DNA of 64,000 bases, from positions 138,639,172 through 138,703,171 of the forward strand of contig NC_058337.1 in the NCBI RefSeq assembly GCF_905475395.1. Direction: 5' to 3'. The position numbers and the translations under genes were made by a program. Shown here piece after piece: positions 1 through 64,000 of this stretch (its first letter is position 1; each line of letters begins with the position of its first letter). The notes below the pieces were generated by a model. The model was not told the origin of the DNA. It was given only the letters and a program-made list of their open reading frames with translations, and ran no database searches. This DNA comes from Chrysoperla carnea (Eukaryota; Arthropoda; Insecta; Neuroptera; Chrysopidae).

Positions 1-193
1 CTTTCCATCTTGCAAGTTTAGCTTTAAGAGCTTCTTGTTGCTCTTGTGCTAATATTTGTGCTTTAGCGGCTTTATTGTTGCAAGCATTAGGCTTGAGTTC
101 TTTAGTATTAGCCGTTTTTTGCTGTAATGCACGCTTATCTATGACCACTACTTGCTTTTGTGGTAGTTGAGGTAAAATAGTTTGCAGCGGCAT
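1..193 (-). CDS. Hypothetical protein, cut by window edge
   Basis: An open frame reads leftwards from an ATG at 193 to the window edge (64 codons seen). The protein is rich in Gln, Lys and Ala, with a run of Ala/Gln/Glu/Lys-rich helix likely to form a coiled coil. No family is recognised. It stops abutting a MITE-like repeat on its upstream side, so its promoter region may be disturbed. It could equally be an internal piece of a longer mobile-element protein. Confidence 0.4.
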   Translation of the reverse strand, partial: MPLQTILPQLPQKQVVVIDKRALQQKTANTKELKPNACNNKAAKAQILAQEQQEALKAKLARWK

Positions 194-205
194 TTTAAGC
201 TTCAA

Positions 206-350
206 TAGACTTCTTTCGAAACTAATGATTTGGAACTAAAACAATATTTAGCAACTATTAGATTTATCCTAAAGACAGATCTTTTTATCTATGTTACTCA
301 GATTTTAAGCTCATATTTTGATCTTAAATCTTAGTTTCGAAAGAAGTCTA
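206..350. repeat. MITE-like element with 18-bp perfect terminal inverted repeats
   Basis: The ends read TAGACTTCTTTCGAAACT and its exact reverse complement, 145 bp apart, with an AT-rich non-coding interior. Small size, perfect termini and no gene are what a MITE mobilised by a full-length IS would show. TA at each tip could be the duplicated target of an IS630/Tc1-type enzyme, which is inference. Confidence 0.7.
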
Positions 351-381
351 ATGTAGATCTTGCAGTTTGCATAGCGTTTTA

Positions 382-758
382 CTATTCATTTCTTAGTTTG
401 TTGATTTCAGTGATAGATAAACCAGTAACCTTGGAAATAAAGTCAGAATCAGAGCCGGCAGCAAGCATATTTTTTGCTACTTCATATTTTTCCTCATTTC
501 TACCAATCTGCATGCCTTCGGCTCTACCAATCTGCATGCCTTGAGCAATACCTTCATCAATATATTTATCAGCAATAGTTCTCATAAGTTCCTCTTGATC
601 TGCTTTATTTAAGTGTTTTGCTATGATCTAAGCTAGCTCTACTTATTTTTCTTCAGATACCTTAGCATCACTATACCACAATAACCACTTAATGTAAATG
701 TAGCCATTTTCTTTATCTATTTCAATACTACTTTCAAACTTCTCAAGTAAGCTTTGCC
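382..758 (-). pseudogene. Rpn-family PD-(D/E)XK nuclease/transposase-like gene, C-terminal half
   Basis: The last 67 codons (382-585) are open and match the C-terminal half of the copy at 5388-5930: a helical segment, IGRAEG/MQIGRNE-type repeats and a terminal ITEINKL motif. Upstream to 758 the same protein can be followed but has stops. The gene is cut at 759-764 by the IS21 insertion. Its continuation lies at 3695-3983 on the far side of that element. The family (Rpn, once annotated as putative transposase) is common in Rickettsia. Confidence 0.7.
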
Positions 759-834
759 AAAGATGTCATTGTCAAATAAAAAGGAACCACTAAATTACGT
801 GAAAAAGGGACCACTTTATTTAAAATTTTTTATG

Positions 835-2155
835 TCATATTACCTCCAGATTTATAGTTATTAATACGATACTTTTACCTGTGATGTTTAGTATATGTGC
901 ATGATGTACTACTCGATCAATAATTGCATGAGTTAAGAACTCATCAGCAAATATTTCATTCCATCTTTCAAAATCCTTGTTTGTGGTGATAATGGTTGAT
1001 TTATTTTCATATCGTTTAGCAATAATATTAAAAAAATCATCTACTGAATGTTTGGATAATTGCTTAAAACCTAACTCATCAAGAATTAATAAGTCAAATG
1101 ATAAGAGTAATTTAACTTTTTTGTGATAGCTATTATCTGCTCTTGCAATATGTAAATTATAAAGCATATCCGAGACCGTAGTAAAATATACAGAGTATTC
1201 TCGTGTTAAAGCTTTTAATGCTAATCCAATAGCAAGATGAGTTTTGCCAGTTCCAGAATTACCTATGAATATGACATTACTCTTAGTATTGACATAATCA
1301 CAAGTAGATAAATCACTTATTACTTTGGTATCAACACTTGGTTGGAATTGAAAATCAAAGTCTTCTAAATTTTTAGTGACTGGTAATTTAGCAGCATTTT
1401 TACGACGACGGTAATTATTATCCTTACGGTGAGAGTTTTCATCTTCACATAATAGTGAGAGAAATTCTTTAAATCCTAGTTTATTATTTTGAGCATCAAT
1501 TACTACCGTCTAAAGCCGGTAGTTTGGTTTACGCTTGCAAAGCAGATTAAAAGCGTAAACGCTAAAACTCTGATATTCTAAAATAATCTTTTTTATGATA
1601 TTCTTCTTGTTGCTCTATATACTTCTGTACTGCTTCCTAATTCACATAACCAACTGTAACAACAAAATACCCTCTAGCCCAAAGATGTTGACCCCAATAT
1701 CGCTTACGAAGTAGTTCAAATTCCTGTAGCAATTTACGACTACTCTTTCCTTTAATATATTGTAACACCTTTGATATTGAGATACTCGGTGGAACTGATA
1801 CTAATATATGAACATGATCAGGACTTATGCTGCCACTAATTATATCTATGTAATTAGCTGCACATATTTCCTGAATTACTTCCCTTGCTCTACTTGCTAT
1901 TTGCCCAGTTAAAACTCTATACCTGTACTTTGTACAAAACACTATATGATACTTTAAATCATACAGGCTATGAGACCCTCTCCTATATTCCATCTCTTCC
2001 TCTAGTAACCTATTAGATAGATTATACTAAAGTGTTCGCCTAAAGGCGAGGGTGTCAACCCTATCCCACTTAACTACATAAATAATCCTTTCATTTAAGC
2101 TATTGACTATACCTGATAATCTAAAACTGCGTAGGTCATTAAGCAAATTCTGCAT
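835..2155 (-). pseudogene. istB: IS21 helper ATPase IstB, interrupted by IS200
   Basis: AAA+ helper of IS21 transposition. The start is an ATG at 2155, overlapping the end of istA. The first part (to about 2082) reads MQNLLNDLRSFRLSGIVNS. After the IS200 insertion the frame resumes at 1498 and stays open to 835, with Walker A GNSGTGKTHLA (around 1230), Walker B LLILDELG and a sensor STIITTNKDF. The only clear lesion is the nested IS200, so the insertion is recent relative to the gene. Confidence 0.8.
1499..2081 (-). mobile_element. tnpA: IS200/IS605-family element, copy 1, tnpA truncated
   Basis: A 583-bp IS200-type element without terminal inverted repeats. The HUH tyrosine transposase frame runs 1993-1637 and has the HVHILV motif, but it stops after 118 residues, before the catalytic Tyr seen at position 125 in the 143-residue copies, so it should be inactive. 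Subterminal hairpins (TTCGCCTAAAGGCGA near 2040; GTTTACGCTT/AGCGTAAAC near 1535-1565) fit the single-strand ends of the family. The tetranucleotide ATCA abuts it, as in the other three copies. Confidence 0.85.
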
Positions 2156-3559
2156 TCTGACCTCCAAACTCTGGCAATGGTAAGTTTACTGCATTACTAT
2201 TTAAGATGTTCTTAATTTTAGAGTAAGAACTTATACCGTAATGTAATGCTCTACGACGGGCTTTATCTATTAACTCATCATTGTAAACCTTACGTAAAGA
2301 AATAATACCGCGAGCACAACGTTGCCAATCATTTACTCGTGTTTGTTGTAATAACTCTAATAATAAACTGCAATTATTGCCTATCTGCTGCATTTGTTGT
2401 TGATAATGTTCGCTATATTCTATAAAACTTGCGCATAGACGTTTATAATTTGCATAATGAGACGAATTAGTGGTAAATATTCCTTTGCCATCTTTCCTAA
2501 CGTGTCTTGCTATTAAATCATTTTGTATAGAAAATTTTGAACAAGGTTTGGTGATAATTGTACCAATACTTCACTGTATATATATTTTGCTGGTACGGAA
2601 TAATAATTATTATCTATGGTGATATGACAATCTTTTGCTACTTTTCGATTATGCCACGATGACAAATCAAACGTTTCTAATGGTAAGGGTATTAAATTAT
2701 TACTTTCTTCTTGCTCAAATAGTTCCTGGGGAATTTTTTTAGTAGTGCCTTGTATTCGGTTATTTGCTTTATTTAACCAGTTGGCAAGATCGTCTATTAA
2801 TTCTTCATATCTATGAAATTTACGTCCAGCAAAAAAGTTATTTTTGACATACTTTATGCCTGATTCTACTTTGCCTTTTTCTTGAGGTTGATATATACGA
2901 CAAGGCAAAAGTAAAATTCCATAATGATCAGCTAAACGTTTGTATTCCTTCTGATATACAGGCTCATAGAAATTGCTATCTACCACCCCAGCTTTAAGAT
3001 TATCAAGTTTTATTACTTTTGGACTGCCAGCAAAATAATTAAATGCATTGATATGACATTGTATCCATGTTTTACAACTTTGATCAAACACTACTTCATA
3101 ATAATCAACGCGACTATAGCTTAAACGCATATTAAACACATATGCTTTAACTCTACGCCCTTGGGCATTATACTGTAAGCCTATGTCACCAAAATCTACT
3201 TGTGCTTCCTCTCCTGCTACAGTATGAAACCGAATGCAACTGTTATTCTGAATCTTATATTTTTTGATATAACGGGTTAGTGAACCATAACTTTTTGTAT
3301 AACCTTGAATTTTTAACTCTTCAAAAATTCTTATGTAATTTAGATTCTTTTCTAATAACTCAATTATTTGTTCGTGCCAAGAATCCAGTGCTGAAGATCG
3401 TTCATAGGGTGCGGGAGATTCCGTACCAGACTCTACATAACGGTTTACTATTTTTCCTACTGTTTTACGGTTTATCCTCGTTAGTTTGGCAATATTTCTT
3501 TGACTGTTGCCTTGCTTATAAAGGGTGATAATTGTTGTGTACATATTTATTCTTATCAT
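2139..3559 (-). pseudogene. istA: IS21 transposase IstA, frameshifted
   Basis: DDE transposase of IS21. The main frame (3559-2513, 348 codons) has an N-terminal helix-turn-helix (GNSQRNIAKLTRINRKTVGK), the catalytic Asp in EEAQVDFGD, a second in IKLDNL and the Glu in KGKVESGIKYVK. The C-terminal part continues in another frame at 2393-2139, so one frameshift near 2.5 kb separates them. Its stop overlaps the istB start, as is usual in this family. Confidence 0.85.
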
Positions 3560-3694
3560 TGTATCACTAGATATTTATTTTAATTAATTATCTAGTGAAT
3601 ATTGCACATTATAACCTTATTAGGTTACACCAAATTCTCTGGTCCCTTTTTCGTGCAATTTACTGGTCCCTTTTACTTTAGCAATGACAAAGAT

Positions 3695-3983
3695 TTAAGA
3701 TATCACGAGCTTTGATGTGTTTAAGCATATACTCCATCATACCAAGATGCTTTTTTTGCTCTATCTCATTATCACTTTGTTTCTGTAAATCTACAAGTAA
3801 ATACTCATCACCCATCATTTCCTTAGCAGTCTTGCTATCTTCAAATAACTCCCAAAAGCTTTTGGAGCATTATAGGGTTTATCATTTGCATATACTACTA
3901 TAGGACATATTAGAGGGAGTTTATTATCTTTTTCTCTTGTGGGATTGGTTTTATTGTTATTGGCGTCCTTATGCCTTTCGCAT
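3695..3983 (-). pseudogene. Rpn-family nuclease gene, middle fragment
   Basis: The minus strand encodes the segment that joins the catalytic half to the C-terminal half (LPLICPIVVYANDKPYNAP and the MMGDEYLLVDLQKQSD region), closely matching the copies at 6729-7361 and 5388-5930. It is bounded by the IS21 target duplication on one side and an IS5 copy at 3984 on the other, so one Rpn gene has been hit twice. Frame breaks are present inside it. Confidence 0.65.
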
Positions 3984-5087
3984 GGCTTTGTTGCATAAAT
4001 AAGCTTTTGAATATACTGCCCCTAACCCCGCAATGCTAGCCTAGCCAACAGGCACAGAGATAGGTTTACCAATTTCAAACATTTTGTTTAATAAGTGGCA
4101 TTTAATAGACATTTCTATTGTCATATTTTGATCATGTCTTGATAGAAACTTACTGCCAAAAGAAGTTTTAAATCGAAAGAACGTGTTCTCTACACGCTTC
4201 CTTCTACCATAATTATTCTTTACCCTCCATGCTTGGTATCCTTTGTTTTGTTGATATATAACAGCTTCATCTCTCTCAGTTTTATCCCTAAGCGATTGAA
4301 CTTTTACTGAAGAGTTTGGGGGTCTAATAACTGGTTTTATCTTCTTCTTTCTCAACAATTGATATGTAGATTCACCGTCATACCCTCGCTCTCCCAGAAA
4401 ATCCTTGGCTCTGACATTAGCTGTTAGTAGTCCAATCTGTGATCTATCATCTATAGTAGGCTCTGTGGTACTATCGGCAAGTATCATACCTTGATCTTCT
4501 ATAACGATATGTAGCTTTTTCCATATGCGACGCTTATATTGCTTACCATGCTTATTTTCTAGCCATTCGTTCCCTGTGTAGGCTTGTATCCCTGTACTAT
4601 CCATTGAAATACAACTAAATTCTTTATCTTGATTTCCATGTAAATACCTAAGATCTAATGACTTCATACGCTTACTTAATGTTGTATTGTCTGGACATCT
4701 AATAGATAAACCCGATATTTCAAAGCGCCAGTTTATAAAGCCTTGGGTTTGGCGTAACTTAAGACCGAATAAGCATCTGATCTTCAAACACTGTAATATA
4801 GCGTGATCACTATAGCGTCTAGGTCTTCCTCGTTTCATTTCCTCTCTGTAATCAGCATACCAGCCAATCGCCAAATCACTGGCAATCATAAAATCTATGC
4901 GACCCCTATTGCGTAAAAAATTATTATATTCTGACCAATGCGTTATTTTATATTTAGAATACTTGCGTGATTTACCAAAAGGGGCTTTCTTCCGAGATCT
5001 CATATAATCTGGATTATTTTTAATTCAGGACATCTTACCAGATTATCACCACTCTTTCTCTACAAATCTTATTTATGCAACAAAGCC
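3984..5087 (-). mobile_element. IS5-family element, copy A, full length
   Basis: 1104 bp bounded by GGCTTTGTTGCATAAATAAG and its inverted copy. Its length equals copy E exactly. No matching direct repeat flanks it (CTTTCGCAT against ATGATGCTT), so one side has probably been rearranged since insertion. Confidence 0.85.
4041..5003 (-). CDS. IS5-family DDE transposase
   Basis: 320 residues, uninterrupted from ATG at 5003. The first catalytic Asp is in SCISMDSTGIQAY and the Glu is in RRKRVENTFFRFK. The usual second Asp context reads GERGYDGES here, whereas copy E has GDRGYDGES, so this copy may have lost a catalytic Asp. The protein acts on the 20-bp inverted ends of its own element. Confidence 0.85.
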   Translation of the reverse strand: MRSRKKAPFGKSRKYSKYKITHWSEYNNFLRNRGRIDFMIASDLAIGWYADYREEMKRGRPRRYSDHAILQCLKIRCLFGLKLRQTQGFINWRFEISGLSIRCPDNTTLSKRMKSLDLRYLHGNQDKEFSCISMDSTGIQAYTGNEWLENKHGKQYKRRIWKKLHIVIEDQGMILADSTTEPTIDDRSQIGLLTANVRAKDFLGERGYDGESTYQLLRKKKIKPVIRPPNSSVKVQSLRDKTERDEAVIYQQNKGYQAWRVKNNYGRRKRVENTFFRFKTSFGSKFLSRHDQNMTIEMSIKCHLLNKMFEIGKPISVPVG

Positions 5088-5194
5088 ATGATGCTTGGGA
5101 TGCAGGTGATTTTAGTGATGATTATACCACTCATTTAATAGGTGATGATAACGATATAAGTTAATACTATACTAATATCTTATTAAAAAATTAA

Positions 5195-5377
5195 CTACCT
5201 TACTATAGATTTGTTTTTTTGTGTTAATTTGTTCTGTTGTTTTGCTATGTGATTTTTTACTAGTTTATTTAATTCATCACGTTTCTTTTTATAATCGTAG
5301 GGCACTGTGTTTTTTATTTGTTGATCTGTGTTTTGTGCGCTTAGGATATTGTTATTGTATAAGAGTTGTGATTGCAT
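5195..5377 (-). CDS. Small hypothetical protein, 60 residues
   Basis: A short Lys/Asn/Gln-rich frame ending KNKSIVR, just downstream of the Rpn-type C-terminal fragment on the same strand. Composition is compatible with a basic helical tail. No family recognised. It could be a chance frame, and the only support is its position and a plausible ATG. Confidence 0.25.
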   Translation of the reverse strand: MQSQLLYNNNILSAQNTDQQIKNTVPYDYKKKRDELNKLVKNHIAKQQNKLTQKNKSIVR

Positions 5378-5387
5378 AACATTTTGA

Positions 5388-5930
5388 CTAGCTGTTTTTT
5401 AGTTTATTTATTTCATCAATTGAAAGACCGGTGACTTTAGCGATAAAGTCAGCATCAGATCCAGCAGTAAGCATATAATGCGCTACTTCATATTTTCCTT
5501 CATTTCTACCAATCTGTAAACCTTTAGCTTCCCCAATCTGCATGCCTTCGTTTCTACCAATCTGCATGCCTTGGATCATACCCTTTCGTACGCCCTCATC
5601 AATATATTTATCAGCAATAGTTCTCATCAGTCCCTCTTGATCCGCTTTATTTAGGTATTTTGCTATGATCGTTGCTAGCTCTACTTGTTTATCTTCAGAT
5701 ACCTTAGCGTCACTATACCACAATAACCACTTAATGTAAATGTAGCCATTATCCTTATCTATTTCGATGCTACTTTCAAACTTCTCAAGTAGACTTCGCC
5801 ATAGATTTAAGATATCACGAGCTTTGATATGTTTGAGCATATACTCCATCATACCAAGATGCTGTTTTTTCTCTATCTCATCATCACTTTGTTTTTGTAA
5901 ATCAACCATTAAATACTCGTCACCCATCAT
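5388..5930 (-). pseudogene. Rpn-family nuclease gene, C-terminal half
   Basis: A 180-residue open frame corresponding to the part of an Rpn protein after the nuclease fold: MVDLQKQSDDEIEKKQHLGMM, the long helix EKFESSIEIDKDNGYIYIKW, then GMQIGRNEGMQIGEAKG repeats and the terminal GLSIDEINKLKNS. The catalytic half is absent upstream, where a scrap of an IS5-like transposase lies instead. The number of IGRNEG repeats differs among the copies in the window (two, three to four, two), so that tract expands and contracts. Confidence 0.65.
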
Positions 5931-5940
5931 TATTCTTTAC

Positions 5941-6026
5941 GTTTGATAAATATTATACGAAAATTAGAGCACCTTTTGAAAGAGTATTCTCACAAGATAA
6001 TAAACGTGTCAGAAAATAATGAGGTA
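5941..6026 (-). mobile_element. Scrap of an IS5-like transposase gene
   Basis: Encodes KYYTKIRAPFERVFSQDNK on the plus-to-plus read of this short tract, identical to the segment near 24125-24170. It has no ends of its own. It abuts the Rpn fragment without a gap, marking an old rearrangement junction. Confidence 0.6.
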
Positions 6027-6270
6027 CATATATCAGGCGAAAGAGATAATATAAATTACGATTTATATTATACTCAATTTTTATGGGATATATACAAAAA
6101 ATAATTTAAAATAGGAGATATTTATATTTTAAGTTAAAGAATTTCTAATAATTATTTTCGGTACATAATCCCATATTATATATGAATCTAATATCAGACG
6201 GCACTTTTACAAAAAAAGAATAATTTTTAGACATTAATATAGTATTATAGAAAAAAGATATTTTTGTTTA

Positions 6271-6396
6271 GGTAAAATTGAAGATAATATTTTAACAGTC
6301 CGTTTTATGTTTCGAAATCATCGTATAAGAATTTTTGGAGCAGGATATTGGCGTAAAGGTAAGAAAATTTATAAGCAAGAAAATAAAATATACTGA
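6271..6396 (+). pseudogene. BrnT-type toxin gene remnant
   Basis: A short tract encodes the C-terminal BrnT signature (IRIFGAGYWRKGKKIY) just ahead of a BrnA-like frame, the usual BrnT-BrnA order. The rest of the gene is missing. It is a fossil of a toxin-antitoxin pair. Confidence 0.6.
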
Positions 6397-6604
6397 TGAG
6401 GAAATAGGTACAGTAAAAATAGTACAAGATTTTTTGCCTTCCCCTAAAGAACTATTATTAAAAGATGATTCAGTAAAAATAACTATCTCATTAAGTAAAG
6501 AAAGTATAGAATTTTTTAAATCAGAGGCAACTCATTTGCATGTTCCTTATCAAAAAATGATTAGAGCTTTGCTAGACAAATATACTGAGTATTATAATAA
6601 ATAG
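6335..6604 (+). CDS. BrnA-like antitoxin, start uncertain
   Basis: The conserved part begins around KYTDEEIGTVKIVQDFLP and ends with a ribbon-helix-helix-like segment (VKITISLSKESIEFF, then YQKMIRALLDKY), the DNA-binding fold of BrnA antitoxins, which repress their own operon and bind BrnT. The frame is open from a TTG at 6335, but this overlaps the BrnT remnant. The genuine family start would lie near 6383, where no ATG is seen. It sits beside the tRNA-Ser gene. Confidence 0.6.
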   Translation: MEQDIGVKVRKFISKKIKYTDEEIGTVKIVQDFLPSPKELLLKDDSVKITISLSKESIEFFKSEATHLHVPYQKMIRALLDKYTEYYNK

Positions 6605-6610
6605 CTAAGT

Positions 6611-6702
6611 TGGCGGAGAGAGAGGGATTCGAACCCTCGATACGGTATGACCCGTATAACGGTTTAGCAAACCGACGCCTTCGACCACTCGACCATCTCT
6701 CC
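6611..6702 (-). tRNA. tRNA-Ser (anticodon GCT)
   Basis: The minus strand folds as a class II tRNA: acceptor GGAGAGA paired with TCTCTCC, discriminator G, encoded CCA, T-arm GGGTTCGAATCCC, anticodon arm GGTTTGCTAAACC giving GCT, and a long variable arm. It reads AGC/AGU codons. It is the only RNA gene seen among the mobile elements of the left third. Confidence 0.93.
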
Positions 6703-6728
6703 ATTTATGCAGAACTATTTTATATCAG

Positions 6729-7361
6729 CTAATTAAAAAACCTATTCATCAATTCCTTAGCAGTCTTTCCATCTTCAAATAATTCCCAAAAGCTCCTTGG
6801 GGCATTATAAGGCTTATCATTTGCATTTACTACGACAGGACATATTAGAGGGAGTTTGTTTTTTTCTTTTGTGACACTGTTTTTATTTGTATCTTTATGA
6901 CGTTCGCATAATAGCAGCATATATTGCCAAAGTCTGAAAGCTATCCAGTAATCGCTACTAGACTGATGTTCTATCAGAACGTATACGTAAGCTTTGTCAT
7001 TATTGACACTTTCATTAGTACTATCTTTAATATTATTCTTTTTTAGAGAAACAGAATAAACAACATCACTAAGTCTTTTGCGTAAATCCTCAGTAACAAA
7101 GCTTTCTTTTTCTATTTTAATACTATCAAGATTGATTTTGTTCTTAAACGCAACGGGCAAATAATGCTCTAGAAACTCACGAGCAGCTACAGGCTCACTC
7201 ATGACCTTTTTAAATAATTCATCATGCCTTGGACGCTCAGAAGTGTCGCTACTATTAAAGTCTACCTGCTCATGGTTATGATTGCTTTCTTTAGTGTCAG
7301 CGGTGCTTAATTCGCTAGAATCTTTCGGTGTGTTTTTGTTGTTCATATACCTCATGTGCAT
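6729..7361 (-). pseudogene. Rpn-family nuclease gene, N-terminal catalytic half
   Basis: 210 residues from ATG at 7361. After a polar Ser/Thr-rich leader comes RPRHDELFKKVMS, LSDVVYSVSLKKN (catalytic Asp) and VYVLIEHQSSSDYWIAFRLW (Glu and Gln of the D-E-Q/K centre), then NAPRSFWELF. These are the hallmarks of Rpn PD-(D/E)XK enzymes, which cut DNA and promote recombination. The frame ends at MNRFFN, where family members continue for another 100-150 residues, so the copy is truncated. It lies head-on to the tRNA-Ser gene. Confidence 0.75.
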
Positions 7362-7853
7362 TACGATTTAATTTTAGGAATCCTAAATTAAACCTTACAT
7401 ATTCTATGAAAAGGTAGGTGTTTGTGTATAGCTAACTAAATGTTGAGCAGAACATGAAAGTATCCAAAATCCAATGAAGATAGCTGTGGCATAGTTAGTA
7501 GGGGATATGAAATGCCTATCTAGATGGAAGTAATTAATCTCTTAGGGTTAAATTCCCCGAAGCTCTGCTTCGTGCTTTCATAAGAAACAACTAAAACTTT
7601 TTTAGATACCTCGTAGCTCTGCTGCGAGGAGCATCATTTAGTTCTGCGAATTTATCAATAACATACATAACAAACTATTAGTTTTAATCAACACAAGATT
7701 ATTAGTTTTTCTAAGAGAAAACAAGAAAGAATAGTAAATATCAGATTATTTAAAATCACTTCAAAACATCAGAAAAATATAAATATCCACACTCAAAGCG
7801 TATAACATTATTCTTACAGATATTACGGGGAGCATGAGGGGGCGACAAGCCCC
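7362..7853. other. AT-rich spacer without a gene
   Basis: No supported gene. Two small inverted repeats are visible: GAAGCTCTGCTTC (about 7560) and CCTCGTAGCTCTGCTGCGAGG (about 7609). Both look like the short palindromes scattered through rickettsial spacers. Confidence 0.5.
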
Positions 7854-7946
7854 GGCTTTGTTGCACAAATAAGCTTTTGAATATACTGCCCCTAACCCCG
7901 CAATGCTAGCCTAGCCAACAGGCACAGAGATAGGTTTACCAATTTC
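7854..7946 (-). mobile_element. IS5-family fragment (transposase 3' end side)
   Basis: Ninety-three bases match the left end of copy A, starting at the inverted-repeat tip GGCTTTGTTGCACAAATAAG, and stop abruptly where an IS256 end begins. Confidence 0.8.
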
Positions 7947-8161
7947 GGCTCTGTCCAAATAAGTGTGTAAATTTCTCAAAGGTTATATAAAGAACATTAT
8001 AACTTAAGGAGAAATTAATATGACTCAAAAACAAAATGAAGCAATGAATCAAGCCATAGATTTATTGATCAATAATGATACAGATATATCAACTTTATTT
8101 AAAGAAGATGGTTTATTAAAACAGTTAACTAAGCGTTTTGTAGAGAAGGCATTGCAGTCAG
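7947..8161 (+). mobile_element. IS256-family fragment, 5' end
   Basis: Begins at the IS256 tip GGCTCTGTCCAAATAAGTG and continues through the leader to ATG at 8020 and about 47 codons (MTQKQNEAMNQAIDLLINND). It is cut at 8161 by an IS5 fragment. It preserves the uninterrupted start ATGACTCAAAAACAAAATG, which is the reference for the group II intron site at 12273. Confidence 0.85.
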
Positions 8162-8281
8162 GGCTTTGTTGCATAAATAAGATTTGTAGAGAAAGAGTGG
8201 TGATAATCTGGTAAGATGTCCTGAATTAAAAATAATCCAGATTATATGAGATCTCGGAAGAAAGCCCCTTTTAGTAAATCA
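8162..8281 (+). mobile_element. IS5-family fragment (transposase 5' end side)
   Basis: Starts at GGCTTTGTTGCATAAATAAG and includes the transposase ATG (8248) and 11 codons, then is broken at ATCA by the IS200 copy at 8282. Confidence 0.8.
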
Positions 8282-8860
8282 ATTACTACCGTCTAAAGTA
8301 GTTTGGTTTACAATTGCAAAGCAGATTAAAAGCGTAAACGCTAAAACTCTGATATTCTAAAATCATCTTTTTTATGATATTGTTTTTGTTGCTCTATATA
8401 CTTCTGTACTGCTTCTGAATTCACATTACCAACTGTAACAACAAAATACCCTCTAGCCCAAAGATGTTGACCCCAATATCGCTTACGAAGTAGTTCAAAT
8501 TCCTGTAGCAATTTACGACTACTCTTTCCTTTAATATATTGTAACACCTTAGATATTGAGATACTCGGTGGAACTGATACTAATATATGAACATGATCAG
8601 GACTTATGCTGCCACTAATTATATCTATGTAATTAGCTGCACATATTTCCTGAATTACTTCCCTTGCTCTACTTGCTATTTGCCCAGTTAAAACTCTATA
8701 CCTGTACTTTGTACAAAACACTATATGATACTTTAAATCATACAGGCTATGATACCCTCTCCTATATTCCATCTCTTCCTCTAGTAACCTATTAGATAGA
8801 TTATACTAAAGTGTTCGCCTAAAGGCGAGGGTGTTAACCCTATCCCACTTAACTACATAA
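8282..8860 (-). mobile_element. IS200/IS605-family element, copy 2
   Basis: Same ends as copy 1 (ATTACTACCG... and ...TTAACTACATAA), flanked by ATCA at 8278-8281. It is about 579 bp long and contains an intact tnpA. Confidence 0.87.
8341..8772 (-). CDS. tnpA: IS200-type HUH transposase TnpA
   Basis: 143 residues, the standard length for this group. The HUH pair is at His60/His62 (PDHVHILVSV) and the attacking Tyr at 125 (AVQKYIEQQK). The enzyme cuts and rejoins single-stranded hairpin ends. It is nearly identical to the copies at 1637, 25035 and 44508, so the family spread recently. Confidence 0.9.
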   Translation of the reverse strand: MEYRRGYHSLYDLKYHIVFCTKYRYRVLTGQIASRAREVIQEICAANYIDIISGSISPDHVHILVSVPPSISISKVLQYIKGKSSRKLLQEFELLRKRYWGQHLWARGYFVVTVGNVNSEAVQKYIEQQKQYHKKDDFRISEF

Positions 8861-10515
8861 AAAATGGCTTCTGTAAAGTTAGTACTTGATTTGAGATATT
8901 GGAATATCATTTGTGATTAATAAAAATTTACTATCAGAAATAGAAGAGTTGCATCAAAGTGTTGCAACATAAAATCTTGATATAGAATCATTGATAATTA
9001 AAAATAAATTTCTTAATGCAGAAAATAGGTCATTAACTGAAGAAAATTATAGTTTAAAGGAACAACTGGCGTTATTAAAATCTAAACGATATGGTCAATC
9101 ATCAGAAAAGTTAGAGCGACAAATACAGAATATTGAGCTAAGAATAGCGGAAAATGAGCTTATTTCATGTTTCATTTTTTCAAGTTACTTTAGATAATCA
9201 TGGTAGTAACCAACAACCAAAACGTCAAAAGTTACCAGAGCATTTACCAAGAGAAGATATATTATTAGAAGTTGATGATCAATGTACTTCTTGTGGCGGA
9301 ACAAAATTTCGTAAAATAAGTGATGATATTTCAGAAACATTAGAATATGTTCCGTCATCATTTAAGGTTATAAGGCATATAAGACCACGCTGTGTTTGTA
9401 CTAATTGTGAACTAATAGTACAAGCTTATCGTCCATCAAAAGCTATTGATAAAGGTAAGGCGGGTGCTGAATTACTAGCACATATATTAATTCAGAAATA
9501 TTGCAATCATTTACCACTATATCGTCAGTCACGAATTTATCAAAGAGAAGGTATCGAGCTTTCTAGAACCACTATGGCAAGTTGGGCTGGTCAATGTGCT
9601 AAACTACTAGAGCCAATAGCAGTAGCAATTCAACAATTTATATTTTCTGGTCAGCAAATACATGGTGATGATACACCAGTAAAAGTATTAGCTCCTGGCA
9701 TTGGCAAAACAAAAATTGGTAGAATATGGACCTATGTATTAGATGGTAGAGGTTATGGTAACGAAGCTCTTATTGCAGTGTGTTATTTTTATAGTCCTGA
9801 TCGGAAAGGAGTAAGGTCCTTAGAGCATCTTAAGAATTTTACAGGCACTTTGCATGCTGATGCTTACTCTGGTTACAACCAATTATATATTAATGATGAG
9901 CAATCAAGCAATAAGATAGAAGAGGTAGCATGTTGGGCTCATATGCGTCGTAAATTTTATGAAATAACAGTTGCAAATGATAAAGCAAATATAGCGATTG
10001 CCATATTGGAGCAGATTGGTGAAATTTATAAGATTGGAAATCGAATTAGAGGTCTAGATCCTGATGTAAGAGTTAAGGAGCGACAGAAAGAATCTAGGCC
10101 ACTGATTGAGAAATTATTTATAGGCTTCAGGAAAGCATATGAGCAACTGCCAAAAAAAAGCAGTACAGCAAAAGCTATTTTTTATGCTTTGAACAATCAG
10201 AAAGCTTTACTAAAATTTTTAGATAATGGCCAGATTGAAAGTGATAACAATGCTGCAGAACGTGCTATGCGTTCAATCGCAATAGGACGAAAAAACTGGT
10301 TGTTTGCTGGCTCAGATAATGGTGGACATACTGCCGCTATTATCTATTCGATTATTGAAACCGCTAAATTAAATAATATCAATCCTTGGAAATATTTACA
10401 AAAAGTACTTGAGATCATTCAGGATTATAATTCTAAGAAAATCGTAGATTTATTACCATGGAATCTTAAACTGGAATAGTCACATTTTGTCTATACCGCC
10501 TTTACAAGACGCTTA
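8861..10515 (+). mobile_element. IS66-family element
   Basis: Contains the IS66 TnpC gene and ends with ACCGCCTTTACAAGACGCTTA, the same tip as in a second fragment at 12351-12440. The left tip is not clear and is taken as the IS200 boundary. No accessory tnpA/tnpB genes are seen, so the element is probably incomplete. Confidence 0.7.
8991..10479 (+). pseudogene. tnpC: IS66 transposase TnpC, frameshifted
   Basis: Two overlapping frames: 8991-9197 (N-terminal coiled coil, EENYSLKEQLALLKSKRYGQ) and 9154-10479 (the rest). Together they cover the full domain order: leucine-zipper-like N-terminus, Cys-rich motif CTSCGG/CVCTNC, then the DDE core IHGDDTPVKVL, LHADAYSGY and NNAAERAMRS, and a C-terminal YLQKVLEII tail. 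One frameshift near 9170 separates them, so the gene is probably dead. Confidence 0.85.
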
Positions 10516-10575
10516 CGTGGAATCTGTCAATAGTCAGTTACGTAAGGTGACTATTGACTGATTCCACAGCATTAG
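10516..10575. repeat. Inverted junction of two IS256 pieces
   Basis: GTGGAATCTGTCAATAGTCA runs forward and is followed, after about 14 bases, by its own near reverse complement ending in GATTCCAC. Both arms are the same IS256 coding segment (VESVNSQL) in opposite orientations, marking an inversion breakpoint between the IS66 end and the IS256 copy. Confidence 0.7.
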
Positions 10576-11592
10576 TTGTATAAATTATTTTCCTTATTTC
10601 TTCAGGATAGCCTAAGAAAATTATTAAATTATACCAATTGGCATACCAGGACTTAGCAATTTGAGGATATTGTTTATTCCATTTTGCTTCAAAACTTTCC
10701 AAAGCAAGATGTGCTTCTTCTTCAGTACTAGCAGTATAAATAGGTTTTAAATCACCTGCAAGTTCTTTACGGTCCTTATAAGATACATATCTTAAACTAT
10801 TTCTGATTTGATGTACAATACATAATTGATGCTCAGTCTTTGGAAAAAATGCTCCTATAGCTTCAGACATACCAGTCAAGTTATCGCTGCAGGCAATTAA
10901 CATATCTTGCATACCCCTGTTTTTCATCTCAGTAAAATTACTAAGCAAAAATTTAGCACCTTCATTTTCACTGATCCATAATCCTAAAATATCTTTCTGT
11001 CCTTGTAAATCAATACCTAATGCAACATATACTGATTGATTGATAATACGTTTATCCTGACGTACTTTTACTATTAAACAATCAAAAAACACTATAGCAT
11101 ATACTGAGTCCAGTGGACGACTCTACCATAGCTTAACATCCTCAATTATATCATCAGTAATTTGACTAATTAAGCTCTCACTAATATCAGCTCTATACAA
11201 TTCTTGCAGTTGAATCTTTATATCTGATAAGCTCATGCCTTTAGCGTATAATGATAGCACTTTGTCATCAAATCCATCAAACCTTCTTTGACGCTTTGCT
11301 ATTAATGCTGGTTCAAAACTACTATTCCTATCCCTTGGTACTTCAATCTCAACAGCACCATTCTTTGTCATGAGGTTCTTTACATTATAACCATTACGCG
11401 AATTCTCAATATCACTCTGACTATATTTGCTATATCCTAAATGATTATTCATCTCTGACTGCAATGCCTTCTCTACAAGACGCTTAGTTAACTGTTTTAA
11501 TAAACCATCTTCTTTAAATAAAGTTGATATATCTGTATCATTATTGATCAATAAATCTATGGCTTGGTTCTTTGCTTCATTTTGTTTTTGAG
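10538..11592 (-). pseudogene. IS256 transposase, interrupted
   Basis: Mutator-type DDE transposase. The N-terminal part (KQNEAKNQAIDLLINNDTD through EIEVPRDRNSSFEP to DDIIEDVKLW) ends at a stop at 11123. The remainder (YAIVFFDCLIVKVRQ, then ISENEGAKF, SDNLTGMSEAI and KIIYTTNAVESVN) is open to 10538, where the inversion junction truncates it. The start codon is split off by the group II intron. The gene is therefore broken in at least two ways besides the intron. Confidence 0.8.
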
Positions 11593-12350
11593 GTCGGGTA
11601 GAAACCATAACATTTACTCCATATTTTAAATTGAAATTAGTTTCAATGCTATGGGTACCCCCACACAACCGTGCTTTCGATTTTCCCGCACACGGCTCTT
11701 CAATAAAACATTTACTATCAAAACTAGAATTAATACATCTTTGCTCTTTTAGCTATTTGATTGGGTTTAACCTGCATCACTATAATAACCTCAGCGTGTT
11801 ATCTTGAACGGTACTCAACCAAACGTTCTATTGCTCACCGCTTCCCCATGTACTTAGCTTTCCTATGCTCCGAGTACTATCAGTCAGTCCGACTTCTTCT
11901 GTATCATTTGTCAGTTCTTGTCTGTTTTGACTTGACCCGACATACTCTTGCAAGAACACAGAAGATCTCTCATGTTTACGTAAACTCCATCTCATATCAT
12001 GCAACGGACTTCGACCCCGATAGAGTGAGTAATGACTTACCATTGCGTCACCATTCATGCTGCCTTCCGCACTATGAAAAACGTCGACCTCTATAATGTT
12101 GTCTATTTCGGGGCTCAACACCTTCACTTGCGTTGTAGCCTGATATGTCGCTTCTATTGGCTTCATTACATTTTTCACCGCCTGTAATGCAATAGTTGCC
12201 TCTATGCTGTTGGTTAGACTTTGCATAGATCGGATTCTCACCGACTGATTTTTACGCACTTCCCTTGGCGCACTCATATTAATTTCTCCTTAAGTTATAA
12301 TGTTCTTTATATAACCTTTGAGAAATTTACACAGTTATTTGCACAGAGCC
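10554..12350 (-). mobile_element. IS256-family element carrying a group II intron
   Basis: The right tip is GGCTCTGTGCAAATAACTG (minus strand from 12350). The element reads leftwards through the transposase to the inverted junction near 10554 and lacks its far end. A 681-nt group II intron is inserted after the fourth base of the transposase gene. Confidence 0.8.
11593..12273 (-). mobile_element. Group II intron, 681 nt, no reverse transcriptase
   Basis: On the minus strand it begins GTGCGCC (the GUGYG 5' consensus) and ends CTACCCGAC. Near the 3' end a domain V-like hairpin GAGCCGTGTGCGG...AAAGCACGGTT (about 11655-11695) is followed by a domain VI stem. Exact removal joins ATGA to CTCAAAAACAAAATG, the uninterrupted sequence at 8020. 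No RT/maturase frame is present. The frame at 11828-12277 has no known domain and is probably a chance frame through the ribozyme. Splicing would need a maturase in trans. Confidence 0.82.
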
Positions 12351-12440
12351 TATAATTCTAAGAAAATCGTAGATTTAATACCATGGAATTTTAAACTGGA
12401 ATAGTCACATTTTGTCTAGACCGCCTTTACAAGACGCTTA
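12351..12440 (+). mobile_element. IS66 right-end fragment
   Basis: Ninety bases nearly identical to 10425-10512 (end of tnpC plus the tip TTTACAAGACGCTTA). It lies between the IS256 tip and an IS3 fragment. Confidence 0.8.
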
Positions 12441-12448
12441 TCTTTATC

Positions 12449-12726
12449 TTATTCTTTTTTTAATTTCTTTAATTTATCATACAGATGTTCATCATCTCTC
12501 ATTACTTCCTTGGATTTTGAATATTTATTAATCCAATTATATAAACTAGATTTTGTAATACCTAATTCTCTAGCTGTTTGGGCAAAAGGTTGCTTTGTCT
12601 CAATTGCTAATTTAATAGCTGATTCTTTAAATTCAGCTGGGTATATCTTTGGCTTTTTATCTTTCATGTTTATCCTTCTTGTTAATATTGTCTATTATTA
12701 ACTGTCCGGAAAACTATAGCCACATC
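12449..12726 (-). mobile_element. IS3-family fragment with truncated orfA
   Basis: Includes the tip ACTGTCCGGAAAACTATAGC and orfA from ATG 12667 (72 residues, HTH around FAQTARELGITKSSLYNWI). It is cut before the leucine-zipper end and orfB. The intact relative is at 41171-42407. Confidence 0.85.
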
Positions 12727-12795
12727 TATTGCCAACACAAATACTCTGTGATATATTCATATAAGACCTCATATGATTTATGGGTTTCTTTTATT

Positions 12796-12849
12796 ACCAG
12801 TAAACACACAACCGACCAAAGTTTTCGTGTTTACTGGTTTTTCTTTTTA
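12796..12849 (+). terminator. Rho-independent terminator-like hairpin
   Basis: ACCAGTAAACAC pairs with GTGTTTACTGGT across a loop of about 20 bases and is followed by TTTTTCTTTTT. The gene it served is not obvious; it now lies between the IS3 fragment and the plasmid-type block. Confidence 0.65.
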
Positions 12850-12982
12850 TAAGGCATTAGTTCTTATACTTAATTTAGTATTTCTACCTCTACCTTATAA
12901 CTATACTTTATTAAATATATTTAGTAGAGTCAAGAAAAATATACAATAGTTCCGTTTATTATTTTATCAGGTTATAATAAAT

Positions 12983-13466
12983 ATGTGTTTATCCAAAACA
13001 GTACAATTATTTTTACAGCGTCAACTTGTGGCACATGGCATGTCTCGCGCTCTCTTTGCAAAAACTAGTGGGATTCCTTACCAAACTGTGAGCGATATAA
13101 ATCATGATAATAATGCGATACCTTCATTTCCTACAATTATTAGTATTGCTGATTTTTTCAGTGTCATATAGATGAAGTTGTAGGTAGAGAACAGTATATT
13201 ATATATAAAAATTATTCAATAAAATTTAACAAATTACAACCTGCTGACATATCAAATAACTTAAAAAACTTTATTAAAAATAAAATTGATGCTCTATCGA
13301 TTAGTCCTTATAAATTAGGCCTAAATATTGGTTTTAGCCAAGAAGTAATACCACGATTTTTGCATGCAAACAATATACGTAATATGCTTAGTTTAAAGGT
13401 TATAATATCATTAGCAGAGTATTTTGATATTTCAATAGATGTAATGATTGGATGCATGAGTAATTA
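12983..13466 (+). pseudogene. Small HTH (XRE-like) regulator, interrupted
   Basis: The first 62 codons encode a Cro/XRE-like helix-turn-helix (MSRALFAKTSGIPYQTVSDI). Downstream to 13466 a second, similar HTH unit (ISPYKLGLNIGFSQEVIPRFL, then SLAEYFDISIDVMI) is legible but separated by stops. This looks like one two-HTH regulator, broken near 13170. It lies at the edge of the plasmid block and may have regulated it. Confidence 0.55.
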
Positions 13467-13510
13467 GATAGTCCGGTAATAATGGTCGCGGTCGCGGCCA
13501 TTATACTATG
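13458..13510. repeat. Left arm of inverted repeat bounding the plasmid block
   Basis: GAGTAATTAGATAGTCCGGT followed by AATGGTCGCGGTCGCGGCCA, an almost perfect hairpin, then TATACTATG. It is the inverted counterpart of 18012-18064. It lies just past the parB stop and could also act as a terminator. Confidence 0.75.
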
Positions 13511-14297
13511 TATATTTTTTTATAAATTGTTGCAATGCATCTATAATTTTTTCTTTGTGTTCTGCGGTAAGTTGAGATGTGGTACGTTCCTTTACAAAAA
13601 TATTATCACCACTGACCGTAATACTTATTATATTACTGTTCTTTGTTTGTTTTTTTTCTTGTCTATATTTGATTAATAACTCATTTTGTGCCTTATGATC
13701 AAGTTTGCATAAGCTTCGTAAAAAATCTCTATTAGTTATTCCTTCTTGTAATAATTTTTCTTTGACTTCTTTAGATAGTTTTTTTAAATTTAAAATATCT
13801 ATTACTGATGATTTTGTAACACCTATTTTGTCTGCTATAGATTGCGTAGAATTACAAATCTTGTGTTCCATAAGATTATTATATGCATTCATTAATTCAA
13901 TAGGATGCAACTCTTCTCTGTGTATATTTTCAATTATTGCAATTTCTTCAGCGTTTTTTCTGTCTTTTAAAATAATACATGGGACTGTTTTTAATCCCGC
14001 TATTAATGCAGCCCTATACCTTCTTTCCCCACTCACGATTTCGTATTTATCTGATTCTGATGGTATACTTGTAAGTGGTTGCCTAATACCATGCTCCTTA
14101 ATTGTTAATGCTAGTTTTTCTAAACTCTGATCATTGAAAATTTTTCTTGCCAGTGTTTTAAAAGGTATTAGTTTTAAAACTGATATATTATAATATTCCC
14201 CTTTATATTCTTCAGTGTATACACTTATTCTTGATTTATTGTTTCTATGTCCTTCTGGACTAGTTGGGACTTTATATTTTGCATTATCAATTTTCAT
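13506..14297 (-). CDS. parB: ParB-type partition protein
   Basis: 263 residues. The N-terminal ParB/Srx domain has GIRQPLTSIPS, VSGERRYRAALIAG (the CTP-binding/clamp-closing region of the family) and EEIAIIENIHREELHPIE. A helix-turn-helix (SIADKIGVTKSSVIDILNL) then binds the centromere-like site. The ATG overlaps the parA stop, the usual ParAB operon arrangement. No clear parS repeat is visible nearby. Intact. Confidence 0.85.
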   Translation of the reverse strand: MKIDNAKYKVPTSPEGHRNNKSRISVYTEEYKGEYYNISVLKLIPFKTLARKIFNDQSLEKLALTIKEHGIRQPLTSIPSESDKYEIVSGERRYRAALIAGLKTVPCIILKDRKNAEEIAIIENIHREELHPIELMNAYNNLMEHKICNSTQSIADKIGVTKSSVIDILNLKKLSKEVKEKLLQEGITNRDFLRSLCKLDHKAQNELLIKYRQEKKQTKNSNIISITVSGDNIFVKERTTSQLTAEHKEKIIDALQQFIKKYT

Positions 14298-15270
14298 TCT
14301 GATTCCTTAACACTTGAATTGTAAATTATTTCCTTGCCTAAATCACATATATCTTCGAATGCAAAAGAATTCTTTTTTTCCCAAAAAAATATGGATTGTT
14401 GTTTTTTTGCAGAAATATTTATATCTTCACACTTTCTTACTATAGAATTCATAAGGTGATTTTTATATTCATACCTTAATTTTCCTAGCGATTCTTGTGC
14501 AGTAGCGGTCTTTGATTCATATTTATTTGGAATAATTTTAAAATTTATTTCTAATTCCATGATTTCAGAAAAATTTTTGATTTCTTCTACTAGTATTTCC
14601 AAACCTTTTAAACTATATGGTTGTGTTTCACACACTATATTGATTTCATCTGCTGCTAAAGTTATATTCTTATTTACAGTACTTATTGTTGGATTAGTAT
14701 CAATAAAAATAAAATCATATTTTTGTTTTATTGGTTCTATTAATTTTGAAAAAACTTTTTCTCTATTTGTCATTTGATTTAAAGGAGTTTCTAACCTTGT
14801 TAGCGATAAATTAGATGGTAATATATCTAGACCTTCATAAATATTAACAATCGCATCTTCAAATTTAAATTTATTTACTATAATGTCATATAGTGTTGGG
14901 TAATCTGCGTATATATCCAATCCATATGAGTATGATAAGTGTGCTTGCGGGTCACAATCTATAACTAACACCTTAAAACCGCATAATGCAACAAATAAGA
15001 TATTTGATAACACAGGCTTGTTTTTCCTGTGCCACCTTTGAAATTTAAAAAAACATGTAATTTTTTTTGTGGAACTACTTCATTAAAACCAAAATGTTTT
15101 ATAATTTTGCGTATCGTTTTGTAACTATATTTTTGTCTTGAATTAATACTTGTTTTTTCTGTTTTTATACCATGCTGGCTTATATATCTGCTTACATTTG
15201 AAGGTGTAGTACCCGTAATATAACATACAATTGATTGTGAAAAAAAAATATTCCATTTATCATTATTCAT
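14294..15270 (-). pseudogene. parA: ParA-type partition ATPase with N-terminal HTH, one frameshift
   Basis: The start at 15270 gives an N-terminal DNA-binding segment (ITGTTPSNVSRYIS), then the deviant Walker A KGGTGKT at residues 78-84. The frame then shifts near 14990 and resumes as CGFKVLVIDCDPQAHLSYSY, with DFIFIDTNPT (Walker B) and a normal C-terminus. A one-base loss in TTGTTGCATTATGC explains the shift. The HTH-plus-ATPase layout is that of plasmid ParA proteins that autoregulate parAB. Confidence 0.85.
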
Positions 15271-15668
15271 GCTGTAACCTTTTTCCCAATTATATGTGTA
15301 ATATTTTAATCAATCCATAATTTTATTATTATACAGAATTTCATTGATTGCAATAATTTTAAAAAAAAATTAAAATTTTTGTTGCATTTAATTAACAAAA
15401 CACTACATTATGGTGTAATAGTACTAAAACTTAATTCAGATCTGACTAATTTGATGGATAATTATAAAAAATATAGATTTTAGAACAGGAAGAGGTGCTA
15501 AGAAATAAAATTACTCCCTTACACCGATAAATGATTATAGAAACCTCAACATTGCCTATATCAGATTTATACAAAAGTTGGCACTTTCATGTATAAGTTT
15601 ATTATATCATTTATTCATACATTAATCAAGTATAATAGAATTTCTTAACTCCATAAAAGGAGCATAAA
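15271..15668. other. Divergent intergenic region, possible plasmid origin/promoters
   Basis: About 400 bases, very AT-rich, between divergent parA and the replication gene. This is where promoters and an origin or partition site would lie, but no iteron array or DnaA box could be made out. A strong Shine-Dalgarno AAAAGGAG stands 6 bases before the ATG at 15669. Confidence 0.5.
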
Positions 15669-16793
15669 ATGCAATTATTTTATCCACTTGGATTACCAAG
15701 TGATAATATTGGTATACATGGATTCCATGATACCACAAAAAATCAGTCACAATCATACATCCCAATAACTGGATGTGTCTTATCTCACATATTATCTAGT
15801 CTAGCGTTATCTTCTCTTGAGAAGATGTATTATATCTTAGCTGATTCTATTTTTTATATTAACTCTTCTAAAGGACGTAATAGATCTGTATCTCTTCCTG
15901 CTAAAAGCTGGGCAGAAAGACTTGCTTGTTCTAAATCTGAAATATTTACATTACAGAAATCCCTTGAAGATAAGGGATATTTCCTTATATATAGAGATAA
16001 GAACGATAAAGGACAGAATAATCGTAATACTATTACTGCTACTATTCCTGACCATGTTTTTAGTGATCTTAAATATGAACCTGATAGATTTAATTTAAAT
16101 TCTCATGGTGATATATATAATAAGATTATTGATCATTCTAAGTCAGATAATCTAGATTCTATAGATAAAACATTCATACCTACCTTAGTAGGTAAGAGAC
16201 ACCATCTTTCAAAAACTATGATGTTTATTAGAGTACCTTATCGGTTCTTAAAAGAATTAAATTCTAATTGTAACATTTCTGCAACATCTAAGATCGTATT
16301 ATTACATCTTTTTACAAAGATGTACAAATCTTCTATTAGTAAGTATGATCATGATTGTTCTGGTAGTAGATACGATTATGATAGCTCTGTTGATTATGCA
16401 CCACATCATCAATCCTCTATTGTTATTTCTTATCAAGAATTACAACAAGAGCTTAAATTACATAGAAATAGTCTTACTAAGGCATTAAAGACTCTAGAAA
16501 CAGCGGATCTTATTAAGAGGGATAAGATAGTTATTAAAAATGATAATTATTATAACAATGGAGCTGATAAGTCATTATGGAGAATATCTCTTGTAAATAC
16601 ATCTCATATAACTAATGGCAGTACTCTTCATGAACAAAAAGGACAAAGTGGAAATGATCAGTGGGATGAACAATTTGATAAGCAACAAATAGCTCAAAAT
16701 ACTTCAAACACAACAGTACACACTGATAACTCAGCAAATGATACAGTAGTAAATCAAGCTCTGAAATCCTTGCAAGAAAAGGGTATGTACTAA
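15669..16793 (+). CDS. Rickettsial plasmid replication-type protein, N-terminal part
   Basis: 374 residues with two winged-helix-like segments: LPAKSWAERLACSKSEIFTL near residue 80 and ISYQELQQELKLHRNSLTKA near 255, the latter followed by LETADLIKRDKIVIKN. The C-terminal region is Asn/Gln/Thr-rich and low complexity. It starts at ATG after AAAAGGAG. The next frame is open from just past the stop in the +1 phase and ends in a DnaA-N-like domain, so the two may be one gene of about 2.3 kb split by a frameshift near 16790. Whether it initiates replication is inferred from context. Confidence 0.6.
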   Translation: MQLFYPLGLPSDNIGIHGFHDTTKNQSQSYIPITGCVLSHILSSLALSSLEKMYYILADSIFYINSSKGRNRSVSLPAKSWAERLACSKSEIFTLQKSLEDKGYFLIYRDKNDKGQNNRNTITATIPDHVFSDLKYEPDRFNLNSHGDIYNKIIDHSKSDNLDSIDKTFIPTLVGKRHHLSKTMMFIRVPYRFLKELNSNCNISATSKIVLLHLFTKMYKSSISKYDHDCSGSRYDYDSSVDYAPHHQSSIVISYQELQQELKLHRNSLTKALKTLETADLIKRDKIVIKNDNYYNNGADKSLWRISLVNTSHITNGSTLHEQKGQSGNDQWDEQFDKQQIAQNTSNTTVHTDNSANDTVVNQALKSLQEKGMY

Positions 16794-16796
16794 ATA

Positions 16797-18003
16797 TGAC
16801 CCTCCTTGCACTAATTCTGGTCAATTATATATTAAAGACTTTATATTAAAGAATAGTATAAATAAAAATATAGATTATATAGATATAAAATCTGAAGAAG
16901 AGTTTTTGGAAAACAAGTTTTGCTGGTTTCCATCTGAATATTATAATAATTCTTCTTTTTTAAATAATTCTTGCAAGAAAACTATACTAAAGCAAAATGT
17001 AAATCAAAAATCAGGTATATCTAAATCGATACACAGAGATGTATTAGACCAAGGAATACAGAAGAAAGAACAATCAACAATACAGCACAATAAACACTAT
17101 ACAAAACGAACAGAACAAGCGAAATCAACCCTAAAGCATGACAAGACTCAATTGATAGAACTAAGACACTTCTACCCGTTATCAGAAAAAGATATAAGTT
17201 TACTAAACTCTAGAGCAAACAGAGAATTCAGCACAAACTTCACAAATCAGTTATTGTTAAAGCTCTACATCAAATATCCAGAGAAGAGATTTAAGAACAG
17301 ATTTCAAAACGAGAAACATCAAGGACCGCTAGTTAACCATACAAGCTTTAGGTTTGGATGCAACATAGGCGCAGAAGAAAAGAACCTACTTGAGTATGAG
17401 AGATACTTAAACCAAATAGAAGATACACTTGATCTAAGTAAAGAGATGTGTGTTAAGAAGAAGATAGCAGGAAGATTTAATACTGAGGTAGCATACAAAA
17501 TACTAACGAAAGCACAATTTAAGACAAACCATGATAATAGCTTTATTACTGCACTAATACCAAACCACCTTGCTTTAAGTGAGAGACAAATAGAAACATT
17601 AATTCAGCAACTAGAAGCAGTATATGGCGTTAATGGGTATTATGTGCAGGAGGTAGAGGAGGGGAGGAGACCACAACAAACCAAAACATTAGATGTTGTA
17701 TCTGGTGGAAAATCTATTAAAATACTATATTCAAGTAATACATCATCAGCAATACCAGAAGAAATATTAGAAAATACAGTATGGTATCAAATCAGAAAGG
17801 ACCTAAGAGAAGAGTTAGGAGATCATATTGACCAAGCTTGGTTTTCTAAAGCAGTTGTAGTAGAATGCACAATCACTTCTACGCTTACCATAACCATGCC
17901 TACAAGATTCATGGTCGATTGGATTAAAAATAATTATTCACATGTGATACGCAGATTCGCAGGAAGTATTGGAATTAATAGGGTGAAATATGTATATAAA
18001 TAA
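16797..18003 (+). CDS. DnaA-N-like plasmid replication protein, C-terminal part
   Basis: Open from about 16797 without an ATG; a TTG at 16906 is a possible start. The last 90 residues resemble DnaA domain I and its linker: VWYQIRKDLREELGDHIDQA, WFSKAVVVEC and TITMPTRFMVDWIKNNY. Rickettsial plasmids carry a DnaA-like initiator of this sort. The middle region is basic (KRFKNRFQNEKHQGP). It is followed at once by the right arm of the inverted repeat. Confidence 0.6.
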
Positions 18004-18011
18004 AAAATAAA

Positions 18012-18064
18012 CATAGTATAATGGTCGCGGTCGCGACCATTATTACCGAATTATCTAATTACTC
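18012..18064. repeat. Right arm of inverted repeat bounding the plasmid block
   Basis: CATAGTATAATGGTCGCGGT, the rest of the palindrome, then ACCGAATTATCTAATTACTC: the reverse complement of 13458-13510 with a few mismatches. Confidence 0.75.
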
Positions 18065-18072
18065 ACGCGTCC

Positions 18073-18243
18073 GGCTTTGTTGCATAAATAAGCTTTTGAA
18101 TATACTGCCCCTAACCCCGCAATGCTAGCCTAGCCAACAGGCACAGAGATAGGTTTACCAATTTCAAACATTTTGTTCAATAAGTGGCATTTAATAGACA
18201 TTTCTTTTGTCATATTTTGATCATGTCTTGATAGAAACTTACT
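18073..18243 (-). mobile_element. IS5-family fragment D, left piece
   Basis: Matches the first 170 bases of copy A, from the inverted tip to TAGAAACTTACT, then is interrupted by the full-length copy E. The other part is at 19348-19842, and about 440 bases between the two parts are missing. Confidence 0.8.
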
Positions 18244-19347
18244 GGCTTTGTTGCATAAATAAGATTTGTAGATAAAGAGTGGTGATAATCTGGTAAGATG
18301 TCCTGAATTAAAAATAATCCAGATTATATGAGATCTCGGAAGAAAGCCCCTTTTAGTAAATCACGCAACTATTCTAAATATAAAATAACGCATTGGTCAG
18401 AATATAATAATTTTTTACGCAATAGGGGTCACATAGATTTTATGATTGCCAGTGATTTGGCGATTGGCTGGTATGCTAATTACAGAGAGGAAATGAAACG
18501 AGGAAGACCTAGACGCTATAGTGATCACGCTATATTACAGTGTTTAAAGATCAGATACTTATTCGGTCTTAAGTTACGCCAAACCCAAGGCTTTATAAAC
18601 TGGCGCTTTGAAATATCGGGTTTATCTATTAGATGTCCAGATTATACAACATTAAGTAAGCGTATGAAGTCATTAGATCTTAGGTATTTACATGGAAATC
18701 AAGATAAAGAATTTAGTTGTATTTCAATGGATAGTACAGGGATACAAGCCTACACAGGGAACGAATGGCTAGAAAATAAGCATGGTAAGCAATATAAGCG
18801 TCGCATATGGAAAAAGCTACATATCGTTATAGAAGATCAAGGTATGATACTTGCCAATAGCACCACAGAGCCTACTATAGATGATAGATCACAGATTGGA
18901 CTACTAACAGCTAATGTCAGAGCCAAGGATTTTCTGGGAGACCGAGGGTATGACGGTGAATCTACATATCAATTGTTGAGAAAGAAGAAGATAAAACCAG
19001 TTATTAGACCCCCAAACTCTTCAGTAAAAGTTCAATCGCTTAGGGATAAAACTGAGAGAGATGAAGCTGTTATATATCAACAAAACAAAGGATACCAAGC
19101 ATGGAGGGTAAAGAATAATTATGGTAGAAGGGAGCGTGTAGAGAACACGTTCTTTCGATTTAAAACTTCTTTTGGTAGTAAGTTTCTATCAAGACTTGAT
19201 CAAAATATGACAAAAGAAATGTCTATTAAATGCCACTTATTAAACAAAATGTTTGAAATTGGTAAACCTATCTCTGTGCCTGTTGGCTAGGCTAGCATTG
19301 CGGGGTTAGGGGCAGTATATTCAAAAGCTTATTTATGCAACAAAGCC
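18244..19347 (+). mobile_element. IS5-family element, copy E, full length
   Basis: 1104 bp with complete inverted tips GGCTTTGTTGCATAAATAAG. It lies inside an older copy (D) of the same IS in the opposite orientation. Confidence 0.9.
18328..19290 (+). CDS. IS5-family DDE transposase, probably intact
   Basis: 320 residues with the full catalytic set: Asp in SCISMDSTGIQ, Asp in FLGDRGYDGES, Glu in RRERVENTFFRF. It is almost identical to the protein at 4041-5003 and is the better candidate for an active enzyme. Basic N-terminus (MRSRKKAPFSKSRNYSKY) for DNA binding. Confidence 0.88.
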   Translation: MRSRKKAPFSKSRNYSKYKITHWSEYNNFLRNRGHIDFMIASDLAIGWYANYREEMKRGRPRRYSDHAILQCLKIRYLFGLKLRQTQGFINWRFEISGLSIRCPDYTTLSKRMKSLDLRYLHGNQDKEFSCISMDSTGIQAYTGNEWLENKHGKQYKRRIWKKLHIVIEDQGMILANSTTEPTIDDRSQIGLLTANVRAKDFLGDRGYDGESTYQLLRKKKIKPVIRPPNSSVKVQSLRDKTERDEAVIYQQNKGYQAWRVKNNYGRRERVENTFFRFKTSFGSKFLSRLDQNMTKEMSIKCHLLNKMFEIGKPISVPVG

Positions 19348-19842
19348 CTGTACTATCCATTGAAATACAACTAAATTATTTATCTTGATTTCCATGCAAA
19401 TACCTAAGATCTAATGACTTCATACGCTTACTTAATGTTGTATAGTCTGGACATCTAATAGATAAACCCGATATTTCAAAGCGCCAGTTTATAAAGCCTT
19501 GGGTTTGGCGTAACTTAAGACTGAATAAGCATCTGATCTTCAAACACTGTAATATAGCGTGATCACTATAGCGTCTAGGTCTTCCTCGTTTCATTTCCTC
19601 TCTGTAATCAGCATACCAGCCAATCGCCAAATCACTGGCAATCATAAAATCTATGCGACCCCTATTGCGTAAAAAATTATTATATTCTGACCAATGCGTT
19701 ATTTTATATTTAGAATACTTGCGTGATTTACCAAAAGGGGCTTTCTTCCGAGATCTCATATAATCTGGATTATTTTTAATTCAGGACATCTTACCAGATT
19801 ATCACCACTCTTTCTCTACAAATCTTATTTATGCAACAAAGC
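19348..19842 (-). mobile_element. IS5-family fragment D, right piece
   Basis: Carries the transposase N-terminal 127 codons (ATG at 19759) and the 5' inverted tip, ending at CAAAGC. It is truncated at the copy E boundary. Confidence 0.85.
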
Positions 19843-19886
19843 TCTCAAGTGTCAGGCACTAGCACAGAGGAGTCGTTTAATCTAGA

Positions 19887-20118
19887 TAACGCGAGTTTTG
19901 TATTAAAATGCCTAAATTATAGTTAGTTTATTTGCTACAATCCTTATTCTTTTAAGCTTTTTAAGCGATTTAATCAGTTTTGCACTTCAATATTGGACAT
20001 AAAAAATGCAATTTATGCATTTTTATCTAATTTTATAACAAAAACAGTATTATCAATATCCCCGTAACCCAATGTTTATCTGCTATACAGCGACTTTGTG
20101 AATACGAAACTCGCGTTA
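19887..20118. repeat. Second MITE-like element, about 232 bp
   Basis: TAACGCGAGTTTTGTATT at the left and the inverted AATACGAAACTCGCGTTA at the right (one mismatch), with an AT-rich non-coding interior. It is unrelated to the 206-350 element. The gene-free stretch 19843-20270 holds only this. Confidence 0.6.
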
Positions 20119-20270
20119 GATAATAAGATTTGCTACAAGAGCCGTAGAGAAGAATTAAATAGAAGAGTTAAAAGCATCATAGAGCAAAAGAAGCAAATAG
20201 TAAGCACAAGAAACTAGAACAAAAAATTAAGTAAAGATATAGATGAAAGTAGTAGGCTATACTACTTTAG

Positions 20271-21100
20271 TTAGGATTTAGATTTAAGAAGGTTGTTGAG
20301 CTCAGAGATAGAGAGCCCTGTAACTTTAGAGATGAAAGGAATATCAGAGCCAGCATTATACATATTTTTAGCTACTTCTATAGTTTTTTCGTGCTTTCCT
20401 TCATTTCTACCAATCTGCACGCCTCTAGCTTCTCCAATCTGCATGCCTTTTTCTACACCTTGTTGTTCCCAATGATGAGCAAGACTAGTCATAAGTTTTT
20501 CTCCTTGCTGGTTATTAAGACGATATTTTAATATTTTTTCTAATTCTATTTTATCAGATTGTTCCATTTTAATCAATGTATAGGTTAATATCAGCTCTAG
20601 GTAATCAATACCAATATTGAATTTAGCAAATTCAGGTAATAGATCAGCTACCTCATACCATCTTTTAAGTAAGTCTCTTTCATGAATATGCTTCATGAAG
20701 AATTGTAAAACTCCTGCCCAAGTTTTTTTCTTGAGCTCTTCGTCAGGAATGTCATGAACATTAATAAGTTGGTGGTCCTTATTCCAAATATCTTGCACTA
20801 ATTGTTTATTTTTAAGTCCCAAAAGTTTCTAGGGGCATTATAGTCTTTTACTCCATTGTAGAACACTAGTGGGTATACAAAAGGTAAATGTTTACAATTC
20901 GGGTTTAAAGTTAAATGTCTTCCTATAATATCCATCATATATTTAAAGTGTTTAAAAGCCATGAAGTGATCAGGAGTACTTTGATGTTCTAAAAGAATCC
21001 ATAGATAACCAGTTTCGTCATTAAACTTAGCTGAAAATAGAATATCAGATATGGAGTTTTGAAGATTGGGCTCAACAAAGCTTTTTTTTTCCATTTTAAG
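20271..21100 (-). pseudogene. Rpn-family nuclease gene, frameshifted and 5'-truncated
   Basis: Two overlapping frames. 21094-20798 encodes the catalytic region (SISDILFSAKF with the Asp, YLWILLEHQSTPDH with the Glu/Gln, then FVYPLVFYNG and NAPRNFWDL). 20822-20271 encodes the C-terminal part with GMQIGEARGVQIGRNEGKH repeats. The shift lies near 20815. The first 60 or so residues are missing where an IS630 fragment begins. It is a diverged relative of the other Rpn copies here. Confidence 0.75.
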
Positions 21101-21107
21101 AGTATGG

Positions 21108-21516
21108 ATGGAGTATTATAGGACAAAGATGTTATGGAGCAAAGGTATATCAACATAAATTGAGAATAAGTATGATAGCTGGTCTTTGTAATGGCAATCT
21201 TATTGCTCCTATGATATTTGAAGGTAATTGTAATACAGAGGTCTTTAAAACTTATATAAGGGATGTATAAATTACAGAATTACAACCTGGGCAAACCGTC
21301 ATTATGGATAACATTAATTTTCATAAAAATTCTAAAGTTAAGGAGTTAATCGAATCCGTTGGTTGTAGCATACTGTTTTTACCAACTTACTCGCCTGATT
21401 TGAATCCTATAGAGCATTACTGGTTTAAGATAAAAAATGAAATTAGGAAAGTTGTAGGAGATTTTAAAACATTCTATGATGCTGTTTTTAATACTATTAA
21501 ATTGTCAGTACCTTAA
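21108..21516 (+). pseudogene. IS630-family transposase, C-terminal fragment
   Basis: Encodes YGAKVYQHKLRISMIAGL, VIMDNINFHKNSKVKELI (second Asp) and LFLPTYSPDLNPIEHYW (Glu), the Tc1/mariner-like end of IS630 enzymes, with a stop in between near 21268. It is a different subgroup from the copy at 22912. Confidence 0.8.
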
Positions 21517-21524
21517 TGATTCTT

Positions 21525-21672
21525 GCTATACTGAAGAAGAAGCACATCTTGCTTTGGAAAGTTTTGAAGCAAAATGGAATAAACAATATCCTCAAATTGC
21601 TAAGTCCTGGTATGCCAATTGGGATAATTTAATAATTTTCTTAGGCTATCCTGAAGCAATAAGGAAAATAAT
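21525..21672 (+). mobile_element. IS256-family internal fragment
   Basis: Encodes TEEEAHLALESFEAKWNKQY to EAIRKIIY, nearly identical to 10560-10730 on the other strand. It is bounded by an IS630 fragment and an IS200 end. Confidence 0.85.
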
Positions 21673-21732
21673 TTATGTAGTTAAGTGGGATAGGGTTAAC
21701 ACCCTCGCCTTTAGGCGAACACTTTAGTATAA
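21673..21732 (+). mobile_element. IS200 left-end fragment (continues at 22741)
   Basis: Matches 44420-44478, including the hairpin TCGCCTTTAGGCGA. Its next bases (TCTATCTAAT) are at 22741-22750, on the far side of the IS982 insertion. Confidence 0.8.
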
Positions 21733-22731
21733 CGTGAGTTTAGGATAAGAGTGTAGCAGTAAAGATAAACAAGGAAGAGTATTTACAAGATAAGAGTGTT
21801 GAGTTACATAGACTTTTAATCAAAGAAAATATGCACTCAACAATGAAAAAATGTATCATAACTCTGTTTTGTATAATAGATAATTATTGTAAAATTTACG
21901 AAGAATGGGAAGAAAAGAAATTAATTCCTTGCTGTAGAAAGCGTAAGAGATTAGGGAATCTAGGCCTTTCAGAACTATTAACTATAGTAGTATATTTTTA
22001 TATATCACCATGCAAAGATTTTAAGAATTATTATTTATATCATTTATCATATAAATATAGAGGTTATTTTAGTCTTCCTAGTTACAGTCGGATAATCCAG
22101 TTGTGGTCAAGATTAGTATTACCTTTAACTATAATGTTACAATTATTTACTGGAGAGGAGACAGGCATATATTTTGTTGATTCAAGCAAATTATCTATAT
22201 GTCATGAAAAACGAACAAATAGTAATAAAGTATTTAGTGGCATTGCTAAAATAGGTATGACTATCCATAACTACGGATGGTTTATGGGATTTAAATTACA
22301 TATTGTAATTAATAATAAAGGGCAGATTATGGCATTTAAAATAACAAAGGGTAATGCTAGTGATTTGTCTGCTGTAGACTCAATTACCATAGGACTATGT
22401 GGTAAATTATTTGGGGATAAGGCTTATATTTCTAAAACATTATCTGCTAAATTATTTAGTCGTGGACTACGGTTATTTACTGGGATTCGCAAGGATATGA
22501 AAAATCATTTATTAGATATAGAGGATAAAATCTTACTGAAAAGTAGATCAATTATTGAATCAGTATTTAATGTACTGAAAAACAGCATGAACCTTGAATA
22601 TTCAAGACATCGCTCCCCTGTTAATTTCTTAGTTCATATACTTTCTTGTGTCAATGCTTTTAATTTAAATAAATCTAGAAAATCTTTAGCGTTTTTAGAT
22701 GATACTCAAACATCCTTATCCTAAACTGGCG
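21733..22731 (+). mobile_element. IS982-family element with 9-bp target duplication
   Basis: 999 bp. Tips CGTGAGTTTAGGATAAG and, inverted, CGCCAGTTTAGGATAAG. Direct repeat TTAGTATAA at 21724-21732 and 22732-22740 inside the IS200 remnant. Confidence 0.9.
21831..22724 (+). CDS. IS982-family transposase, intact
   Basis: 297 residues. DDE residues in IYFVDSSKLSICHEKR, KLFGDKAYISKTL and SRSIIESVFNVLKN. The stretch FSGIAKIGMTIHNYGWFMGF is diagnostic of IS982. It is the only gene of the element and fills it. Complete tips, clean target duplication and an open frame make this one of the least decayed IS copies here. Confidence 0.9.
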   Translation: MHSTMKKCIITLFCIIDNYCKIYEEWEEKKLIPCCRKRKRLGNLGLSELLTIVVYFYISPCKDFKNYYLYHLSYKYRGYFSLPSYSRIIQLWSRLVLPLTIMLQLFTGEETGIYFVDSSKLSICHEKRTNSNKVFSGIAKIGMTIHNYGWFMGFKLHIVINNKGQIMAFKITKGNASDLSAVDSITIGLCGKLFGDKAYISKTLSAKLFSRGLRLFTGIRKDMKNHLLDIEDKILLKSRSIIESVFNVLKNSMNLEYSRHRSPVNFLVHILSCVNAFNLNKSRKSLAFLDDTQTSLS

Positions 22732-22740
22732 TTAGTATAA

Positions 22741-22911
22741 TCTATCTAATGGGAGCGTTGATAGATAAGAAATTAAGTAGAGAATTATAAGAAAGATATT
22801 TTTTAGAAGCAATTGAGTTTAAATTTAAGATAAATTTTGGTCAGTATACCTCTAGTAAATGAATAATTGCTTAGAGTAAGATAATATGCTAATCAAGTAA
22901 CTATGGAATAA
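22741..22911. other. Short spacer between IS982 and IS630
   Basis: Ten bases of IS200 remnant, then AT-rich sequence with no supported gene; it probably includes the left end of the IS630 element. Confidence 0.4.
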
Positions 22912-23885
22912 AAAAAACTAGCAGTAATAGAAAGACAAGAATTAAAAGCCCATCATAAGAAGGAGAGAGATAGTAGGATTAGAGACCGGATCAAAGCTGT
23001 TCTTATGTATGATAATGGCTATAGTATTGCTGAGATATCAACAGTGTTATTACTGAGTGATGAGGGGATAAGAAAACATTTAATAGATTATCATAAAGAT
23101 AAGAAGCTTAAGCCTGAAAATGGTGGTAGTTACAGCAAGCTTACTGTAGTTCAGGAAGCAGAGTTAATAGTTCATTTAGAAGATAATAATTATGTTTATG
23201 CTAGAGATATAGGTTTGTACATAGAACGTCAATATGGAGTAATCTATACAGTAGCTGGGGTAATCAAGCTGTTACACAGATTAGGTTTTAGTTATAAAAA
23301 ACCTAAGTTAATTCCTGGGAAAATAGATTTAGCCAAGCAGGAGGAATTTAAGCTGCAATATAGTTTATTAAAGAATAATTTAGCTAAGGATGAGTCTATT
23401 TACTTTATGGATAGTGTTCATCCTCATTATCAGACTAGAGCTAGATTTGGTTGGATTAGGAAGAATACAGTTAAAACGTTACCAAGCTTTAGTGAATTGG
23501 AACGTAGGCATATTATAGGTGCAATTGATATAAAAAATCTAAATTTAGTAACAACTGATAATCCTAAAGTTAATGGTGATTACATCATTGAATTTTTAAA
23601 GAAATTGGAAGAAAATAACCAAGAGAAAAGCAAAATTTACTTGATATGTGATAATGCAGGATATCATAGGTCAAAAAAGGTAAAAGAATATTTACAAAAC
23701 AGTAAAATAGAACTATTATTTTTGCCACCATATAGTCCTAATCTTAATCCAATTGAACGACTGTGGAAATTATATTTTAATTGTATTCTGTTGTCAGTAA
23801 CAATAAATTTTATTCAAATTTTGAGGCATTTACTGAATCTATAAGAGCATTTTTTGAAAATATTGAAAAATATAGAAATAGAATA
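22912..23885 (+). pseudogene. IS630-family transposase, missing start and frameshifted end
   Basis: The frame reads from about 22912 without an ATG (KKLAVIERQELKAHHKK), has its first Met at 23005, and stays open to 23844. HTH domain NGYSIAEISTVLLLSDEGIR; Asp in IYFMDSVHPHYQ; Asp in YLICDNAGYHRS; Glu in NLNPIERLWKLY. Past that point the conserved tail (TESIRAFFENIEKYRNR) is in another frame, so a frameshift lies near 23785-23810. Confidence 0.85.
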
Positions 23886-24005
23886 TAGAAATAGAATTGG
23901 TCCTAATCACTTTACCAACTCTTCATGTTAAAGAAGTATATATAAAAAATTAGTAGAAATTAGAGTAGATTTTGTTCCTATCTACAGGAGTTTTCGAATA
24001 TTATA

Positions 24006-24958
24006 TTAGCTAGCCGTTAAAACGGTTAATCGTTTTAAATTAAAACATATAGCATTCATAAATTCAGAGAATTGATTTTGTGCAATACCAATATATCTGA
24101 CACGTTTATTATCTTGTGAGAATACTCTTTCAAAAGGTGCTCTAATTTTCGTATAATATTTATCAAGATCAAAATTCTTATCTTTCATTTTATTTTTCTT
24201 TACAGCACAAAGATGCACTCCTTTCCTAGTTGCTGCATCTTTGGCAGGCTTTGTACAATATGCTTTATCTACATATGTAGCACCGGAGCGGGGTATAACA
24301 TGTTTAAAACCTTTGCTATCAGTAACATTTGCAGGGGTAACTGCAACCTTATTAATCATCCCTGATTGGATATCAATGCTAACATGTTGTTTATAACCAT
24401 ACCAAAACTTACTACCTCCTTTACAACCAATTTTAGCTTGTTTACATTCGCAACTTTAGCCAAAGTCTCATTATTTAGCCTGTCATATTTTTGTTTCCTC
24501 AATTCATTACGTTCTTCCCAAAGGCTAGCTTTTGAGATTAAATGAGAGGCATCTACAAATGTAAATACTTCACTCATATAACCTTGGAATGGTAATTGCT
24601 CTCTGAGTTTTGCAAATATTTTGGATAGTAAGTTAGTGCCTATTTTTTTACGTATTTTACTAAACACACTATAATCTGGCGTCTTCTCTGTAAGAGCAAA
24701 ATCACAAAACCATTTACCAGCATTACTATCAGCTAAATAACGTTCTAATTCCCGGTCAGATAAGTCTTACATCAATTGTAAAAGTAAACATTTAAATAAC
24801 CGCAATATCCCGTAACCTTTATAATTAGCCTCAGATTCTATCGCTAATAACTCTCTTTCAACTGTTTTAAACTTAAATAAACTTTTAAATTTACGATATT
24901 GATGATCGGGGCTAACTAATTCATCTAAACTGACCATTGTTATTTGATGCTCTGACAT
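24006..24958 (-). pseudogene. IS5-type (IS1182-like) transposase gene in three pieces
   Basis: Pieces 24958-24767, 24667-24356 and 24359-24006 are in order on the minus strand. Recognisable parts are MSEHQITMVSLDELVSPDHQ, VFTFVDASHLISKASLWEE (first Asp), NKVAVTPANVTDSKG, ATYVDKAYCTKP (second Asp) and RAPFERVFSQDNKRVRY (Glu). Several frame breaks. A scrap of the same gene is at 5941-6026. Confidence 0.75.
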
Positions 24959-25017
24959 TCCTTACTTATTTATTTTTTATCTCATCATAACCTTCTACTC
25001 GTCTTCTTTCAACAACC

Positions 25018-25517
25018 CCCTAATAGGTTATAGGAGAGGGTATCATAGCCTGTATGATTTAAAGTATCATATAGTGTTTTGTACAAAGTACAGGTATAGA
25101 GTTTTAACTGGGCAAATAGCAAGTAGAGCAAGGGAAGTAATTCAGGAAATATGTGCAGCTAATTACATAGATATAATTAGTGGCAGCATAAGTCCTGATC
25201 ATGTTCATATATTAGTATCAGTTCCACCGAGTATCTCAATATCTAAGGTGTTACAATATATTAAAGGAAAGAGTAGTCGTAAATTGCTACAGGAATTTGA
25301 ACTACTTCGTAAGCGATATTGGGGTCAACATCTTTGGGCTAGAGGGTATTATGTTGTTACAGTTGGTAATGTGAATTCAGAAGCAGTACAGAAGTATATA
25401 GAGCAACAAGAAGAATATCATAAAAAAGATGATTTAAGAATATCAGAGTTTTAGCGTTTACGCTTTTAATCTGCTTTGCAAGCGTAAACCAAACTGCCGG
25501 CTTTAGACGGTAGTAAT
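25018..25517 (+). mobile_element. IS200/IS605-family element, copy 3, 5'-truncated
   Basis: The left end and tnpA start are lost: the sequence joins TAATAGGT directly to TATAGGAGAGGG with 18-20 bases missing. The right end GGTAGTAAT is followed by TGAT, the complement of the ATCA target seen at the other copies. Confidence 0.85.
25035..25454 (+). pseudogene. tnpA: IS200 TnpA lacking its start codon
   Basis: The frame encodes all but the first residues of the 143-residue enzyme, including PDHVHILVSV and AVQKYIEQQEEYH. Apart from the missing ATG it is intact. Confidence 0.8.
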
Positions 25518-25521
25518 TGAT

Positions 25522-26087
25522 TACTTGAATGGTATACGCAGAAAGCTAAATCTACGGGAGTTTCTTATATTGACGCCACATCTTTAGAAGTTTCTCATAG
25601 AAAAAGAATCTCTCGTAATAAAGTATTTGCTGGTATTGCTGCTTTGGGTAAAACAACAAAAAGTTGGTTTTTTGGTCTAAAATTACATTTGCTTATTAAC
25701 GAAAAAGGTTAGATTCAAGGTCTAAAACTAACGCCTGGTACTGTAGATGATAGAGCACCGGTTTCGACAATCACCAAACATATCACGGGATTATTGTTTG
25801 GCGATAAGGGTTATATCAAACAAGAGCTTTTTGATGATCTATACAGTAAAGGACTCAAGTTAGTAACTGGCATAAAGAAGAAAATGAAGAATAAACTTAT
25901 GCCATTATTTGAAAAAATATTATTACGCAAACGCTCAATTATCGCAACAGTATTTAGTCTGCTGAAGGGTTCTTTCGAGATCGAACATACAAGACATAAA
26001 TCAATTTGGACTGCCTTCGTACATATCTTATCCGCCCTAATTGCATACTGTATGAAAACTAATAAACCTGCTATATCTCAAAATTAG
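25522..26087 (+). pseudogene. IS982-family transposase remnant (second type)
   Basis: Encodes STGVSYIDATSLEVSHRKR, NKVFAGIAALG, SWFFGLKLHLLINEKG, then an in-frame TAG at about 25711, then LLFGDKGYIKQELF and RKRSIIATVFSLLKG to KTNKPAISQN. The first quarter is replaced by the IS200 copy. A third copy of this element begins at the right edge of the window (63839). Confidence 0.8.
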
Positions 26088-26094
26088 CTAATCT

Positions 26095-26343
26095 AGAATT
26101 CAGGTTACTAATGCTATTGAAGGCACTAACCGTCAAATTCGTAAAATTATTAAAAATAAAGGAGTGTTTGCAGATGATAAATCGATTCAGAAAATAATCT
26201 TTTTGGCATTGACAAATGCATCTAAAAAATGGACAATGCCTATTAAGAATTGGACCATGGCTTTAAACCAATTTGCAATCCTTTGTGATACTAATTTACA
26301 AAATTGGGCAAATGGAGAAATCGTACTTACACAAAATATCTGA
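26095..26343 (+). pseudogene. IS256-family transposase, C-terminal remnant (second type)
   Basis: Encodes [20 protein letters not shown] to [14 protein letters not shown] and ends at TGA 26341. It corresponds to the VESVNSQLRKVTKNK region of the other IS256 type but is clearly diverged. Confidence 0.7.
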
Positions 26344-26502
26344 CAGACCCGAGGTTTTAGTTGTTATATTGATAAAAAATGTAATTTTCAGTTAAGAAGT
26401 AATATTTTTTATATTTTTTGGCTGATATTTTGTGGTAAAATTTGCTTTTAAATAAATAATAATTTATATTTACGTATGTAATCAGAAATAAAAAAATAAA
26501 AT

Positions 26503-27336
26503 ATGAATAATTCTCATCCTACTACTAAGTCACATTTATTTCATATAGTTGATCCAAGCCCTTGGCCTATTTTAACTTCATTTGCTTTACTTATTTTAGT
26601 TGCGGGTGGCGTTTCATTTATGCATAGCTATAAATTTAACCATTACATACTAGCTTTTGGAGTTATTTCAGTAGCTTATTGCTTATATTCTTGGTGGAGA
26701 GATATAATAAAAGAGGGAATAACAGATCATAGTCATACCGAGCCTGTTAGACATGGTCTAAGAATTGGGATGGCTTTATTTATTTTAACTGAAATAATGT
26801 TTTTTGGAGTATTTTTTGCATCTTTCTTTAAATCAAGTTTATCACCTGTTGGTCTTTTAGATGGTGTATGGGTAATAAAACAAGGCCTATGGCCGCCACC
26901 TAACATTAAAGTTTTTGATCCATTTGATATTCCTTTTATTAATACTTTAATATAACTTTTATCTGGTACTACTGTTACTTGGGCTCATTATGCCTTAGAA
27001 GAACGTAATCAAAAAGATTGTGTAACGGCTCTTGGTCTTACTATAATTCTTGGAATATTCTTCACTTGTATGCAAGCATATGAATATTACCATGCTGCTT
27101 TTAAATTTACTGATGGTATATATCCGTCTAATTTTTATTTAGCAACTGGCTTTCATGGTGCACATGTAATTATAGGTACTATATTTTTAATAGTATGCTA
27201 TTTCAGGGCGAGAAGAGGTGACTTTGCTATTAAAAATAATGGGCATTTAGGATTTGAATTTGCAGCATGGTATTGGCATTTTGTTGATATAGTATGGTTA
27301 TTTTTATTTACTTTTGTATATATATTTGGTAGTTAG
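26503..27336 (+). pseudogene. coxC: Cytochrome c oxidase subunit III, one in-frame stop
   Basis: Subunit III of the aa3-type terminal oxidase, an inner-membrane protein of seven helices. The frame from ATG 26503 runs 278 codons, the family length, but has a TAA at 26953-26955 in place of a Leu codon before [15 protein letters not shown]. Conserved features: DPSPWPILTSFALL, the LTEIMFFGVFFASFF helix, [33 protein letters not shown] and the C-terminal [14 protein letters not shown] single nonsense change in a core respiratory gene is hard to reconcile with a living Rickettsia. Confidence 0.92.
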
Positions 27337-27508
27337 TCATAGACTATAGACCATAATATGTGATTATAATGTTACTTAAAACAAGTATTTTTGCAATATT
27401 TTGGTATATTAATCTAAATTACATATATTTATAGGTTGATTTATATGTAAATAGAATATACATTAATCTTTAAATTAACTAATCATAATTGAGGTAAAAA
27501 ATAAGAAT

Positions 27509-27871
27509 TTGCGTAAATTAAATGAAGACTTAATTGATTACAACATGTCGCTACGTCTATTATTTATGCTACTTGGTTTAGCTATTATAACAATGTCCAT
27601 GGATAGTTTAGCTACAGGTAGCGTTGGTGATCCAGTAGGAGCGGCATTATGTAATGTAATTTTAATATTTAGAGGTAATACAGCAAGAGGTATTGCCGTT
27701 GTTGGTATAATCGTGCTAGGTATTCAAACACTTAGAGGAAAACTACAATGGGAAGTAGCTTTAGTTATAGTTGCGGCAATTATAATATTATTTAAAGCTC
27801 CAGACATTGTATCTATGGTATCAGGTAGTACTGGTAATGCTAATTGTGGTACCACCAGCGTTACTTCGTAA
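27509..27871 (+). CDS. VirB2/TrbC-like pilin of the type IV secretion system
   Basis: 120 residues from a TTG at 27509 (no closer ATG; ATG 27545 is an alternative). Two long hydrophobic segments, LRLLFMLLGLAIITMSM and VALVIVAAIIILFKA, flank a short loop with RGNTARGIAVVGIIVLGI, as in VirB2 major pilin subunits of the rickettsial rvh system. It ends in a Ser/Gly/Asn-rich tail. Followed by a strong terminator. Confidence 0.7.
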   Translation: MRKLNEDLIDYNMSLRLLFMLLGLAIITMSMDSLATGSVGDPVGAALCNVILIFRGNTARGIAVVGIIVLGIQTLRGKLQWEVALVIVAAIIILFKAPDIVSMVSGSTGNANCGTTSVTS

Positions 27872-27897
27872 TTGTTAACATTTAAGTTCTAAAGATA

Positions 27898-27941
27898 AAG
27901 TACTCATAAGATTTGCTCTTATGGGTACTTTTTCTTTTTTT
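27898..27941 (+). terminator. Rho-independent terminator after the VirB2-like gene
   Basis: AAGTACTCATAAGA pairs with TCTTATGGGTACTT (one G-T pair) around a short loop, followed by TTTCTTTTTTT. Confidence 0.85.
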
Positions 27942-28110
27942 AAGATTTAAAAGCTCAAACATTATAAATTCTAGTTTCTATTAAAATAATAAAAACCCTT
28001 ATCAAAAACACACAAAACCTAGCAAAAATATATAAGTTTACAAAATTTTGAAATTGAATTCTTGAAATCCTTTAAACCTATATGTATATTTAGGTATTAA
28101 CTGAATTTAA

Positions 28111-28878
28111 GTTCTTATTAAATTAGCAAAAATATTAAGTGCCCTTTAATGCCTAGGGCTAATTCTAAACGGATGTAAAAGCAAAAAAAGTAACGATGAT
28201 TTAGTTACTCCTATTTCTACTCTTTATAATGAGGGTGTTACTCTGCTTGAGAAAAAGAAGTACAAAAATGCTGCTGAAGAATTTGGAAAAATATTTTATC
28301 AGCATCCGGGTAATGAATTTACGCCGCAAGCAGAGTTGATGCAGGCATACTCATTATTCCTTGCTGCTCAATATGAAGAGGCAGTTGATGTACTCGATAT
28401 TTTCATTAATCTACATCCTGCAAATGTTGATATTGCTTATGCATATTACCTTAAAGCTCTTTCATATTATATGCTAATTTCTGATGTGAATCATGATCAA
28501 TCTAGAACTTTCTTGGCTAAAGATAGTTTTGAAGATCTAATTACAAAATTCCCAAATACTAAATATGCTATTGATTCATGTTTAAAAATTGATTTAGTAA
28601 ATGATCATTTAGCTGGTAAAGAGTTAACAATTGGTAGATTCTATTTAAAGAAAAAGAATCCAATGGCAGCAAGTAATCGATTTGAAGAAGTAGTCGAAAA
28701 TTATCAAACTACCTCTCATTGCGTAGAAGCTTTATATCGTTTGACAGAAAGCTATATGATGCTTGGATTACCGGATGAGGCAATGAAATATGCTTCGGTT
28801 CTTGGTCATAACTATCCAGATAGTAAATGGTATAGCTATGCTTATAAATTAATTAAAGGATACAATATTGGTAAATAA
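28111..28878 (+). pseudogene. bamD: Outer-membrane assembly lipoprotein BamD, in-frame stop in the signal peptide
   Basis: BamD is the essential TPR lipoprotein of the BAM complex that inserts beta-barrels in the outer membrane. The frame shows a signal-peptide core and lipobox-like LGLILNGC before KSKK, then TPR repeats (LYNEGVTLLEKKKYKNAAEE, SYYMLISDVNHDQSRTFLAK, EALYRLTESYMMLGLPDEA). A TAA at 28147-28149 splits the signal peptide and no ATG is seen upstream in frame. The first Met after it is at 28336. A normal start is therefore absent. Confidence 0.85.
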
Positions 28879-29013
28879 ATAGTATGTATACGAAGATCAA
28901 TTTCGAAAAGAACAAGGAATCCACAAGACGAAGAACGGAGCGTATATTAATACGTGAGTACCGGAGTACTTGTAGGACGACGAAGCCAATTTTTGAAATT
29001 CATAGAGTAGACT
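28879..29013. other. Spacer with a rickettsial repeat-like tract
   Basis: Contains CGAAGATCAATTTCGAAAAG and, near its end, ACGAAGCCAATTTTTGAAAT, with ATTAATACGTGAGTACCGGA between. It resembles the dispersed spacer repeats of Rickettsia, but only one copy is in this window. Confidence 0.35.
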
Positions 29014-30657
29014 ATGTTTCATAGTCTTTCAGTTAGAAACTTTATCCTGATAGACGAGTTAGAAATCGAATTTATTAATGGTTTATGCGTTATTACCGGC
29101 GAAACCGGTGCCGGTAAGTCTATTTTACTTGATGCTATTTTATTTTGCTTAGGCTATAAAACTTCAAGTGCCGGTATAATAAAGCATAGAAAAGATTATG
29201 CAGCCGTTAATATAGTCTTTTCATTAAATGATGAAATAAAAAATTTCCTAACTCAAAATTTCATTGAATTAGAAGAATCACTGTTTATAAAATGCGTCCA
29301 AAAAGCAGAGGGACGCAAATATTTCTTTATCAATAATCAAGTAGTTAATAAAGCTATTATGCAACAATTAGCTACTTATTTATTTGAACTTCACGGACAA
29401 AACAATAATATTTCCCTTTTAGAAATCAATACGCAGCGTGATATTTTAGATAATTTTGGAGATCTTTTAGAACTTCGTATGCAGCTTGTCAAGTGTTATC
29501 AAGCCTGGCAGAATATCCGTAATGAAATAGCCGAAATAGCACTTAAACAAAATTCTATAGAACAAGAAATTGATTATTTAAACTTCGTAACCGAAGAGCA
29601 GACTAAGCTTAATGTTCAAATAGGTGAAGAAGAGCAGCTAACAAATATACGAAAAGATTTGCAAAATAAAGATAGGGATTTGCAGCTAATCAAAGATATT
29701 CTTGAGCAAGTTAATAATCCTGAAGTAAATAACTCAATTAGTAAAGCGGAAAAGCTATTAGCAAAGCAAAGCCAAAATGAAGAATTCGTAAATATTTCTA
29801 CAAATCTCGAAGAAGCTTATAATAATTTAGAAGAGGCAAGACAAAATTTATCGAATCTTCTAGAAAATTTTAACAAGTTAGATTATAACCTTGAAGAAAT
29901 AGAAGAAAGATTATTTGCAATAAAAGCAATTAGTCGGAAATATAATGTTTCTGCTGCCGCACTCAAGACATTTTTAGAGGAATCTTTAAATCAGCTAAAT
30001 AGCTTGAAAGGGAAAATAGCAAATCAAGCAGAATTGCAAGTGCAAGAAGCAAAATTAAATACAGAATATTATAAGCTTGGTAAGGATTTATCGGGCAAAC
30101 GTCTTGCGGCAGCAAAGCGTTTAGAAGAGGTGCTGCACTATGAATTAAAGCAATTAAAAATGGAAAAAGCTACTTTTCGTGTTAATATAGCAGAAAGAAA
30201 AGAAGCGGCAGCATATGGCATAGATGATATAGTTTTTAAAGCTTCCACCAACCCGGGGATGTCTCCAGAGGCAATTAATAAAATCGCTTCGGGCGGTGAA
30301 TTATCAAGATTTATGCTTGCTTTAAAAACTTCCTTATTTAATAAAATAGTTAAACCTGCTATTATATTCGATGAAATAGATGTGGGAATTGGCGGTGAGG
30401 TTGCAGATAAAGTTGGTGAAAGGCTCAAAAAGCTTAGCTCAGCTACGCAAGTGATAGTTATAACGCACCAGCCTCAAGTAGCGGGAAAAGCAGATTTGCA
30501 TATAAAAATTGAGAAAATGCAATTAGAAAAAGAAACAAAGGTAACAGTAAAAGCTTTAAATTTAGGCGAAAGACAGCAAGAACTTGCCCGCATGATTTCA
30601 GGCAAAACAATTACTGAGGCAAGCTTAAAGGCGGCTAAGGAACTTCTGCGTTCGTGA
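29014..30657 (+). CDS. recN: DNA repair ATPase RecN
   Basis: SMC-like protein acting early in recombinational repair of double-strand breaks. 547 residues, near-normal family length. Walker A GETGAGKS at residues 29-36, long coiled-coil arms (about 150-340, Glu/Asn/Leu-rich), ABC signature ASGGELSRFM near 425, Walker B AIIFDEIDVGIGG near 450 and the His switch VITHQPQVAG. Open from ATG to TGA with no damage, unlike several neighbours. Confidence 0.95.
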   Translation: MFHSLSVRNFILIDELEIEFINGLCVITGETGAGKSILLDAILFCLGYKTSSAGIIKHRKDYAAVNIVFSLNDEIKNFLTQNFIELEESLFIKCVQKAEGRKYFFINNQVVNKAIMQQLATYLFELHGQNNNISLLEINTQRDILDNFGDLLELRMQLVKCYQAWQNIRNEIAEIALKQNSIEQEIDYLNFVTEEQTKLNVQIGEEEQLTNIRKDLQNKDRDLQLIKDILEQVNNPEVNNSISKAEKLLAKQSQNEEFVNISTNLEEAYNNLEEARQNLSNLLENFNKLDYNLEEIEERLFAIKAISRKYNVSAAALKTFLEESLNQLNSLKGKIANQAELQVQEAKLNTEYYKLGKDLSGKRLAAAKRLEEVLHYELKQLKMEKATFRVNIAERKEAAAYGIDDIVFKASTNPGMSPEAINKIASGGELSRFMLALKTSLFNKIVKPAIIFDEIDVGIGGEVADKVGERLKKLSSATQVIVITHQPQVAGKADLHIKIEKMQLEKETKVTVKALNLGERQQELARMISGKTITEASLKAAKELLRS

Positions 30658-30662
30658 CAAAC

Positions 30663-30773
30663 GTCATTGCGAGGAGAATTACAAAGTAATTTGACGAAGC
30701 AATCTCAGGAATTTTTTTATTGCTTCATGAGATTGCCGTGCTCATTTCATTCGCTCGCAATGACAAAAAACAA
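30663..30773. repeat. Dispersed rickettsial inverted repeat
   Basis: TCATTGCGAGGAGAATTAC ... CTCGCAATGA: the outer arms are complementary and an inner GACGAAGCAATCTCAG pairs with CATGAGATTGC. Further copies at 32318 and 35367. The frame of the next gene extends into it, but that extension is not protein-like. Confidence 0.75.
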
Positions 30774-30780
30774 GGAATAT

Positions 30781-32268
30781 ATGAACAATTACAAAAAACT
30801 AGAAAATGAACTTTCAACCATCTCAAATTTTGAAAATATCTTAAGCATATTATATTGGGATATAGCGGTAAATATGCCTATTGGATCGGGGGAAAGTAGG
30901 ACAAACGAGATGGTATCTTTAACTTTGCTAGTTCATTCTCTGGTTAAATCTCCGTTACTTAAAGAGTTGGTTAGCAGAGCAAAGGAAGAGGCAAAAAATC
31001 TTGATGAATGGCAGAATGCTAATATAAGAGAAATTGAGCGGAAGATATTAGATACAAATTGTATCGATGAGGAGCTACAAAAGAGATTAGTAGCTGCAAC
31101 TACTAAATCTGAACTTGTTTGGCGAAAAGCAAGAAAGAATAATGATTATAATTTATTTAAGCCTCATTTGCAGAAAGTTTTAGATTATACAAGAGAAGTT
31201 GCTAAAGTACGTGCAGGTGTATTTAATTGCAGTCCTTACGATGCATTAATTGATATGTATGATCCAAGTAGAACAAGCAGCGAGATTAAAAAAGTTTTTT
31301 CATATGTTAAAGAAAATCTTTCTGAGCTTATTGGTAAGGTTTTAGAAAAGCAGAAAAGTCAAAAAGAACTGGTAAAAAGTACTGAATTAAGCCCTGAAAT
31401 ACAAAAAAATATCGGCAAGCGTATAATGGAAATTATGCAGTTTGATGGGAGCAGAGGGCGGCTTGATGAATCTACTCATCCTTTTTGCGGTGGAACACCA
31501 AATGATATACGCTTAACTACCAGATATGATAAAGATAATTTCATAAGCGGCTTAATGGGGATTATTCACGAAACTGGACATGCTTTTTATGAGCAGAACT
31601 TACCAGAAATGTACAAGGGGCAGCCGGTCGGACGTGCTAAAGGCATGGCTTTTCACGAAAGTCAGTCTTTATTTATGGAGATGCAAGTAGGTAGGTCAAG
31701 AGAGTTTACGGAGTTTTTAGCAAAATTACTTCGTGATGAATTTAACGTTAAGTCGGAAGAATATTCGGCAGATAATTTATATAGGGCAATTACGAAAGTT
31801 GAGCCCGATTTTATCAGAGTTAACGCTGATGAGGTAACTTACCCAATGCATGTAATATTGCGTTTTGAAATAGAAGAATTGCTTATTAGCGGTGAATTAA
31901 ATCTTGATGAATTGCCAAATTTTTGGGATAGTAAGATGCAGGAATATTTAGGAATAAAACCTAGAAGTTTTAGTGAAGGATGTTTGCAAGATATTCATTG
32001 GTCTAGCGGATGGTTCGGTTACTTTCCAGCTTACACAAACGGGGCAATTATTGCATCAATGGTAATGAAGAAAGTAAAAGAGATAAACAAAAACGTAAAA
32101 GATGATATTTTAAAAGGTGACTTTAGTAACTTAAATAATTATTTGAATAAAAATTTCAGAAATTTCGGTTCACTAAAAAATTTGCCTGATTTGCTAAAAA
32201 GTGCTAGCGGTGAGGAGAATATAAATCCTGAAGTGTTTATTAAGTACTTGGAAGAGAAGTATTTGTAA
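30781..32268 (+). CDS. M32-family metallocarboxypeptidase (Taq type)
   Basis: Zinc carboxypeptidase that trims C-terminal residues from peptides in the cytoplasm. The start is chosen at ATG 30781 (MNNYKKLENELS) because upstream codons fall in a dispersed repeat; this gives 495 residues, typical of M32. Zinc motif HETGH at 263-267, then GRAKGMAFHESQSLFMEMQV with the third ligand Glu, and DEVTYPMHVILRFEIE and GCLQDIHWSSGWFGYFPAYT, the family signatures. Intact. Confidence 0.93.
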   Translation: MNNYKKLENELSTISNFENILSILYWDIAVNMPIGSGESRTNEMVSLTLLVHSLVKSPLLKELVSRAKEEAKNLDEWQNANIREIERKILDTNCIDEELQKRLVAATTKSELVWRKARKNNDYNLFKPHLQKVLDYTREVAKVRAGVFNCSPYDALIDMYDPSRTSSEIKKVFSYVKENLSELIGKVLEKQKSQKELVKSTELSPEIQKNIGKRIMEIMQFDGSRGRLDESTHPFCGGTPNDIRLTTRYDKDNFISGLMGIIHETGHAFYEQNLPEMYKGQPVGRAKGMAFHESQSLFMEMQVGRSREFTEFLAKLLRDEFNVKSEEYSADNLYRAITKVEPDFIRVNADEVTYPMHVILRFEIEELLISGELNLDELPNFWDSKMQEYLGIKPRSFSEGCLQDIHWSSGWFGYFPAYTNGAIIASMVMKKVKEINKNVKDDILKGDFSNLNNYLNKNFRNFGSLKNLPDLLKSASGEENINPEVFIKYLEEKYL

Positions 32269-32273
32269 TAAAT

Positions 32274-32480
32274 GAGGTGTCATGCCGTGGCGGTATTGTT
32301 GCGTGGATTAGTTTTTCCGTCATTGCGAGGAAATTACGAGGTAATTGACGAAGCAATTTAGTAAAAAAAATGCTAACTTATAGCATTTTTTATTATTTTT
32401 TCTGGATTGCTACGCTCATTTCATTTGCTCGCAATGACGACTTAGTATTCACGCAACGATGCCTATGTGGAAATGACATA
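32274..32480. repeat. Dispersed rickettsial inverted repeat (composite)
   Basis: Core 32318-32440: CGTCATTGCGAGGAAATTAC ... TGCTCGCAATGACG, with an inner hairpin AAATGCTAA/TTATAGCATTTTT. Outer arms GTCATGCCGTGGCGG... and ...CCTATGTGGAAATGAC are also roughly complementary. It fills the gap between the carboxypeptidase gene and sucA. Confidence 0.75.
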
Positions 32481-32530
32481 GAACATCTCCTCGCAATGAC
32501 GTTAAAAAATTAAATTATCATAAAAATAAT

Positions 32531-35308
32531 ATGGAAAAAAATTTAAAAAAGACAGGTTTTTTATTCGGTGGAAACGCTGTTTTTATTGAAGAATTATATA
32601 AACAATATTTAGAAAATCCTGCTTCAGTTGATCAAACTTGGCAAGAGTTTTTTAGCTCAGTTAAGGATAGTAATCAGCTTCTTAATAAAAGTACTGCTAA
32701 AATAATTTTAAAAGCCGTTGCCGCAGAAGAGTCCTAAACTTCAGAAAATCCTACATCCATCCCAAATAATTTTAATGTCGGTGCGATGATAAAAAATTAT
32801 CGTAAATATGCCTATTATCTTGCAAAGCTAGACCCTCTAGGGCTTGAAGTTACTAAAACTAAAGAGGATTTAAAACTTAATATAGAGAATTTTGGTTTTA
32901 CAAACGATCAGCTTAGTAAAGTAATAGAACATAAATTTTTAGAAAAAACGTATAGCTTAGGTGAGTTGGTTAATTTTCTTGATAAAACTTATGCAGGTTC
33001 TATTGGAGTTGAATTTGAGCAGGTAGAAAATGCGGAAGAACAAAATTGGTTATATTCTAAATTAGAATCAGGTGTCATTTCATTTTCCTCTGAAGAAAAG
33101 AAAAATATCCTAAATGACTTATTAGAAGTAGAAGGATTTGAGCAATATCTACATATAAAATTCCCAGGGGCTAAGCGTTTTTCAGTAGAGGGCGGCGATG
33201 CTTCCATAGTTGCTATGAATAAGGCTATTGATTTATCTTTGCATCAAGGTGTGGAAGAGATCGTCATAGGGATGGCTCATCGTGGAAGATTAAACACGCT
33301 AACTAAAGTAGTCGGTAAACCTTACAGAGCCGTTATTGCAGGCTTTATAAGCGGAAGCGTTTTTCCTGATGATTTAAATGTTTCAGGTGATGTAAAATAC
33401 CATTTAGGCTATTCATCTGATAGAAGTATAGATAATAAGAAAATACATTTATCGCTTGCTGATAACCCATCACATTTAGAAGCAGTAAACCCGATAGTTG
33501 CAGGTAAAGTAAGAGCACAGCAGGACATACTTAAAGACACTAAACGCAGTAAAGTTAAAGCTATTTTAGTCCATGGTAATGCTGCTTTTTGTGGTCAAGG
33601 AGTTGTGGCAGAAAGTTTATCTATGTCACCACTAGCTGCTTATAATATTGGCGGAGTGCTACATTTCGTAATTAACAACCAACTAGGTTTTACAGCGAAT
33701 GCAGCAGATACCAGAGCCAGCAGATATTCTACAGAATTTGCAAAAATAATAGCAGCACCGATTTTGCATGTTAATGGTGATGATATAGAAGCAGTATTGA
33801 AAGCCACAAATATTGCGGTGGAATATAGGCAAAAATTTGATAAAGATGTTATTGTGGAAATCATTTGCTACCGAAAATATGGGCATAATGAGGGTGATGA
33901 GCCGATGTATACACAAGGTAAAATGTATAACATCATCAAGAGTAAGCTAACGCCTGGAAATATTTATGCAAATGAGCTAGTGAAAGGTGGTGTAATCGAT
34001 AATAATTATTTTGCTAAATTACAAGAACAGTTTAAAGCAAAGTTAGATAAGGAATATGAGCAGACTAAGAATTATAAGCAAGAAGCTCATTTTTTAGGTG
34101 GCTTATGGCAAGGTATTACCCGCACTCGTACACAAGCGGCAGTAACTGGGGTAGATAAAAAGACTTTGCAAAATCTAGGGACTAAGCTATGCGAAATGCC
34201 GAAAAATTTTGCCGTTAATCCAAAATTGGTTAAATTATTTGATGCTCGAAAAGCTGCTTTCACAGCAGATCAGCCTATTGACTGGGCAACAGCTGAGCAG
34301 TTGGCTTTTGCAAGCCTGCTTACATCCGGTACTAATATAAGATTAACAGGACAAGATTCAGGACGTGGTACTTTCTCGCATCGTCATTCGGTGTTACACA
34401 GTCAAGTTGATGATACTACTTATATACCTCTAAATAATTTGTCCAAAGAGCAAGCAACATATGAAGTAGCAGATAGTAATTTATCTGAATATGCTGTGCT
34501 TGGTTTTGAGTATGGTTATTCGCTCGCAAACCCCAAAAATCTAGTTTTATGGGAAGCTCAATTTGGTGATTTTGCTAACGGAGCTCAGATTATTTTCGAT
34601 CAGTTCATTTCAAGCAGTGAAACAAAATGGCTTCGCATGAGTGGGCTAGTAGTTTTACTACCGCATGGCTTTGAGGGTCAAAGACCGGAACATAGTTCAG
34701 CAAGGCTTGAAAGATTCTTGCAGCTAGCAGCAGAGGATAATATGTATATTACATATCCTACTACTCCTGCTTCAATTTTCCATCTGCTTCGTCGTCAAAT
34801 AATTGATAATGTTAGAAAACCATTGATCGTGATGTCGCCGAAGTCCTTGTTGCGTCATAAGAAGGTGGTTTCTAAACTTGATGCATTAGATAATAATACT
34901 ACTTTTTCGCCTGTTTTAGATGAAGTAAATAAACTGGAAGCAAGCAATGTTACTAAAGTAATTTTATGCAGTGGTAAGGTATATTATGATTTATTCGAAA
35001 TGCGTGGCAGTAATAGTAATATAGCAATTATTAGGCTTGAACAATTATACCCGTTTAAAAAAAATATTGTAGTAGAGCTGTTAAAAAAATATAATAAAGC
35101 AAGTGAATTTATTTGGTGTCAGGAAGAGCCAATGAATATGGGAGCTTGGAGATATATAACCTCTCACCTAAATAATGCTTGAAAAGAAGCAGGAATTAAT
35201 AATGAATTCAAACATATAGGTAGAGAAGAATCAGCCTCTCCAGCAGTTGGCTCATTACAAGCACATAATAAGCAACAAGAAGAAATACTAAAAAAAGTGT
35301 TAAATTAA
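32531..35308 (+). pseudogene. sucA: 2-oxoglutarate dehydrogenase E1, two in-frame stops
   Basis: Thiamine-diphosphate E1 subunit of the TCA-cycle complex, partner of SucB downstream. The single frame is 926 codons, the family length, but carries TAA at 32735-32737 and TGA at 35180-35182. Landmarks: N-terminal E2-binding helix ([16 protein letters not shown]), [38 protein letters not shown], the ThDP motif [32 protein letters not shown], and C-terminal [14 protein letters not shown] then [12 protein letters not shown]. The first stop leaves only 68 codons, so no working enzyme is expected. Confidence 0.93.
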
Positions 35309-35327
35309 GAGATAGCTTTGAAATTTG

Positions 35328-35460
35328 GTGTCATTCCGTGGCGATACCAGTGTGTATCAGTTTTACCGTCATTGCGAGGAAATTACGAAGTAATTGACGA
35401 AGCAATCTAGTAAAAAAGTCCTGAGATTGCCACGTTCCTTGCAGTCACTCGCAATGACGA
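35328..35460. repeat. Dispersed rickettsial inverted repeat
   Basis: CGTCATTGCGAGGAAATTAC (35367) ... CACTCGCAATGACG (35460), with an outer GGTGTCATTCCGTGGCG like the copy at 32274. It occupies the sucA-sucB gap. Confidence 0.75.
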
Positions 35461-35525
35461 CATTGAAGCCACGTACCAAAGTCATAAACTATATAATAAT
35501 TTAGGATAAAAATAAGGAAACAAAT

Positions 35526-36728
35526 ATGGGTGTTAAAATTATAGTGGCGTCTCACGGTGAATCGGTAACAGAAGCTACTATTGCCAAATGGTATAAGAAA
35601 GAGGGCGATGCTGTTAAAACCGATGAATTATTATTAGAAATTGAAACTGAGAAAGTAACATTAGAAGTTAATTCTCCATGTAATGGTACTATAGGAAAAA
35701 TAACAAAAGCTGACGGAGCAAATGTTGCAGTTGGTGAAGAAATAGGCGATATAAATGAGGGGGAAGCTGTAGCAACAAATAGTAACGAAGCAGCAAAACC
35801 TCAAACAGCTTCCCAGCCTGTTCCAGAAAAAGTACCAGAAAAGCCAGCAGTTGCTAATAATACCCTTGCTCCATCTGTGCAGAAATTAGTTGCTGAAAAT
35901 AAGCTTGATCCAAATAATATAAAAGGAACAGGCAAAGATGGTAGAATTACCAAAGGCGATGTTTTAGAGACTATGAACGCTCCTATTCCTGCCACTACTC
36001 CTACCACTTCTTCAGCTAAAACTAGTGAAGAAAGAGTAGAGCGTGTGCGTATGTCACGTTTGCGTAATACCATTGCACAGCGTTTAAAAGACTCGCAAAA
36101 TACAGCTGCTATTTTGACTACCTTTAATGAAATTGATATGTCAAAAGTGATAGCACTGCGTGGTAAGTATAAAGATGAGTTTGAGAAAAAGCACGGCGTA
36201 AAGCTTGGCTTTATGTCATTCTTTGTTAGAGCAACTATCGAAGCGTTAAAGCTTATTCCGTCAGTAAATGCTGAGATAGATGGTGATGATTTAGTATATA
36301 AAAATTATTACGATATAGGTGTAGCTGTTGGAACTGAGCAAGGTCTTGTTGTACCGGTGGTTAGAGATGCAGATAAAATGGGATTTGCCGATATTGAAAA
36401 GACGATAGGGGGGCTTGCTAAAAAAGCAAGAGATGGTAAGCTTTCTATGGCTGATTTATCAGGCGGTACATTCTCCATTTCTAACGGTGGTGTATATGGT
36501 TCGCTTTTATCTACTCCTATTATTAATCCGCCTCAATCTGGTATTTTAGTACTACATAAAACTGAGGAAAGAGTAGTGGCTATAGATGGTAAAATTGAAA
36601 TACGTCCGATGATGTATATAGCTCTATCATACGATCACCGCATAATTGATGGAAAGGAAGCTGTTTCATTCTTAGTGAAAATTAAAGAGCTGATTGAAAA
36701 TCCAGAGAAACTATTCTTAAATTTGTAA
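35526..36728 (+). CDS. sucB: Dihydrolipoamide succinyltransferase, E2 of 2-oxoglutarate dehydrogenase
   Basis: 400 residues. Lipoyl domain 1-75 with the lipoylated Lys43 in [10 protein letters not shown], an Ala/Pro/Thr linker, the E3/E1-binding domain near 115-150 ([31 protein letters not shown]), and the catalytic domain with [25 protein letters not shown] and the active-site HxxxD at His371/Asp375. Intact, preceded by AAGGAAACAAAT. Its partner gene sucA is broken. Confidence 0.95.
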
Positions 36729-36748
36729 TAAGATAATAATGATAAATA

Positions 36749-37164
36749 ATGATATAATGTACTCGTCGTATTGAGTTCGATGCAGGGCATAGAATTATCG
36801 GTCATAAAAATAAATGTCAATATCTGCACGGTCATCGTTATGTTCTCGAAATAACTATAGCAGCAAAAAATACTGATGAACTTGGTATGGTAGTGGATTT
36901 TGGCTTGATTAAAGATTTAGCTAAAGGCTGGGTTGATGAAAATTTTGACCATAGCCTAATCTTGCATCAGGATGATAAAGAAATCGGACAGAAAATAGAA
37001 AGTCACACAGGTCAGAAAGTATATTATTTAAAGAATAATCCGACGGCAGAAAATATTGCTCTGCATTTAAAAATGAGATTTTCCCTAAGCTTTTTGAAAG
37101 TCAAAAATTCTTTGTTACTAATATAAAACTATTCGAAACACCTAATTGCTTTGTTGAGGTCTAA
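36749..37164 (+). pseudogene. queD: 6-carboxytetrahydropterin synthase QueD-like, stop and frameshift
   Basis: QueD makes the pterin precursor of queuosine. The frame starts ATG ATA then TAA (36755-36757), where relatives have Lys; it continues [13 protein letters not shown] with the zinc/Cys motif [26 protein letters not shown] and [11 protein letters not shown] one-base loss near 37070-37078 shifts the frame, and the tail ([18 protein letters not shown]) is legible in the next phase to TAA 37164. Two breaks. Confidence 0.85.
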
Positions 37165-37166
37165 GC

Positions 37167-37481
37167 GTGCAAGAGTTTTGCTTAGTTTTGACCACAACTA
37201 ATGATTTACAAATTGCTGAAAAAATAGCCTATCTATTATTAGAGCTAGATCTTGCTGCTTGCATACAAATTGATGATGTGAAAAGTTACTTTAAATGGGA
37301 AAGAAAAGTAAACTTTGAAAAAGTAAATAGAATTATAATTAAAGCAAAATCTTCCAATTATAAAAAGATTGAAAATAAAATCCTTGAAGTTCATAATTAT
37401 GAATTACCACAAATAATAAAAATAAATATTGACTGCGGTCTTCAAAAATACTTAGAATGGATTAATCAAAATATTAAGTAA
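37167..37481 (+). CDS. cutA: CutA-like divalent-cation tolerance protein
   Basis: 104 residues, normal length for the trimeric ferredoxin-like CutA1 fold. Hallmarks: CLVLTTTNDLQIAEKIAYLL, LDLAACIQIDDVKSYFKWE, RIIIKAKSSNYKKIENKI, and HNYELPQIIKINIDCGLQKY. The GTG start lies only a few bases after the queD stop, so the two were probably cotranscribed. Intact. The exact role of CutA in Rickettsia is not known. Confidence 0.88.
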   Translation: MQEFCLVLTTTNDLQIAEKIAYLLLELDLAACIQIDDVKSYFKWERKVNFEKVNRIIIKAKSSNYKKIENKILEVHNYELPQIIKINIDCGLQKYLEWINQNIK

Positions 37482-37537
37482 ACCTACGATTGAATAATTT
37501 AAATCGAAAAATAAAGTAAGTATACGTGGAGTAAAAA

Positions 37538-38726
37538 ATGAAATTATGGCAAAAAGTTACCTTAGGTCTAATCTTCGGTATTATATTCGGTATTTACCTA
37601 CCGCAATATGTTGATTATATTAAGCCAGTCGGTGACATATGATCATTACACCACTAATTTTCTTTAGCTTGGTTTCAGGCATTACTAGTATGAATGATAC
37701 TTCTGCACTTGGCAGGGTAGGCATGAAAGCGGTAGTAGCCTTTTTAGGAACTACTTTTTTTGCTACGGTTTTTGGTCTTGCTGTTGCTGCAATATTGAAA
37801 CCTGGCGTAGGCATGCATATAGATTTTTGTCCTTCTGGCTCTGGCAAGGTTTAGAGAACATCCCTTAATATAATAGATTTCTTTGTAAATATAGTACCTG
37901 ATAATGCTGTCGGTGCTTTTGCAAATGGTGATGTCTTGCAAGTAGTATTTTTAGCCGTCTTTGTTGGGATTACCTTAAATAAAATGAAAGCAACAGCTGA
38001 ACCTATTACTGATTTAGTACATTTAATGTCGAAATTAGTACTAAAAATGATATCATTTGTTATTCAATTATCACCTTATGGTGATTTTGCTTTAACAACT
38101 TGGATTATAGGCACGCAAGGTATAGAAGTAATGATAAGCCTTTCAAAGCTTGTTATAGCGGTTGTTGTGGCGATGACATTCCAATATCTAGTATTCGGTT
38201 TGCTTATATATATATATTTTGTCGTGTATCCCCTATACCTTTTTATAAGAAAAGCTTTGAGTATCAGATACTTGCTTTTTCTACCTCAAGTAGCAAAGCA
38301 ACTCTTTCAACTACTATGCAAGTTTGTCGTGAGAAACTTGGGATTTCAGAGTCTAGTACCTCGTTTGTATTGCCGATAGGTGCTTCCATTAATATGGATG
38401 GGTTTGCTATAAATTTATCGCTTACTACTATCTTTTTTGCTCAAATGATGGGCGTAACGCTTGCTCCGCATGATTATTTAGTGATTATCTTAACCTCAAC
38501 CCTTGGCTCAATTGGCGGTGCTGGTATTCCAGGAGCTTCGTTAATCATGCTGCTTATGGTACTTTCATCAGTACAATTACCGATTGAGGGTATAGCAATT
38601 ATTACCGGAATAGATAGAATTCTTGATATGTTACGCACTACCATTAATATAACAGGTGATGCAACAATTACTATGCTTGTCGATAATAGCAAAGGGACAT
38701 TAGATAAAGAGGTTTACTTATCGTAA
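37538..38726 (+). pseudogene. gltP: Dicarboxylate/glutamate:cation symporter (DAACS), about three breaks
   Basis: Inner-membrane transporter of the DAACS family. Pieces in order: MKLWQKVTLGLIFGIIFGIY (37538), ITPLIFFSLVSGITSMNDTS (37639), DNAVGAFANGDVLQVVFLAV (37936), then SSSKATLSTTMQVC, SFVLPIGASINMDGFAI and GGAGIPGASLIMLLMVL (to 38726). Breaks: a deletion/frameshift near 37638, a TAG at 37852-37854, and a frameshift in an AT dinucleotide run near 38210. The substrate-binding hairpin motifs themselves are unaltered. Confidence 0.88.
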
Positions 38727-38729
38727 AAT

Positions 38730-40714
38730 TTAGCTCAATTCTAATGCTGCCTTTTCTAAAGTTTTTAGTTGATCACGAAGCTTTGCTGCTTGTTCAAATT
38801 CAAGGTTGCTTGCAGCTTTAAGCTTTTCTTTTGTTAGTTTATCAATATGAGCTTTTAGCTTAGCTGGATTTTCAAATAAATTATGCGTTTGTTTTTTATC
38901 AAGCTTACTATCTACTTGCTCAAGCTCTGCTAAAACATGAATAGTGCGGTTGATGGTTTTTGGAATTATGCCGTATTTTTCGTTATGTTCTTGCTGAATC
39001 GTCCGTCTACGCATCGTTTCGCTAATAGCTTTGTCGATAGACTTAGTCATTTTATCGGCATAGAGAATAACTCTTCCCTCGCTATTTCTTGCAGCTCTAC
39101 CGATCGTTTGTATCAGCGATACTTCCGAACGCAAAAACCCTTCTTTATCAGCATCAAGTATGGCAACTAAACCGCATTCGGGAATGTCTAAACCCTCACG
39201 CAGCAAGTTAATTCCGACTAGAATATCGATTATTCCTTGCCTTAAATCCCTTAATATTTCGATACGCTCTAATGTATGAACGTTAGAATGCAAATAAGAG
39301 GTTTTATATCTAAGTTCCTGCAAATAATTAGTTAAATCTTCTGCCATTTTTTTGGTAAGAGTTGTAACTAACACACGGAAACCTTTGGCAATCGTGCTTT
39401 GGATTTCGCCTACTAAATCCTCAACCTGATTAGTAGCAGGCTTAATAATACATTCTGGATCAAGCGGCCCCGTAGGTCTAATTATTAGCTCTACAACTTC
39501 GCCGCCGGTTTCATTTAGTTCAAAAATTGATGGCGTTGCTGATACGAAAACAGTTTGTGGTCTAAAATTATCCCATTCTTCAAATTTTAGCGGTCTGTTA
39601 TCAAGAGCTGACGGTAGACGAAATCCATGCTCTACCAGCACTTCTTTCCTTGCTCTATCACTGTTATACATAGCTCTAATTTGCGGTACGGATACGTGGC
39701 TTTCATCAACAAATAATAAAGCATCTTTTGGGAGATATTCAAATAAAGTGGGTGGTGGCTCTCCAGCTTTACGACCTGTGAAAAAGCGGGAGTAATTTTC
39801 TACACCTTTACAGCTGCCTGTTTCGGTTAGCATTTCAAGATCGTATTGAGTGCGTTGATTGATCCTTTGTGTTTCCAGTAATTTGTCTTGCGATTTTAAG
39901 AATGCAATACGTTTTTGCAATTCCTCTTCAATTTCCGATATTGCTTTATTTACTGTTTCTTTTGGCATTACGAAATGAGAATTACCATATATTATAGCTT
40001 TATCAAGTTTAGCAAGCTTTTCACCGGTTAGCGGATCGAATTCGTGAATATACTCAAGTTCGTTACCGAAAAATGACAAACGCCAAGCCTTATCGCTATA
40101 GTGTGATGGAAAAACATCAACATTATCCCCCTTAACCCGAAAGCAACCACGTTCAAAACCAATATCATACGCTCATATTGTAAATTCACTAAATCATTAA
40201 GTAGCTTATCACGAGGGTAGCTTTTACCAGGCTCTAAATTGACTGTCATTTGATAGTATAAATCCGGCGAACCAAGACCTTAAATGCAAGAAACAGAGGA
40301 CACAACTATAACATCACGTCGCTCTTATAACGATCTTGTAGCTGAGTGCCTCATTAAGTCAATCTGCTCGTTAATTGAGGAGTCTTTTTCTATAAAAACA
40401 TCGGTTTTCGGGATATAAGCTTCTGGTTGGTAATAATCATAATATGAGACAAAATATTCAACTGCATTTTTGGGAAAAATCGATTTCATTTCGGAATAAA
40501 TTTGTGCAGCTAGTGTTTTATTATGTGCCATAATAAGCGTCGGTCGGTTGGTTCTTTCTATGATATTTGCCATAGTAAAGGTTTTATCTGAGCCTGTAAT
40601 ACCAAGCAGCATCTGAGAACGTTTTTTATTGTTTAAGCCTTTGATAATTTCATCAATTGCTTTTGGCTGATCACCCGCTGGTTTATAATCTGATATAATA
40701 AAAAAGTTACTCAT
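38730..40714 (-). pseudogene. uvrB: Excinuclease ABC subunit B, stops and frameshift
   Basis: DNA-damage recognition helicase of nucleotide excision repair. Read from ATG 40714: [14 protein letters not shown], then the Walker A motif as GITGSDKT, with Asp43 where the family has Gly. A TAA at 40325-40327 ends the first piece; a second in-frame stop is at 40280-40282 and a frameshift lies near 40172. From 40079 the frame is open to 38730 with [43 protein letters not shown] and [10 protein letters not shown], then the UvrC-binding UVR motif [20 protein letters not shown]. Dead as a repair gene. It converges with the symporter gene, 4 bases apart. Confidence 0.92.
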
Positions 40715-40784
40715 CGCTTTTTTCTTGCTTTAATAATTATAGTTTAAGATAATATATTAAAATTAAATAAAAGAGTACAACATT

Positions 40785-41045
40785 ATGAATAAAGCTATAT
40801 TACACGCTATTATTATTTACACCCTTGCTTATGAAGAAATCGAAGTTCAAAACTCTCAAGATCCAAACGTAGCAGTATTAAGAAAGAAGTTAAATAATCC
40901 TGATAGACTAACATTCCCGCAGATATTTATAGATGGTATGCATATTGGCGGCTGTGATGATTTATACGATCTTGACAAAGAGAAAAGATTAGATAAGTTG
41001 CTAAAAGGACAGCCGAAGAAAGATTCAGCTGCTGTCGGTGCTTAA
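40785..41045 (+). pseudogene. grxC: Glutaredoxin 3 lacking its redox active site
   Basis: 86 residues in an open frame. The thioredoxin-fold landmarks TFPQIFIDGMHIGGCDDLYDL (the cis-Pro loop and glutathione-binding GG.DDL) are present. Between the first strand (AIIIYTLA) and YEEIEV the usual CPYC motif and following helix, roughly 18 residues, are missing without loss of frame. The protein could fold only in part and cannot do dithiol chemistry. Confidence 0.85.
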
Positions 41046-41141
41046 AACCTATCGTCATTGCGAGTAGAGGCGTAGCGTCGACTCTACTGCACCGATCATT
41101 TATGTCATTCCCGCGTAGGCGGGAATCCAGAAAAATAAACA
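41046..41141. repeat. Rickettsial spacer repeats
   Basis: CGTCATTGCGAGTAGAGGCG followed by TCATTCCCGCGTAGGCGGGAAT, the latter a hairpin with arms TCCCGC/GCGGGA. An inverted copy of the second unit lies at 42597-42622 on the other side of the IS3 element. Confidence 0.7.
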
Positions 41142-41230
41142 TAAAAGCAGCAAGTTTCTGAAGCTAAAAGTGATGTGGCTATAGTTTTCCGGACAGTTAA
41201 TAATAGACAATATTAACAAGAAGGATAAAC

Positions 41231-41518
41231 ATGAAAGATAAAAAGCCAAAGATATACCCAGCTGAATTTAAAGAATCAGCTATTAAATTAGCAATTGAGA
41301 CAAAGCAACCTTTTGCCCAAACAGATAGAGAATTAGGTATTACAAAATCTAGTTTATATAATTGGATTAATAAATATTCGAAATCCAAGGAAGTAATGAG
41401 AGATGATGAACATCTGTATGATAAATTAAAGAAATTAAAAAAAGAATTATATAAAGTCACTCAGGAACGTGATTTATTAAAAAAGGCTGCCGCGTACTTT
41501 GCAAAAGAATCCCGATAA
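41231..41518 (+). CDS. IS3-family OrfA (HTH) protein
   Basis: 95 residues. HTH around FAQTDRELGITKSSLYNWI and a C-terminal leucine zipper LYDKLKKLKKELYKVTQERD. Programmed -1 frameshifting into orfB is known in IS3 elements; AAAAAAG near 41480 is a plausible slippery site. Confidence 0.88.
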   Translation: MKDKKPKIYPAEFKESAIKLAIETKQPFAQTDRELGITKSSLYNWINKYSKSKEVMRDDEHLYDKLKKLKKELYKVTQERDLLKKAAAYFAKESR

Positions 41519-41565
41519 GGTACGCGTGGATTAAGGAAAATGCAGGTAATTTTTCTATTTCTACT

Positions 41566-42377
41566 ATGTGTAAATTGATGAAAGTATCACGTAGTGGTTA
41601 TTATGAATGGTTAAATAATTCTGGATGTAATAGGGATCGAGAAGATCATGAATTAACAAACAAAATTGAAATTATCTTTAAAGAAGGTAGAAGTAAGTAC
41701 GGCACTAGATCTATTAAAAAGGAGCTATCTAGACAAAGTATCATTGTTAGTAGGAGGCGCATTGCAAAACTAATGAAAAAAGCGAGTCTAATATGTAAAA
41801 CTAAGCGTAAATTCAAAGCAACTACTGACGCTCATCATAACAAGCAAATTGCTCCGAGTTTATTAGAGAGAAATTTTACAGTTCCTGAGGCTAATTGTTA
41901 TTGGGTTGGAGATATAACTTATATTCCAACTAGTGAAGGGTGGTTATATTTAGCAACGGTTATTGATCTATTTTCTAGAAAAATTATAGGATGGTCTATG
42001 AGTAATAATATGAAGGCTGATTTGGTTAATAATGCTTTATTAATGGCAATATGGCAGCGTAAACCAGCAAAAGGTCTTATTTGTCATACTGATAGAGGAA
42101 GCCAATATTGTTCTGATAGTCATTTAAAAATTTAAAACAACATGGTATCAAACAGAGTATGAGTCGTAAAGGAAATTGTTGGGATAATGCTGTTGCTGAG
42201 AGTTTCTTTCATACTATAAAAACAGAATTAATGTATCAACATAAATTTAAAACAATGGAGGAGGTCAAACATACCATATTTGAATATATAGAGGTGTTTT
42301 ACAACCGTATAAGAATGCATTCTGCTCATGATTATTTATCACCAGTAAAATACGAAGAAAGACACAAATGTGCTTAA
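41566..42377 (+). pseudogene. IS3-family OrfB integrase-type transposase, frame broken
   Basis: rve-type DDE domain. First Asp in CYWVGDITYIPTSEGWLYLA, second in CHTDRGSQYCS, Glu in [19 protein letters not shown]. The frame stops at 42135 (SDSHLKI) and the remainder (from 42159, [10 protein letters not shown] to EERHKCA) is in another phase, so a single frameshift near 42125 separates the second Asp from the Glu. Confidence 0.87.
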
Positions 42378-42407
42378 ACAACTGTCCGGAAAAGTGTTGA
42401 CAGATCA

Positions 42408-42600
42408 ATAAGCAAAAAGTGATTAAAGGATTTACATCAAAATATCATATTATAAAACTTGTTTATACAGAAGAATTTGTTGAAATCAAAGAAGCTCTTG
42501 CTAGAGAAAAAGCTTTCAAAAATGGAATCGTAGTTGGAAAATAAAATTGATAGAAAGTATTAATCCTAAATGGAACGATTTAGGCGAATGTATTTCTGGA
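42408..42600 (+). pseudogene. GIY-YIG nuclease-like protein, C-terminal remnant
   Basis: Encodes KVIKGFTSKYHIIKLVYTEE, then ALAREKAFK, and, after a frame slip near 42525, WKIKLIESINPKWNDLGEC, the C-terminal half of the small UPF0213/GIY-YIG proteins. The catalytic GIY-YIG half is missing, replaced by the IS3 element. Confidence 0.75.
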
Positions 42601-42701
42601 TTCCCGCCTACGCGGGAATGACATAAAAGTCATGAAACACTGCTGGATAAGCTCGCGAGATGACAAGAACAAAACTAATCCACGTAACAATACATCAAAC
42701 A

Positions 42702-44412
42702 ATGCCTAATCAAAATCAACATAAAAATTCATTCTATTCACTTCTGCCTTATTTATGGTCGAAAGAATTTAACATACGTTTGCGGATTGTTACTTCGCTT
42801 ATTTGTTTGTTGCTTGCTAAAGTAATAAATATTTTCATACCAATAGTTTATAAATATGTAATAGACGGCTTAAATAAAAATCTAGCCCTTTCGGTTATTA
42901 TCGGCATGATTATGGTATATGGTGGGACTAAAATATTTGTTCAGATATTTAGCGAGTTACGCAATATTATTTTCTCAAAAGTAGGGCATCAAGCGACTAG
43001 GCTTATTGCTCTTAATGTCTTTAAGCATATGCATAATTTAAGCATGCGTTTTCATATTACACGAAAAACCGGCGGCTTAAGTAGGTCAATAGAGCGTGGC
43101 ACTAAAGGCATAGAAGCGGTGCTGCGTTATTCATTATTTAATATTCTTCCAACAAGTGTGGAAATCATCCTTGTAAGCGGGATATTATGGTATGTATATG
43201 GCATTTGGTTTTCTTTCACTATTTTAGTAACCATCTCAATTTACGTTCTTTACACTTTCCTAATTAGTACTTGGCGGATTTCGTTTGCACGAGAGATGAA
43301 TCAAAACGACAATATCGCAAATAATAGGGCAATCGATAGCCTGCTGAATTTTGAGACCGTTAAATATTTTAGTAATGAGGAATATGAAGCCTCTAAACTT
43401 AATGAGGCACTACAAATTTATGAAAAATCAGCAACGAAGACAACTAATAGCCTATCCATTTTAAATATAGGGCAGAATGTTATAATATCCCTTGGGCTTG
43501 TCGCTCTTATGATACTATCGGCGATTAAAATAAATCAAGGTAAAATGACTGTTGGCGATTTAATCATGGTTAATACTTATCTTTTCCACCTATCAATCCC
43601 ACTTTCAATACTTGGTTTTGCTTATAGAGAGATTAAGAATGCCCTAGTTGGTATGGAAGATATGTTTAATCTTTTAGACATACCAGAAGAAGTAGAGGAT
43701 GCTAAAGACGCTAAAGAGCTTACTATATTAAAAGGCGAAGTCGCTTTTAAAGAGGTGAATTTTGCTTATAATCAAGAACGTCCAATTTTACATAATATCA
43801 GCTTTGCTATAGATAGTGGTAAGACGCTTGCGATAGTCGGGAGTAGCGGGGCTGGTAAGTCAACCATCTCACGTTTGCTTTTCAGATCAATAGCGGCAGT
43901 ATTACTATAGACGGGCAGGATATAAGAGGGGTTACACAAAGCTCGCTTCGCAAATCTATTGGAATCGTGCCGCAAGATACTGTCTTGTTAGCTATGATGA
44001 GGTTATAGCTGCTTCAAAGAACGCCCATATTAATGAGTTTATTACTAGTTTGCCGGAAGGGTATAGTACTCAAGTAGGTGAGCGAGGTTTAAAGCTTTCA
44101 GGCGGTGAGAAGCAACGCATCGCTATAGCAAGGACGTTACTCAAAAACCCATCAATATATGTATTTGATGGAGCGACAAGCTCACTTGATACTAAAACTG
44201 AGAAGCTGATTCAGGCAAGTCTTAAAGAAATATCAGAGCATTATACTACCTTAATTATTGCTCATCGTTTATCAACAATAATTGATGCAGACGAGATTAT
44301 TGTGTTAGATAATGGCTATATAGTCAAGCGTGGCAACCATAAAACCTTACTGAAACAAAAAGGCTATTATGCAGAACTATGGTATAAACAGCAGGAAGAG
44401 GAAAATAATTAA
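42702..44412 (+). pseudogene. atm1: ATM1-type ABC exporter (ABCB7 family), deletions in the nucleotide-binding domain
   Basis: Half-size ABC transporter with six-helix membrane domain and ATPase, related to mitochondrial Atm1, which exports a glutathione/sulfur compound. Start taken at ATG 42702 (MPNQNQHKNS). Membrane domain with FHITRKTGGLSRSIERGTKG and NFETVKYFSNEEYE; Walker [12 protein letters not shown] near 43850. Between about 43883 and 43995 two deletions and a frame change remove the Q-loop surroundings. Signature LSGGEKQRIAIART and Walker B VFDGATSSLD are in the second piece; the latter has Gly where the catalytic Glu belongs. Confidence 0.9.
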
Positions 44413-44419
44413 TATATTT

Positions 44420-45002
44420 TTATGTAGTTAAGTGGGATAGGGTTAACACCCTCGCCTTTAGGCGAACACTTTAGTATAATCTATCTAATAGGTAACTAGA
44501 GGAAGAGATGGAATATAGGAGAGGGTCTCATAGCCTGTATGATTTAAAGTATCATATAGTGTTTTGTACAAAGTACAGGTATAGAGTTTTAACTGGGCAA
44601 ATAGCAAGTAGAGCAAGGGAAGTAATTCAGGAAATATGTGCAGCTAATTACATAGATATAATTAGTGGCAGCATAAGTCCTGATCATGTTCATATATTAG
44701 TATCAGTTCCACCGAGTATCTCAATATCTAAGGTGTTACAATATATTAAAGGAAAGAGTAGTCGTAAATTGCTACAGGAATTTGAACTACTTCGTAAGCG
44801 ATATTGGGGTCAACATCTTTGGGCTAGAGGGTATTTTGTTGTTACAGTTGGTAATGTGAATTCAGAAGCAGTACAGAAGTATATAGAGCAACAAAAAGAA
44901 TTTCATAAAAAAGATGATTTTAGAATATCAGAGTTTTAGCGTTTACGCTTTTAATCTGCTTTGCAAGCGTAAACCAAACTACCGGCTTTAGACGCTAGTA
45001 AT
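44420..45002 (+). mobile_element. IS200/IS605-family element, copy 4, intact
   Basis: 583 bp, same size as copy 1. Ends TTATGTAGTTAAG... and ...GCTAGTAAT, followed by TGAT. It lies 28 bases upstream of the RelA/SpoT-type gene. Confidence 0.9.
44508..44939 (+). CDS. tnpA: IS200-type HUH transposase TnpA
   Basis: 143 residues with His60/His62 and Tyr125 (AVQKYIEQQK) all present. It differs from the copy at 8341 by only a few residues. Potentially functional in a bacterium. Confidence 0.9.
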   Translation: MEYRRGSHSLYDLKYHIVFCTKYRYRVLTGQIASRAREVIQEICAANYIDIISGSISPDHVHILVSVPPSISISKVLQYIKGKSSRKLLQEFELLRKRYWGQHLWARGYFVVTVGNVNSEAVQKYIEQQKEFHKKDDFRISEF

Positions 45003-45030
45003 TGATAACAAACGTTATAATTTATTATAA

Positions 45031-45225
45031 ATGTTAATTATGCAAGGTATAAATACTAATGATTTACATAATATCATAGCTGCTATTAGCACTAAACTAT
45101 ATAAAGCTAATATAGCTGCTGAAATACATTACAGATTAAAATCTCTTTGTTCTGTTTTAAAGAAGATATTAAAAAAAGCTACCACTGTGAAAGAATTGAA
45201 GGACCCAATTGCTTTTAGGATTATA
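45031..45225 (+). pseudogene. RelA/SpoT-type (p)ppGpp synthetase-domain gene, 5' half
   Basis: 65 codons from ATG 45031: VLKKILKKATTVKELKDPIAFRII, matching the start of a RelA/SpoT synthetase domain (short alarmone-synthetase type). The gene is interrupted at ATTATA by the Polinton. The other half begins at 61585 in the same phase. Rickettsia genomes often carry several such spoT-like fragments and small genes. Confidence 0.8.
45220..45225. repeat. 6-bp target-site duplication ATTATA (left copy)
   Basis: Identical to 61579-61584. Six-base duplications are characteristic of Polinton integration. Confidence 0.95.
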
Positions 45226-46570
45226 AGTAGAAGAGTCACAGCGGTCCTGGCGCAGTTTGACCTCAAGTAACCCCGTTTTGATGGTACACTTTTCAAAAAA
45301 GGGCAAACCTAGGTGAATGTTGGAAACCTCGGAAGTTGGATGACGTCATTGACCAATAGTAAATCAAGATGGCGTTGGGAGGTGTGGTGGGGCGTGGCTG
45401 ACAGAGCGTTAGTGTGTTTCTTGGCGGAAGTGGAGCTTAAAGTGGTGGGCGTGGTTTTGGAAGTGGGGGTTAAAGGGGGTTAAAGGGGGGGGGGGGGGGG
45501 AATTGGACGTTAGATGAGATAATCGAGCCCACTTTCAACCCCAAAGTATGGTACACTTTCCCAAAAAGGGCAAACCTCGGTTGAATGCGAAGTTGGAGGG
45601 GGGGACGTCATTGGCTTTGACCAATAGTAGCGCTGTAAAAATCAAGATGGCGTCGGGAGGTGTGGTGGGGGAAGGAATGGCTGCCTAAGCATTGATGACG
45701 TCATTGGCTTTGACCAATAGTGGCGGAGAGTGAACGGGGGGCGGGACGTTGACATTAGTCAACAATTTTAAAGAATATGTTAATTTGACCTTGAAAAATA
45801 TTGTAATTTGACACTTTAAATATACATGATAAAATTCAAGACACGTGACCGGATGTTAATATTTTTTTTTTATTGAATTAGCAATGTAATATGACACTTG
45901 AAATTTACATAATAAAAATACATGTTCAAACTTGTTTGAATGGACTTTGATCTTAAAATAATTTTACACGTGTCAGCTATTCTCAAGAATATGTTAATTT
46001 GACCTTGAAAAATATGATATCATCATCTTATAACAAGTTCAAACTTGTTTGAAATAATTTTACATGTGTCAAAACACGTGACCGGATGTTAATATTTTTT
46101 TTTATTGAATTAGCAATGTAATATGACACTTGAAATTTACATAATAAAAATACATGTTCAAACTTGTTTGAATGGACTTTGATCTTAAAATAATTTTACA
46201 CGTGTCAGCAATTTTCAAGAATATGTTAATTTGACCTTGAAAAATATGATATCATCATCTTGTTACAAGTTCAAACTTGTTTGAAATAATTTTACATGTG
46301 TCAAAACACGTGACCGGATGTTAATATTTTTTTTTATGATTAAGCAATGTAATATGACACTTGAAATTTACATAATAAAAATACATGTTCAAACTTGTTT
46401 GAATGGACTTTGATCTTAAAATAATTTTACACGTGTCAGCTATTCTCAAGAATATATTGAAATAGATTTGACCTTGAAAAATATGATATCATCATCCTGT
46501 TACAAGTTCAAACTTGTTTGAATAAAAATACATGTTCAAACTTGTTTGAACATGTTTAAACTTGTTTGAA
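45226..46570. repeat. Polinton left terminal inverted repeat
   Basis: An outer part of about 550 bp, richer in G+C (GATGACGTCATTGACCAATAG motifs and a long G run near 45487), then three tandem units of about 232 bp starting near 45847, 46079 and 46310 that contain GACCGGATGTTAATA, AATATGATATCATCATC and the near-palindrome TTCAAACTTGTTTGAA. Matches 60251-61578 inverted, with differences mainly in homopolymer length. Confidence 0.92.
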
Positions 46571-46648
46571 TCGCATTAGATCTTAAAATAATTTTACACG
46601 TGTTATGAGATTAGAATAAAGGTTTTATTTAATAAAAATCTTATAAAT

Positions 46649-46679
<31 letters not shown>

Positions 46680-46767
46680 TTAATGATTAAAATTTACATT
46701 TAAAAAAAAATTTACAGAAAAAAATTATTATTATGAATCTGAAAAAACACACAAAGTATTGGTGACA
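46571..46767. other. Polinton sub-terminal AT-rich spacer
   Basis: Contains a T run of about 20 bases near 46650. It lies downstream of the ATPase gene; no gene seen. Confidence 0.5.
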
Positions 46768-47490
46768 CTACAGTTCAATAAATTCATCAAATCCATTCCT
46801 ATAACGACCTGCATTCATAGAGAAATTTTTCATTATTACAACAAATCCATTTGGTGAACTCCAACAATGTCGACATAAATCATGAAATTTTTGAAAATTC
46901 ATATCAGAGCCAACATGATCGTAGAATATGTGTTTTAGATTCATTTCGTCCGTTTTGAATAACACCAAGCAATTAACATTGTCCCTTATGTTATGCTTTG
47001 GAACACGTGCGTAGCTCTGACATAGATAGAAACAATCAATTTTTCGATGACGGCCCATACTAAAGTATTCTCTAATTCTCTGTTGTGAATGACAGCTCAC
47101 ATCATCAAAAATGAAAAGACTTTTTTCTCGAGCTTCATTCGGACTAAGAATTTCACTAGTATCACTAAATGGAAAATATCCAACCCCTTCCACTAATTTT
47201 AAAGTCTCTTCTAGTAATTGATATTTCGGTTGGTAAAGAGATTTACTGTACACATAAATGTTTTCAAAGCGTAAACCGTTTTCATCATAAATTAAATTCA
47301 ACATAACATTGGTTTTACCACAACCACTAGGGCCACATATTATTGTTCGTAGTGAATCTGAAAATAGAGGACCATGATATGTTTGTGTGTCTGTATTTTC
47401 TGGTATTAAATTTTCAACACTCAGAGCGGGTTGTTGTTTATGAAAACGCATTTTTAATGTAACTAAGACTAAAATTTCAATACAACCCAT
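46768..47490 (-). CDS. Polinton FtsK/HerA-type packaging ATPase
   Basis: 240 residues (a later Met, giving MRFHKQQ, is the more usual family start). Walker A GPSGCGKTNVMLNL and Walker B SLFIFDDVSC; then RKIDCFYLCQSYARVPKHN with the sensor region. It is the A32-like genome-packaging motor of Polintons and related double-jelly-roll viruses. It diverges from the PLA2-like gene across about 50 bases that must hold both promoters. Confidence 0.9.
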   Translation of the reverse strand: MGCIEILVLVTLKMRFHKQQPALSVENLIPENTDTQTYHGPLFSDSLRTIICGPSGCGKTNVMLNLIYDENGLRFENIYVYSKSLYQPKYQLLEETLKLVEGVGYFPFSDTSEILSPNEAREKSLFIFDDVSCHSQQRIREYFSMGRHRKIDCFYLCQSYARVPKHNIRDNVNCLVLFKTDEMNLKHIFYDHVGSDMNFQKFHDLCRHCWSSPNGFVVIMKNFSMNAGRYRNGFDEFIEL

Positions 47491-47542
47491 TTTATAAACA
47501 TTTAAATATATGTGAACTTAATTGTTTAAATCATTTAGTAGT

Positions 47543-48307
47543 ATGTCACATCAGAAGCAACAACACAAAGGAAGAGGTATTGTTAACACACTTATAAATA
47601 AATTACCGTTTGAGTTACACATACCAACTTATCAATATTGTGGACCTGGAACTAAGCTGGCTGAACGATTACCGCGTGGTGATAAACCAAAAAACGCATT
47701 GGATCAGGCTTGTATGGTACATGATATAGCATATTCAAAAAGTAAAGACTTAAAGGAGCGTCATCTAGCAGATAAACAATTAGCTGAAGCCGCTTGGAAA
47801 CGTGCCAAAGCATCTGATTCAACAATTGGTGAAAAAGCATCCGCTTTATTCGTTACAGGCGCCATGAAGGCAAAAACTTCACTTGGTATGGGATTAAAAA
47901 AGAAAAAGATGAAAAAGACAAAGAAAACTATAAACTTTACAGCATCAGTGCGAAAGGCACGAAATGCATTGAAAAAATCACAACCAACGGACTTAAAAGC
48001 AGCAGTAAAAATAGCAAAAGCAGCCGTGCGAGGTCAACGTATTAAAGCACCCACACGTGTAATACCAGTTCCAAAGTCTGGTGGTATACTTCCATTAATT
48101 CCAATATTCGCAGGACTCTCTGCTTTAGGTGCTTTGGCTGGTGGAGCGTCGGGTATTGCTAAAGCCGTTACAAATTATAAAAGTGCTCGTGATCAACTTA
48201 ATGAGAGTCAAAGACACAACAAAACAATGGAAGCTATAGCAATGGGTAAAGGCTTGTATTTAAGACCATACAACAAAGGCATGGGATTATATTTAGCAAA
48301 AAACTAA
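47543..48307 (+). CDS. Polinton PLA2-like virion protein
   Basis: ATG at 47543 (MSHQKQQ). The domain near residues 25-60 has YCGPGTKLAERL and the catalytic HDIAYS, the Ca-loop and His-Asp dyad of the phospholipase A2 fold found in parvovirus VP1 and described in adintovirus-like elements, where it is thought to help breach membranes during entry. It is followed by basic stretches (KKKKMKKTKKT) and a hydrophobic Gly/Ala segment (GLSALGALAGGASGIA). Confidence 0.8.
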   Translation: MSHQKQQHKGRGIVNTLINKLPFELHIPTYQYCGPGTKLAERLPRGDKPKNALDQACMVHDIAYSKSKDLKERHLADKQLAEAAWKRAKASDSTIGEKASALFVTGAMKAKTSLGMGLKKKKMKKTKKTINFTASVRKARNALKKSQPTDLKAAVKIAKAAVRGQRIKAPTRVIPVPKSGGILPLIPIFAGLSALGALAGGASGIAKAVTNYKSARDQLNESQRHNKTMEAIAMGKGLYLRPYNKGMGLYLAKN

Positions 48308-48351
48308 TTGAAACGCTACCACGTAGAGCGCTTTACGATACGGAGCTACGT

Positions 48352-48666
48352 GTGTATGCTAAACAATTTAAAATTCCGTATTTTCGTGGTGTTTTTATGC
48401 GTGACACCCTACCCAAAAGACCATATAAATATGAAACAGGAATTATCAACCATGATGTATCCAAAAATAGTGGCACACACTGGACGGCATATAAAAAGTA
48501 CAATCGAAGTGTCATCTATTATGATAGTTTTGGAAATTTGAGACCGCCAGTGGAAATCATTAAATATTTTAACGGATGTGACATTCAATATAATTTTGAT
48601 AGGCAACAACAGTTTAATACTCCGATTTGTGGACATCTATGTATACAATTTTTATTAAATAAATAA
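48352..48666 (+). CDS. Polinton adenain-like cysteine protease
   Basis: The frame starts at GTG 48352 but is open further upstream (the legible protein extends into the overlap with the PLA2-like gene: LYDTELRVYAKQFKIPYFRG), so the start is uncertain. Motifs: GTHWTAYKK (catalytic His), YYDSFGNLRPP (Asp) and PICGHLCIQFLL (Cys), the triad order of adenovirus/Ulp1-type proteases that mature capsids. Confidence 0.85.
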   Translation: MYAKQFKIPYFRGVFMRDTLPKRPYKYETGIINHDVSKNSGTHWTAYKKYNRSVIYYDSFGNLRPPVEIIKYFNGCDIQYNFDRQQQFNTPICGHLCIQFLLNK

Positions 48667-48795
48667 ACCAGCAAGTCTTGTATTTACTTCATTCAAAATC
48701 AAGATGTCATACATGCTTACATTTACAGGGAATAGCTCTTTTTAACAACAGACTATTCTCCACCAATTGAATTAGATAAAAATGAAAATTATGAA

Positions 48796-49380
48796 ATGGG
48801 TCTAGTAGATTTACAAGGGTACAATTCCATACCTAATATACACAGCTACAATAACATGTTTTATTACGATGATAAAGTCATAGAAATACCACCAGGATCT
48901 TATGAAGTTGAAGATATTGAACGTTATTTAAAAGAAGCTGTAGGTGATGAGGTGACACTACAAATAAATGCTAATACAAATACATTAAAATGTGAAATAA
49001 AGTGTACTGTGATAATAAACTGTGAACCATCAGATTCTGTTTGTCGCATGTTGGGATTTAATAAACGAAAACTAGATGCAAATAAAAGGCATGAAAGTGA
49101 CAATACAGTTAATATTTTACCTGTAGAAACAATTTATGTTCAATGTAATATTACAAATGGATCGTATCATAACAATGAAATCAGTCACACATTGTTTCAT
49201 TTTTCACCAAATCTACCACCAGGTTATAAAATTGTGATACATCCTATGAATGTTATTTATTTACCAATCAACTGTCGAACTATAAGCAACATTACGCTCA
49301 TGTTAGTGGACCAAACTGGTAAATTAGTTAACTTTCGAGGTGAAAACATTACAATTGGATTACACTTGAAAAAGATATAA
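48796..49380 (+). CDS. Polinton minor capsid (penton) protein
   Basis: 194 residues. Features of the family: YYDDKVIEIPPGSYEVEDIE near the N-terminus, RMLGFNKRKL, ETIYVQCNI, SHTLFHFSPNLPPGYKI and VDQTGKLVNFRGENITIGLHL at the C-terminus. This is the single-jelly-roll vertex protein that completes the capsid built by the major capsid protein. The frame may extend upstream of ATG 48796. Confidence 0.82.
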   Translation: MGLVDLQGYNSIPNIHSYNNMFYYDDKVIEIPPGSYEVEDIERYLKEAVGDEVTLQINANTNTLKCEIKCTVIINCEPSDSVCRMLGFNKRKLDANKRHESDNTVNILPVETIYVQCNITNGSYHNNEISHTLFHFSPNLPPGYKIVIHPMNVIYLPINCRTISNITLMLVDQTGKLVNFRGENITIGLHLKKI

Positions 49381-49559
49381 TGGGTTTTGTATTTAATCAT
49401 CCTACACGTTATGCCGGAGGCAGTGTTTCTACAAACCGTCTGATAAAACAACCTCAATCGAGCAACAATAGAATAAAAAATCACAAACAGTTATCATACG
49501 AAAATAGAAAATTTCTTCAATCAATTGGCTTAAAACTAAAACGGCCAATTGTTGGGTAA
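49380..49559 (+). CDS. Polinton small basic protein, 59 residues
   Basis: ATG overlaps the stop of the minor capsid gene (TAATG). Sequence MGFVFNHPTRYAGG at the start, a Ser/Asn/Lys/Gln-rich middle and ENRKFLQSIGLKL at the end; a FLxSxGL C-terminus is recurrent in small Polinton proteins as I recall, but I cannot confirm this here. Basic, perhaps a core or scaffold protein. The tight overlap supports that it is real. Confidence 0.6.
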   Translation: MGFVFNHPTRYAGGSVSTNRLIKQPQSSNNRIKNHKQLSYENRKFLQSIGLKLKRPIVG

Positions 49560-49634
49560 AATTTAGTTGCTGGTTTAAAATAAAGAAATCAGTTATACGA
49601 ATAAAATTCAATTGTATTAAGAAGAAGAAGAAGA

Positions 49635-50831
49635 ATGGCAGAAATACTAGAAGTGACCAATGTACCTGAGTACGATAATGTTATTACAGGACTAGAGTAT
49701 CACAACCACCAAGCTTATAATTCATCGAAATTTGAATCAAGCGATGAGAGTAGAATTTGCATTCAATCACAAGACTTGTACACATTACCAAGTGAAAGTG
49801 TTTTAAATATCGAAGATCAAGTGACTGATGATGATGATACAAATACAGCCAGCTTCATATCGAATGCTATATCATTTATGTTTCATGAAATTCGTTATGA
49901 AATTGGTGGTAAGGTAATTGATGTGATTAACAATGTAGGCATCGTTAGCACTATAAAAAACTATCTATCCCTAAATCAAAATCAAAGTAAAGCTTTAGAG
50001 AATGCTGGCTTTGGTGAAAATTTTAAAAAGAATGCTGCTGGTTACTTCAATGTTCGTATTCCATTGAAAATGTATATGGGTTTTTTTGAAGATTATCCTA
50101 AAATTCTCGTAAACATGAAACAAGAAATCGTTATTGTTCGTGCAAATGATGATATTAATTGTTTTACCTCAACTGCCGCAACAAGCAAACCTAAAATTAA
50201 AATCAACAAATTAGAATGGTGTGTTCCATACGTTAAAGTGTCTGATAAAATGCGAGTCAAATTATACAACTTAGTCAATCAAAATGATGATTTGAGGTTA
50301 TGGTTTCGATCAATGGAATGTCTACTTATACCAGAACTACCATTAACTGATAGACATGTGTGGAGTGTTAAAACTAGTGTAGAATGTCCTAACTACGCTG
50401 TTATCTGTTTCCAAACAAATCGTGACCGCAACATTTTAAAAGATTCCAGTCAGTTTGACCATTGTAACATAACAAATTTGAAAGTCTATTTAAATGGTGA
50501 AGCCTACCCATATGTGAATTTGAATCTAAATTATACAAATAATCAAACAGCGTTACTGTATGAAATGTATTGTAATTTTCAAAAATCGTACTATAGACGC
50601 TCTATAACAGAACCATTGCTAGATAAAGAAACGTTTATAAATAAATCACCTCTATTTGTCATTGACTGTTCTAAGCATCCAGAGTCACTTAAATCTACAA
50701 CAGTCGACTTGCGCGTTGAGTTTGAAGCTAGTGTTAATTTCCCAGCTAAAACGCGTGCGTATTGTATAGTGTTCCATGATCGATTATTTAAATACAATCC
50801 ACTCACGAATATTGTGAATAGAGTGGTTTAA
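49635..50831 (+). CDS. Polinton major capsid protein (double jelly-roll)
   Basis: 398 residues starting MAEILEVTNVPEYDNVITGL. It shows the Polinton capsid pattern: FMFHEIRYEIGGKVIDVI after an early beta-rich region, ISTIKNYLSLN-type segment, LEWCVPYVKVSDKMRVKLY, LIPELPLTDRHVWSVKT, the mid-protein YPYVNLNL, and C-terminal RAYCIVFHDRLFKYNPLTN. Expected to form trimeric pseudo-hexamers of an icosahedral shell. Confidence 0.85.
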   Translation: MAEILEVTNVPEYDNVITGLEYHNHQAYNSSKFESSDESRICIQSQDLYTLPSESVLNIEDQVTDDDDTNTASFISNAISFMFHEIRYEIGGKVIDVINNVGIVSTIKNYLSLNQNQSKALENAGFGENFKKNAAGYFNVRIPLKMYMGFFEDYPKILVNMKQEIVIVRANDDINCFTSTAATSKPKIKINKLEWCVPYVKVSDKMRVKLYNLVNQNDDLRLWFRSMECLLIPELPLTDRHVWSVKTSVECPNYAVICFQTNRDRNILKDSSQFDHCNITNLKVYLNGEAYPYVNLNLNYTNNQTALLYEMYCNFQKSYYRRSITEPLLDKETFINKSPLFVIDCSKHPESLKSTTVDLRVEFEASVNFPAKTRAYCIVFHDRLFKYNPLTNIVNRVV

Positions 50832-50832
50832 A

Positions 50833-51321
50833 ATGGCGTACATAGTGGACGTACAGGGTTTCAAAGTAAACAATGAATTCATCGTTAAAGAACTTAGTTT
50901 TGTGGATACAAATGGGAACCATTTTGGACATTATGTATTCAAACCACCATTTCCATTTAACACATTAAGTGATTCAGATAAGAAACAAACAATTTGGCTC
51001 TCAAATAATTACCATGGCTTATACTGGAATCAAGGAGCCACCGATTATTGCGAGTTATCAACCATTTTAACACATATTGCTAATCATAATGTAATATACT
51101 GCAAAGGTGAAGAAAAGAAAATTTGGATTAAAAAATTAATTCGAAATTCAACAAGGGCAGTCCACATTGAAAATTTGGATGGTGGAAAACCACTTCATAG
51201 GAATGACAGTGTATCAAAAGCTCTATGCATCTATCAACATAAACATTGTACCACAAATATTATTATGTATTTATTACATTATTTTTTTAATAGATCTTTA
51301 TACGGAGGTGCTTGTTGTTGA
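50833..51321 (+). CDS. Polinton conserved uncharacterised protein
   Basis: 162 residues, ATG one base after the capsid stop. IVDVQGFKVNNEFIVKELSF, HYVFKPPFPFNTL and LYWNQGATDYCEL recall an uncharacterised protein found in many arthropod Polinton-like loci. The first strand with an early Asp and the later acidic residues would be compatible with an RNase H-like/exonuclease fold, but that is speculation. Cys/His pairs near the C-terminus (YQHKHCTT, GGACC). Confidence 0.55.
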   Translation: MAYIVDVQGFKVNNEFIVKELSFVDTNGNHFGHYVFKPPFPFNTLSDSDKKQTIWLSNNYHGLYWNQGATDYCELSTILTHIANHNVIYCKGEEKKIWIKKLIRNSTRAVHIENLDGGKPLHRNDSVSKALCIYQHKHCTTNIIMYLLHYFFNRSLYGGACC

Positions 51322-51579
51322 TAAATTAGTGTTAATGATTAAAAAAGTTTTAACAATAAATAATATTAAAAAATAAAATAATATTTTGTATTTTGTTTTA
51401 ATCTAAAATTGTAATTTTTTTTAAATAAAATTTTTTTTTATCTTATCTGTAGTACAAGTTGATTTATTATTCCTTATAAAGAGCATATTATATAGGTTGA
51501 TTGATGATACTTGTTAGGTTATTAAGCGCTGTTTATCAACTGTATAGGTCATTTAACTTGTGAGCTTTCATGTGATAAC

Positions 51580-52554
51580 ATGCTTCAGACAACGAAACAG
51601 CTAGCTAAGTTGAGCGATATTATACAGAAAAAGTATAACGCACTCAAAGCTGATGAACAAAGAGCGACCATTTCATTAGAAAAAACATTTAAGCCCATCA
51701 CTGATCCGCTGAATCAGCTAGTAGAAAAACAAGAGAACGAAAACGATTTTACTCGAATTAATATAAAACGCAAGATAGAAGATGATACCTTAGAAGACAA
51801 TAAAGATGAACTATTAAATTATACGCCAATGAAGGCTCGAAAATTATTTGAAGATACTCCAGTAGTCACAAAACAAAATCTATCAGACACCTATGAGGAT
51901 GAGGTATTACACACTCCTGATGTTGTATTTAGGGAGGTTATAAAATCACAAGAGAATAATCATCATGCACTTCAACATTTTACAAAGACTTATGGAGATG
52001 TGGCTGGTAAATACATTTATTTTATATTATCGAATAAAGATGATAAGCTTATCGATAATATTTACGGATTACGTTATGATAATGCTGCTGATAGATTATA
52101 TGTAGGTAATTCAGTTGTTTACATTAAGCATAACAATATACAAGTCAACGAAAAATGGTATGACGGAACATCAGGTTTATATGAGCTTTTAGTAAAACAG
52201 ATACCAAAAAATTATTCAGAGCAAGACATGCGTAACTATTTGGAAATTGTAACATCAACAAACGCTAATAGACGGAATTATGACTCTCAGGGTCAAATTC
52301 AAGGAACTAAAAGTTTTAAGTATAAAAATATCATTAAGAAACATCTATACCCATCGGCTCCTGCTTCTGGTAGCGGTCTAACATTATCACGAGTAACTAA
52401 TAATCCCATAGACTATGTGTACTGGAATACAATCGATGAACTTTGTGACAGATTACGGCTGTTATGCGCATCACGTGACGCGGGAAATTTCAGCCATCAA
52501 AATGAAATCAATAGTTTGATACAAGAGTTAAGGGAAGAAAATATAATATACTGA
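51580..52554 (+). CDS. Polinton conserved protein with DUF8207-type C-terminal domain
   Basis: 324 residues. N-terminal coiled-coil-like, charged region (LAKLSDIIQKKYNALKADEQ; KRKIEDD), a middle MKARKLFEDTP, then a conserved C-terminal domain: NIYGLRYDNAADRLYVGNS, WYDGTSGLYELLVKQIPKNY, TSTNANRRNY and YVYWNTIDELCDRLRLL. This domain is recurrent in Polinton/retroelement-associated arthropod proteins. Role unknown; perhaps a minor virion or regulatory protein. Confidence 0.6.
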   Translation: MLQTTKQLAKLSDIIQKKYNALKADEQRATISLEKTFKPITDPLNQLVEKQENENDFTRINIKRKIEDDTLEDNKDELLNYTPMKARKLFEDTPVVTKQNLSDTYEDEVLHTPDVVFREVIKSQENNHHALQHFTKTYGDVAGKYIYFILSNKDDKLIDNIYGLRYDNAADRLYVGNSVVYIKHNNIQVNEKWYDGTSGLYELLVKQIPKNYSEQDMRNYLEIVTSTNANRRNYDSQGQIQGTKSFKYKNIIKKHLYPSAPASGSGLTLSRVTNNPIDYVYWNTIDELCDRLRLLCASRDAGNFSHQNEINSLIQELREENIIY

Positions 52555-53432
52555 AAACCATACCGGTTTCTAAACAGACCAGTATTAAACAGGTCAAAAC
52601 CTGTATTAAACAGATACAGACCAGTATTAAACAGGTTAAAACCAGTATTAAACAGGTACAGGCCAGTATTAAACAGACCTGTTTACATACAGACCTGTTT
52701 AGATACAGATCTGTTTAGATACAGACCTGTTTAGAAAGAGACCTGTTTAGATACAGACCTGTTTAGAAACAGACCTGTTTAGAAACAGACCTGTTTAGAA
52801 AGAGACCTGTTTAGAAAGAGACCTGTTTAGATACAGACCTGTTTAGAAAGAGACCTGTTTAGAAAGAGACCTGTTTAGATACAGACCTGTTTAGAAAGAG
52901 ACCTGTTTAGAAACAGACCTGTTTAGAAAGAGACCTGTTTAGAAAGAGACCTGTTTAGATACAGACCTGTTTAGAAACAGACCTGTTTAGAAAGAGACCT
53001 GTTTAGAAAGAGACCTGTTTAGAAAGAGACCTGTTTAGAAACAGACCTGTTTAGAAACAGACCTGTTTAGATACAGACCTGTTTAGAAAGAGACCTGTTT
53101 AGATACAGACCTGTTTAGAAAGAGACCTGTTTAGATACAGACCTGTTTAGATACAGACCTGTTTAGAAACAGACCTGTTTAGAAACAGACCTGTTTAGAA
53201 AGAGACCTGTTTAGATACAGACCTGTTTAGAAAGAGACCTGTTTAGATACAGACCTGTTTAGAAACAGACCTGTTTAGAAACAGACCTGTTTAGATACAG
53301 ACCTGTTTAGAAAGAGACCTGTTTAGATACAGACCAGTATTAAACCGAGCTGTTTCTTATTAGACCTGTTTAGATTTTATATTTATTATATGTAATTATT
53401 TAAATTACATCATAACCTATTGAGAACTCATT
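52555..53432. other. Non-coding stretch dominated by a minisatellite
   Basis: No gene. The first 120 bases hold four imperfect units with CAGTATTAAACAGGT, whose TTAAACAGGT is the inverse of the ACCTGTTTA core of the minisatellite that follows. After 53331 a degenerate tail leads to the next ATG. Confidence 0.8.
52675..53330. repeat. 16-bp minisatellite, about 41 copies
   Basis: The unit AGACCTGTTTAGAWAS occurs in three variants (ending ATAC, AAAG or AAAC) in an irregular order, in strict 16-bp register for about 656 bp. Inside the Polinton between two capsid-side genes. Confidence 0.95.
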
Positions 53433-54128
53433 ATGAATGGTATAGATAAATTTGGAAGTCCTCTCTTCAAAAATTATCAAGATTCATATACATCACATAA
53501 TGAATCAATACTTCGATGTAATGGCGGAAATAATTGCTTCGATGCAAAACAAAGACGAATTGTGAATGTTGGGAAACCTATAAATAAGCAAGATGTTGTG
53601 AACTTGGAAAGTCTTGGGCAGTGTTTGTCATTAGATGATGAAGAATCATACTTTGACGCAAAAAATAAAAAAATAAGTAATGTAGCAAGTCCAGAATTTT
53701 CAACTGATGCTGTGGATTTATACACCCTTATCAATCATGTTAGTGATAAAATCAATAACACTACTGAAATATTTAACGAGAGTCTGAAAAAATTAAATGG
53801 TTATTTTCGAATATCAATACGTAATACACAACCAACAAAATTTTATTCAGATCCAACTGCTGATTTTGCATGGTATATATTGGAAAATAATACAAGAGTT
53901 TATGTATTTAGATTCCCAATCTCTGTGATGATACATCATTTAGATATTAAACCAACATACTGTGAGGTCTTCAAAAACGATAGTATTATAGATAAAAATA
54001 AACTTAATACATTAAAATCAAACGATTATTTAACGTTTGGTATTCCTAAAAGTTTCATGAATACAAACTCCGATTCCATGTTACTATATGTTGACATTGG
54101 TATAAAATATAAATTAATAGATGGATAA
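53433..54128 (+). CDS. Polinton fibre/spike-like protein (candidate)
   Basis: 231 residues. Two tandem N-terminal units, FDAKQRRIVNVGKP...DVVNLESL and FDAKNKKISNVASP...DAVDLYTL, resemble the I-x-N-V-x-x-P...D-A-V repeats of phage tail fibres and other viral shafts. A short helix (INHVSDKINNTTEIFNESLKKLN) could trimerise, and the C-terminal half (from GYFRISIRN) is beta-rich, as a receptor-binding head would be. Its last codons overlap the integrase start. Function inferred from repeat pattern only. Confidence 0.5.
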   Translation: MNGIDKFGSPLFKNYQDSYTSHNESILRCNGGNNCFDAKQRRIVNVGKPINKQDVVNLESLGQCLSLDDEESYFDAKNKKISNVASPEFSTDAVDLYTLINHVSDKINNTTEIFNESLKKLNGYFRISIRNTQPTKFYSDPTADFAWYILENNTRVYVFRFPISVMIHHLDIKPTYCEVFKNDSIIDKNKLNTLKSNDYLTFGIPKSFMNTNSDSMLLYVDIGIKYKLIDG

Positions 54129-55044
54129 AAAACGAATTGTTGTGAATGAGCTACATAAACCAGCTCGACGTAATTATCCAAGAAGGCGTGTAATCATTAA
54201 GGGACTCAATGATTTATTTCAAGCTGATTTGGTAGAAATGATCCCGTATGCAAGACAAAATACCAACTTTAAATATATTTTGGTGGTCATCGATTGCTTC
54301 TCCAAATATAGCTGGGCTATGCCACTAAAGTCCAAGAGTGCGGTGGATGTCACTAATGCCATGGAACAGATTATAAAAGATCGTACACCGAAAAACCTTC
54401 AAACTGATAATGGTACGGAATTTTATAATGAAAAATTTAAGAGATTGATGAAAGAGTACAACATAAACCATTATTCTGTATATTCAACTAAAAAGGCGTG
54501 TATTGTGGAAAGATTTATACGCACACTGAAATCGATGATGTACAAACATTTCAGTTTGTATGGTAATTATAAATGGATAAAAGTATTACCGGAATTGATT
54601 AAACAGTACAATAATTCATACCATCGGACAATCAGGATGAAGCCATCACAAGTCAATACACGAAACGAAAAACGGATTTTAAAAGATTCATACAATCATA
54701 TTAAGATGGTGGGTCCAAAACAAAAATTTACAGTTGGCGATCATGTAAGGATAAGTAAATTTAGAACGACGTTTGCTCGTGGTTTTCATCCATCATGGAC
54801 ACCAGAAATATTCACCATTCGCGAGGTGAAACTTACAAACCCAAGAACATATTTACTGAAGGACTACAACAACGAAGATATAAAGGGTGGTTTCTATGCC
54901 GAAGAATTACAAAAAGTTCACGATCCAAACATTTATTTAGTGGAAAAGGTCTTAGCTAAACATGGATCCAAAGTTAAAGTCCGGTGGTTAGGGTTCGACT
55001 CTTTACACGATTCATATATTGATAAAAAAAGTCTCCTTTTATAG
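54121..55044 (+). CDS. Polinton integrase (rve) with chromodomain
   Basis: 307 residues. DDE core: Asp in LFQADLVEMIPY, Asp in QTDNGTEFYNE, Glu in CIVERFIRTLKSMM. A SH3-like DNA-binding segment follows (KFTVGDHVRISKF) and then a C-terminal chromodomain, VEKVLAKHGSKVKVRWLG, which in related integrases reads histone marks to choose targets. The ATG overlaps the preceding gene. It would have made the 6-bp duplication seen at the ends. Confidence 0.92.
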   Translation: MDKKRIVVNELHKPARRNYPRRRVIIKGLNDLFQADLVEMIPYARQNTNFKYILVVIDCFSKYSWAMPLKSKSAVDVTNAMEQIIKDRTPKNLQTDNGTEFYNEKFKRLMKEYNINHYSVYSTKKACIVERFIRTLKSMMYKHFSLYGNYKWIKVLPELIKQYNNSYHRTIRMKPSQVNTRNEKRILKDSYNHIKMVGPKQKFTVGDHVRISKFRTTFARGFHPSWTPEIFTIREVKLTNPRTYLLKDYNNEDIKGGFYAEELQKVHDPNIYLVEKVLAKHGSKVKVRWLGFDSLHDSYIDKKSLLL

Positions 55045-55265
55045 TGGAACGTTTTATGAACATACTTGTAACAATAAAAAATTTGTTATAGTGGACCGTT
55101 TTTGTGCACATACTTGTGATTTATAAAAAAAAAATAAAACATATCACATTGTAAAAATATTATTTTTATTGTAAAATTTTATCTATAACATATAAAAACA
55201 GAGTTGTATTATAATAATATTTTAAAAATATATATTTATAAATTATCGAAAATACATTATAATTA
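55045..55265. other. AT-rich intergenic stretch between convergent genes
   Basis: AATAAA-type polyadenylation signals can be read on both strands (for example ATAAAA near 55130 and ACAATAAAA near 55068). No gene. Confidence 0.45.
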
Positions 55266-55287
55266 TTATTCTGAAAAGTGTCCATTG

Positions 55288-55318
<31 letters not shown>

Positions 55319-55712
55319 TATCTTTCTTCATAAGATAATTTTCAATTATTTCTTTCACTTGAACATAGTCGGATAACTCGTCTGATGTAAATACACTGTA
55401 GTAAGATTGTTCAAAAATGGATAGTCCTACAATTCCATCTTTTTGTCCAGAGTGGATATTTTTTAAAATCCAGTTCCAAATTTGTTTGTCTTCATCGTCT
55501 GACGATGGGGAAAATTTCACTTCTAAGTCCATTTGTTCTACCTTATCAATAAGGTAGTTTAAAGTTTCCGGTCGACCACATTTAATTGCCATATTAACTA
55601 ATGTTTTAAAATACTTTGTTAACACATTGTTTAAAGTACTTAAACTACAATTATCTTTAATCATATTAACAATACAGTTGTTATCACTATTATGATTACC
55701 AAAGTCTTGCAT
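55266..55712 (-). CDS. Polinton acidic hypothetical protein
   Basis: 148 residues ending in a run of ten Asp before NGHFSE. The central part (TLVNMAIKCGRPETLNYLID) looks like one ankyrin-like helical pair. The Asp run is encoded by a (TCA)n-type trinucleotide tract, so its length probably varies. No function assigned. Confidence 0.5.
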
Positions 55713-55933
55713 TTTGTATGTTTAAACTAACACTAAATTGTTTTCTATAATAATTCAACCTAACTATCAGTTTTTTGACACCCCCACCACTACTCTATCA
55801 ATTGTTCATGCGCACTACTCTATCAATTGTTTGTACACCTATCACAATACCGAACCACTTTGAGGATCATCACAACAACAACAGCAGGGCACATTTCTGA
55901 AACAACAGCAAAAATTAGCTAAATATTAAAAAC

Positions 55934-58900
55934 ATAAAATATAAAATACTTACACTCAACAAATAATGCTATAGTGGCCCCATGGTTTTGTTTCACATGA
56001 ATTGTGAGTAATGTGTCGTTTTTGGTCAAATGGTGATAAGCCCACTTTCTGCTGTTTGATGGTATGTAAGCGGTGTCGCTTGGATTGGATGCTTTGCTGA
56101 ACACGGTAAAAGTTACGGTTCTCAAGCAAACACCGCTTATAGTCCTCAAAAGTAAGTTTTCGGATAGCTGACTTCTTGAGACCCTTGGATCGTTTAGTCT
56201 CTTTTTTATTTTGCACCCGAATAGCATACATTTTGCTACGTAATCCGACAAATTCTAGCATAACATCACCATTATTTTCATCGGACATTAAACCCTTGAC
56301 TTTCTTATTACGTAGTGGTATACCATAGACGTTGTCGGGTGCATAGTCAGCCGTATCAAAACGATTAATATCCTGTTTCATGACCTCATAGACGTCAGTA
56401 TTTCTCACGCTATAAATTAGACTATCGGTGTCTGTGTATAATAACCTGACATTTGTGGGGTTGTACCGTTGGTACATGTAGTTGTAGTGGAAGTCATACA
56501 CAAACGTTTTCGATATGTCTAAAATTGTGAAGCCTATGTAGATGGGTTTGTTGAAACGTATCTGTGATTTTTTCATTTCAACAATACTGACGTCATTGTC
56601 GAGCACCATCACACTGTGAAAATTGGGATTGGCAATTAATTTCTTCACACCATGTTTTCCATCCCAATTTTTTCGTATGTACACAACCCGATGTTTCCTC
56701 ACATTCTCCATGGTTTTACCGAAGATGGCATTAATCATGAGTTTGAATAATGCTTTTTCAAACTCATTTGAGGCGTTCTTGCGCATCTCGGTATTGAAAT
56801 CAATATATGGTTTCAACCATGCAGATTGATCGAATTGTAACACACGGTGGTATTTTGTTACCTTAACACCGAGTTGTGTATACAGTTTTAAATTCCTGTA
56901 GTGCACGACATAGTTGGTCTTATTGTAAAGGGTTGACAGAAGATATTTTTGTTTTGATCCAGGTGGTTTCGTTGTCTCCGGACATGGCGGTAAATCGCTA
57001 AAGTTATCATGTAGATGTTGGGGTATTTCAAGGTCTACTTCTAAAATGTACCCGACTGGTGAATCATCTGCAACATCCTCGATGTTTGGTGTGTCGACCC
57101 ACTTAAAATTTCCTGTTGGTAGGTATCCACACATTGCTGCACCATATAGGTTCACCACATCATAATACATAAGGTAGACATCTTCTTGAGTTTTATCATA
57201 CCCCTCTTCCATGTACTTATTGTTTGCCTTAGCATAGCGATTAGAACATTGACTTACACCGCCTCTGATTCCTTTCTCGATAAACAACAAGTCATCAATA
57301 TCCGTGAACAATTCCAATTTGATATTGGTGTATTTCAACATGGCGCTCCACGTATAGCCAGGAAGTGTGTAATAGTGACTAGGATCGAGACTATAGCTAT
57401 GAATACAAGTGTTACGGAAATTTTCAAAAATATCCGCAAGTAGTAACACATCAGTTTTCATATACAGGTCTGAATAATCACCTAGTGTATGTAAATTGAA
57501 TGTGTTCCATACCTGTATCGCATGGTTATAATCCTCATCCGTTATGTGTTCATCTGTTAACACACTGTAGAACGCCTCCTTTGGTGGTAATTTTGTCTCT
57601 TGGAGACGTCCCCAGCTACTCATGTATTCATATGGAAATACACCTTTTCTCGTTAGCAATTGAAATTGTTCATCATTACTGACCTATAAAAAATTAAAAA
57701 ACAAATTACAACCCTGTATTAAAAATTAATTATTTTTTATCATTTACCTCTTTATGTAAAATGGATTTTTTATCATTATCTAAATATGAGGCCAGATTTT
57801 CCAACTTGTCTGCGAGAAATCGGAAGGAATCAATGAATCTTAATTGAATGTCCGAGACGTGCTTTGTGAAACTGATGTACTTTTCTTTGTTGATGGGCAA
57901 CACATCAACTTGACCGTCGATTTCCGTCAGCAGAGCTTCAATAATAAAATGCGAATCGTATCCACTTAAGTTGTGCATCACAACAGGTATCACCCTTGAA
58001 TCTTGATAATTCAGATTACAAAATTGGTGTGCTGCTCCACGGTAGATACCTAAAATAGATTAATATAAAATTAGATGAAATTAAAAAATAATAAATAAAT
58101 TACATTACCTGTGCGATGTGAATGGTCGCGAACACGTATGGAATTGGATACGAAATCTTTATCACAAATGTGACACTTCTCTGCTGACATAAAATCCAGT
58201 TCTTGTTCGACGGTGAGCGGATACATTGGTTTAACGTGTTTTATTTTTTGCTCTAATGAGTACGCTACTTGTTCCAGTTCATGAACAAACCACTTGACAC
58301 AATCAGCACCACGGTATGCCTTATAAAACGATTGGTTGGGATCATGGGTACAATGAACATAGTAACCTACACTGTAGGGTACATGTTTTTGAATATTTTT
58401 TGTATAAGACCCATGATCCATTTCCATGTCTTCATGATGTTGTGGTACCAATAGTGCCTCAAAGTCAGCGTACACCATATACTCAACACGTTCCTTGCTG
58501 TTGAAATCTTTGAACTCAACGAACCGCTCGTCATCAGTTTCAGGCATTCGTACCCGCACTGCTTCTTGCTCACCACAATTTACTGAATGCTGTTGGAGTT
58601 TGCCTTCTGTAGCAAAATAGTTGAGACATCGATCACATAAAAATATTTTATGCTCGAATTTTGTTACACCCGATCGAGCCAACTTTGCTAAATTTTTTAT
58701 CCAGCAAAAGTGGTGACTGTTCCCATTCTCCACAGCCAATAGATGAATTTTCTTCCCCGCAGTGTTCGAACTAACGCGTACAGGGAAAATTTCTAAATCA
58801 CGTAGAAACGTAACTTTGTAGCCGTACACGTTAATCGATAGCTGCGGGTTCATCTTTTCAAATTTATTAATTTGATCCAGAGACATGGGAAACTTTAATC

Positions 58901-59837
58901 CATCATATTTTAAATGATATTTATAGTGCGGGTACTTAGTTAAACGTTGAGGATCCTTTTCAACCGGGTAAAGTGCTGACATTATCGACCATAAAAAGCA
59001 ATGTTGGTCTTTATTCTGGACATTAATCACAGCTTTTCTACATTTAATTGCAGATGGTAGTTCGCAAAATGTTCCAGCTGTGATCGGAGAGTACTTATTC
59101 ATGTGGACTCGAATATTTATGATCATGTCAAGAGCCCAACCGCTATCGCGTTCCTGGAATTCTTCCAATTTTTTCAACAAATAGTTTTTGACATGATCAA
59201 TGTACCACTCCTGCATGTCCGTTGTCAGATACATTTCCTTAGCCGACGTTATAAAAGTTTTCAAATCCTCCTCTTTGGTGCTGGGCTTAATGAAATTGCC
59301 CGTGAACATAATATACACCTGAAATAAAATCTCATTAGACTATTTAAATTATAAATCTTAAATTTTACTTACCTTGAGGGGATGATTCACTAGCTCACGC
59401 CGAACGTGTCTTCTAAACATTGGAAATGCCCGGTTGAAAAATATATTTGGATCTTTATAATCCAAATTGGTAATCATACCAGTCTTCACCCTGCCCTGGT
59501 GGTGGGTTTCAATTGTCTCCCAGATTAGATGTCGATTTTGTTTTTTGGTGACACCACCACCTTGCTTAACTAAATCTAATCGCAGTCGGTGAAGTTGCCG
59601 CTGGTATGATTTACAAAGTCCAATATTAGCTTCAAGACGCAGAGGATTTTCTTTCTTTAACATCAACATCTTTTTGAATAAGCGGATGTTCTGCTTATTA
59701 AGTATCATCCATCGCTCAGCTTCCTCCACCGTCTTGATGAGCCTCAACGCTCTCTCCACTTTCTTCATCATATCAGTGCTACCACCTTGAGGTACCACGT
59801 TTATCGTCTGCATAACATTTTGTTCGTAGGTGTCCAT
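55934..59837 (-). CDS. Polinton protein-primed DNA polymerase B, intron-containing
   Basis: Open stretches at about 59837-59358, 59318-58071, 57993-57730 and 57659-55956, in order on the minus strand. Exonuclease motifs [13 protein letters not shown] and [14 protein letters not shown]; polymerase motifs A ([16 protein letters not shown]), B ([15 protein letters not shown]) and C ([13 protein letters not shown]); a Cys/His-rich CHICDKDF...DHSH motif lies before the second gap. The gaps (roughly 40-75 bases) have GTAAGT/GTAATG/GTAAAT donors and YYYAG acceptors, as expected for short spliceosomal introns; another intron-like tract lies near 55915-55955. A protein-primed polB is the replicative enzyme of Polintons and copies the inverted-repeat-ended genome. 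Confidence 0.9.
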
Positions 59838-60043
59838 CTTTCAAAAAATTATATTTTAGTTTCACAATAATATTTAAAAAATTTTACACTTACCGTTATA
59901 TTTTCAAATACTAAGCAAAATATACGTTACCGAACGTTCAACACTAAAGTTAACTTACAACTGAGTAATATTTGTTTTTTGTATAAAATATATAGACTAA
60001 GTTTAGAATAATAAATATACCAAAACAAAAAAAAAAAACAAAA

Positions 60044-60081
<38 letters not shown>

Positions 60082-60250
60082 TAACGTAAAAAATATATGC
60101 GGAAAAAACTAACTGAAGCAAAGGTGAATTTCAAAAGAGATACTTCAACAGCTACGTACATCACTTTTTATAGCATTATCCCCACCACTAAAAAAGTTGT
60201 AATTTGATATTTTTATAATCGTAATTCAAACTAATTATTTTTTCTTGGAA
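59838..60250. other. Polinton AT-rich spacer with (TAA)n microsatellite
   Basis: A (TAA)n run of about 12 units at 60041-60076 and an A run before it. No supported gene; the frame through it is low complexity. Probably holds the polymerase promoter and leader. Confidence 0.7.
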
Positions 60251-61578
60251 TTCAGACAAGTTTAAACATGTTCAAACAAGTTTGAACATGTTCAAACAAG
60301 TTTGAACTTGTAGCAGGATGATGATATCATATTTTTCAAGGTCAAATTAACATATTCTTGAGAATAGCTGACACGTGTAAAATTATTTTAAGATCAAAGT
60401 CCATTCAAACAAGTTTGAACATGTATTTTTATTATGTAAATTTCAAGTGTCATATTACATTGCTTAATCATAAAAAAAAAATATTAACATCCGGTCACGT
60501 GTTTTGACACATGTAAAATTATTTCAAACAAGTTTGAACTTGTAACAAGATGATGATATCATATTTTTCAAGGTCAAATTAACATATTCTTGAAAATTGC
60601 TGACACGTGTAAAATTATTTTAAGATCAAAGTCCATTCAAACAAGTTTGAACATGTATTTTTATTATGTAAATTTCAAGTGTCATATTACATTGCTAATT
60701 CAATAAAAAAAAAAATTAACATCCGGTCACGTGTTTTGACACATGTAAAATTATTTCAAACAAGTTTGAACTTGTTATAAGATGATGATATCATATTTTT
60801 CAAGGTCAAATTAACATATTCTTGAGAATAGCTGACACGTGTAAAATTATTTTAAGATCAAAGTCCATTCAAACAAGTTTGAACATGTATTTTTATTATG
60901 TAAATTTCAAGTGTCATATTACATTGCTAATTCAATAAAAAAAAAAAATTAACATCCGGTCACGTGTCTTGAATTTTATCATGTATATTTAAAGTGTCAA
61001 ATTACAATATTTTTCAAGGTCAAATTAACATATTCTTTAAAATTGTTGACTAATGTCAACGTCCCGCCCCCCGTTCACTCTCCGCCACTATTGGTCAAAG
61101 CCAATGACGTCATCAATGCTTAGGCAGCCATTCCTTCCCCCACCACACCTCCCGACGCCATCTTGATTTTTACAGCGCTACTATTGGTCAAAGCCAATGA
61201 CGTCCCCCCCTCCAACTTCGCATTCAACCGAGGTTTGCCCTTTTTGGAAAAGTGTACCATACTTTGGGGTTGAAAGTGGGCTCGATTATCTCATCTAACG
61301 TCCAATTCCCGCCCCCCCTTTAACCCCCTTTAACCCCCACTTCCAAAACCACGCCCACCACTTTAAGCTCCACTTCCGCCAAGAAACACACTAACGCTCT
61401 GTCAGCCACGCCCCCACCACACCTCCCAACGCCATCTTGATTTACTATTGGTCAATGACGTCATCCAACTTCCGAGGTTTCCAACATTCACCTAGGTTTG
61501 CCCTTTTTTGAAAAGTGTACCATCAAAACGGGGTTACTTGAGGTCAAACTGCGCCAGGACCGCTGTGACTCTTCTACT
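60251..61578. repeat. Polinton right terminal inverted repeat
   Basis: Reverse complement of 45226-46570 almost throughout. Same three internal units with TTCAAACAAGTTTGAA and the G+C-richer outer 500 bp with CCAATGACGTCATC. Differences are in homopolymer runs (for example the C run at 61303) and a few substitutions at the inner edge. Confidence 0.92.
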
Positions 61579-61584
61579 ATTATA
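61579..61584. repeat. 6-bp target-site duplication ATTATA (right copy)
   Basis: Immediately follows the terminal CTTCTACT. See 45220-45225. Confidence 0.95.
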
Positions 61585-62163
61585 GTTAATAAAAAAGAAG
61601 ACTGTTATAAAGTATTAGATATTATTTACAATATTTATTCTGTTGATGTAAAGAAGTTTAAAGACTATATTACTAATCCTAAGGATAATGGCTACCGTTC
61701 CTTACATGTCATAATTAATATCTATAAACGTAATATAGAAATACAAATACGTAGCAGAGAGATGCATAATACAGCAGAATTTGGTACAGCAAACCACGAT
61801 GAATATAAAAAGACACAGGAAACAAGATTAAGAAAGCTACTCTCTAATGATAGGTTTAATACAGCTTATATTAATATTAACATCAATAATGCATATAATA
61901 TTTTGAGTCGATTTAATTGGACTATGTCACAACTCCTTGCATATGAGCAGATACTTGAGAATCTTTGTCATCATTTGGATTGCCGTAACAGAACATGCGA
62001 AAAGCGAAAAGTGGACTATCCATCGGATGGCTTTTATCTGATTCGCAATTTTGCTAAATGCAAAACTCCTGAAAGTGTTATGTGTACTAATATCAGCGAA
62101 CTGTTGAAAAAGGATTTTTGTAGTCATTTTGTTTGTATAAACCACTGTAGTTTTGATAAATAA
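61585..62163 (+). pseudogene. RelA/SpoT-type synthetase-domain gene, 3' part
   Basis: 193 codons in the phase of the 5' half: VNKKEDCYKVLDIIYNIYSV, DYITNPKDNGYRSLHVII (the synthetase YRSLH signature) and IEIQIRSREMHNTAEFGTA. The last 100 residues after RKLL form a separate segment with HHLDCRNRTCEKRKVDYPSD and a Cys/His-containing end (FCSHFVCINHC); I do not recognise it. Its frame also reads back into the Polinton terminus, but that is fortuitous. Apart from the insertion the gene looks open. Confidence 0.8.
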
Positions 62164-62679
62164 GGAGTCTTTCCAATTAACTGTGTAAATTTTTTCAAAG
62201 CCCTAGATTCTCCCTTCAAATTTAATTAAAAAATGAGCCATAGCCGCGTTCCAATTTGGGACAGGCATAGACCATTTTCTAGTCATATAATCAATTGCCA
62301 AATATAAGCTTTTAAAAACAGCATTATCATTTGGGAAAACTCTCTTATTTTTAGTCACCTTACGTAACTGACTATTGACAGATTCCACAGCATTAGTTGT
62401 ATAAATTATTTTCCTTATTTCTTCAGGATAGCCTTAGAAAATTATTAAATTATCCCAATTGGCATACCAGGACTTAGCAATTTGAGGATGTTGTTTATTC
62501 CATTTTGCTTCAAAACTTTCCAAAGCAATGTGCTTCTTCTTCAGTACTAGCAGTATAAATAGGTTTTAAATCACCTGCAAGTTCTTTACGGTCCTAATAA
62601 GATACATATCTTAAACTATTTCTGATTTGATGTACAATACATAATTGATGCTCAGTCTTTGGAAAAATGCTCCTATAGT
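62164..62679 (-). mobile_element. IS256-family fragment, transposase 3' end
   Basis: Tip-like TTAACTGTGTAAATTTTTTC near 62178, then the C-terminal transposase MESVNSQLRKVTKNKRVFPN to AHFLIKFEGRI (62388-62203) and upstream coding sequence with frame breaks near 62435 and 62525. Cut at 62680 by an IS21-type end. Confidence 0.85.
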
Positions 62680-62863
62680 GTCATTGTCAATTAGAAAGGG
62701 CCCAGTAAATTACGTCAAAAAGGAACCACTATGCAACGACAGTTTTCTTTGCCTAGGGTTGACAGTTTTCTTTGCCGGTTATGGTGGTAGTGCATTGCTC
62801 ATCTCAATCACCTTGTTATCTATTGTATTACTTCAGTTTTAAATTGTTTGAATGTTGTCATCC

Positions 62864-63655
62864 CTAATTCTTATTAGGATTTAAATCATAATTAAGCATT
62901 ATAAATAACTCATTTAGAGCATCTTTAGCAGAATAATTATTATTGCCTTCGTAATGTGCTGTAGCAACTAATTCCTTTATCACTGCTCTTATTGATAACC
63001 ATACAATTAAATTGTCATGTTTTTGCCTATTATAATGTATTGATATCCTTTCAAATTCAGGATAATTAGCTATATCTTCTTCAACATATGGCATGAACAT
63101 TTCTAATGATTCATTTACCATTGCTTGATCTGAAGAGCTTGATAATCTTTTTGTTCCTACTTCATCGTTGAGATTTATCACATGATTAACATTATGGATT
63201 TTACTATCAAGAAAAATGTGATCAAAATTCTGATCTAATAGTGCTTGTATCTCTTGTCTATTCTGGATTACAGTGAATTTATTAGAATGAGCAAAACTAG
63301 TTATTTCCATAATGGTTTGGGGTATGTGCTTTCCTAAAAAATTGATTATACATACTGCTCTCTGTAACGATTTTAAGTCTGAGTGTAATATAGAGCCTTG
63401 CTTAATACATCCAGTTGCTAAGATTACAGGATAAAACTCTTCTGGTACATCTTGATACTATACCTCTAAATCCAAATTTTTGGCTTCTTTATAATATAAT
63501 AATACAAAATTCCTTTTATTCTCAAATCCTATACATTTTAGTTTTTTTAAAGCTCTGACTAGCAAATCTTCATTGTGAACCTTATAAATCATTGGCTCAT
63601 TGGTAGTGGTATGGATTACTGTATAATTATTATCATTAACACCATTAGTTATCAT
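62864..63655 (-). pseudogene. Hypothetical protein next to istB, one in-frame stop
   Basis: One phase is readable from ATG 63655 to 62864 (264 codons) with a single TAG at 63458-63460. N-terminal NGVNDNNYTVIHTTTNEPMI, middle EFYPVILATGCIKQGSI, C-terminal FERISIHYNRQKHDNLIVWL. No domain recognised; a site-specific recombination or phage-type passenger is possible. Position between an IS21 end and an istB remnant suggests cargo of that element. Confidence 0.55.
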
Positions 63656-63659
63656 ACTA

Positions 63660-63838
63660 TTTATTCTCCTCCACCTGTTTTAGTAATGCACTTTTTCTTC
63701 TATAACTATCTGATTGAATTTCTAAAATCGTAGCATGATGGATGAGCCTATCAATCGCTGCTACAGTCATAGAATTAGTAGTAAAATACTGTCCCATTCA
63801 CTAAAAAGTTGGTTAGCAGTTACAATCATACTACCAAC
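63660..63838 (-). pseudogene. istB: IstB-like ATPase, C-terminal fragment
   Basis: The minus strand encodes VGSMIVTANQLFSEWDSILL and, in another phase, TVAAIDRLIHHATILEIQ, the sensor-2 region of an IS21 IstB protein, with a frame break between. It ends ten bases before the hypothetical gene. Confidence 0.65.
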
Positions 63839-64000
63839 CTGAATTCTGGATTAGCTAATTTTGATATATAGCAGGTTTATTAGGTTTCATACAGTATGCA
63901 ATTAGGGCGGATAAGATATGTACGAAGGCATTCCAAATTGATCTATGTCTTGTATGTTCGATCTCGAAAGAACCCTTCAGCAGACTAAATACTGTTTCGA
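63839..64000 (-). mobile_element. IS982-family remnant (second type), cut by window edge
   Basis: Nearly identical, inverted, to 25930-26100 (KRSIIATVFSLLKGSFEIEH...KTNKPAISQN). Its tip CTGAATTCTGGATTAGCTAA matches the boundary near 26090. Confidence 0.85.

Follow-up and report, generated by a model that had tools for sequence, protein, structure and literature searches.

A Polinton inserted into a rickettsial RelA/SpoT-domain gene in what appears to be a nuclear Rickettsia insert on chromosome 1 of Chrysoperla carnea

AG...CT termini and 6-bp target-site duplications are features of the Polinton family. The gene set of Polinton/Maverick elements (Polintoviricetes) is outlined in PMC11071308. 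The element studied here shares with the family the rve integrase, the B-family polymerase, the A32-type ATPase and the DJR capsid protein, as well as the long inverted repeats, the AG...CT ends and the 6-bp duplication. The comparison found no structural difference; what differs is the target, which here appears to be DNA of bacterial origin within a chromosome of the nucleus. Such DNA is described, in the form of a large-scale nuclear Wolbachia insert ('nuwt') with numerous host retrotransposons inside, for Drosophila ananassae in PMC4299567. Both insects appear to share large endosymbiont DNA in a chromosome, invaded by host retrotransposons, but the lacewing insert derives from Rickettsia, a capsid-coding DNA element of virus-like type is among its invaders, and a chromosome-scale assembly places one edge of the insert within about ten bases and brackets the other. 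Compared with Torix-group Rickettsia symbionts, to which the closest relatives of the split gene presumably belong, the lacewing DNA appears to be nuclear, contains broken genes (uvrB, ABC transporter) and carries inserted host elements. Among the matches listed for Polintons with Rickettsia (titles and abstract starts), none concerned such an insertion; among those listed for nuclear insertions, no paper dealt with Rickettsia DNA containing Polintons, and Chrysoperla carnea was unmentioned in the 40 listed of 696 matches on that subject. No report of the Polinton version was found there; the novelty suspected in the initial annotation is tempered because host retrotransposons within nuclear Wolbachia DNA have already been described, as outlined in PMC4299567.

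The analysed window, a stretch of 64,000 nucleotides, is situated on chromosome 1 of C. carnea (C1, the longest scaffold, 139,979,878 bp), 1.3 Mb from its end. The Polinton occupies positions 45226..61578 of the window (16,353 bp, strand unassigned, AGTAGAAGAG...CTCTTCTACT), as determined by direct reading, repeat analysis and Pfam searches; with both ATTATA copies it extends over 45220-61584. The left junction (45225/45226) reads AGGATTATA followed by AGTAGAAGAGTC, and the right junction (61578/61579) reads GACTCTTCTACT followed by ATTATAGTT. The target-site duplication is perfect, with 6-bp ATTATA copies read directly on the plus strand at 45220..45225 and 61579..61584. The terminal inverted repeats cover 45226..46560 (plus strand, approximately 1.3 kb, containing 232-bp tandem repeats) and 60240..61578 (minus strand). 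Their main arms of 167, 107 and 846 nt are 99-100% identical. Aligned with the right repeat, the initial 1,230 bases of the left one differ by 4 substitutions and 7 gap columns, and the similarity drops away beyond approximately 1,340 bases. All end features named in the initial annotation (AG...CT termini, inverted repeats of about 1.3 kb, exact ATTATA flanks) were confirmed, and its claim of a real, recent integration into DNA of rickettsial origin was supported. A 16-bp tandem array is also located within the element (52671..53374, plus strand).

The genes of the element were assigned mainly by Pfam profiles. The packaging ATPase of the A32 type (46768..47490, minus strand; Pox_A32, E 3e-9) is followed by a phospholipase A2-like domain protein (47522..48307, plus; E 7e-15), and the DJR major capsid protein was recognised at 49635..50831 (plus; DJR-like_dom, E 1.3e-95), for which a search of viral contigs returned no relatives. 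The retroviral-type integrase (54121..55044, plus; rve, E 3.5e-15) matched PFV integrase chains in the PDB (best E 2.6e-9), and residues D58/D96/E130 were assigned to it by eye. The ORF at 48352..48666 (plus), a putative adenain/Ulp1-type maturation protease, had no Pfam match; it is so named from its homologues (220, with one among the 120 listed named Ubiquitin-like protease), and its best PDB match, a viral cysteine protease, reached only E 0.34. A candidate minor capsid protein, proposed from its position at the usual place of that gene (48796..49380, plus), had no match in Pfam or PHROGs and no meaningful one in the PDB. The B-family DNA polymerase (55956..59318, minus) consists of three exon pieces, of which only the middle one matched DNA_pol_B_2 (E 9.4e-9); the two outer pieces had no hit to any polymerase family in profile searches. 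Two GT-AG introns (58050-58108 and 57684-57747), seen by eye, separate the pieces, and their presence implies nuclear expression. The description of the element as complete-looking suits its termini and the greater part of its genes, with the reservation that the minor capsid protein stays a candidate and that the two introns divide the polymerase gene into three pieces.

The Polinton splits a RelA/SpoT-domain gene, the 5' part of which (45034..45225, plus strand; tblastn and RelA_SpoT profile) ends in the left ATTATA, while the 3' part lies at 61579..62163 (plus; 77% at the amino-acid level to Rickettsia nzgw532). The bacterial gene carries on in register across the element, as initially proposed: the left half corresponds to profile positions 2-30, with an E value of 0.02 that by itself is weak and misses Pfam's cut-off, and positions 31-112 are covered by the right half (E 1.2e-23). 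In tblastn, the left half matched three Rickettsia loci at 65-72% and two at 43-45%, and the matches end at the insertion site. The homologue search in GTDB genomes returned 8 loci, and it provided the empty site that had been suggested as a check in relatives. The gene is uninterrupted at five Rickettsia loci in three genomes, each with one 6-bp site at which the left and right halves overlap by exactly 6 bp; the 6-mer is ATTATA at four of the five and GTTATA at the other. Among the remaining three loci, one from Rickettsia stops short of the site and two from other bacteria match the right half only. The closest relatives of the split gene were Rickettsia nzgw532, RiCNE and Pante1, which we take to be members of the Torix group. 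Just outside the element, a rickettsial IS200-type transposase was found (44508..44939, plus; Y1_Tnp, E 8.5e-46), with more copies in other samples of the tract. It is preceded by a bacterial chromosome block (28336..44412, strand unassigned) containing, by NCBIfam, a short bamD, recN, sucA, sucB, a broken uvrB and a broken ABC transporter; window positions 30667-32268 were left out of the bacterial gene tally.

The setting of the window was evaluated on the assembly inChrCarn1.1 (HiFi 40x, contig N50 67.8 Mb, Hi-C, 337 scaffolds; PMC10116181), the genome note of which contains neither 'Rickettsia' nor 'symbiont' in its text. A bacterial replicon was rejected as the setting, as the window belongs to a 140-Mb contig of a 559-Mb assembly. 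The flanks of the element are part of a mosaic tract of approximately 1.13 Mb (C1:138.272 to ~139.405 Mb), where rickettsial genes are interspersed with Polintons and with retroelements of host type; about 0.29 Mb of the tract was read, the window included. At the left edge, host satellite passes without a gap into recG at ~C1:138,272,170, resolved to about ten bases; the sequence there contains no N, which rules out a scaffolding gap. The right edge is bracketed at 139.4015-139.410 Mb, with the host side judged by composition. The tract genes included (C1 positions in Mb) a XerC/D-type recombinase (138.27), tolB (138.45), murJ (138.55), pcrA/uvrD (138.56), secA (138.87), an aminotransferase (139.12-139.14), thrS (139.30) and clpX (139.37), as well as a tmRNA (138.72). 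One ORF, by eye a bacterial repair protein, had no NCBIfam match and was hence uncounted. All nine reverse-transcriptase ORFs searched were of host type, seven of them within the tract. A free-living Rickettsia chromosome without eukaryotic elements is contradicted by the satellite junction, the retroelement ORFs and the chromosomal setting, and the DNA around the element appears to be inserted in the nuclear genome of an insect and not to form a bacterial replicon.

An assembly artefact, in which lacewing contigs were fused to those from a living symbiotic Rickettsia and the Polinton bridges the two by repeat collapse, has precedents on its side: Rickettsia is reported in lacewings of the C. 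carnea group (PMC5557424, PMC7762206), and Drosophila transposons contaminated an assembly of wAna (Wolbachia), as outlined in PMC5555453. It is nevertheless very unlikely, since one tract shows four different exact 6-bp duplications, which repeat-collapse joins do not produce, two genes are split in register, several host-type retroelement ORFs are interspersed, no N was found in the 298,106 bases of the sampled stretches, the contigs are HiFi-based (N50 67.8 Mb), and bacterial-type sucA was found as a single copy in the whole assembly. Spanning support at the junctions is presumed, given the type of assembly and a sequence free of N. The bacterial target and the clean duplication would also fit a Polinton that entered a living Rickettsia chromosome inside an insect cell, before or without any transfer. 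This is scarcely credible, given that the tract is joined to host satellite and holds several host-type retroelements, that sister copies whose integrase is identical sit on other lacewing chromosomes, and that introns of the spliceosomal type interrupt the polymerase gene. We consider it highly probable that a large nuclear Rickettsia insert was later invaded by host Polintons through ordinary integrase-mediated insertion.

Exact 6-bp duplications flank all ten Polinton copies for which both ends were available, the one in the window included (4/4 sampled in the tract, 6/6 elsewhere), and chance is therefore not a reasonable explanation of the window duplication. Among the four tract copies, each has a duplication of its own and the flanks differ, so that at least four insertions are independent; a second tract Polinton splits the aminotransferase gene, with profile positions 25-215 on one side and 232-378 on the other. 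The window insertion is one of several Polinton insertions in the tract. Sister copies, also suggested as a check, are present in the host genome; C5 and C6 carry integrase copies whose protein is 100% identical. In Polinton flanks outside the tract (2 loci and 20 pieces of 700-1,500 bp each), no rickettsial gene was recognised by eye among the longest ORFs. The tract, 0.2% of the assembly, holds 9 of the 17 full-length integrase matches of at least 98% among those scored. This richness might stem from duplicated stretches of rickettsial DNA plus Polinton and not from repeated insertion, a reading that bears on the Polinton count only and not on the window insertion. We regard it as decidedly improbable: a cluster of three integrase copies inside 11 kb (C1:139.261-139.272 Mb) speaks for it, but the differing duplications and flanks of the four tract copies leave it at most part of the count. 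A comparison with one non-LTR family, of which 6 of the 40 copies scored lie in the tract, gave for the 9/17 integrases a Fisher p of 0.007, which is only suggestive of a Polinton-specific target preference because both queries were tract-derived, only 129/1055 and 40/212 candidates were scored, and copies may be nested.

According to the favoured explanation, one large piece or several pieces of a Rickettsia genome, whose nearest relatives by one gene are of Torix type, would have entered chromosome 1 close to its end in the C. carnea lineage, presumably in one single capture. The lacewing's own Polintons, together with non-LTR and Pao retroelements, would have inserted after the capture. The structure of the window insertion is directly visible, and by analogy with the Polinton family the retroviral-type integrase would have joined the AG...CT ends to 6-bp-staggered cuts inside the RelA/SpoT-domain gene, with gap repair giving the two ATTATA copies. 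As far as the integrase is concerned, the bacterial DNA would simply be chromatin, and a tract without needed genes probably allowed insertions to accumulate.

At the level of structure, the locus clearly illustrates the insertion of a virus-like element of eukaryotes into bacterial genes that had passed from symbiont to nucleus; the exact empty site is seen in bacterial relatives. The data suggest that the tract arrived without Polintons; if so, every copy there is a post-transfer insertion, and the tract therefore naturally documents the sites and the frequency of Polinton insertion. That this bacterial-derived DNA is a favoured target of the family, beyond other repeat-rich chromosome-end DNA, is improbable; the cause may be, for example, an integrase complex that seeks out the kind of chromatin formed on foreign AT-rich DNA. 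If true, captured symbiont genomes would be landing zones that help virus-like elements to persist in the host. The findings further suggest that PCR surveys of Chrysoperla for Rickettsia could detect nuclear copies, and that chromosome 1 of this biocontrol insect may contain a great deal of Rickettsia DNA.

The Polinton occupied window positions 45226-61578 (16,353 bp) and was bounded by AGTAGAAGAG and CTCTTCTACT. The junction sequence contained ATTATA directly outside both the left and the right end, which bore out the insertion with an exact ATTATA duplication proposed in the initial annotation. The proposal that the interrupted rickettsial RelA/SpoT-domain gene continues in register across the element was also upheld. 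By itself, the left gene piece (45034-45225) gave a weak match to RelA_SpoT profile positions 2-30 (E = 0.02), and the right piece (61579-62163) matched positions 31-112 (E = 1.2e-23). Scanning GTDB genomes with the right piece gave eight loci, six of them from Rickettsia. In five of these six (L049-L053, three genomes, probably including paralogues), both pieces lay on one unbroken gene and overlapped by exactly 6 bp, the site reading ATTATA in four loci and GTTATA in one; the sixth (L054) did not extend to the insertion site. The suggested check for an empty site thus returned a single 6-bp site in five loci of related bacteria, rather than of the same species. Across their first 1,230 bases, the left and right terminal repeats showed 4 substitutions, along with 7 gap columns in their alignment, and their similarity was gone beyond approximately 1,340 bases. 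The window's own ends aside, the closest scored copies of the left repeat matched at 96% over 1,001 bases (40 of 342 candidates scored). Since the arms are near-identical and the nearest scored copies more distant, the insertion looks recent, as had been supposed.

Five genes of the element were identified by Pfam, encoding an A32-type ATPase, a PLA2-like protein, a DJR capsid protein, an rve integrase and a B-family polymerase. The claim of a full Polinton gene set held for these five. The protease is putative, with 220 homologues, of which 120 were examined by name; one is named Ubiquitin-like protease in its source. The minor capsid protein is a candidate. Two short GT-AG introns were recognised by eye in the polymerase gene on the minus strand (58050-58108 and 57684-57747), as expected for a gene read in the nucleus. 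The integrase resembled prototype foamy virus integrase in a sequence match, and its residues D58, D96 and E130 were assigned by eye. The Polinton also contained a 16-bp tandem array (window 52671-53374) with long relatives in two short samples from the surrounding tract (L064, L068), suggesting that the element may have picked up, or may seed, a satellite.

The window is located at G000:C1:138639172-138703171, on chromosome 1 (C1) of the Chrysoperla carnea assembly. The analysed version comprised 559,487,470 bases in 337 contigs, with a C1 of 139,979,878 bp. The genome note reports 337 scaffolds, the longest of 139,979,878 bp, and an assembly from 40-fold HiFi data and Hi-C with a contig N50 of 67.8 Mb (PMC10116181). 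Its published total (560,248,701) and two other chromosomes are slightly larger, the analysed version being close, not identical (PMC10116181), and the words Rickettsia and symbiont are absent from it (PMC10116181). Approximately 0.29 Mb of the tract around the window (C1:138.272 to ~139.405 Mb) was read. No N occurred in 77 stretches totalling 298,106 bases, namely twenty 10-kb and 29 shorter samples (C1:138.20-139.98 Mb), 20 Polinton-end pieces from elsewhere and 8 left-repeat loci.

At the left edge of the tract (~C1:138,272,170; ~2170 in sample L077), a host satellite array ran gapless into the interior of rickettsial recG. The right edge was bracketed by IS-type sequence up to 139.4015 Mb and AT-rich DNA by 139.410 Mb, the latter with no recognisable bacterial ORFs. 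Family searches matched all six ORFs named recG, sucA, clpX, secA, thrS and tolB, and nine of ten tract ORFs (XerC/D-type recombinase, murJ, pcrA/uvrD, ygfZ, hpf, gamma carbonic anhydrase-like, aminotransferase and clpX); several bacterial genes scored under the curated cut-off because an inserted element, the edge of a sample or a frame break truncated the ORF. Within the window, recN and sucB were open across the full profile, sucA was open without the profile ends, and uvrB and an ABC transporter gene were broken. An alphaproteobacterial-type tmRNA was present at C1:138.72 Mb. Host-type reverse-transcriptase ORFs, one of them carrying a Pao peptidase domain, were interleaved with the bacterial genes; all nine ORFs searched were matched, seven within the tract and two outside. 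One rickettsial sucA was found in the whole assembly; the 24 other matches were fragments sharing 28-64% identity, which were attributed to exons of host genes. From the satellite-recG junction, the interleaved host-type ORFs, the one sucA and the recurring bacterial genes, the tract looks like a ~1.13-Mb mosaic inserted in the nucleus rather than a symbiont contig.

The left-edge satellite array translated as repeats of MSNLIIFGLFIL, and repeats that looked similar by eye flanked Polintons on further contigs (L040, L042). The rickettsial DNA also carried several bacterial group II introns (window 12005-12238; tract samples L013, L017, L019 and L026). At window 13506-18003, ParB (NCBIfam) adjoined a ParA-like ORF and two more, all three recognised by eye; this group may come from a rickettsial plasmid that entered together with the chromosome.

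Polinton insertion was repeated within the tract. Exact duplications flanked all four tract copies with both ends (ATTATA, CATATG, TTTACC and ACTTTA) and all six such copies elsewhere. The Polinton at C1:139121731-139137955 interrupted an aminotransferase gene, whose two flanking parts matched profile positions 25-215 and 232-378. At C1:138563611, where a single end was seen, an element cut the pcrA/uvrD frame no more than 116 codons in. At least one of five separately searched Polinton pieces occurred in 9 of the 18 10-kb tract samples (L011-L028). Whole-element blastn covered ~51.0 of 180 kb of tract samples, a somewhat high figure because the 16-bp array also occurs alone. Full-length integrases of at least 98% identity numbered 17, nine in the tract versus 0.034 expected by length; at 90% identity or more over at least 200 residues, 10 of 31 lay there (both lower bounds, with 129 of 1055 candidates scored). 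Three of the nine fell within 11 kb in differing orientations (C1:139261463-139272413), apparently as nested or duplicated Polintons. The ends at C1:138778145-138809471, 31 kb apart, probably belong to a single element with nested insertions, because their TTTACC duplications match. Separately, a polymerase-like ORF of another Polinton family (C1:139350001-139351500; positions 1-1500 of sample L084) adjoined an integrase of 55% identity and an ORF resembling, by eye, a BIR-domain inhibitor of apoptosis.

The share of Polintons in the tract exceeded that of retroelements (Fisher p 0.007), both queries being drawn from the tract and the copies perhaps nested, so a real preference for the tract appears improbable. 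Polintons also clustered on C6 (0.9-18 Mb) and C5 (69-74 Mb); a non-LTR family had 6 of 40 scored copies in the tract and many others in similar zones of contigs C6, C5 and C3. General build-up in repeat-rich DNA therefore accounts for much of the clustering.

The element's ends and duplications, the split frames, the empty sites in Rickettsia, the junction with host DNA and the sister copies were observed directly. Beyond these, we propose that the integrase would join the ends at positions staggered by 6 bp, to be filled by host repair. Transfer to the nucleus would have come first and Polintons afterwards, given that the polymerase gene has introns, that the host genome holds further copies and that other host elements lie in the tract. 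Bacterial genes there would be free of selection, so insertions would persist. Lacewings are infected by Rickettsia, including Torix-group strains (PMC5557424; PMC7762206); the word 'nuclear' is absent from the main text of both. Polintons are well described as a family (PMC11071308), and host retrotransposons are integrated within the nuclear Wolbachia insert of Drosophila ananassae (PMC4299567). In the literature searched, which contains few subscription journals, no paper was found that describes Polintons within bacterial DNA in a nucleus, or a large insert of Rickettsia DNA in a lacewing. Host elements lie within the bacterial DNA in both cases, but the invaders are retrotransposons in Drosophila ananassae (PMC4299567) and include Polintons here.
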